A DNA stretch of 29,080 nt. It comes from a virus. Shown piece after piece: positions 1 through 29,080 of this stretch. Below the pieces are notes generated by a model that saw only the letters and a list, made by a program, of their open reading frames with translations, ran no database searches and was not told the origin of the DNA. Each line of letters opens with the position of its first letter. Position 1 is the stretch's first letter. The position numbers and the translations under genes were made by a program. The stretch is from the IMG/VR virus record IMGVR_UViG_3300036944_000031, positions 1 through 29,080 of that record; one strand, given 5' to 3'.

Positions 1-1079
1 AAATACTAGACCTTCGTATGCAGACTGGTGAGCCATACCTAGTCTTCATTGACACAGCTAACAAAGCTATGCCTCAATGGTTGAGCAAAAAAGGTTTGAA
101 GATTAATGGCAGCAATCTGTGTACAGAAATCTTTCTACCCACTAACGAGAAACGAACAGCAGTGTGCTGCTTGTCCTCTTTGAATTTGGAATACTATGAT
201 GAATGGAAGAATGACAAACAGTTCATCTTGGATGTTATGGAAATGCTAGACAATGTGTTGCAATACTTTATTGATAGAGCACCGTCAACAATTGCTAGAG
301 CTAAATATAGTGCAATGATGGAGCGTAGCATTGGTGTAGGTGCGCTAGGCTTCCATGCTTTTTTACAGAAGAAAGGGATTGCCATCGATGGTGTGATGGC
401 TAAGAGTTATAACAATGAAATATTTAAGCACATACATGCTTCGTGTTTACGGGCTGATGCTGTCTTGGAGCAACAGCGTGGTAGTTGCATCGATGCTGGT
501 CACAGTCTTATTCGTAGAAGGTTTAGTCATCATACTGCTATTGCTCCTAATGCCAGTAGCAGTCTTATTATGGGGAATACTAGCCCTTCAGTTGAGCCGT
601 ACAGAGCGAATGTTTTTAGGCAGGACACACTTAGTGGAGCGTTCGTATATAAGAATAGGTTCTTGAAGACAGAACTTGCTGCACTGGACATGGACAATGA
701 CGATGTGTGGGCATCCATCATTAGCAATGAAGGATCTATACAGCATCTAGATGTTCCTGAGCAAGTGAAGGAAGTGTTTAAGACTGCTATGGAAATTGAT
801 CAGCGTTGGTTGGTTGAGCTTGCAGCAGATCGTCAACAATACATTGACCAAGGACAAAGCATTAACCTGTTCTTCCCTGCAAATGTATCCATTAAATATT
901 TGCATAGTATTCATTTTTTAGCATGGCGTAGTGGTTTAAAGTCTTTATATTATTTACGTTCTGAAAAGGTTAGAAAAGCAGATAAAGTTGGTGCACAAAT
1001 TAAGCGTCAACGTATTGAAGATGATATTGATTTGAAGCAAGTAGCAGAGGGTGAGACTTGTTTAGCTTGTGAAGGATAA
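1..1079 (+). CDS. nrdA: Ribonucleoside-diphosphate reductase alpha subunit, class Ia (5' end outside window)
   Basis: Large subunit of class Ia ribonucleotide reductase, which reduces ribonucleoside diphosphates to deoxyribonucleotides with NrdB. The frame is open to the left edge (first whole codon at base 3), so the N-terminal allosteric part is missing; numbering here starts at the Met at base 18. The active-site segment NLCTEIFLPT supplies Asn33, Cys35 (thiyl-radical Cys) and Glu37. Cys50 in AVCCLSSLNL matches the partner redox Cys (E. coli C462). SLYYLR gives the radical-transfer tyrosine pair Tyr311-Tyr312. The C-terminus ends in CLACEG, the CxxC tail that is re-reduced by thioredoxin or glutaredoxin. 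All expected C-terminal residues are present, so the enzyme should be functional. It is followed after 3 bases by an endonuclease gene and then nrdB. Known from the family: many lytic phages carry nrdAB to make DNA precursors. Identification is very secure. Confidence 0.96.
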   Translation, partial: ILDLRMQTGEPYLVFIDTANKAMPQWLSKKGLKINGSNLCTEIFLPTNEKRTAVCCLSSLNLEYYDEWKNDKQFILDVMEMLDNVLQYFIDRAPSTIARAKYSAMMERSIGVGALGFHAFLQKKGIAIDGVMAKSYNNEIFKHIHASCLRADAVLEQQRGSCIDAGHSLIRRRFSHHTAIAPNASSSLIMGNTSPSVEPYRANVFRQDTLSGAFVYKNRFLKTELAALDMDNDDVWASIISNEGSIQHLDVPEQVKEVFKTAMEIDQRWLVELAADRQQYIDQGQSINLFFPANVSIKYLHSIHFLAWRSGLKSLYYLRSEKVRKADKVGAQIKRQRIEDDIDLKQVAEGETCLACEG

Positions 1080-1082
1080 GAC

Positions 1083-1499
1083 ATGAAGAGATGCTATGCT
1101 TGTGCTACAGAAAAAGAAGATAAGGATTTCTATCCTAATAAAGCTAAGAAAGATGGCTTATCTACTGAGTGTAAAACATGTAGTAGAAGTAAAGCATCTA
1201 AGTATCACCATAGTAATACCAGTAAGGTTAGAAACAGCAACAGACTTAGAAGGTATGGAGTAGATGAAAAGACATATCTAAGTATGCTAGAGCAACAGGA
1301 TAATAAATGTTGTATATGCAAACAGTCTGCTGCTGATTCTCCTAAAGGAGTATTATTTGTTGATCATTGTCATTCTTCTGGTAAGGTTAGAGGTCTATTA
1401 TGTCATCATTGCAATCTTGTAATAGGACAGGCAAAAGATAATATAGACATATTGGAACAATCAATCGTTTATTTAAGGAAACATAATGAAGAAATATAA
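1083..1499 (+). CDS. Endonuclease VII / HNH-type free-standing endonuclease
   Basis: A 138-residue nuclease of the recombination endonuclease VII type. The N-terminal zinc knuckle has CxxC pairs at Cys4/Cys7 and Cys30/Cys33. The second half carries YGVDEKTYLSMLEQQDNKC, then CxxC, the catalytic VDHCH (93-97), GKVRGLLCHHCN and a final ILEQSIVYL helix, all typical of that family. It sits between nrdA and nrdB, overlaps the nrdB start by 14 bases and is AT-rich, which suits a mobile homing-type insertion rather than a T4-gp49-like packaging resolvase. A Shine-Dalgarno-like AAGGA lies 8 bases before the ATG. The fold is clear; whether it acts as a homing endonuclease or in host/phage DNA degradation is inference from position. 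Confidence 0.88.
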   Translation: MKRCYACATEKEDKDFYPNKAKKDGLSTECKTCSRSKASKYHHSNTSKVRNSNRLRRYGVDEKTYLSMLEQQDNKCCICKQSAADSPKGVLFVDHCHSSGKVRGLLCHHCNLVIGQAKDNIDILEQSIVYLRKHNEEI

Positions 1500-2439
1500 G
1501 ATGGATACGGAAACTACAGCTTTCCGTCCTTTTACCTACCCTTGGGCGTATGACGCATGGTTGCAACATGAACAATCTCACTGGTTACATTCTGAAGTTC
1601 CTATGTCAGAAGACGTAAAGGACTACAAAAAATTAAGTAAAGAAGAACAAGAGTTTTTAACTAAAATTCTTAGGTTCTTTGTGCAAGGGGACTTAGACAT
1701 TGGTAGTGGTTATCATAATCATTATATTCCTGCATTTAAAAATCATGAAGTTCGTATGATGCTATCTGGTTTCGCTGCTAGGGAAGCTTTGCATGTGGCA
1801 GCTTATGCTCACCTCATTGAAACCTTAGGCTTGCCTGAGTCTACCTACAATGAGTTTCTCCAGTACAAAGAGATGGTGGAAAAGCATGACTACATCAGCA
1901 ACTTAAACCAAGCACCTATGGCTGAGAAGATTGCAGCCATCTCTGCATTCGGTGAAGGCATGCAGCTATTCTCTAGCTTTGTGATGTTGCTAAACTTTGC
2001 AAGAAATGGTAAGCTAAAAGGGTTGGGCCAAATCATTGCTTGGTCCATCGTTGACGAAACTCAACATGCTGAAGGCATGATTAAGGTCTATCGTGAATAC
2101 GTTAAACACCATCAGGATGAAACGACTTCGGAGCGCATCAAAGAAATTGCGGATCAAATGGTTGGTCTTGAAGATCAATTTGTTGATCTGGCGTTTAGCA
2201 TGGTTGAAGTCGAGAAGCTTACGAAAGAAGAAGTGAAGCAATACATTCGATACATTGCTGATCGTAGACTCATCTCTATGGGAATGAAGGGCATCTACAA
2301 GATTAAGAAGAATCCTCTTCCGTGGGTAGATGGTATGCTTGGTGTTAGCCACACCAACTTCTTTGAGCAGCGTGTAACAGACTATAGTAAGGGTGCTACC
2401 ACTGGTACATGGGATGATGTATGGGGGAAAGCAGCATGA
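1486..2439 (+). CDS. nrdB: Ribonucleoside-diphosphate reductase beta subunit, class Ia
   Basis: Small subunit that houses the di-iron tyrosyl radical cofactor and passes the radical to NrdA. All ligands line up with E. coli NrdB spacing: Asp69 (D84), Glu100 and His103 (E115/H118) in REALHVAAY, radical Tyr107 (Y122), Glu157 (E204) in GEGMQLF, and Glu191/His194 (E238/H241) in DETQHAEG. The intervals D-E 31 and E-E 34 are the same as in E. coli. The length of 317 residues is slightly short, as is common in phages. The start at 1486 is chosen because AAGGAAAC precedes it; it overlaps the end of the endonuclease gene, implying translational coupling or that the upstream gene was inserted up against it. 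A Met at 1501 is the alternative start but has no clear ribosome binding site. Confidence 0.96.
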   Translation: MKKYKMDTETTAFRPFTYPWAYDAWLQHEQSHWLHSEVPMSEDVKDYKKLSKEEQEFLTKILRFFVQGDLDIGSGYHNHYIPAFKNHEVRMMLSGFAAREALHVAAYAHLIETLGLPESTYNEFLQYKEMVEKHDYISNLNQAPMAEKIAAISAFGEGMQLFSSFVMLLNFARNGKLKGLGQIIAWSIVDETQHAEGMIKVYREYVKHHQDETTSERIKEIADQMVGLEDQFVDLAFSMVEVEKLTKEEVKQYIRYIADRRLISMGMKGIYKIKKNPLPWVDGMLGVSHTNFFEQRVTDYSKGATTGTWDDVWGKAA

Positions 2440-2639
2440 TAGTTGTTAATGTCAGACAAGGCATAGGACTAGACATTGAATATAATGATGACATCTGTCA
2501 CATTATTAATGATGGTGATGACACTGATAAGCTATTTGCTTATAGTGGTATACTAATAAAGCTTCCTTTTCTTAGCATCTACATTGGCGAGTTTGATGAA
2601 ATAGGGGCACTCATTAAAGATAACTCTACAGGGAAATAA
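2436..2639 (+). CDS. Small hypothetical protein after nrdB
   Basis: A 67-residue acidic protein whose ATG overlaps the nrdB stop in an ATGA arrangement, with GGGGGA about 8 bases upstream. A longer reading from 2421 is possible but lacks its own site. The sequence mixes beta-type hydrophobic stretches (MIVVNVRQ, LIKLPFLSIYIG) with acidic turns (NDGDDTDK). I recognise no domain. Tight coupling to nrdB and to the next gene (1 base gap) argues it is a real operon member. In nrd operons a glutaredoxin often sits nearby, but this protein has no CxxC and is not one. Confidence 0.65.
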   Translation: MIVVNVRQGIGLDIEYNDDICHIINDGDDTDKLFAYSGILIKLPFLSIYIGEFDEIGALIKDNSTGK

Positions 2640-2640
2640 C

Positions 2641-2832
2641 ATGCAAGGTAAACCTGAACGATCTGCACCACTGCGTATTCAATTTGAACAAGGCTATAAA
2701 GCTTTCAGGCATGGATGGCTGGTCAATCAATATGACCCACTGTCTGTGGCAGGTAAGGAATGGCAACGGGGATTTGACCGTGGCTACTTCGATAACATTG
2801 AAAGACTCAATGGCTACCAAGCGGTTCGATAA
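2641..2832 (+). CDS. Small RMF/CrpP-like protein
   Basis: A 63-residue basic protein with AGGGAAATAAC directly before its ATG. The core QGYKAFRHGW, then NQYDP, then EWQRGFDRGYFD, follows the pattern GYxAxxxG...NPY...WxxGFxxG seen in ribosome modulation factor (RMF) and the related CrpP family. RMF binds 70S ribosomes and drives dimerisation. CrpP-type proteins were first linked to ciprofloxacin resistance, though that role is debated. The similarity is a short pattern match read by eye, so ribosome binding is only an inference. Its last 23 bases overlap the start of the next gene in another frame. Confidence 0.6.
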   Translation: MQGKPERSAPLRIQFEQGYKAFRHGWLVNQYDPLSVAGKEWQRGFDRGYFDNIERLNGYQAVR

Positions 2833-3268
2833 AGAACTCCACGATACCTACGACAAGTTTGGAAGAGATGTAGTTAAAAACTATGTCTCTTCTTTTTGGA
2901 ATATGGAAGCTAGAGATAATCCCGATAGATATGGGATTGATTTGCATCTGTATAAAGATGATTTGTTGGTAGGATATGCTGAGGTAGAGGTCAGACTATC
3001 GTGGAAAACTGTAGAGTTTCCATACGAAGATTTGAATGTACCTGCTAGGAAGAAGAAGCTTTTAACACAAGAGCTTCCTACACACTTCTTCTCAATTAAC
3101 AAAGATGGAACAGCCTTGTTTCATTGCGAAGCTGCTGCTGTGTTAGACTCAGAAGTTAAAGAGTCTAGAAACAAATATGTCTACCAAGGAGAACTCTTTT
3201 ACAAAGTCTCTCTTGATAGACTATCTTATGTAGTATTACCTACGGCTAGCGAGGCCACCCTTAGCTAA
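2810..3268 (+). CDS. Hypothetical 152-residue protein, possible nuclease-like fold
   Basis: Start set at the ATG at 2810 (MATKRFDKELHD), inside the end of the previous gene; the open frame extends upstream to 2684 but that part is the shadow of the RMF-like gene. The protein is rich in charged and aromatic residues. YGIDLHLY followed by GYAEVEVRLSW gives an Asp and a beta-strand ExE, reminiscent of PD-(D/E)XK nucleases, but the usual Lys is not evident, so this is a weak suggestion only. The C-terminal half alternates THFFSI and ALFHCEAAAVLD strands. The final 11 codons lie antisense to the end of the giant late gene, so the two operons converge and overlap. Confidence 0.6.
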   Translation: MATKRFDKELHDTYDKFGRDVVKNYVSSFWNMEARDNPDRYGIDLHLYKDDLLVGYAEVEVRLSWKTVEFPYEDLNVPARKKKLLTQELPTHFFSINKDGTALFHCEAAAVLDSEVKESRNKYVYQGELFYKVSLDRLSYVVLPTASEATLS

Positions 3269-6200
3269 GCCAATTCTTTTCTTAGTTTCTTTATCTCTGT
3301 AGGTTCCACCTACCAAGTCTCTAATAGAATCAACAGCTTTAATCTCTTCTCTATTGATATCTTTTAATACAGAGCTAGGTGTGTCCATGCCTACATTGTA
3401 TTTACGCAACACTTTGAATTGGTTTTCCAATACTCTCAGAGCTTCTGCCTTATCTTTATTTCCTACCTTCTCAAGAGAAGCAATAACTTTAGGAATGAAA
3501 TCGTCAACTTCCATGTAGATATCAGACTGGTTCTTAGCAAACATCTTCAGTCTACCTGCTGTAGTTTGACTACTCTTAATGATGGGAGTTTCACCAGCCT
3601 TTAAAGATGCTGCTCCACCTGTTTCTCTAAACTCATTTCTAATGACGTTACGAACAATTCTATAAGCATTCAATGCTTGTGCTTCCTCACTGCTACCCAT
3701 ACCACCTTCTTTAATTGGTTTAAAAGATTCTGGATTTAAATAATTGTCTGAAAGTTTTTGTAGCTTAGACAAAGCAGCACTATAAACATCTTCTTGTCTT
3801 TGTGCTAAAGGAATCTTCTTCTCTGAAGCTTGTGTGTTTCTGGTGAGAGCAAGCTTTTCACTCTCAGTGAAAGCATCTTCTGTTTCTTTTAAACCAAGAG
3901 AACGAGGAAGACCCAGAGGTCTAGCCACTGTAGGACTACCAGTGATGGAACGAGCAATGGTATTCATGTCCCCATTACCCAGAGACTTTCTATACTTTTC
4001 CATTGGCATATTAATTCTTCTGAATTCATAATCAGCATATGGAATAGATGTTTCTAAAATATTAAGAGGTTCTTTACCGCCAAATCTTGGATCGCTATAA
4101 TTAAATCTAGCATCCTTAGTAAAGGAAGTGGCTCCAACATTCAACTCGGAATGCCATACATCCTCTTTAGTTTGTGGATCTGAAAAACCTTTAGCTAAAA
4201 TAGAATCAGCATTTGTCTGCGTTCCATGATAAAGAGTTACTGGTGGTTTATTTTTATACTTAGTACGAAGATCATCCAATTTCTTTTGTAGTGGCATAGA
4301 GAAGTTGATGAAGTCTTTAATAGCTTCTGGATCGTTAACATCTACTTCTTTATTCTTGGCTGCCCTATATTCACCTTGAGCTACAGCAATAACATCATCC
4401 TCAATCTTAGATGTTATATTAGGCATTTCAATAAGCTTGTCATAAGCATTAGTTCTAATGTCTTTTAAAGCAGCTAAAGCGTTTTGTCTTACCTCTAAGG
4501 AAGAGCCAAACTTAGGTTTGTTTAAGTTAGGGCTTTCAGATACTTCTTGCATATAAGGAGACATAGGAGCAGGAGCTTCCATTGGAAGGTCTGTCTTAAT
4601 CTCTGGAACCACTTCTGCTTCCACCTTAGGTGGTGGAGTGAATGAAGCTTCAGCTTCTGTTACTAGCTTCTCCATCTCTGCATCCACAGGCTTAGGCTGA
4701 GACACAGCAGGACTGGTCTTACTCTTAACAAGAGGTGCTTTAACTACAGGAGCAGCTACTGTCTCTACTGGGGCTTCCTTCACTGCTGCTTTAGCTGCAG
4801 CATCCTGCATCTCTTTTAACAAAGACATAGAACTTTTTACTACAGCAGAAGAGCCAATTTCTTTACCTACTTGTTTAGCAGCTAGACCACCAACTTGATA
4901 ACCAACAATACCGCCAGAGGCTTTCTCTACTGGTTTTTGTACAGCCACTGCTTCCGTCTTTAATACATCAGCATATCCTAAAGCAGTAGCATACTTCTTA
5001 AAATCTTTATCACTTTCAAAAGATACACCACGTTGTTGTTTATAGAAATCAAGAGTAACTCTACGAAGCTTTGGAGGTAATGCTTCAAATTGTTTTTGCT
5101 CAATAGGAGGAACTTTTTCCATGCTATAAAACTTTGCAATTGATTCATCTTTAGCTATCTTCTTTGCATCACTTTGCAATTCTGAAAATGCGTTAGTGAG
5201 TGCTATTGCTTTACCTTCATCAGTAGCTTTCTTATATAAGTCCATAGCAATAATTGGAGCTATGTACTTATCAATGTTGTTAGCCATAAAGCTTCTGGCA
5301 GCAGCATCCACTGTCTTATCACCAGTGGTTGAAAATATTTTATTAAATGGAATCTTTCTAGCTTCAATTTCTGTTTCAATCTCAGTCTTTGGCGGCACTA
5401 AAGCCAAGCCAGTCATCTGTTTTAATGGGCCAGTGTCTCTGAAAGCAGCTTGTGTTCTTGTTGCTGGTTGATATTCAGGCAGTGCTTGCTTTAAGATTGG
5501 TATGCCCTTTTGAATGTTCTTACCAACAGCAGTTAGGAATGTTCTTTCTTCATCCGGCTTAGTGACATAGATGTCTCTAGGCAGAGCTTCGTTACTATCG
5601 AAGGCACTGATGATGTCACTAATCTGATTAAGAGGTACAGTGGCTCTGCCTAGCCAAGCGCCAATTAAATCACCAGAAGAGCGTGATACTTTATTCAAAG
5701 CTGTTTGATCTGTCTCTCCTTCAGTAGCAACTATAGAAGAAGCAACTTCCTTAACTCTTTCAAGTGATTCTGAAGTAGACCCTACAGACTTAAAGCCAGT
5801 GAGAGCTTCAATCAAGTCCATAGCTTTAAAGTCTTCTGGCGTTCCGTTAATTATTTTGTAATAGAAGTCAGCCAAAGCAAATGGAACATTCATTGGGAAT
5901 AGATATTTAATATCTACATTAGTTCCATCATCACTCTTCATGATGTTCCAAGGCTTATCTTGGTTTTCTTTTCTATAGGCATATGCAGCCAACAGAGTAG
6001 CCATACCAGTAGCTTGCTGTGCTATCTTTTCTGATCCTTGCAATAGTAGTTGAGAACCAGCTTCATCACCATTCTTTAAAAGCCTGACACCTTCAATGGC
6101 TTCAGCAGCACCCTTACCTGCGTACCAAGGGTTGTAATGTTTAGCTGTCCACTGTGTAGCATTCACTAAGAATCTAGCAAAAGGAAACACTGCTGTACTA

Positions 6201-8434
6201 ATTGGTCTTGCTGCTTCTACGCCTTTAACAAAAGCCAAGCCCATTCCTTCAGTAGGTGTCTTACTGAATGTAAACGTAAGAGCATCATCAACACCTTGTC
6301 TCAAGATATCGATAGGAATGTTTTTATCTTGTGCAATTAGATCAACTAAATTAAGACCAGTCTTCCTGAGGTTGTTATCGATAGAAGCTGAAAAAATAGC
6401 TCTTCTTACATAGTTATCCATGATAACAGCAGGTGTATTTAAAATACGAATAGGAGCTATGAGGTCTGAGTTTTTCATGTCCTCTGCTGTAGCTAACATC
6501 TTGCTCATCAGCATTGGATTATTCTTAAGTGCTTCTTCTGTAATCTCTCTTGATAGATCACCTTGCCCTAAATAAAAATACCCATTTACAGTGTCATCAA
6601 TAACACCATTAAATCCTTTACCAATATCTCCAGCCACAGGAGATCCTCGCATCTTTCCTGCTATCTTTCTTCCAGTATTAAAGATGAGAGACTCTAAACC
6701 TTCTTCTGCTGCACCATAAGTTAAGTTAGAGCCAACACCAAAAGCATTTCGCATGACGGTACTCATGTTAGTAGTCATAGCTGTAATCATGTTTCTGTCA
6801 GCTTTGTCAATCCATCCTTTAAAGGTCATCATTGGACCAGCCACTGGATCTTTCTTACCAAACAAAGCATCAACTGCCTTAGCTCCTTCTGGATCTACCT
6901 CTTTCATCTTGTTAAGCATTCTGCTAATAACAGACTTGCTTTGCAATGTACGAGCAGCATCACTTGTAGACACTCCATACATAGAAGAGAACTTCTTTAG
7001 AGCATCTTCGTCTAATCCAGCTGCCTCAAGCCTTGCCATAAAATTAGGCAAGTCTGTTCCTGCATCTGTCATAGATTGCTTGATGACATTGTCAGGAAGC
7101 TTATCAAAACTATCTAATGTTCTTTGAACAGCTTCAAATGTTTTCTCTCCTGCTTTAGGAGCAAACTCTGGAATCTGTTTCCAGATGGAAGCAGCAATAA
7201 GATCAGCTTGTTTATCAATTGAATTCTTTACTTGCATCTGTGCAATGCTAGTAGGTGATCCTTGCATGTCTAACAAATCACCACCATCATAGATGTTAGT
7301 TGTAGTGACTGCTACATTGTCAGCAGCTTCATCGCCTGTTAGTGCAGTGGGTTTATTGGCTACTTCAGTTTGTTTCTTTCTGGCATCAGTTAGATCTTTA
7401 AGGGATAGCTTATCACCCTTAAGAAACTTTGTTCCTCTTGTTGATGCTGCAACCAATGGAGCCACTTCTAATAATCCAAAAGGAGCTTGAATAGCTCCCA
7501 TTGTTAAGGCTTCTGAAACACTAATGCCTTTATCTACTTTAGCTCTTTCTGCTTCTATTTTAGGACGTAGTTTGTTTTGATCTTCTTCAGACAAAGAAGG
7601 TAAAAGTTTTTCCATTTCCTGAATAGTGGCATCAGCTACAGCAAGCTCTCTCTTCTGTTTAGATACGTTAGTAACTGTGCCACTAGTGCCTTCAAATAAC
7701 AAAGGAGAAACTGCAGCAGTAGCTCCAATCTTTGTTGTTAGTGCTTTCTTAATACCCACCTTAGCTGCTTCTTTGCCCACTATATTAACAGCTACTTTGC
7801 CTACACCTAAGCTGGCATATGTAAGTGGATTAGACAGCATCAATCCAGCATAGTCTTTCAATGCTGATAAAGGAGCTTGTCCTCTTGGATCAAAGAAGGA
7901 AGCTGTGTTTTCAAGAAGGTCATAAGCTTCACCTGCTTTAACAACATCCTCTGGTTTAGAATTGTTAATCCATTCTTGTTCTGCTGTAACACGCAAAGGA
8001 TTTGGATCTTCTACAACACTTCGTATATGACTAACAACTCTATCAACATAATCCTTAGATGATTCACCTTTTTGAGGAAGGCCAGTCTTACCTAAGCGAA
8101 CACTACCATAAGCTGTTAATTTATTTAATAAGTCTGGGTTCTTATGCAGATCATCATATGCATATTTAGAAGCCTCTTCTTCTTTAATCTTTTCTGCCCT
8201 TGCTACTAAAGATGTAGCTCTCTGACGAGGAGCAGCAAAAGCTGGCTTAGTTAAATCTTCAGGGGGTTTCTGAGCAGGAGGTGCAGAAGGAACAGCCGCT
8301 GGTGTAGGGGCTTGTTGTTGATCTGGAGTAGCCATACCTTTAAAATCCATCTTAACCACAACATCGTTAGTACCAAAACCAGTTGTAGGTGTTTGAGCTA
8401 CTCCAACTTCTTTGTCATTAATACCGAAAGCCAT
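3236..8434 (-). CDS. Giant internal virion/ejection protein with C-terminal ADP-ribosyltransferase-like domain
   Basis: A 1732-residue protein, last of the late operon, in the place and size class of ejection proteins such as T7 gp16. The N-terminus is Pro/Ala-rich (about 30-75). Around 190-260 lies a hydrophobic/Gly-Ala stretch (LMLSNPLTYASLGVGKVAV and following) that could cross or insert in a membrane. The middle is largely helical. Near 1170-1190 is GGIVGYQVGG, followed by an Ala/Pro/Val-rich linker. At about 1398-1500 a domain opens with VTLYHGT (His1403), then ADSILAKGF, then GATSFTKDARFNYSDPRFGG, resembling the His-Tyr-Glu ADP-ribosyltransferase pattern of diphtheria toxin (YHGT...DSIQKG). 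The extreme C-terminus is LAKGGLASRR. The start is supported by AAAGGG upstream, 2 bases after the preceding gene. No lytic transglycosylase motif was recognised. The ejection role is inferred; the transferase domain is a by-eye match. Confidence 0.8.
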   Translation of the reverse strand: MAFGINDKEVGVAQTPTTGFGTNDVVVKMDFKGMATPDQQQAPTPAAVPSAPPAQKPPEDLTKPAFAAPRQRATSLVARAEKIKEEEASKYAYDDLHKNPDLLNKLTAYGSVRLGKTGLPQKGESSKDYVDRVVSHIRSVVEDPNPLRVTAEQEWINNSKPEDVVKAGEAYDLLENTASFFDPRGQAPLSALKDYAGLMLSNPLTYASLGVGKVAVNIVGKEAAKVGIKKALTTKIGATAAVSPLLFEGTSGTVTNVSKQKRELAVADATIQEMEKLLPSLSEEDQNKLRPKIEAERAKVDKGISVSEALTMGAIQAPFGLLEVAPLVAASTRGTKFLKGDKLSLKDLTDARKKQTEVANKPTALTGDEAADNVAVTTTNIYDGGDLLDMQGSPTSIAQMQVKNSIDKQADLIAASIWKQIPEFAPKAGEKTFEAVQRTLDSFDKLPDNVIKQSMTDAGTDLPNFMARLEAAGLDEDALKKFSSMYGVSTSDAARTLQSKSVISRMLNKMKEVDPEGAKAVDALFGKKDPVAGPMMTFKGWIDKADRNMITAMTTNMSTVMRNAFGVGSNLTYGAAEEGLESLIFNTGRKIAGKMRGSPVAGDIGKGFNGVIDDTVNGYFYLGQGDLSREITEEALKNNPMLMSKMLATAEDMKNSDLIAPIRILNTPAVIMDNYVRRAIFSASIDNNLRKTGLNLVDLIAQDKNIPIDILRQGVDDALTFTFSKTPTEGMGLAFVKGVEAARPISTAVFPFARFLVNATQWTAKHYNPWYAGKGAAEAIEGVRLLKNGDEAGSQLLLQGSEKIAQQATGMATLLAAYAYRKENQDKPWNIMKSDDGTNVDIKYLFPMNVPFALADFYYKIINGTPEDFKAMDLIEALTGFKSVGSTSESLERVKEVASSIVATEGETDQTALNKVSRSSGDLIGAWLGRATVPLNQISDIISAFDSNEALPRDIYVTKPDEERTFLTAVGKNIQKGIPILKQALPEYQPATRTQAAFRDTGPLKQMTGLALVPPKTEIETEIEARKIPFNKIFSTTGDKTVDAAARSFMANNIDKYIAPIIAMDLYKKATDEGKAIALTNAFSELQSDAKKIAKDESIAKFYSMEKVPPIEQKQFEALPPKLRRVTLDFYKQQRGVSFESDKDFKKYATALGYADVLKTEAVAVQKPVEKASGGIVGYQVGGLAAKQVGKEIGSSAVVKSSMSLLKEMQDAAAKAAVKEAPVETVAAPVVKAPLVKSKTSPAVSQPKPVDAEMEKLVTEAEASFTPPPKVEAEVVPEIKTDLPMEAPAPMSPYMQEVSESPNLNKPKFGSSLEVRQNALAALKDIRTNAYDKLIEMPNITSKIEDDVIAVAQGEYRAAKNKEVDVNDPEAIKDFINFSMPLQKKLDDLRTKYKNKPPVTLYHGTQTNADSILAKGFSDPQTKEDVWHSELNVGATSFTKDARFNYSDPRFGGKEPLNILETSIPYADYEFRRINMPMEKYRKSLGNGDMNTIARSITGSPTVARPLGLPRSLGLKETEDAFTESEKLALTRNTQASEKKIPLAQRQEDVYSAALSKLQKLSDNYLNPESFKPIKEGGMGSSEEAQALNAYRIVRNVIRNEFRETGGAASLKAGETPIIKSSQTTAGRLKMFAKNQSDIYMEVDDFIPKVIASLEKVGNKDKAEALRVLENQFKVLRKYNVGMDTPSSVLKDINREEIKAVDSIRDLVGGTYRDKETKKRIGLAKGGLASRR

Positions 8435-8436
8435 AG

Positions 8437-9831
8437 TTACCCTTTAATCTTTTCTAAACCATCCGTATCCATATATCTTGTTCCCTTAGGAATGGCATCA
8501 TATTCAGCTTTAGTTTTTGGGGCTGGCATTGCAGCAGGGGCTGCTGGCTTAGGTGGAGGAGCAGATGGTGGGGTTGCTCCAAGTCTTGGACTGCTCGGTG
8601 CAGGAGTTTGATTTGGTTGTGTAGGTAAATAAACAACCTCTGGTTTAATAACTTTACCCTCTCTATCAAAAAACACACCAATAGACAGCAAGCCCTGCTT
8701 AGCTTTATCATCAATAGCAGTCCCATCTGGTTTAGTAAATTGAGGGATGAGAGCTATCTTTGCTTGAACCATAGCTTGTTTAGCATATCCGGGATCAACC
8801 TTTGAAGGAGTAGCGTTTAAGTTTCCATTAATATCAGAAGTCCAAGTAAATGTATCTGACCTGTCTCCCACTAAAGCTATAAGGGTGTTTGAATAAGCCT
8901 TACCAACAGTAGTAATCGCATTCCCATATGATTGTTTTTCTTGATCAGCCTCTTTAGGATTACGCCAAAGAGCTTTGCGCTGATTAAGTCGTGCTGTATA
9001 GAGGCTTGCTTCTTCTTTACTTTTAGCATTCTGAACCTGATTGATAAGATTGGACATTTCTTGTTCATGACTTATTGGTTTTGCAGCCTCTGCTTTGGCG
9101 GCAGAAGAAGCTAATTCAGCTAACTGTTCAGCTAGTTTATCTTTTTCAGGTCCTCTAGGTGTCTGTGCATGTAGAAGAATAAGCTCTCCCTTGCTCTGTT
9201 CATATCCTTTAGTTTTAGCTAGTTTACTGTAATCCATCTCACCCATCATGTTAGGTGCTCGTTTAGTAGTGATGTCTTGATAGCCAATCAATTGTTCCAA
9301 AGTCATGCCATATTTAGCAGCAGCTTTCTGCGCTTGAGTATATCCATTACCTGCCACAAGTTTATCAACCAAGCCCCCTCCTTCAGCAACAGTATTAAAC
9401 AACTCTCTAGTTTTTTCTGTAGCTGCGGCTCTCACGTTGAATAGCTCATCCATGTAGTCAGAAGCTTTAACATTAATAGGAGCACTTGATGCTGCTTTAA
9501 AGAAGTCAGGTGTTAAACGAGAAGATAGCTCTGGATCATCACGCAAACGCTTAATAATATCCTTAGCTACTTCTGGATTGGTCGCAAGTGTGATGAGCTG
9601 TCTATCATCAAACTTAGTACCATTTTTAAATGTAAAAGAACCCAGCTCACTAACAACAGCCCTGTAGTCTTCTTTCTGTTTATTAATTTCTTTCTTCTTC
9701 TCTTGAACATTGTGGTACATGTTAGTGATACTAGCTGCAGTGACAGCAGCTTGTTCTTCTTCCTTCTTAGTGATTTGCTGAGACAATCCTTTAGCAAATC
9801 CACCAACAAAACTTCCAAACCAACTAGCCAT
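8437..9831 (-). CDS. Internal virion protein, 464 residues, coiled-coil N-terminus
   Basis: A helix-rich protein lying between the repeat protein plus its two small followers and the giant ejection protein, so probably a component of the internal core or ejection channel. The N-terminus MASWFGSFVGGFAKGLSQQ is an amphipathic, membrane-active-looking segment. It is followed by a Lys/Glu-rich coiled coil (about 20-60). The centre is Ala-rich helix with no recognised catalytic motif, and the last 60 residues are a Pro/Ala-rich linker (about 400-450). GAGGAGA lies just before the ATG, and the start overlaps the previous stop by one base. T7-type gp14/gp15 would be functional analogues, but no sequence-level identification is possible by eye. 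Confidence 0.8.
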   Translation of the reverse strand: MASWFGSFVGGFAKGLSQQITKKEEEQAAVTAASITNMYHNVQEKKKEINKQKEDYRAVVSELGSFTFKNGTKFDDRQLITLATNPEVAKDIIKRLRDDPELSSRLTPDFFKAASSAPINVKASDYMDELFNVRAAATEKTRELFNTVAEGGGLVDKLVAGNGYTQAQKAAAKYGMTLEQLIGYQDITTKRAPNMMGEMDYSKLAKTKGYEQSKGELILLHAQTPRGPEKDKLAEQLAELASSAAKAEAAKPISHEQEMSNLINQVQNAKSKEEASLYTARLNQRKALWRNPKEADQEKQSYGNAITTVGKAYSNTLIALVGDRSDTFTWTSDINGNLNATPSKVDPGYAKQAMVQAKIALIPQFTKPDGTAIDDKAKQGLLSIGVFFDREGKVIKPEVVYLPTQPNQTPAPSSPRLGATPPSAPPPKPAAPAAMPAPKTKAEYDAIPKGTRYMDTDGLEKIKG

Positions 9832-10313
9832 TATTTTTCTCCTCTTGCCATCAAGCCCTTAGCAGAAGGTTTCTCTTCTTCTACCATTGGCTCTGATGTG
9901 TTAGATTTTTTCATCTCTTGAATAAGTTCTGCAAGAACTCTAGGATCAACTGTATCTCTCTTAGTCTTTTCATCTCTAGAAACTACATAAGAAACATCAT
10001 TGAGTTCTGCAATGGTTTTAATCATCTCTACAAGAATGGGAGTGACTAAGAAACCTACATCAACTGTATGTATTCCCTGCATAATTGCAGTTTTAGTGAT
10101 GGTATTCACCATAGTTAAAATTGGAATGTCTCTCTTAACAACATCCAACACATCCATTACTAGCTCTGGATCATTGAACTTATCTGTGTAATAGTTAACT
10201 ACGTCTTCTAGCTTCACATGTTGTGGAGGATTCTCCCACGGCACATTGCCCGGCTCAACTGTTAATGATTGACCGGGGATAGGAGCTGATAGAAACATAT
10301 TAGGGTTTGCCAT
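9831..10313 (-). CDS. Conserved phage structural-region protein, 160 residues
   Basis: Opens with MANPNMFLSAPIPGQSLT, then EPGNVPWENPPQ, a stretch I recognise as common in aquatic phage genomes without an assigned role. The body is helical with hydrophobic helices around ILTMVNTITKTAIMQG and VGFLVTPILVEMIKTIAEL. A charged tail ends in SAKGLMARGEK, matching the short motif seen in other virion proteins of this window. GGAG lies 7 bases before the ATG, and the gene overlaps the end of the preceding small gene by 14 bases. Its place among the ejection proteins suggests a virion or assembly role. Confidence 0.75.
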   Translation of the reverse strand: MANPNMFLSAPIPGQSLTVEPGNVPWENPPQHVKLEDVVNYYTDKFNDPELVMDVLDVVKRDIPILTMVNTITKTAIMQGIHTVDVGFLVTPILVEMIKTIAELNDVSYVVSRDEKTKRDTVDPRVLAELIQEMKKSNTSEPMVEEEKPSAKGLMARGEK

Positions 10314-10515
10314 TCAAGATCTCCATCTTTTGTTTGCGGATGGCTGCAATGTATCCAGCAACTTGTGTATAAATATCATTATCTTCTTTTGGCTTTTTAT
10401 CAGACATAGATTCTTTAGCTAACAATCCTTTAGCTGGTTTAGTTTTCTTAACAGCTAGCTTCTCATCTGCCATAGCACTCACCTTGCTATAAAACTTATC
10501 AAAGTTTTTCATCAT
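10300..10515 (-). CDS. Small basic protein of the internal-protein cluster
   Basis: A 71-residue protein starting at the ATG at 10515, which shares one base with the stop of the 842-residue gene and has GGAGAT just upstream. A TTG two codons earlier is possible but unnecessary. It is Lys-rich, carries TKPAKGLLAKES (the shared AKGL motif) near residue 30, and ends in a helix with YTQVAGYIAAIRKQKMEIL. No known domain is recognised. Tight coupling on both sides indicates co-expression with the internal virion proteins, and it could be a minor virion component. Confidence 0.7.
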   Translation of the reverse strand: MMKNFDKFYSKVSAMADEKLAVKKTKPAKGLLAKESMSDKKPKEDNDIYTQVAGYIAAIRKQKMEILNGKP

Positions 10516-13043
10516 CAATCTCCAAATATAAATCTAGTTACAGCGTCAAAGGCTTTATCAATTATGTTACCACCCGCTTTACTACCAGCAAATTGAGAAG
10601 CTACATTACCAAGAGCAGCAGCATTACCTGCTTCAATTGTAGCATTAGCAATAGCCATCTGACCTTCTCTAGAAATCTCTGCAGCAGCCAGTGATGTAGA
10701 CCTGTTAGCATCATTCTCAGAAGATTGCCAAGCGTGGGTAACATCATCACGATACATCTGAACATTGTTGTTATATTCAGCCAATGTAACTTGCTGTGAT
10801 AGCTGAGCATTAGCCATGTTAGCAGCATTAGTAGCTGCTGTGTTAGCAGTAGAAATCTCTCTCATCCACTGAGCATTAGCTTGGTCAATAACCAATCGTT
10901 GCTGTGCATTGAAAGTGTCTCTTTGGTTCTGTGACTCTGTATTAAACTTAGCAATAGAGTTTGATTGATCAGTGTTAAACTGACTCACTGCTGTAGTTTG
11001 TGCAGCATTAAACTGACTAACTTGTGTAGTCATTGTTGCATTAAACTGCGTAACTTGATTCTCACTGGCAGCATTAAATTGCTTAGCAGCATTAGCAGAA
11101 GCTGTGTCTGATAACAATGCTTGTGTTGTCACCTGTGCTTTAAACAATACAGCCTGTTGCTCATTGTCTAAGTTCTTCATGTCCATAGCTAAGAAAGCTT
11201 GAGCATTAACAACAGCAGCTTGCTGTCTAGCATTAAGGTTTGCTGTGTCCATAGCTGCATATGTAGCAGCGTTAGCAATGGTGGCAGACTGTGAAGCAGA
11301 TAGCTCAGCCAAGCCAATCGATTTCAACATCTCACTGTTGTGAAGCTTTGCTTGTTGCTCAGCAGTAAATGTTAAGTTGGTGGCTTGAGAAATCTTATCA
11401 GCATTTAACACAGCAGCTTGCTGTCTATTATCTAATATCTTACCTTGTAAGGCAGCTTCAATTTGTGCATTAGCCAAAGCAACTTGCTGACGGTTAGAAG
11501 TGTTAGCCATATCAACTTGCACCTGCATAGCACTGTTGTGCAAAGCAGCTTGCTGTACATTGTTTAAGTTGATGTTAGCTTGTTCTGCATATCTAGCAGC
11601 ATTAACAACAGCAGCCTGTTGTTGGTTGTTTAAGTTTTGTCCTTGTAAGGAGGCTCTGATTTGTGTGTTAGCCAACATTGTTTGTTGCATGTTGGACAAG
11701 TTCTGACTCTGAAGCTGGAAAGAACTAGCAGCATTCTGTAGTCTAGCTTGTTGTTCATTACTAAGATTTTGTAATGATAAGCCTTGTTGAGCAGCCGCAT
11801 TTGTCAACGCCACTTGTTGTCTGTTATTTAAATTCTGCAAACCTATTGTTGCAAAGGTTTGTGCATCCTGTACAGCAATAGGAAGAGCAGACTCCATAGC
11901 AGCTTGGAACACAGCAGTAGCAGCCATAGAGCTACCGCCCAATCCTCTTGATGCCATAGCAGCATTAGCTGCCCTCATAGCACCAGCAGCCCAAGCAGGA
12001 GTGCTACCATCATCAAAGCTCTTCATCAGCTCTGTAAGCTGTCCTTGAACAGTGGATTGAGCAGACACATCACCCTGTGCTGCAGCAGCTAATGTGCCAT
12101 CATCCACAGTGAACTTGTCTAGACGAGCAGCAACAACCGTAGCATCTGGAGCAAGACCCTCTGATGTAATTGCTGTGGCTTGAGCCATATCTTTCTCAGC
12201 AATCTGAGCAGCCTTAACAAGTTGATTTTCTTGTACAGCACCCTGAGCAGCTACAACTGCTGTAGGTGCTGCTGTTTGAGCAGCCTCTGCCTTCACAGCA
12301 GTGGCATCAGTTACAGGCGTAACCATTTCACCAGCAACTACTTCACGCTGTCCTGCCTGTACTGCACCTTTGTATTGTTCGCCTACTTTTTGAGCAGCAG
12401 CTACAGCTTCTTTAGACACTTGTCCTTGTGCTGCTGTAACCTCTGCTTCTTTAGACACTTCACCAGTAGCACCAGTGACACCTGCCAATGCTTCACCAAC
12501 AGCAGGAGCTGCCTGAGCAGCTTCATATGCTGCAGCTTCACCTGCTTTAGTAGCAGTTGCTTGTCCTGCTGTAGCAGTTGCACCACCAGTAACTTGAGCA
12601 GCTTGTTGTGCTGCTCTAGCGTCTGTGCTTATTTTTTGTTCTGGAGTTAATGCAATTTGAGTGGCAGTTACTTGTGAAGCTTTACCAGCTAGTGGCTTAC
12701 CAAACTCATCAGTGGTGGTGTCTACTGTAGGGTTTGTGAATAATACCGCTCTCTCTGAATCCATAGGCTTTCCGGTGGGGAGATCAATAGGTTTTCCAGA
12801 TTCATCCATAATAAGATCACCAGAGGATGGACGCACAGCACCAACAGCTCCACCTTCTGCATATCTCTTCATCTTCACCAGTCCACCCTTAGCCATACGC
12901 TCAGCAAACTTATTGGTGATGGCTGCATACTTAGCCTCCAAAGAAGGAGAAGACGCAATGAACTCATCAAAGCCCTGCATAGGACCATCATAGCCAAGCT
13001 TTCTAGCTACGACTTCTTTCTGTTGTGATGTAAAATCTTTCAT
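10515..13043 (-). CDS. 842-residue coiled-coil repeat protein, probable internal virion protein
   Basis: The N-terminal 60 residues carry RMAKGGLVKMKRYAEGG, a Gly/basic motif typical of phage internal or tail proteins. Residues about 130-320 are Ala/Thr/Val-rich low-complexity helix. From Asn404 to 645 come eleven tandem 22-residue units of the form NLxNxQQxAxxNA. From 652 to 717 there are six 11-residue units centred on QFN. The C-terminus is further Ala-rich helix and ends in AVTRFIFGD. Hendecad periodicity predicts long, right-handed coiled coils, suited to a trans-envelope fibre or core. The ATG overlaps the preceding metallopeptidase stop as ATGA. It is the first large gene of the ejection group. 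Function is inferred from position and architecture, as no enzyme motif is seen. Confidence 0.8.
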   Translation of the reverse strand: MKDFTSQQKEVVARKLGYDGPMQGFDEFIASSPSLEAKYAAITNKFAERMAKGGLVKMKRYAEGGAVGAVRPSSGDLIMDESGKPIDLPTGKPMDSERAVLFTNPTVDTTTDEFGKPLAGKASQVTATQIALTPEQKISTDARAAQQAAQVTGGATATAGQATATKAGEAAAYEAAQAAPAVGEALAGVTGATGEVSKEAEVTAAQGQVSKEAVAAAQKVGEQYKGAVQAGQREVVAGEMVTPVTDATAVKAEAAQTAAPTAVVAAQGAVQENQLVKAAQIAEKDMAQATAITSEGLAPDATVVAARLDKFTVDDGTLAAAAQGDVSAQSTVQGQLTELMKSFDDGSTPAWAAGAMRAANAAMASRGLGGSSMAATAVFQAAMESALPIAVQDAQTFATIGLQNLNNRQQVALTNAAAQQGLSLQNLSNEQQARLQNAASSFQLQSQNLSNMQQTMLANTQIRASLQGQNLNNQQQAAVVNAARYAEQANINLNNVQQAALHNSAMQVQVDMANTSNRQQVALANAQIEAALQGKILDNRQQAAVLNADKISQATNLTFTAEQQAKLHNSEMLKSIGLAELSASQSATIANAATYAAMDTANLNARQQAAVVNAQAFLAMDMKNLDNEQQAVLFKAQVTTQALLSDTASANAAKQFNAASENQVTQFNATMTTQVSQFNAAQTTAVSQFNTDQSNSIAKFNTESQNQRDTFNAQQRLVIDQANAQWMREISTANTAATNAANMANAQLSQQVTLAEYNNNVQMYRDDVTHAWQSSENDANRSTSLAAAEISREGQMAIANATIEAGNAAALGNVASQFAGSKAGGNIIDKAFDAVTRFIFGD
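10893..11834 (-). repeat. Coding repeats: 11 x 66 bp then 6 x 33 bp in the 842-residue protein
   Basis: Reading the minus strand, 11834 to 11109 encodes eleven 22-residue units (consensus NLNNxQQAAxxNAxxxxxxxxx), and 11090 to 10893 encodes six 11-residue units (consensus xVxQFNxxxxx). Units differ in codons, so the selection is on protein rather than DNA. The shift from a 22 to an 11 period suggests both derive from one hendecad. Confidence 0.85.
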
Positions 13044-13351
13044 ACGTTTCTCGGGTTCTCTATTGCTTCAGTCAGATAAGCTAGCATATCTCTGTTATCA
13101 CGCAAGAGTGCTATGACTCCTACAGCTAAACAATACACCTGTCTTTCTGACATGTTTAATTGGAAGCAGTCGTCTATAGCGTGAATACATTCATGTAACA
13201 ATGTATCCATCTCCGCTAAGGGGTGCTGACCAGACTTAATTTTAATTAAATATTCTTCGTAACTATACTCACCTAATTGATTAGGCAGTTCGTCCACAAC
13301 CTGTACAGGTACTTCTCTGCCGATAATTGTAAGAGAAGTTGGTAACGTCAT
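13040..13351 (-). CDS. Small HExxH metallopeptidase-like protein
   Basis: A 103-residue protein with the zinc-protease signature LLHECIHAID (His53, Glu54, His57). A Glu at 69 (MSERQ) is a candidate third ligand, as in SprT/ImmA-like minimal gluzincin folds. It is short but contains the usual strand-helix-helix core. It lies between the endolysin and the internal virion proteins and its stop overlaps the next ATG. Such proteins occur in many phages without a fixed role; maturation of a virion protein or a lysis-related task are possible. AAAGAG precedes the ATG; the 47 bases upstream hold no further gene. Confidence 0.8.
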   Translation of the reverse strand: MTLPTSLTIIGREVPVQVVDELPNQLGEYSYEEYLIKIKSGQHPLAEMDTLLHECIHAIDDCFQLNMSERQVYCLAVGVIALLRDNRDMLAYLTEAIENPRNV

Positions 13352-13398
13352 TATAACTCTTTATTCATTGTCATACCACAAATATCAGACTTAGTCAA

Positions 13399-14013
13399 TC
13401 ATCTAGACAACACATCCACCGCATGGTTGATATGTTTAATACGATCTTCTAGTCCAATTGTTCCACCATTAATCTTCTTAGTCATCATAACAAAGTCTTT
13501 GCTATTTGCAAATCTATTTAAGCCGTGTGTCTGCCAGAACCAGCCAGCAGTTTGAGCAGCATATCTAGGGGTACGGACAAGCTCTGGTTGCATAACAAAA
13601 TCTACACCCAAGGCTTGCCCTGCATGATAGAAGTTGCTATGACCAGTTAGCTGGAGAAATCCGGATCCACGGAACCTGAACCCATCCCCACTAGCTTCAT
13701 CCCTATTGCCCATACGATTGCCGTAAATGCGATTGGCAATCTTCTGTGGCTTCTTCTCATAGGCAGCAGCTTCCTCAGGTGTGAATCCCCAGACACGCTT
13801 AGGTGTCTTAGGGAATAGCTTAAGCAGTGTAGCTGCTCTGTAGTTTAAATTCTCTTCCATGATGCGGAAGTTGCCACACTCATGACCACATTGACCTATC
13901 CAGCTAGCCTGTTGAATAGGAGAGCTAATACCAAAGCGTTCAAATGTTTCATTAAAACTATCAGCTAATGAAGGGTCAATATGAAGTTGTTTTAAATGTT
14001 CAGCGGTTACCAT
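13399..14013 (-). CDS. Endolysin, glycoside hydrolase family 19 type
   Basis: A 204-residue peptidoglycan hydrolase of the chitinase class I/GH19 type. GQCGHECGNF supplies the first catalytic Glu (Glu45). GDGFRFRGSGFLQLTG followed by HSNF matches the family pattern GDGxxYRGRGxxQLTGxxNY. The late TAGWFWQTHGLN is also typical. There is no signal peptide or membrane anchor, so export should depend on a holin. The start overlaps the i-spanin end by 14 bases. It cleaves the glycan strands of the cell wall at the end of infection. Identification is secure. Confidence 0.93.
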   Translation of the reverse strand: MVTAEHLKQLHIDPSLADSFNETFERFGISSPIQQASWIGQCGHECGNFRIMEENLNYRAATLLKLFPKTPKRVWGFTPEEAAAYEKKPQKIANRIYGNRMGNRDEASGDGFRFRGSGFLQLTGHSNFYHAGQALGVDFVMQPELVRTPRYAAQTAGWFWQTHGLNRFANSKDFVMMTKKINGGTIGLEDRIKHINHAVDVLSR

Positions 14014-14470
14014 TGATTAAATTCCTTACTTCGTCATAGGCTGCGATGCATTGGTTGAGCTTGTTGATGGCTTTGTCTCCTTCGGCAACGATGTCGATAA
14101 GAGCATTAATAGTCTGTCGCTCAAGTTCGGCTGCATCGGTGTTGCTATTTCCTGCGGGAGTGGGGGAATCTGTGGTGGTTTGTACACAACTGGAGGTGGG
14201 GAGGCGCAGCTCACCAGTCCTAACAAGCTCACGCATAGCAGACTGCTTCTTAGATATTTCATTGTTTGCCTTTCTCAATGCCGCTTCTTTATCATTCAAT
14301 TTAGAAGTCATGTTCTTCTCTATCTCACGGGCTTCTTCATTCTTCTTAGCTATCTCTATCTGCATCTCTTGGTCACGGTCTTCCCAACCAAAGTGATAGC
14401 CACCTCTGTATGTACCAAACAGTGCAACCAGTGCACCCACTAATATCCAAGGAAGAGGAATGCCAAACAT
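14000..14470 (-). CDS. Inner-membrane spanin (Rz-like)
   Basis: A 156-residue protein with one N-terminal transmembrane segment (about 5-24, PLPWILVGALVALFGTYRGG), followed by a long Lys/Glu-rich coiled coil (about 35-90). This is the classic type II i-spanin plan, with the bulk in the periplasm. The embedded lipoprotein gene inside it and the adjacent endolysin confirm the role. With the o-spanin it fuses inner and outer membranes in the last step of lysis. The ATG overlaps the stop of the upstream gene by one base. Confidence 0.88.
   Translation of the reverse strand: MFGIPLPWILVGALVALFGTYRGGYHFGWEDRDQEMQIEIAKKNEEAREIEKNMTSKLNDKEAALRKANNEISKKQSAMRELVRTGELRLPTSSCVQTTTDSPTPAGNSNTDAAELERQTINALIDIVAEGDKAINKLNQCIAAYDEVRNLINGNR
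14026..14262 (-). CDS. Outer-membrane spanin lipoprotein (Rz1-like), embedded in the i-spanin gene
   Basis: A 78-residue lipoprotein wholly inside the i-spanin gene in another frame. The signal peptide MKYLRSSLLCVSLLGLVSC ends in the lipobox LVSC with Cys19. The mature part begins Pro-rich (ASPPPVVYKPPQIPPLPQE), as in lambda Rz1. AAAGG precedes the ATG. The embedded arrangement matches lambda Rz/Rz1. It would be lipid-anchored in the outer membrane and bind the i-spanin C-terminus across the periplasm. Confidence 0.9.
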   Translation of the reverse strand: MKYLRSSLLCVSLLGLVSCASPPPVVYKPPQIPPLPQEIATPMQPNLSDRLLMLLSTSLPKETKPSTSSTNASQPMTK

Positions 14471-15000
14471 TAGTCAGCTTCTTTCCTAGCTACTGCTATC
14501 TCTTCTCTATCCTCATCAGGCTCCATATGTTCTGGAGGAGTTGTTGGAGGAGGACCGGGAGTCCAGCTCTCATCAAGCTCTGGATTGTTCCAGACAGGCA
14601 TAGCACCAAAGGGCTGAGAAGGAAGGCCATAAGCAGACTGAGCAGGAGCATATGTGTTACTTACACAAGGCTGCTGCATTGTAGGGGCTGTAGGAGTTGT
14701 AGGCTTGAAGGCGTTAGTTGCTGTATTAACAGCTCTCTTACCTACGATGCCACCAATACCACCAACAATCAATAGCACAATGTCATTGAGCATCTTGGTG
14801 TAGGCTTGGTCAATCGGAGCCATACTCTTGATAGGCTGTGTTACAAAGGTAACAGAATATAACAATGCAAACACAATGCCAAAGAGGATGATGGTGATGG
14901 CTATCACCACAAATCCCCATATCCTAACCTCAATCTCTTCAGGGGTTAGTCTTGGTTTGGGCTGGCTTGGTGTCATCATTTTTGTTAGCTGTTCTATCAA
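14470..15000 (-). CDS. Two-transmembrane protein, holin candidate
   Basis: A 176-residue protein with two hydrophobic segments, about 28-52 (WGFVVIAITIILFGIVFALL) and about 72-90 (DIVLLIVGGIGGIVG), followed by a long Pro-rich, acidic cytosolic-type tail (GPPPTTPPEH and onward). It lies directly before the spanins and endolysin, the usual holin place. Two segments suit a class II holin, though the Pro-rich tail is unusual and a virion role cannot be excluded. The start is uncertain: a TTG at 15000 has GGAG 7 bases upstream, while ATG-ATG at 14979/14976 has only a weak site. It overlaps the preceding lipoprotein gene by up to 62 bases. Confidence 0.7.
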   Translation of the reverse strand: MIEQLTKMMTPSQPKPRLTPEEIEVRIWGFVVIAITIILFGIVFALLYSVTFVTQPIKSMAPIDQAYTKMLNDIVLLIVGGIGGIVGKRAVNTATNAFKPTTPTAPTMQQPCVSNTYAPAQSAYGLPSQPFGAMPVWNNPELDESWTPGPPPTTPPEHMEPDEDREEIAVARKEAD

Positions 15001-15166
15001 TTTGTTTCTCCAAGATGGGGGCTACTAAATACTCAGGGCATGTCTGTGTGAACTGACAACGTGGCTTTTGACATTGCTCAGCATGAAAGTTGTCTGGGTT
15101 CTGACAGAAGTATCTGTAACGATCTTCACAACCAACAAGCAACAATAACAACAATAAATATTTCAT
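14939..15166 (-). CDS. Small Cys-rich lipoprotein
   Basis: A 75-residue protein with a very short poly-Leu signal and lipobox LVGC (Cys13). The mature part has a regular Cys pattern (RYFCQNP, EQCQKPRC, TQTCPEY), a family I recognise from other proteobacterial phages near lysis genes, with no established role. A lipoprotein in addition to the o-spanin is notable, and superinfection exclusion or a second lysis factor are possible. Its ATG overlaps the stop of the preceding 58-residue gene (ATGA). Confidence 0.8.
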   Translation of the reverse strand: MKYLLLLLLLVGCEDRYRYFCQNPDNFHAEQCQKPRCQFTQTCPEYLVAPILEKQIDRTANKNDDTKPAQTKTNP

Positions 15167-15339
15167 ACCATTACATCCACAGAGTTTGCTCTAACCCATT
15201 GATTTTTCACTTGCTGCACTTTGCATGCTTGTTCTTTCTGATGGTTCAGTCTCTGAAGTTCTTTTAAATTCTTCTGATGGATAACTTGTTGAACTTCTCT
15301 CAACATGTTTGCATTGGCTTGGTAAGCAGTGATTTTCAT
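15163..15339 (-). CDS. 58-residue soluble helical protein
   Basis: A short gene starting MKITAYQANANMLREVQQ and ending RANSVDVMV. It is rich in Gln, Lys and Leu and predicted helical, with one Cys and no membrane segment. It is supported by ATGA overlaps at both ends, with the membrane gene before it and the lipoprotein after it. No domain is recognised. A coiled coil with the neighbouring membrane proteins is possible. Confidence 0.6.
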   Translation of the reverse strand: MKITAYQANANMLREVQQVIHQKNLKELQRLNHQKEQACKVQQVKNQWVRANSVDVMV

Positions 15340-15485
15340 AGCCCAATCTTTCCCAATAAAAGATTAACAATCTTGTTTGACAAGTCATCAGGTAAAAACT
15401 TTAAGAAACCTAAGAACCACCATGCAACACATCCATAAATAAATACCTTCAGAAACATATCAAATTGTTTCTGATATTCATTCAT
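15336..15485 (-). CDS. 49-residue single-transmembrane protein
   Basis: Starts MNEYQKQFDMFLK and has one hydrophobic segment, about 11-31 (core VFIYGCVAWWFLGFLKFL), then a short tail PDDLSNKIV. Both its ATG and its stop form ATGA overlaps with neighbours, which is the main evidence that it is translated. Size and topology fit a small holin, antiholin or another membrane accessory; which one cannot be told. Confidence 0.6.
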   Translation of the reverse strand: MNEYQKQFDMFLKVFIYGCVAWWFLGFLKFLPDDLSNKIVNLLLGKIGL

Positions 15486-15976
15486 CTGCCGCACCCACCT
15501 TTAGGACATAAGTTTATCAACTCATTAATACCAATAAAGACGAGGAGTAGAACAAAAGCAATACCACCAATGATGATTGCCCACTCTTGCATCTCTTCTT
15601 CTTTTTCTTTAGCCTTCTTTTCAGCAGCTCTTAACGCAGCTACTTCTTTGGCATCATCCCTATCCATCTCAGCTTGACGTTCTTTAATCTTATTCCAGAC
15701 ATCAATCTTTCCTGTCTGCATGAACAACATCTTGAGTTCTTCTTCAAATGCTCTGGCCTGTTCTAGCGCCATTTCAATTTGAAGAGCTGTTCCCATGTTG
15801 GAACTTTTACCAGATCTCTTAGCCTCAAGCATAGCTTTAGTAGCTACACTCTTAGCATCAAACATTTTGCCAATCATAGGAGCAAGAGAGCCTAAATCAT
15901 TGGCTACCTTGCTGGCCTTCTTGACCATGCTGATTGCTGACTGTATGCCAGCTAGGGCTGTCATCGGATCAATCAT
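15482..15976 (-). CDS. 164-residue protein with C-terminal membrane anchor
   Basis: The N-terminal half is amphipathic helix (DPMTALAGIQSAISMVKKA), the middle is a charged coiled coil (about 95-130, many Lys/Glu), and a single transmembrane segment lies near 132-153 (WAIIIGGIAFVLLLVFIGI), with a short Cys-containing tail CPKGGCGR. The body would be cytoplasmic with a tail anchor. I have seen similar proteins in other podovirus genomes beside tail-fibre genes, without a known role. Its ATG overlaps the preceding stop by the ATGA pattern. Confidence 0.75.
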   Translation of the reverse strand: MIDPMTALAGIQSAISMVKKASKVANDLGSLAPMIGKMFDAKSVATKAMLEAKRSGKSSNMGTALQIEMALEQARAFEEELKMLFMQTGKIDVWNKIKERQAEMDRDDAKEVAALRAAEKKAKEKEEEMQEWAIIIGGIAFVLLLVFIGINELINLCPKGGCGR

Positions 15977-16137
15977 CGCTCAACCTTTTTCCATTCAATG
16001 CATATAACTTTTCTGTTATATACATCTCCAGTCCATGTCCATCGGACACACCTATACTTCTCCTCCTTGGACGAAACAGGGAAAGATGTTAGTAATAAAA
16101 ATATTATTGATGCAATTTGTTTTCTATGGCTAGCCAT
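15973..16137 (-). CDS. 54-residue exported small protein
   Basis: Begins MASHRKQIASIIFLLLTSFP, a signal-peptide or N-anchor segment, followed by a compact basic domain with two Cys (YRCVRWTWTGDVYNRKVICI). The start is set at 16137, since the upstream extension of the open frame lies within the preceding gene. The ATG sits in the palindrome ATGGCTAGCCAT. A disulfide between Cys32 and the later Cys in the periplasm is plausible. Function unknown. It overlaps its upstream neighbour by 34 bases and the next gene by 4. Confidence 0.65.
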   Translation of the reverse strand: MASHRKQIASIIFLLLTSFPVSSKEEKYRCVRWTWTGDVYNRKVICIEWKKVER

Positions 16138-16328
16138 ATAGCACCACAGAATGCACCAATAACTAAGATGGGTTTCACTGCTCTGGCAAGCCATTCAAGA
16201 ACAACGAAAGCACCAGAAGCTGCATTGAATGCAACCACCACAGCTTCTGTGCTCTTGTCTAGCTTGTCTACTTTAGCTTCGACAGCACACAGACGCTCAT
16301 AAATTTGGGCGTGTGTTACGTCTTCCAT
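16104..16328 (-). CDS. 74-residue coiled-coil plus transmembrane protein
   Basis: An N-terminal helix with heptad character (IYERLCAVEAKVDKLDKS) is followed by a hydrophobic helix FNAASGAFVVLEWLARAV and a C-terminal transmembrane segment (about 52-70, PILVIGAFCGAIWLAI). The coiled coil plus membrane anchor layout resembles XhlA-type holin accessory proteins. It lies one base after the 73-residue gene at the head of the lysis/membrane cassette. Holin or lysis-accessory function is likely but unproved. Confidence 0.72.
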   Translation of the reverse strand: MEDVTHAQIYERLCAVEAKVDKLDKSTEAVVVAFNAASGAFVVLEWLARAVKPILVIGAFCGAIWLAIENKLHQ

Positions 16329-16329
16329 G

Positions 16330-16551
16330 TTATGCTGATGCGGCTTGGATGGGAGCTAAGTCTTCTGTAGTCCAATAGTCTTTAGCCAACATAATAACTA
16401 AATGCTCTTTGTTGCGAGCAACAGTATCAGCCCAGTCTTCATCAGACATTAGTTCTGGTTGACCTGCGTTAATCAAGTTTACTGAGTCCATTGCGGCACT
16501 GTAGTGCTTTGCAATTTCTTCTGCGGATGGTGTTTGTGTTTCAATAGTCAT
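16330..16551 (-). CDS. 73-residue conserved hypothetical protein behind the tail fibre
   Basis: A soluble acidic protein with a motif SDEDWADTVARNKEHLVIML and then DYWTTEDL. This Trp/His helix pattern recurs, in my recollection, in short proteins downstream of phage tail-fibre genes, often with no assigned function. It starts 22 bases after the fibre stop, with GAAAGG upstream. A fibre chaperone or adaptor role is only a guess from position. Confidence 0.72.
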   Translation of the reverse strand: MTIETQTPSAEEIAKHYSAAMDSVNLINAGQPELMSDEDWADTVARNKEHLVIMLAKDYWTTEDLAPIQAASA

Positions 16552-16573
16552 GATTTACCTTTCAGTTTAAAGA

Positions 16574-19500
16574 TTAGATGCCTGCGTCTGCAAGGCGTTT
16601 ACGAAGGGATTGAATTTCAGCCCACATCACAGGGATAAGAGCAGAAGCATCCATTTGCTGATACACAGGGTTTCCATCTGCATCTACTGCGTCTTTTTCA
16701 CCAATGTGTGCGTATGCTGGGGTTTCGTGAGCAATAAACATTGGGCGTTCTTGCGTAGCGCCTTTCATCTTTCCCATGTAAACAGGAACAGAGTCGATCA
16801 ATGCACCGCTATTGGTAACAGGGCCACTAATGTCTTTGGCTCGGTAGTCAGATGTTGTTCCGTAAACAACTAAACCACCTGATCGGTTATAAGTAACTCT
16901 GCCACGAACTGTAGGTGATGTGTCGGTTGCAAAAGCTAAAAACTGGTTATCCCCAGAAGCCGCCCTATTCCAAAAACCCATAGTGTCTGTTGTCGCTCCT
17001 CCACCAGTACTAAATTCTGCGGCGGGGAAGCTGGCATCATAAACTTGCACACGAGTGCCGCCATTTAAAAACGCAGTGGGGGAACCAATTAAAAGTTTTG
17101 CACCAAGCGAGAAGTTACCCGAGCCATCAAACACACCCCGTGGATTCCCATCCCCATCAGACAGCACGATGTAGTTGCTTGCTGTGCGAATGTCTAGGCC
17201 ACCTTGGTTGCCTGAGAAAAATCCAATGATTGAATTTTTTGAGCCTGTGGTCATTGATTCACCAGAACTTCTTCCGATGAATGTGTTGTATGTACCAGTT
17301 GTTACACTTTCTCCTGCCGCACGACCAAAAAACGCATTGTTATTTCCAGTCGTATTAAAGTATCCTGCGCCTTGACCAACAAAAGTATTGGTTGCTCCTG
17401 TGGTAGTGCTATACCCCGCTTGATAACCTACAGCAGTGTTGTTTGATGCTGTAGTATTAAGCTGTAAAGCGCCTCGACCAAGCGCTGTATTGGCGGCTCC
17501 TGTTGTATTTGTCAACAAAGCACCTGTACCAACCGCTGTATTGGCATCACCAGTCGTGTTTTGCCGCATGGCTTCATCGCCAACAGCAGTATTCAATGGG
17601 CCAGTTGTATTAAACTTTAATGCACCTCTACCAACCGCTACGTTTGAATAGCCAGTTGTATTAGTTAAAGCCGCCTGATAACCAACAGCAGTATTGTTTG
17701 AGGCTGTGGTGTTGGCAAATAAAGCTTCCCTGCCCATAGCCGTATTGGTTGAACCTGTGGTGTTAGATGTAAGCGTACCAACACCCATTGCTGTGTTGTT
17801 TGAGCCAGTCGTATTTGCGTTTAAAGCACCGGGTAAAACACCAGCCCATGTTCCACCAACAGCTACGTTGCCATTTCCAGTTGTGTTTGAGGCAAGAACG
17901 TCAGAGCCAATTGCGGTAATGCCAGCGCCAGTAGTGTTTGAAGTAGCGGCCCGATAACCTACAGCAGTACCACTCCCTGCTGTGGTATTTGAGTTAAAAG
18001 CCAAACGACCAACGGCAGTATTCTGAGCGCCAGTAGTGTTTAAATACAAAGCTCTAGCACCGAAAGCAGTGTTATCTGCGGCACTTGTATTAGCCGCCAA
18101 TGCAGATGAACCCACAGCAGTATTAGCATCGCCAGTGTTTAATGTCAGTGCTTGATAACCAACAGCCACCAATTGAACGCCTGTGGTGTTGGTATAAGCC
18201 GCTTGATAACCTACAGCAGTGTTGTTAGATGCTGTGGTGTTAGACTGAAGTGCGCCATAACCAAGACCAGTATTGTTAGATGCTGTTGTTGCAGAAAGAA
18301 GCGCTCCCGCACCCATTGCAACGTTGGCAATACCCGTCGTGTTTGCTTTTAGCGACTCTTGTCCTACAGCGGTGTTCTGCTGACCAGTAGTTGTGTTAAG
18401 CCCAGCCTGATAACCAACAAAAGTTTGATTTGCCGCTGTACTGTTATAACCCGCTTGATAACCAACAGCGGTGTTGCTTGATGCTGTGGTGTTTAAACGA
18501 AGCGCCAACGCTCCCATTGCTACGTTGTAAGAACCAGTAGTATTGGCGTTCAAACTGCCATGACCATAAGCAGAGTTCCAAAGACCTGTTGTGTTTGAAT
18601 ACAAAGTCTCTGTACCAAAGGCATTGTTGTTGTAGCCAGTGGTGTTTAAATACAAAGCCCTAAAACCAAAAGCCGCAATGTCCGTGCCTGTGGTGTTGCT
18701 GAATCCAGCTTGAAAACCTACGGCTGTATTAGCTGCTGCTGTGGTGTTGGAAGATAATGCGGATTGACCTAAAGCGGTATTGTAATTTCCGCTTGTATTA
18801 GCTTGCAAACTATTTGCGCCAATTGCCGTGTTTTGAGTTCCTGTGTTTGCAACTAATGCATAATGACCAAACGCAGCGTTTTGATCTCCAGCAGCAGCGT
18901 ATAAAGCACTATTTCCTACAGCAGTGTTGTACTGACCTGTCGTTACTCCATACCCCGCCTGATAACCGACAGCGGTGTTGTATGAAGCTGTGGTGTTAGA
19001 GTAAAGGGCGCTGTCACCCATTGCGGTGTTAGAAGCGCCAGTTGTGTTTCCACCAAGTGAATGTTTACCAACAGCAGTATTGTTTGCACCAGTTGTGTTT
19101 GCATCTAAGGAGCGAGAGCCAATTGCAGTTATGTTTACACCAGTAGTATTAGATAAACCTGCTTGAAAGCCTGCAAATAAATTTTCATCCCCCGTAGTAT
19201 TGCTATACCCAGCCTGAAAACCTAAAGCCGTGTTGTTTGATGCCGTGGTGTTTGCGTTAAGAGCTTCACGACCAATTGCGGTATTGCTTCCGCCAGTGGT
19301 GTTTGTAGCTAAAGAAGAATAACCAAGAGCAGTATTATCTCCACCTGTAGTGTTGTTATATGCCGCAAAAAAACCAACGCCCGTATTGTTGTTGCCTGTG
19401 GTATTGAGTCTTAGTGCCCACAATCCAAACGCTGAGTTTGACGAACCTGAAGTGTTTGTGGCTAAAGCTGAAGAACCAACAGCCGTATTATTTGCACCAG

Positions 19501-20113
19501 CACCAGCACCACGACCAACAGTGATGCCATAAACAGTCAGGTCAGTACCAGAGTACAACAGGTTAGCAGAGTCAGTCAGCAAACCAGCAGTTGTGGCGTA
19601 GGTCACTCGGCCAGAAGTCAAAGAGCTTAGCGACAAGCTTGCGCCAGCAACAGTGCCAGTAAGTGTAGGACTAGCTGACATAACAACATTGCCAGTACCA
19701 GTGATGGCATTGCTCACTAGCCCTTTAGAGCCATCAGAGAATACAGCTCTACTGGCTGTCAATGAAGATAGGATGGGCTGTGCTGTAAAGGTAGCCACAC
19801 CAGTGACAGCCAATGTGCCGCCAACACTACCATTACCCGCTAAGAACAAGTCTTTAAATTTTAAAGCGCTGCTACCAATGTCTACAGTGTTTGTAGTTTT
19901 TGGAGCCACCAAAGTGGCAGAGATAGTTACATCCTGTGTTGGACCAAGCGCAGTGATGGGAGCGCCTTCACCAGAAGTACCATCATGGTTGTGTCCAGTA
20001 GATGCATTGAAGGCATCTTGTATACCATCAAACTCATTATCTAAGTCGGCAGCATTAATAACATTACCGTCAGCAATGTTATTGGTAGTGTCTTTACGAA
20101 CGTAGCCCGTCAT
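16574..20113 (-). CDS. Tail fibre with NTTG 17-residue repeats and C-terminal S74 chaperone
   Basis: An 1179-residue receptor-binding fibre. The N-terminus (YVRKDTTNNIADGNVINAAD, then FNASTGHNHDGT) is of the type that attaches phage fibres to the tail. Residues about 200-969 are some 45 units of a 17-residue repeat (NTTGxxNTAxGxxALxx), expected to form a repetitive trimeric beta shaft like bacterial surface adhesins. A GGL/TASNYIVL transition leads to a C-terminal head. The last 92 residues form a peptidase S74 intramolecular chaperone: SDYRAKD gives the Ser1088/Lys1093 dyad, followed by FIAHE and ALIPVMWAEIQSLRKRL. Self-cleavage before Ser1088 is expected from endosialidase fibres. The fibre would mature as a trimer after the chaperone is removed. 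Confidence 0.92.
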   Translation of the reverse strand: MTGYVRKDTTNNIADGNVINAADLDNEFDGIQDAFNASTGHNHDGTSGEGAPITALGPTQDVTISATLVAPKTTNTVDIGSSALKFKDLFLAGNGSVGGTLAVTGVATFTAQPILSSLTASRAVFSDGSKGLVSNAITGTGNVVMSASPTLTGTVAGASLSLSSLTSGRVTYATTAGLLTDSANLLYSGTDLTVYGITVGRGAGAGANNTAVGSSALATNTSGSSNSAFGLWALRLNTTGNNNTGVGFFAAYNNTTGGDNTALGYSSLATNTTGGSNTAIGREALNANTTASNNTALGFQAGYSNTTGDENLFAGFQAGLSNTTGVNITAIGSRSLDANTTGANNTAVGKHSLGGNTTGASNTAMGDSALYSNTTASYNTAVGYQAGYGVTTGQYNTAVGNSALYAAAGDQNAAFGHYALVANTGTQNTAIGANSLQANTSGNYNTALGQSALSSNTTAAANTAVGFQAGFSNTTGTDIAAFGFRALYLNTTGYNNNAFGTETLYSNTTGLWNSAYGHGSLNANTTGSYNVAMGALALRLNTTASSNTAVGYQAGYNSTAANQTFVGYQAGLNTTTGQQNTAVGQESLKANTTGIANVAMGAGALLSATTASNNTGLGYGALQSNTTASNNTAVGYQAAYTNTTGVQLVAVGYQALTLNTGDANTAVGSSALAANTSAADNTAFGARALYLNTTGAQNTAVGRLAFNSNTTAGSGTAVGYRAATSNTTGAGITAIGSDVLASNTTGNGNVAVGGTWAGVLPGALNANTTGSNNTAMGVGTLTSNTTGSTNTAMGREALFANTTASNNTAVGYQAALTNTTGYSNVAVGRGALKFNTTGPLNTAVGDEAMRQNTTGDANTAVGTGALLTNTTGAANTALGRGALQLNTTASNNTAVGYQAGYSTTTGATNTFVGQGAGYFNTTGNNNAFFGRAAGESVTTGTYNTFIGRSSGESMTTGSKNSIIGFFSGNQGGLDIRTASNYIVLSDGDGNPRGVFDGSGNFSLGAKLLIGSPTAFLNGGTRVQVYDASFPAAEFSTGGGATTDTMGFWNRAASGDNQFLAFATDTSPTVRGRVTYNRSGGLVVYGTTSDYRAKDISGPVTNSGALIDSVPVYMGKMKGATQERPMFIAHETPAYAHIGEKDAVDADGNPVYQQMDASALIPVMWAEIQSLRKRLADAGI
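17205..19515 (-). repeat. About 45 x 51 bp coding repeats with a 255 bp super-period
   Basis: Each unit encodes NTTGxxNTAxGxxALxx (17 residues; a few units are 16, one is 24). Every fifth unit is a variant, NTTAxxNTAVGYQAxxx. On the + strand its conserved bases begin at 17421, 17676, 17952, 18204, 18456, 18711, 18960 and 19215. The spacings are 255, 276, 252, 252, 255, 249 and 255, all explained by the unit-length exceptions. Confidence 0.93.
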
Positions 20114-20122
20114 AGTTATTCC

Positions 20123-22099
20123 TTATCTTCTATCATGTGTGGCATACTCTAGCGTTGCAGCGTCCAGAGAAAACGGAGGGTCTTGGCTATCAGAAACAAA
20201 CTGTAAAGATACAGAGAATCCAGAACCAACAACCTGTGTTTGAAATTGTTTCTTCAACTTATCACCATAAACAGTTGTGCCATACTTAGCACCACTGCTA
20301 CCATAAAAACCTACACTACCTGCGCTGTTTGACAGCGTTATTGTTGAAGGCTGAATGGATCCCTGATCATCAAAATCTAGCTTTAAATTCACTGATGTTG
20401 TAACAGATCCTTGTGGATCTGTATAGAGGTAAAGCTTATAAAAAGTCTTTCTCACCCTAAAATCATTGATAGGAACATAGGGGGTGGCAAAGGAAGCTAC
20501 AATGTTTGAGCCATCAAAGTTATTTCCCTGTTCCATCTCATAAACAAATCCATCATTATTAGCAAATACAATGGTTTCTGTTTGGTTCTGATAATCACCA
20601 TCAGCTACATAGCATTTAAAGCCCACTAGTTCTGCCCAAGCAATACCACCAGTGGCTTCACCAGTAACTTGTGTGCCTAATATTCCTTTGGCATTAGAGG
20701 CAGTGATACTATCATTATACCCAAATATTCTATATTGTGACTTCTGTTTAATAACACAACTAGCAAAAGCAGAGTGAGCATTAATTAAAGAAGTTGTTTC
20801 AGGCTGGATGGGTTTAGACACCACACCTAAGCTAAAGTCACCAATACGATCTGTAGCGCCAAGTAGTCTTAAGCCCTCTGGCCCTAAGAACATAACATCA
20901 CCACCCACTTCTTGAATGGTATCAGGAGCAACACAGCCCACATTCTTAGTGACTGGCTGCAGTGCGAAGTCTTGAATGGTGGTTCCAATAAGCTGACTAA
21001 TAGTTTTGTCTGTAAAGATAATTAATGTTTCTCTAAAGACAATGATGCCAGTGATTAAACCACCAACACTAATGATGCCAGAGCCAGCAGCCGCAGTGAA
21101 GTCATCATCTGTATAAGGAGCAGTGAATATGATTTTATCGTCTTTAACAAAGAACAATTGGTTCTTATGGCTAATGACAAACTGAGCACCCAAGATGTCT
21201 GTTGTCTTATCTGACAACACTTTAAATGTTGTACCATCATAGATGAATGGATAGTTTGTACCATCAACACCCGCTATCTTCTCAGTACTACTAAGTCTAT
21301 ACTTACTAAATCTAGTCTTGCTGTTGCTGGCTCTATTAGCAGATAACCAAGTGACAGCAGCATTATCTGCAGGGCTTGAGGCTAATGCTGGATAAATGGA
21401 GACAGTGGCTGCAGTGGTTGTAACAGTGGGAACTGCTAACACTGTATACACTTTCTCAATACCAGCAATACTAAAAGTATCTCCAATCTGTGGAGCCTTA
21501 ATTAATCCATCAATAGCAACAGTGCTTCCTGATTGACCTGCTCCATTAACAAGCACTGTCCCATAATAAGGAACACTAATTTTAGTGAATCCTGTACCAG
21601 TGGTGCTATAAATGTCAGCATTTCTAGCAGCAATGACAGCGCTGTTCCAAGCAGCCACGCCCTTCACTGTGCCTGTATGCGAAGTGAAAGTGACAGCAGC
21701 TTTATCTGCTGGGCTTGAAGCTAGAGATGTTGTGAGCGTTACAGTGGCAATCTTGTAAGTGGAGTTGTAGGATACACCAGCAGCAGCAATGGTGTAGGTT
21801 CCAGTGACACCAGCAATGGTGAATGTTGAGCCATCAACAGGAGCAGTTAAGATGTTGGAGATGACTAAGGTAGTGCCAGTCTGTCCACTGCCCTGCACCT
21901 TAGGATTACCATAAGCAGGAATAAAGGCACTGTCGTATTTGTTATAGCCTTCAATACGCATATAGCCACCATCCACTGAAGGCTCAAAATTCTTTAAGAG
22001 CCTTGCGCTTCCGGGAGCTTGAGTGCCCTGCTGTAGTGGAGAAAGATTTGAAATCAATCCACCACGGAATTCAAACGGATACGTCTGCCATCCATCCAT
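20123..22099 (-). CDS. Tail tubular protein B / nozzle protein (T7 gp12-like)
   Basis: A 658-residue beta-rich protein with the start typical of podovirus nozzle proteins (FEFRGGLISNLSPLQQGTQA, LKNFEPSVDGGYMRIEGY). It lies right after the gp11-like gene with a one-base overlap, as in T7 genes 11-12. Propeller-type features such as IIFTDKTISQLIG and GGDVMFLGPEGLRLLG follow. Two related inserts, about 68-143 and 184-258, each carry GxGQxGxT...FxIAGxxxxYT...LASSPADxAAVT and look like a duplicated beta-sandwich decoration. It would form the distal hexameric nozzle that opens for DNA ejection. Confidence 0.85.
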   Translation of the reverse strand: MDGWQTYPFEFRGGLISNLSPLQQGTQAPGSARLLKNFEPSVDGGYMRIEGYNKYDSAFIPAYGNPKVQGSGQTGTTLVISNILTAPVDGSTFTIAGVTGTYTIAAAGVSYNSTYKIATVTLTTSLASSPADKAAVTFTSHTGTVKGVAAWNSAVIAARNADIYSTTGTGFTKISVPYYGTVLVNGAGQSGSTVAIDGLIKAPQIGDTFSIAGIEKVYTVLAVPTVTTTAATVSIYPALASSPADNAAVTWLSANRASNSKTRFSKYRLSSTEKIAGVDGTNYPFIYDGTTFKVLSDKTTDILGAQFVISHKNQLFFVKDDKIIFTAPYTDDDFTAAAGSGIISVGGLITGIIVFRETLIIFTDKTISQLIGTTIQDFALQPVTKNVGCVAPDTIQEVGGDVMFLGPEGLRLLGATDRIGDFSLGVVSKPIQPETTSLINAHSAFASCVIKQKSQYRIFGYNDSITASNAKGILGTQVTGEATGGIAWAELVGFKCYVADGDYQNQTETIVFANNDGFVYEMEQGNNFDGSNIVASFATPYVPINDFRVRKTFYKLYLYTDPQGSVTTSVNLKLDFDDQGSIQPSTITLSNSAGSVGFYGSSGAKYGTTVYGDKLKKQFQTQVVGSGFSVSLQFVSDSQDPPFSLDAATLEYATHDRR

Positions 22100-22824
22100 T
22101 ATCTAACCCTATCACCAAAGCCGCCAAAAGCAGATGATTGTGTAATGGCAGTAGATTGCATATACACATATCTATTGATAAGAAGAATTCTCATCTTCTT
22201 AATACCTTCATCAAACTTAGTCTTAGCAAGAGAGGCTGCTTGTTCATTACTTCTAAACATGTAAGCATGATACATAGCACCATCAAGAATAACTTGTTTA
22301 AATCTCTCAGGAATAGATGGAACATCTGTAGCACTAGAAAGATCTACAGGAATTCTGTAGTATTCATAAGCAATTTCATATGCTTGATCGGGAGCAGGAA
22401 CAACGCCCCACTCTAAACTAGGAGCATGGAATACATATGAAGGAACATCACGCTTACCAGAATCAGTAGAATATTCTTGATCTACATATCTCTGAAGATA
22501 GTCATCATAAGTGATGATGGTAAGTCTAACTGTCTCATTGGCTAAAGTAGCATCTTCCTTGATACGGAAAGTATCAAAGTCAATGGTGCTAGCATCAGAG
22601 GGAAAAGCATATCTAGTTGTACCTGCTGTCAAAGTTTCTTCAGCAAGTATATGATTGAAAGGCCACTCATAGTGAGTGTGGTTGATGTCTCTAATAGCAG
22701 CATTCACAGCATCTTTGATGTGTGCATAGAAACCAGTGGCAGCAGGAAAGTTTGCAGAAGTAAGCTCAACTTCGTTCAGCCTTCTATTCACTTCATTGGT
22801 TAGCCCAATATAGTCATATGCCAT
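22099..22824 (-). CDS. Tail tubular protein A / head-tail adaptor (T7 gp11-like)
   Basis: A 241-residue protein beginning YIGLTNEVNRRLNEVELTSA, then KDAVNAAIRDINHTHYEWPF, the helical opening of podovirus gatekeeper/tubular A proteins. Next comes a beta part (TRYAFPSDASTIDFDTFRI) and a helical end (PERFKQVILDGAMYHAYMFR). It would form the upper tail ring between portal and nozzle. Gene order (before the nozzle gene) agrees. Identified by pattern and context. Confidence 0.85.
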   Translation of the reverse strand: MAYDYIGLTNEVNRRLNEVELTSANFPAATGFYAHIKDAVNAAIRDINHTHYEWPFNHILAEETLTAGTTRYAFPSDASTIDFDTFRIKEDATLANETVRLTIITYDDYLQRYVDQEYSTDSGKRDVPSYVFHAPSLEWGVVPAPDQAYEIAYEYYRIPVDLSSATDVPSIPERFKQVILDGAMYHAYMFRSNEQAASLAKTKFDEGIKKMRILLINRYVYMQSTAITQSSAFGGFGDRVR

Positions 22825-22825
22825 A

Positions 22826-23143
22826 TCATTGTTCCTTAACTCTTAAGCGAACTACTCGCTCAGCAACATTACCACTACTATCAGTGATGCGGCAATAAAC
22901 TTTATATTCAATGTTGTTAGTACCTAAGCCTAAGTTTATTGTAGTGACTCCACCAGAAATAGTCTGTGCTACATTCTGAATACCATTGACAGTGTTACCT
23001 GCTGCGATGGTTGTCTTTGTTCCAGTGCTATCATCTACAGACCAGACACAGGTACTAATTGTTGCACCATTCAAAAACCTAGACCAGTCTACACTGTAAT
23101 CTAAAGTTTCATCTGGATCTTTATTAGGCCATCGAAAAGACAT
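22826..23143 (-). CDS. Small beta-rich structural protein, 105 residues
   Basis: Opens WPNKDPDETLDYSVDWSRFL and continues as a single beta-sandwich-like domain ending CRITDSSGNVAERVVRLRV. Proteins with a DPDE-LDYxxDW start are widespread between capsid and tail genes of phages. The domain resembles an Ig-like fold, suggesting a capsid or tail accessory protein. It lies 1 base before the tubular A gene and 10 after the repeat protein. Specific function unknown. Confidence 0.75.
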   Translation of the reverse strand: MSFRWPNKDPDETLDYSVDWSRFLNGATISTCVWSVDDSTGTKTTIAAGNTVNGIQNVAQTISGGVTTINLGLGTNNIEYKVYCRITDSSGNVAERVVRLRVKEQ

Positions 23144-23153
23144 TATTAAACTC

Positions 23154-24128
23154 CTATTCCACTAAAGCACTTCTATCAGCACTAGTAGATCTTCTATATG
23201 TATATGCTTGTCTAGGCTCAATAGCCACATGTGATGTCCTATCATACCTTGTATCTTGTCTATCCACATACACTCTACGAGATTCAGCCATCACTAAAAT
23301 TGTTCTTTCTTTGCCTGTGCTTTGTCTTTCAACATACACAGTGCGTTTCCTATCATATAACGAAGCTACAGCAGCATAATCAAATACAGTTACTGTAACA
23401 GCTACTGTGCCTATCGCTCCTATAGCTTCCACACCATCGAAGGTGGGTCTAGCATTATTAGCTGCTACAACATCACCAAGAGCTGTTGTGGCTTCTACAC
23501 CAGTGATGGCTACTAAGGCATTAGCGAGGGTAGAGACAACCCCTAAACTAGCTATACCCTCAACACCAACCAAATCTGTTGTGGCTTTTGCCACTATAAC
23601 AACACTACCTATTGAGGTTGTTGCTTCAATCCCATCTACAGGAATTCTATTAATCGATCTAACTTCTACAGTGCCTATAGCTCCTGTAGCTTCTACGCCT
23701 GTTATTGCTGTGAGTGCCTTAGCAATTACAACAACACTGCCAACATTTCCTTGTGCTTCTACACCAGTTACACTAGTAACTGCTTGAGCAACAACATCAA
23801 CACTACCAACATTTCCTGTGGCAGATAAGCTAGTAGGTGTAAGCGTACAACCTAAACTAAACGATACGCCATCATTGACATATCCTGTAGCTTCCACACC
23901 AACTAGGCTAGTAACTGCTACGCCTACTACACCTACACTACCTGTTGCGCCTACAGCAACTAAGCTAACAACTACATGGTTAGCATCACCACTAATAACA
24001 ACACCACTATCGGATGTTGCTGTGCCTTGCAACCCATCGGGAACATATGCAACATTGCTTACACCATAACGAGATGTCCCGTATATGCCAATGCCATATA
24101 TTGCACCCGACCGGGTTGTCGTAGCCAT
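23154..24128 (-). CDS. Repeat-rich structural protein (22-residue beta repeats), 324 residues
   Basis: After a Gly/Tyr-rich N-terminus (YGIGIYGTSRYGVSNVAYVP) come tandem 22-residue units of GVEATGxIGxVxVxAxAxxxxx; six run in strict register, with their GVEA/GVEG codons 66 bases apart. The last 64 residues hold a second 22-residue repeat rich in Arg, Tyr and Asp (RTVYVERQSTGKERTILV, RRVYVDRQDTRYDRTSHV). Both repeat types are known from phage structural proteins of uncertain role. A head or tail fibre/spike, or a decoration, is likely from the position between the capsid and tail genes. Confidence 0.75.
   Translation of the reverse strand: MATTTRSGAIYGIGIYGTSRYGVSNVAYVPDGLQGTATSDSGVVISGDANHVVVSLVAVGATGSVGVVGVAVTSLVGVEATGYVNDGVSFSLGCTLTPTSLSATGNVGSVDVVAQAVTSVTGVEAQGNVGSVVVIAKALTAITGVEATGAIGTVEVRSINRIPVDGIEATTSIGSVVIVAKATTDLVGVEGIASLGVVSTLANALVAITGVEATTALGDVVAANNARPTFDGVEAIGAIGTVAVTVTVFDYAAVASLYDRKRTVYVERQSTGKERTILVMAESRRVYVDRQDTRYDRTSHVAIEPRQAYTYRRSTSADRSALVE
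23400..23765 (-). repeat. Tandem 66 bp coding repeats (GVEATG units)
   Basis: Six units of 22 codons in exact register, read on the minus strand, each beginning Gly-Val/Ile-Glu-Ala/Gly. The units have diverged in wobble positions. Further looser copies lie towards 23990. Confidence 0.8.
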
Positions 24129-24141
24129 AACCTACGACTCC

Positions 24142-24585
24142 TTATGCAATACGAACAATAGCGTTGCTTGCGTCTGCTGTGGGGAATTGAATTACAAAGT
24201 CACCGTTGGTAGATGTTTTATCACCACCAAAAGAAATTACAGCTACAGCATTAGTTGTACCTGTACCACCATCAGTGGTTGTATTATAAATTAAAGCACC
24301 AGCAGCGGTGATGGTTGCACTAGCCCAAGTAGCATCAGCAAAGTCAATGAATGCTGTAGTGCCACTGCTAGTAGGATCAATGTTTGTTAGAGCAATACCA
24401 CCAGCAGTGTAACCAGTGCCTACAACTTCGTTAGAGGTTGTGTAAGCTGTGGTTGAAGCACCAAGGGTAGCTGCAGATGTGTACAAAGCAATCTTAAATG
24501 TATGACCGCTTGTAACATTAAAGTCATGTTTACGCTCAAGCAATTCTTTTTTGAAGCTTGTGCAAAGGGCAGATGTAATAGCCAT
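24142..24585 (-). CDS. Conserved phage head-region protein, 147 residues
   Basis: Sequence FKKELLERKHDF, then FKIALYTSAATLGASTTAYT, TGYTAGGIALTN, FADATWASATITAAGALIYN, and ending in FVIQFPTADASNAIVRIA. I recognise this as a very common phage protein in structural clusters, normally uncharacterised; it is all-beta and probably a virion component. AGAGGA precedes the ATG. It is the first gene after the tandem hairpins, so its level may be set lower than that of the capsid genes. Confidence 0.75.
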   Translation of the reverse strand: MAITSALCTSFKKELLERKHDFNVTSGHTFKIALYTSAATLGASTTAYTTSNEVVGTGYTAGGIALTNIDPTSSGTTAFIDFADATWASATITAAGALIYNTTTDGGTGTTNAVAVISFGGDKTSTNGDFVIQFPTADASNAIVRIA

Positions 24586-24604
24586 TAGAGAATCCTCTTA
24601 GTTT

Positions 24605-24660
24605 TAAAAACGCTCTCTAATAGAGCATACAGAAATGGGAGAGGCGATTAAGCCCCTCCC
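24605..24660 (-). terminator. Tandem hairpins after the capsid/decoration genes
   Basis: On the minus transcript the first hairpin (24660-24637) pairs GGGAGGGGC with GCCTCTCCC in nine pairs, one of them G-U. The second (24626-24612) is GCTCT-ATTAG-AGAGC followed by GTTTTT, the form of an intrinsic terminator with a short stem. They fill the 89-base gap between the decoration gene and the next gene. Read-through must occur, since no promoter is obvious beyond, so an attenuator like T7's after gene 10 is likely. Confidence 0.65.
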
Positions 24661-24674
24661 ACATCAACTAGCTA

Positions 24675-25163
24675 TTAGGCCAGTTGCTCACGGTCAACGG
24701 AAGCACGGGCTGGGCGACCATCAACATTAATCAACACAGCCCATACACGCACTTCACCAGAGGTGGGAGCAGTAGTGGCAGTAGCGATCAACAAGTCGAT
24801 AGTGTCAGCAGTAGCATTCACGATAGGCTGGAAAGCAGCAGCATTCTGGGCATAAGCACCAGCAGTAGCAGCGTCAGCATCGAAGCCATCAACAAAGTTA
24901 TCAGCATCAACACCAGTAACACCCAAGTCAAAAGTGGTGTCAGAAGACTCACCGCCCAAGACGGTGACAACTTCCATACCAGCATTCAAGATGAGAGTGT
25001 TAGCGGGAACATTGATACACTCAATAACGTCAGCAGCAGCCAAGGCAGAACCTTTAGCTGTAGCTGCGGCAGCGAAGTCAATAGTAACATCGACCAAGTA
25101 AGGGACAGCACCAGCGGTGCGACCAGCGGAGGCTGAACCAGCCAAAGTTGTAACAGTTGCCAT
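24675..25163 (-). CDS. Probable capsid decoration protein, 162 residues
   Basis: A beta-rich, Ala/Val/Asp-rich acidic protein directly behind the major capsid gene (11 bases). Segments AADVIECINVPANTLILNAG, FDLGVTGVDADNFVDGFDAD and ATADTIDLLI form a recognisable phage family usually annotated as head protein or hypothetical. Position, acidity and lack of enzymatic motifs favour capsid decoration or stabilisation. CTCC on the + strand (GGAG) gives a strong ribosome binding site, suiting high expression. Confidence 0.7.
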   Translation of the reverse strand: MATVTTLAGSASAGRTAGAVPYLVDVTIDFAAAATAKGSALAAADVIECINVPANTLILNAGMEVVTVLGGESSDTTFDLGVTGVDADNFVDGFDADAATAGAYAQNAAAFQPIVNATADTIDLLIATATTAPTSGEVRVWAVLINVDGRPARASVDREQLA

Positions 25164-25174
25164 TATCGTTCTCC

Positions 25175-26245
25175 TTAAGCAGCGTTGTATTTAGCAGTGA
25201 CGATGCCTTCAGGACGCAAGATTTTGCGACCATAAAGATGCATACCACGCACGATGTCAGCAAAGCTGTCTGGATCACGATATGTCTCGGTCTTAGTGAT
25301 TTGCTGAGCAGTTGCAACAGCAGAGTCATGACCACCAACAATCACACCATAGTTGGTGTTCTGGTTAGCAGTACCAGAAGTACCGGGACCAGTACCAATC
25401 TTTGGCAGGTTGTTAGAAACATAGATACGGAAGCCATGCAAGTTGTTAATGACCAAGCCGTTCTGCAAACCAGAACCACCAAAATCACCATTCAACAAAC
25501 GGCTGTCTTCGTCCTTCAACAGTTCAATGAACACGGGATCGACAACCAACCAACGACCAGCGGAATCAACAAACTGTTGATCCAACAAGCGGCCCATGCG
25601 AGACACAACCATCAATGGAGATGCCACATCTGTAGGCAGTGCAGTTGCACCGGGCAGACGGGGAGCCAAAGGAATGGAATGCTCACCAGCAGAAGCTGTA
25701 GTGATGTTACCGAAGCTACCTTTTTTCAGCTTCATAGAAGCCAACAACTCATCAGCACCAGCGGCAGTAACTGCCTTAGTACCAGAAGCTGTTGTACGAG
25801 CTGTATCAGGATTCACATGCTTTGCAGACTGTGAAAAACCAGACAAGTAACCCAAGACATCTTGGTCATACTGATCACGCAAACGATACGCTGCACGATC
25901 AGAAGCCATCTGCATGAAGTTCACATGTGAGTGAGCTGCTTCGATGTCATCAATCTTGAAAGCGTAGTAGTTAGCTTGGTCAACAACCAAGGTGAAGTCT
26001 TCGTCATTAAGATCTTGAGCAGTGATCTGTGTACCACGAGCATAGCTCTGGACGCTAACCTCCGGCTCCTTGATGATTTTGACGGAATCCCCCATATTAG
26101 CAATCTCACCGAAGTAGTCATTGTTTGTAATGTCTTCAACAGTAGAAGCTTTGCGGAATGCAAGTTGTACTTGCTTTGAATAAATAACTGGAGAAAAGTT
26201 ACCATTCGGCAACGATCCATATCCAGCAGCACTTGGAAAAGCCAT
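25175..26245 (-). CDS. Major capsid protein (HK97-fold type)
   Basis: A 356-residue protein directly downstream of scaffold and HNH genes. The start MAFPSAAGYGSLPNGNFSP and following SKQVQLAFRKASTVEDITNN, then GDSVKIIKEPEVSV, DFTLVVDQANYYAFKIDDIE and a C-terminal DIVRGMHLYGRKILRPEGIV, are hallmarks of a family of podovirus capsid proteins. Length and alternation of strands and helices fit the HK97 fold. TATAGGAGAATTAAA precedes the ATG, a strong GGAG site. The codons look more regular and GC-richer than those of the neighbouring HNH gene, as expected for the most abundant virion protein. Confidence 0.92.
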   Translation of the reverse strand: MAFPSAAGYGSLPNGNFSPVIYSKQVQLAFRKASTVEDITNNDYFGEIANMGDSVKIIKEPEVSVQSYARGTQITAQDLNDEDFTLVVDQANYYAFKIDDIEAAHSHVNFMQMASDRAAYRLRDQYDQDVLGYLSGFSQSAKHVNPDTARTTASGTKAVTAAGADELLASMKLKKGSFGNITTASAGEHSIPLAPRLPGATALPTDVASPLMVVSRMGRLLDQQFVDSAGRWLVVDPVFIELLKDEDSRLLNGDFGGSGLQNGLVINNLHGFRIYVSNNLPKIGTGPGTSGTANQNTNYGVIVGGHDSAVATAQQITKTETYRDPDSFADIVRGMHLYGRKILRPEGIVTAKYNAA

Positions 26246-26334
26246 TTTAATTCTCCTATAGATAAATGTATGGCATATACTAAAATACGCTCACTCAAGT
26301 TCCACAGGGCTGTATCAACTAGGTGTATGACAAA

Positions 26335-26353
26335 CCTCTTCTAGCTAAAGAGG
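26335..26353 (-). terminator. Hairpin between HNH gene and capsid gene
   Basis: CCTCTT-TAGCTAG-AAGAGG on the minus strand is a 6-pair stem followed by TTTGTC. It could be a weak terminator or a processing site in the leader of the capsid message. The U tract is poor, so termination is uncertain. Confidence 0.35.
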
Positions 26354-26368
26354 ATGACATAGGCTAGA

Positions 26369-26932
26369 TCAACTAGGTTGTCTGCTTACTTTGTTATGCG
26401 TCACTAAATGACAAAGCTCCATAAACTGTTTTTCAGTGTAATCAAGCTTCATCCTATTGATAGGAACACAGACAAGTTGAATGTTATCAACTGTGTAATC
26501 TTTGTTACTATCTACTCTGTCTAGGCTTACTGTATTAAGTTGGTGGCTTTCGCTAGTCAGCGGCAACTTAGTATAGACACATAGACCTTTTTGTCTCTGC
26601 CAAACATCATGAAGATGTTCAACAGTGATAAAACATTTTTTATTCTTTCGTTTACTAGCTGTATTTACCAACTGAATAAACTTCTCATCAAGACTAAGAT
26701 TTGTATATCTTCTTTTATTCTTAATCTTAATTTTTTCTTTGTTATTACAGTATGTTCTTTTATCTCGTTCCTTAGCTTTATCAGGATTAGCTCCTCGCCA
26801 ATCTCTTAATTTTTTAGCTAAACAAACTTTACATATTGCTTTGTAACCTGTGCCTGTGGTCTTACCAGATTTACCAAACTCACCCAACAACTTCTCTACA
26901 CCACACTTGGTGCAAATCTTACAATTTTCCAT
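26369..26932 (-). CDS. HNH endonuclease inserted between scaffold and capsid genes
   Basis: A 187-residue protein with an N-terminal zinc knuckle (Cys7/Cys10 and Cys34/Cys37) like that of the nrd-linked nuclease, a basic linker (KEKIKIKNKRRY), and a C-terminal HNH core: VSLDRVDSNKDYTVDNIQLV followed by CVPINRMK. This resembles phage HNH homing nucleases in which the canonical DH is replaced by DR. It is strongly AT-rich compared with the capsid gene. AGGGATGTT precedes the ATG. Its place between two structural genes that normally adjoin suggests a mobile insertion, and both neighbours appear complete. Confidence 0.85.
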   Translation of the reverse strand: MENCKICTKCGVEKLLGEFGKSGKTTGTGYKAICKVCLAKKLRDWRGANPDKAKERDKRTYCNNKEKIKIKNKRRYTNLSLDEKFIQLVNTASKRKNKKCFITVEHLHDVWQRQKGLCVYTKLPLTSESHQLNTVSLDRVDSNKDYTVDNIQLVCVPINRMKLDYTEKQFMELCHLVTHNKVSRQPS

Positions 26933-27009
26933 AACATCCCTAACTAGATATAAAGAGCTAGGCTGTGAGTTAGCACAGTCAGGGGAGCTACCCTCTTCGC
27001 TCTGTTAAA

Positions 27010-27037
27010 GTTATACCAGTTGTTTCAGGTTTGTCAA
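27010..27037 (-). promoter_or_regulatory. Near-consensus sigma70 promoter ahead of HNH and capsid genes
   Basis: On the minus strand TTGACA (27037-27032, perfect -35) is separated by 16 bases from TATAAC (27015-27010, 5 of 6), with TG one base before the -10, an extended -10. It begins just after the scaffold stop codon. Expected transcription start is near 27003, giving a leader of about 70 bases with small hairpins (GGG-TAGCT-CCC, CTGTG-CTAACT-CACAG) before the HNH gene. Confidence 0.75.
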
Positions 27038-27040
27038 TAC

Positions 27041-27901
27041 TTAACGAGCACTTCCGCTAATATCGTATACAAACTTACCTGATTGTAATGCTTTAGCAAT
27101 AGCTTCTTGGTTCTTTTCATATTCAAAGGTAGACATTTTATTTACCTGTGACTCATAAAAGACACCATCTTTGCTTTCGCCTGTAGGCGCAGAACGACTA
27201 CCACGGGTGTTAACACTTTCTGCTGCACCCTTATCTGAGGTAGACTTCTTCGTCTTAATATTCTTATCAGCCTTGTAAAGATCAATGGCACGGGCAGCAG
27301 CCCTTGCATCACTGTCATTATCATACAAAGCATCTTGCACCCACTTAGGTTGTTCTTCAACCCAGTTGTGGAAATCATCATCATCACGGATGGAGTCAAA
27401 GTCTGGGTGCAGACGCATCAACTCAGCTTCTGCTTTCTCCTTAGCTGTCTGATGCTCACGCTCATCAAGCTGTTTGAATCTCTCATCTAATGCTTGGGTT
27501 TGTTCCTTAGCCTTTTTAATTGCAATTGTTTCTACAATCTTTGCAACATCAGGATAGGTTTTAGCCCACTCATTCAATTCTTCTTCACTCTTAGGAAGCT
27601 TAATTTGCTTCTCTGTGCTGCTCTGTAGCTGTGAACGAAGTTCATCAATCTGCTTCTGCAAAGCTACTTGCTGTTGCTGAGAATGTCTGCGAAGATCACC
27701 ATAACGCTTCTTAAAGCTTTTCTCTTCTCCGCTTAAGTTACCATCTTCATTATCCTGTGGATCTTGAGGATTGTTCTTATCTTCAGCCAATCGTTTCAAC
27801 TCTGCTTCTTCTTGTTCAATCTTATCCTTGTTAGCATTACGCTTACCAAATGGAGAGAACGCCTGAGCCTGTTGGTTCTGATTAATCACCGCTTCTGTCA
27901 T
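27041..27901 (-). CDS. Scaffolding protein
   Basis: A 286-residue, highly charged, helical protein without a hydrophobic core. A disordered acidic N-terminus (DKNNPQDPQDNEDGNLS) is followed by FKKRYGDLRRHSQQQQ, a long coiled coil (about 80-170) and WVEEQPKWVQDALYDNDSDA. The C-terminus is small and basic/hydrophobic (GKFVYDISGSAR) and probably binds the capsid protein. The composition, length and place before the capsid gene are those of podovirus scaffolds. It should act inside the procapsid and leave on maturation. AAAGG lies ahead of the ATG. Confidence 0.88.
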   Translation of the reverse strand: MTEAVINQNQQAQAFSPFGKRNANKDKIEQEEAELKRLAEDKNNPQDPQDNEDGNLSGEEKSFKKRYGDLRRHSQQQQVALQKQIDELRSQLQSSTEKQIKLPKSEEELNEWAKTYPDVAKIVETIAIKKAKEQTQALDERFKQLDEREHQTAKEKAEAELMRLHPDFDSIRDDDDFHNWVEEQPKWVQDALYDNDSDARAAARAIDLYKADKNIKTKKSTSDKGAAESVNTRGSRSAPTGESKDGVFYESQVNKMSTFEYEKNQEAIAKALQSGKFVYDISGSAR

Positions 27902-28012
27902 AACATACCTTTTAAGTTGGGGCTAGCTGTAGCTGCATGTGCAGGGAGATAGGTAGCCATATGGTGGGAAATTGTTGATACTCGCCAGCCCACCTCTGGC
28001 TTGAGCATTCTA

Positions 28013-28040
28013 ATTATATAGTATTATTTCCTAGAAGCAA
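28013..28040 (-). promoter_or_regulatory. Possible sigma70 promoter ahead of scaffold gene
   Basis: A perfect TATAAT (28018-28013) lies 16 bases after TTGCTT (28040-28035, only TTG matching) at the end of the upstream gene. The 122-base gap to the scaffold gene also holds two hairpins on the minus transcript, GCCAG-AGGTGGG-CTGGC (28000-27984) and CTGCACATGCAG (27944-27933). Weaker evidence than for the capsid promoter. Confidence 0.4.
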
Positions 28041-29080
28041 TGCCTCTTTTTTGAGCAGGTGTTGTCTTTTTAACACGCTTAGTAATAAGACCGCCCTTAG
28101 CTACAGCAAGAACTTGAGCTTCCATGTCCATAGGCTTCGCAGCAAAAGAACTACCAAAGCCATCTACCGCAGTCATACTAGCGCCCGGTACATAGGTTTC
28201 TTCTGCTTCAGTCGTTCCACCACTAGCAGGTTCAGAAGCACCTTCACCACCGCCACCGCCAGCTTCACCACCACCGCCACCAGCTTCACCGCCTCCACCG
28301 CCAGTTTCACCGCCAGCCCCACCACCAACAGCTTCACCACCACCAGTCTGGCGACCTTCAGTATCAGCACCACTAGTTAAACTATCAGCGCCAGCACTAC
28401 CGCCTTGACCACCAAGAGCTATGTCAGTTGCAGTTTGCTGTGATGCAGGTTCCGCTGCTTTAGCTTCTGCACCTGCTGTAGTATTCGCAGCATCTCTACC
28501 AGCTTGAGCAGCCTCAGAAGCTGAGCCACCTTTTACAACCACACTGGCAGCAGCCTGACTAGCCGCACCTACAGCAGCATCACTGAAGCCACTACTTGTA
28601 GCATCAGCGGCTGCTTGAGCAGCAGCAGTTGCAGCAGTGCCACCAGTGCCGCCTTTATCAACAGGACCCGCAGTGGCTGCTGGCTGAGTTGCATTTAGAT
28701 TAGTGCCCATTGTGTCACCAATGGCTGTAGAGAAAGCCTTAGCAGAGCTAGTAGCAAAGTAGTTATTAACTCTAGCTGCTACACCTAACAAAGGATTAAC
28801 CATACCAGCAACAGTCATCACTGTTTTATCTATAGTGTTGGGTGTAACACTACCATCAGGATTTAAGGTGAAGCCGCCAATGCCTGTACTTACAGCACCT
28901 GTATCGGTGGCTGTAATAGAACCGCCATAAGAATTAACACCCTGTCCTTTATCGCCCATAAAGGCTGCGTTAGGAGGAGGAGTGGTTGTAGTGGTTGTAG
29001 TAGTCTGTGGTGTACTAGTAGGAGTATCTTCAGTAGGAGAAGTAGCATCAACGATTGGTATGTTAGTAGGAATACTTACT
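28024..29080 (-). CDS. Gly/Thr/Pro-rich virion-type protein (5' end outside window)
   Basis: The open frame enters from the right edge: residues before the first internal Met (28959) include a run of Thr and Pro (QTTTTTTTPPPN), so the true start lies outside. The body is Ala/Gly-rich (KGGTGGTAATAAAQAAADAT). A low-complexity section of seven-residue GGGGGEA units follows (about 28245-28345). The C-terminus has VLAVAKGGLITKRVKK and ends RGIASRK. The AKGGL motif and this ending are close to those of the 1732-residue ejection protein (LAKGGLASRR). It precedes the scaffold gene, so a virion or assembly role is likely. It is not a recognisable portal, and no enzyme motif is seen. Confidence 0.7.
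   Translation of the reverse strand, partial: VSIPTNIPIVDATSPTEDTPTSTPQTTTTTTTTPPPNAAFMGDKGQGVNSYGGSITATDTGAVSTGIGGFTLNPDGSVTPNTIDKTVMTVAGMVNPLLGVAARVNNYFATSSAKAFSTAIGDTMGTNLNATQPAATAGPVDKGGTGGTAATAAAQAAADATSSGFSDAAVGAASQAAASVVVKGGSASEAAQAGRDAANTTAGAEAKAAEPASQQTATDIALGGQGGSAGADSLTSGADTEGRQTGGGEAVGGGAGGETGGGGGEAGGGGGEAGGGGGEGASEPASGGTTEAEETYVPGASMTAVDGFGSSFAAKPMDMEAQVLAVAKGGLITKRVKKTTPAQKRGIASRK
28245..28345 (-). repeat. 21 bp GGGGGEA coding repeats
   Basis: Minus-strand units encode Gly-rich heptads ending Glu-Ala/Thr. The 21-base tandem structure is prone to slippage and may vary in copy number between related phages. Confidence 0.7.

Follow-up and report, generated by a model that had tools for sequence, protein, structure and literature searches.

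Conserved motifs at every fifth coil as probable exchange boxes in a repetitive phage tail fibre

Introduction

In T-even phages, distal parts of the tail fibres are exchanged at conserved motifs, according to the title of Tetart, Desplats and Krisch (1998) as cited in PMC12529663 and PMC10408124, and T-even gp38 carries hypervariable segments between glycine-rich motifs (PMC12892980). For E. coli phages, it has been proposed that receptor-binding parts have recombination hotspots at DNA motifs of 20–95 bp that are conserved across genera (PMC10408124).

A tail fibre gene with a long internal repeat was analysed in a window of 29,080 nt (the whole stretch examined, positions 1 to 29,080 of IMG/VR record IMGVR_UViG_3300036944_000031). 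As in T-even fibres, the variable segments of the adhesin lie between short conserved motifs, at which recombination would swap them. In T-even phages the variable segments are tip-adhesin loops, whereas in the window eight motifs split a solenoid shaft into multi-coil cassettes; motif and fold also differ, and the likeness is one of working only, no homology to gp37 or gp38 being claimed. The motifs of E. coli phages are placed on both sides of the receptor-binding domain, whereas those of the window lie within the repeat, many per gene. Literature text searches for NTAVG, a string from the window's motif, returned unrelated words only, and no match was obtained for a chlorovirus glycoprotein repeat.

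Tail Fibre Gene and Its Neighbourhood

The ORF at 16574–20113 encodes a protein of 1179 aa that matches virion structural and tail spike families of PHROGs (E-values, 1e-130 to 1e-94). It is composed of the following parts:

16574–20113, minus strand: tail fibre gene (N-terminal region, 45-unit array and C-terminal region)
19490–20113, minus strand: N-terminal region, aa 1–208, common to near relatives
17186–19489, minus strand: array of 45 units (0–44) of 17 aa, aa 209–976
17798–17869, minus strand: unit 32, 24 aa, with a 7-residue insertion
16577–17185, minus strand: C-terminal region, aa 977–1179

Directly upstream of the fibre gene lies a tail gene (20123–22099), in the same order as gp51 and gp50 of Roseobacter phage CRP-345. 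Its product shares 57.7% identity with that of CRP-345 over 99% of its length and 35% identity with that of phage HMO-2011 over 62%. As judged from this tail gene, the 29 kb record shares a trait of HMO-2011-type podoviruses, a conserved tail gene adjoining the fibre gene. DNA similarity with most near relatives stops at about 19650, ahead of the array. At the other end, the fibre C terminus shares 39% identity (E-value, 3e-30) with that of phage ctfne034, in which an S74 chaperone domain (Peptidase_S74; E-value, 9.5e-7) is found; the C-terminal region of the window's own fibre gave no Pfam or profile match, Peptidase_S74 included. With regard to a possible diversity-generating retroelement, no reverse transcriptase was found among the scanned ORFs of the 29 kb record.

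The same 17-residue repeat is also present in isolated or complete phages, namely Roseobacter phages CRP-7 and CRP-1, Pelagibacter phages HTVC111P and HTVC112P, and ctfne034, where the annotation of the protein goes no further than tail structural, fibre or endosialidase protein. The S74 chaperone domain stands at the C terminus in these phages (just below the curated cut-off in CRP-1), and the markers of CRP-7 and CRP-1 are of the NTTAS.NTAVGYQA type. Compared to the window, the arrays of all five are shorter and their cassettes different.

Markers of the Array

The initial annotation, which placed the array at 17205–19515, was right as to its existence, and the coordinates are corrected to those listed above. 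The single 7-residue insertion it described lies in unit 32, and the other exceptions to the unit length are units 11, 12, 20 and 26 (16 aa each). It was likewise correct that a marker recurs at every fifth unit: all eight positions from unit 5 to unit 40 are occupied and none is missed. The marker boxes are:

19211–19252, minus strand: box 1 (unit 5), NTTASNNTALGFQA
18956–18997, minus strand: box 2 (unit 10), NTTASYNTAVGYQA
18707–18748, minus strand: box 3 (unit 15), NTTAAANTAVGFQA
18452–18493, minus strand: box 4 (unit 20), NTTASSNTAVGYQA, left end of the cassette also found in L044/L086
18200–18241, minus strand: box 5 (unit 25), NTTASNNTAVGYQA, right end of the same cassette
17948–17989, minus strand: box 6 (unit 30), NTTAGSGTAVGYRA
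17672–17713, minus strand: box 7 (unit 35), NTTASNNTAVGYQA
17417–17458, minus strand: box 8 (unit 40), NTTASNNTAVGYQA, left end of the segment common to L001

The marker units start at 19234, 18979, 18730, 18475, 18223, 17971, 17695 and 17440. The steps between them (255, 249, 255, 252, 252, 276 and 255) bear out the proposed spacing of 255 bases, as the unit-length exceptions account for every deviation. The probability of an even five-unit spacing for eight marks in 45 positions is 4.6e-8, calculated post hoc. Of the eight markers, five have the literal NTAVGYQA, which had been assigned to all of them, and three read NTALGFQA, NTAVGFQA and GTAVGYRA; the pattern across the array is NTTA..NTAVG[YF][QR]A. 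Parts of the marker also occur off phase (NTTA/TSA in units 23 and 27, FQA/YQA in units 6, 21 and 26), and an automatic marker definition additionally calls unit 21. The motif, NTTASN-NTAVG[YF]QA, covers about 42 nt with the DNA consensus AACACCACMGCMTCYAACAACACTGCTGTWGGTTATCARGC.

Fold of the Shaft and the Role of the Marker

The repeat of YadA-like heads is 14 residues long. The array sequence gave no match in Pfam, NCBIfam or PDB, and no sequence relative was found among solved structures. An AlphaFold2 monomer had a mean pLDDT of 66 (about 75–82 over the first 80 residues), and Foldseek found no match at an E-value of 0.001 or below. VIA-align placed the predicted solenoid close to YadA-like heads (CbpF, UspA1, BpaC, BoaA, EibD and AtaA) with Z scores of 11.2–13.1, the highest being those of CbpF (13.1) and UspA1 (12.7); left-handed beta-helix acyltransferases scored similarly (12.3–12.7). 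In our reading, the NT/S-A-[VI]-G repeat of YadA-like heads is similar to that of the array, the difference being that the window has a 17-residue repeat in a phage fibre, whereas the heads belong to a bacterial surface anchor. The shaft is a predicted solenoid of 17-residue coils, probably a trimeric beta-roll similar to that of YadA heads.

Within such a shaft, the marker might be a special turn, required every 4–6 coils to relieve twist or to lock the trimer, in which Ala replaces Gly in column 15, Gly or Ala replaces Leu in column 9, and column 1 of the next coil is hydrophobic; exchange would then be a by-product of conservation. In line with this, the marker is a set of coupled residues over three successive coils (A15 with S16 and N17; Y6, Q7 and Y10; the hydrophobic column 1). 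Moreover, even where viral arrays have few markers, Ala at column 15 avoids neighbouring coils (7 vs 37), as it does in bacterial arrays (18 vs 33). However, long arrays of 40–156 units occur with zero or one marker, and in 82 proteins from bacterial genomes with the same repeat the markers make up only 1.5% of the units, irregularly placed and with no five-unit spacing, which indicates that the fold can do without them. A structural role had been suggested for every fifth coil; these arrays and proteins do not support an obligatory one, and a structural turn would also leave the conservation of synonymous codons unexplained. Such a turn is considered an unlikely explanation of the markers, although a weaker structural constraint is possible in view of the placement of Ala at column 15.

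Spacing of the Markers in Relatives

Among 145 viral proteins, marker spacings of 4, 5 and 6 units were in excess (71, 120 and 59 observed vs 39, 34 and 29 expected, respectively) and spacings of 1–3 units were depleted; most relatives were found by patterns containing part of the marker, which inflates the marker frequency. In a second set of 111 further proteins, the five-unit spacing was observed 47 times vs 16 expected. The 10 proteins found via the N-terminal region alone, a small sample, gave the same picture for both spacing and codons.

Origin of the Five-Unit Period

According to another proposal of the initial annotation, the fibre was lengthened by copying a five-unit block. On that view, the markers would be a conserved relic. 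The exact five-unit spacing along the entire array fits such growth, and some relatives also repeat internally at 255 nt or a multiple of it (for example, L037 and L034 at 255, L023 at 510). An all-against-all comparison of the units revealed a period of 5 (z about 7–8), with a period of 10 only as its multiple and no signal at periods 2–4 or 6–9. However, the phase-specific similarity is confined to the marker unit and the unit preceding it, which indicates that the array was not made by recent copying of five-unit blocks. The three units after the marker showed no extra likeness across blocks (z 1.1 for BLOSUM, 1.4 for amino acid identity and 0.7 for nucleotide identity), and it is only phases 4 and 0 that show increased codon identity where residues are shared. 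In addition, the DNA of the array's own blocks is at most about 62% identical from one to another, whereas two segments of the window are 90–95% identical to those of other phages. Recent tandem block duplication was rejected on the phase and codon tests, and block duplication as the origin of the markers is highly improbable. It had also been proposed that a likeness strongest between adjacent units, with no periodic variant in relatives, would speak against the super-period; averaged over 79 relatives, units one apart were indeed more alike than units five apart, but the periodic variant is present in relatives.

Cassettes Shared between Fibres

Two segments of the array are shared with other phages:

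18179–18493, minus strand: cassette of units 20–25, 315 nt, 90% identical to IMGVR_UViG_3300021962_000758 (L044/L086)
17144–17452, minus strand: segment from marker 8 to the array end (units 40–44), 309 nt, 95% identical to L001

The units outside the first cassette have values of 0.29–0.67 against L044/L086, and the four units ahead of the second segment 0.47–0.63 against L001. Similar mosaics are seen among relatives. The units of L113 and L124 are 94–100% identical inside a cassette, which is also present in L412, and 45–51% outside it. L064 and L096 are nearly identical upstream and in units 0–7, and diverge at the first marker; L152 and L064 have flanking proteins of 99% identity and share one internal cassette. 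L169 is 89–94% identical to the window on either side of the array and has no match within it, and several pairs share cassettes with no recognisable common flanking genes.

Where otherwise unrelated fibres share near-identical DNA, the limits of the shared stretch fall at the conserved motifs in excess of chance. In the first set, 16 of 37 left and 21 of 49 right cassette ends coincided with markers of both partners, compared to 0–3 and 0–2 when the markers were moved by 1–3 units; in the second set, the counts were 20/54 and 22/66, with at most 7 and 5 after moves of 1–4 units. When redundancy was removed from both sets, a marker adjoined the boundary in 67 of 156 sides and in 80 of 170 (null, 21.1 ± 4.3 and 22.8 ± 4.4). 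Since conserved markers may draw alignment ends, breakpoints were also located at base resolution with marker conservation discounted: 13 of 37 and 19 of 49 fell in the boxes of both partners, vs 6.9 and 9.1 expected (P = 0.013 and 0.0007), an excess of about two-fold. About half of the cassette ends have no adjoining marker.

We consider it likely that the markers are exchange boxes, which split a fibre with a probable YadA-like beta-roll into cassettes, and that homologous recombination shuffles these cassettes. The blocks matter as units traded between phages at the marker, a possibility absent from the readings of the initial annotation. The motif would cut the shaft into cassettes of 4–6 coils (exactly five between all eight motifs of the window), and its DNA would offer a stretch of homology for recombination between phages in one cell. 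Recombination there could exchange, insert or remove cassettes while keeping frame and register, presumably in order to change the adhesive or antigenic properties of the fibre surface in the part that may meet the host. The spacing of about five coils would be maintained because whole cassettes move, and its lower limit of about four coils would be set by the protein motif, the conservation of which extends over about 2.3 coils. The crossover itself is read back from its end products; receptor binding may be affected as well. A dedicated exchange purpose is not required, as a conserved protein motif alone would give conserved DNA and hence a passive crossover site. The fibre would offer a concrete anatomy for the variation of hypervariable tail fibre loci of aquatic phages, a multi-cassette shaft with conserved joints that is moved between phage lineages, and fibre reshaping becomes testable: cassettes can be counted and traced between genomes, and exchange at the joints can be measured.

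Synonymous Sites and DNA Signals

The codon ACC at Thr13 is used in 85% of markers vs 22% elsewhere, and more often in markers in 118 of 120 phage proteins; the second set gave 82% vs 20%, and the bacterial proteins 29% vs 29%. The synonymous excess is confined to about −6 to +9 codons, and exact DNA runs of at least 20 nt across the unit start occur in 3.3% of cross-phage marker pairs vs 0.02% of others. The conservation is uneven, with ACC and AAC nearly fixed and adjacent codons having at least two common choices, unlike what simple homogenisation by recombination predicts. It might be supposed that the Tyr and Gln residues of the marker provide regularly placed sites for a receptor or glycan along the fibre, kept by selection on binding, as the marker brings Tyr6-Gln7 into columns that are otherwise variable. 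Sites facing host variation should vary, yet no other part is as conserved as the marker, and synonymous conservation would again be left unexplained, so that regular binding sites appear very unlikely.

Synonymous conservation raises the less usual possibility of a coding sequence selected as a recombination substrate. That the marker is selected as DNA, i.e., as a dedicated, repeated recombination box with synonymous sites kept across phage lineages, is a tentative extension of the exchange reading, and on balance doubtful; if true, tail fibres would be rebuilt from a cassette pool common to aquatic phages.

Two candidate signals were rejected. For an RNA hairpin in the marker (ACAGC/GCTGT stem), synonymous variants of the mRNA were a little less structured than the marker itself (z −0.05 vs −0.47), but the third-base pair (−4, +2) showed no compensation. 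The motif AACACCAC, considered as a genome-wide signal, is not Chi-like in the window: the fibre gene has 11 copies on its coding strand, and a single copy lies elsewhere.

Organization of the tail-fibre repeat array

The shaft of the predicted tail fibre is encoded by an array of 17-residue units, numbered 0–44 after parsing of the protein.

16574–20113 (-): tail-fibre ORF, 1179 aa
17186–19489 (-): 17-residue repeat array, 45 units, aa 209–976

A marker was scored where one unit had Ala in place of the Gly of NTTG and the next contained [YF][QR]A. Units 5, 10, 15, 20, 25, 30, 35 and 40 are marker units, which bears out the five-unit register described in the initial annotation: eight markers stand at every fifth unit, and a phase test of all-against-all unit similarity gave z of about 7–8 for period 5, no signal for periods 2–4 and 6–9, and a signal at period 10 only as a multiple of 5. 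The motif wording used there (NTTA followed by NTAVGYQA) was slightly too strict, as three of the eight markers read NTALGFQA, NTAVGFQA and GTAVGYRA. Marker start-to-start steps are 255, 249, 255, 252, 252, 276 and 255 nt, those other than 255 nt being due in every case to intervening 16-aa or 24-aa units. Isolated NTTA-like or YQA-like units are found off-phase.

The same annotation had suggested growth of the fibre by duplication of five-unit blocks. A clear phase signal was present only in phase 0 (the marker unit) and phase 4 (the unit preceding it), with phases 1–3 pooled at z of 1.1 (BLOSUM), 1.4 (amino-acid identity) and 0.7 (DNA identity). At identical residues, overall codon identity was 0.40; it reached about 0.50 in phases 0 and 4 and stood at 0.37–0.41 within phases 1–3. 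Recent whole-block duplication would lift every phase, so this fibre's blocks did not arise as recent copies of each other.

Marker spacing and codon conservation among relatives

The IMG/VR scan yielded 79 distinct relatives, then 144 (first set), and then 111 more (second, later set). Marker frequency is inflated in these sets, as the search patterns for most relatives contained NNTAVGYQ; spacing, end positions and codon use were not directly selected because the patterns were degenerate at the codon level. In the first set plus the window, spacings of 4, 5 and 6 units occurred 71, 120 and 59 times (39, 34 and 29 expected), and spacings of 1–3 units were depleted. The peak was again at 5 units in the second set (47 vs 16 expected), the independence of which is incomplete owing to partial seeding with three first-set cassettes (runs of units between markers). 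A sample of 10 arrays obtained with the N-terminal region only agreed (spacing 4, 10 vs 3.3 expected; spacing 5, 6 vs 2.8). The window, with every spacing equal to five, is among the most regular arrays; seven such gaps have a probability of about 1 × 10−4 if pooled gaps are treated as independent draws.

The 17-residue repeat itself can do without the marker. Two arrays, L032 (69 units) and L052 (40 units), are marker-free, and L049 has one marker in 156 units. Among 82 proteins with the same repeat from bacterial genome assemblies, markers made up 36 of 2432 units (1.5%) and showed no peak at five-unit spacing. Bacterial assemblies carrying the repeat (L250–L329) are many, mostly Bacteroidetes, and largely lack the marker.

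The marker is also conserved as a DNA box. In marker-rich phage fibres, Thr13 is encoded by ACC in 85% of markers vs 22% of non-marker units, Asn12 by AAC in 89% vs 48%, and Tyr6 by TAT in 93% vs 72%. Among the 120 proteins showing a difference, 118 had the ACC excess; it recurred in the second set (82% vs 20%) and in the N-terminal-region-only sample (86% vs 23%), and was absent from the bacterial proteins (29% vs 29%). In the window, 7/8 markers use ACC. The codon excess extends from about −6 to +9 codons around the unit start, through which uninterrupted identity of at least 20 nt was found in 3.3% of cross-phage marker pairs vs 0.02% of other pairs. A hairpin in the marker was considered, and compensating changes gave it no support.

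Shared cassettes and fibre turnover

Window units 20–25 are 80–94% identical per unit to units 11–16 of L086 (same contig as L044), with flanks down to 0.29–0.67. Window units 40–44 match L001 at 90–100%, the preceding four units at 0.47–0.63. Arrays L113 and L124 are 94–100% identical between two markers and 45–51% outside, and L412 carries this cassette in a third setting. Five units are common to L014 and L109 (90–98%), with 51–59% before them and 53% past the next marker. L064 and L096 share units 0–7 (0.90–1.00) and diverge from the first marker onward; the N-terminal part of the gene is 97–98% identical between L064 and L079 (same contig as L096). Several cassette-sharing pairs had no recognisable common flanking genes in the few kilobases per contig compared.

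Fibres turn over between otherwise nearly identical phages. L152 and L064 have flanking proteins 99% identical, and their arrays have the two initial units and a single internal cassette in common. L169 is 94% identical to the window downstream (13280–16328) and 89% upstream (19652–25112), with no match to the array in between. Window 16330–19650 is a hypervariable locus, near relatives being 85–94% identical on both sides and unrelated within the array. In Roseobacter phage CRP-345, the closest isolate found, the fibre at the equivalent place lacks the 17-aa repeat.

All arrays were compared unit by unit for shared runs (at least 2 non-marker units, at least 80% DNA identity) between otherwise different arrays.

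Table. Ends of shared runs adjoining a marker.
Comparison; left; right; control
First set (53 runs), both partners; 16/37; 21/49; markers displaced 1–3 units, left 0–3, right 0–2
Second set (76 runs), both partners; 20/54; 22/66; markers displaced, at most 7 left, 5 right
Pooled, non-redundant, end sides; 67/156; 80/170; null mean 21.1 (sd 4.3) left, 22.8 (sd 4.4) right

The conservative figure comes from a stricter test at base resolution, in which the raised background identity of markers is discounted; it placed breakpoints inside the box of both partners in 13/37 cases vs 6.9 expected (P 0.013) at one end and 19/49 vs 9.1 (P 0.0007) at the other. Shared segments end at conserved, quasi-regularly spaced boxes more often than expected by chance. 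Cassettes would be exchanged by homologous recombination between boxes of co-infecting phages; the box may be conserved for exchange, or may merely permit it. T-even phages are known to exchange receptor-binding parts at conserved motifs, and the same has been proposed for other E. coli phages (PMC12529663, PMC12892980, PMC10408124). The open-access literature searched contained no account of exchange boxes repeated within a beta-roll shaft.

Structure of the fibre

Structure prediction from eleven window units and an alignment of 55 related segments gave a model with mean pLDDT 66 (about 75–82 over the first 80 residues) and one short strand per coil. In VIA-align, the model matched the adhesin heads CbpF, UspA1, BpaC, EibD, AtaA and BoaA at Z 11.2–13.1, and left-handed beta-helix enzymes score equally well; the shaft is therefore likely to be a solenoid, with a YadA-like trimer as no more than its probable form. 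In relatives, the protein carries an S74 chaperone domain at its C-terminal end; the window C terminus is homologous (39%) to one of these and gave no match in its own direct profile search.

The initial annotation had alternatively proposed a structural role for every fifth coil. Ala15 shuns neighbouring coils also in marker-poor viral and bacterial arrays, so that a structural constraint of some kind probably sets a minimum distance. Even on its own, with the other marker residues missing, Ala at column 15 avoids adjacent units and favours spacings of 2–4 in marker-poor arrays such as L003, L024 and L049.

Other features of the window

28242–28347: 21/42-nt tandem repeats within ORF 28024–28959, which has no PHROGs family
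10975–11082: 33-nt tandem repeats within ORF 10515–13043 (842 aa), which has no Pfam or PHROGs match
3236–8434: 1732-aa ORF with no Pfam or PHROGs match at all
18–2439 (+): genes for ribonucleotide reductase large (cut by the window start) and small subunits; the structural genes lie on the opposite strand
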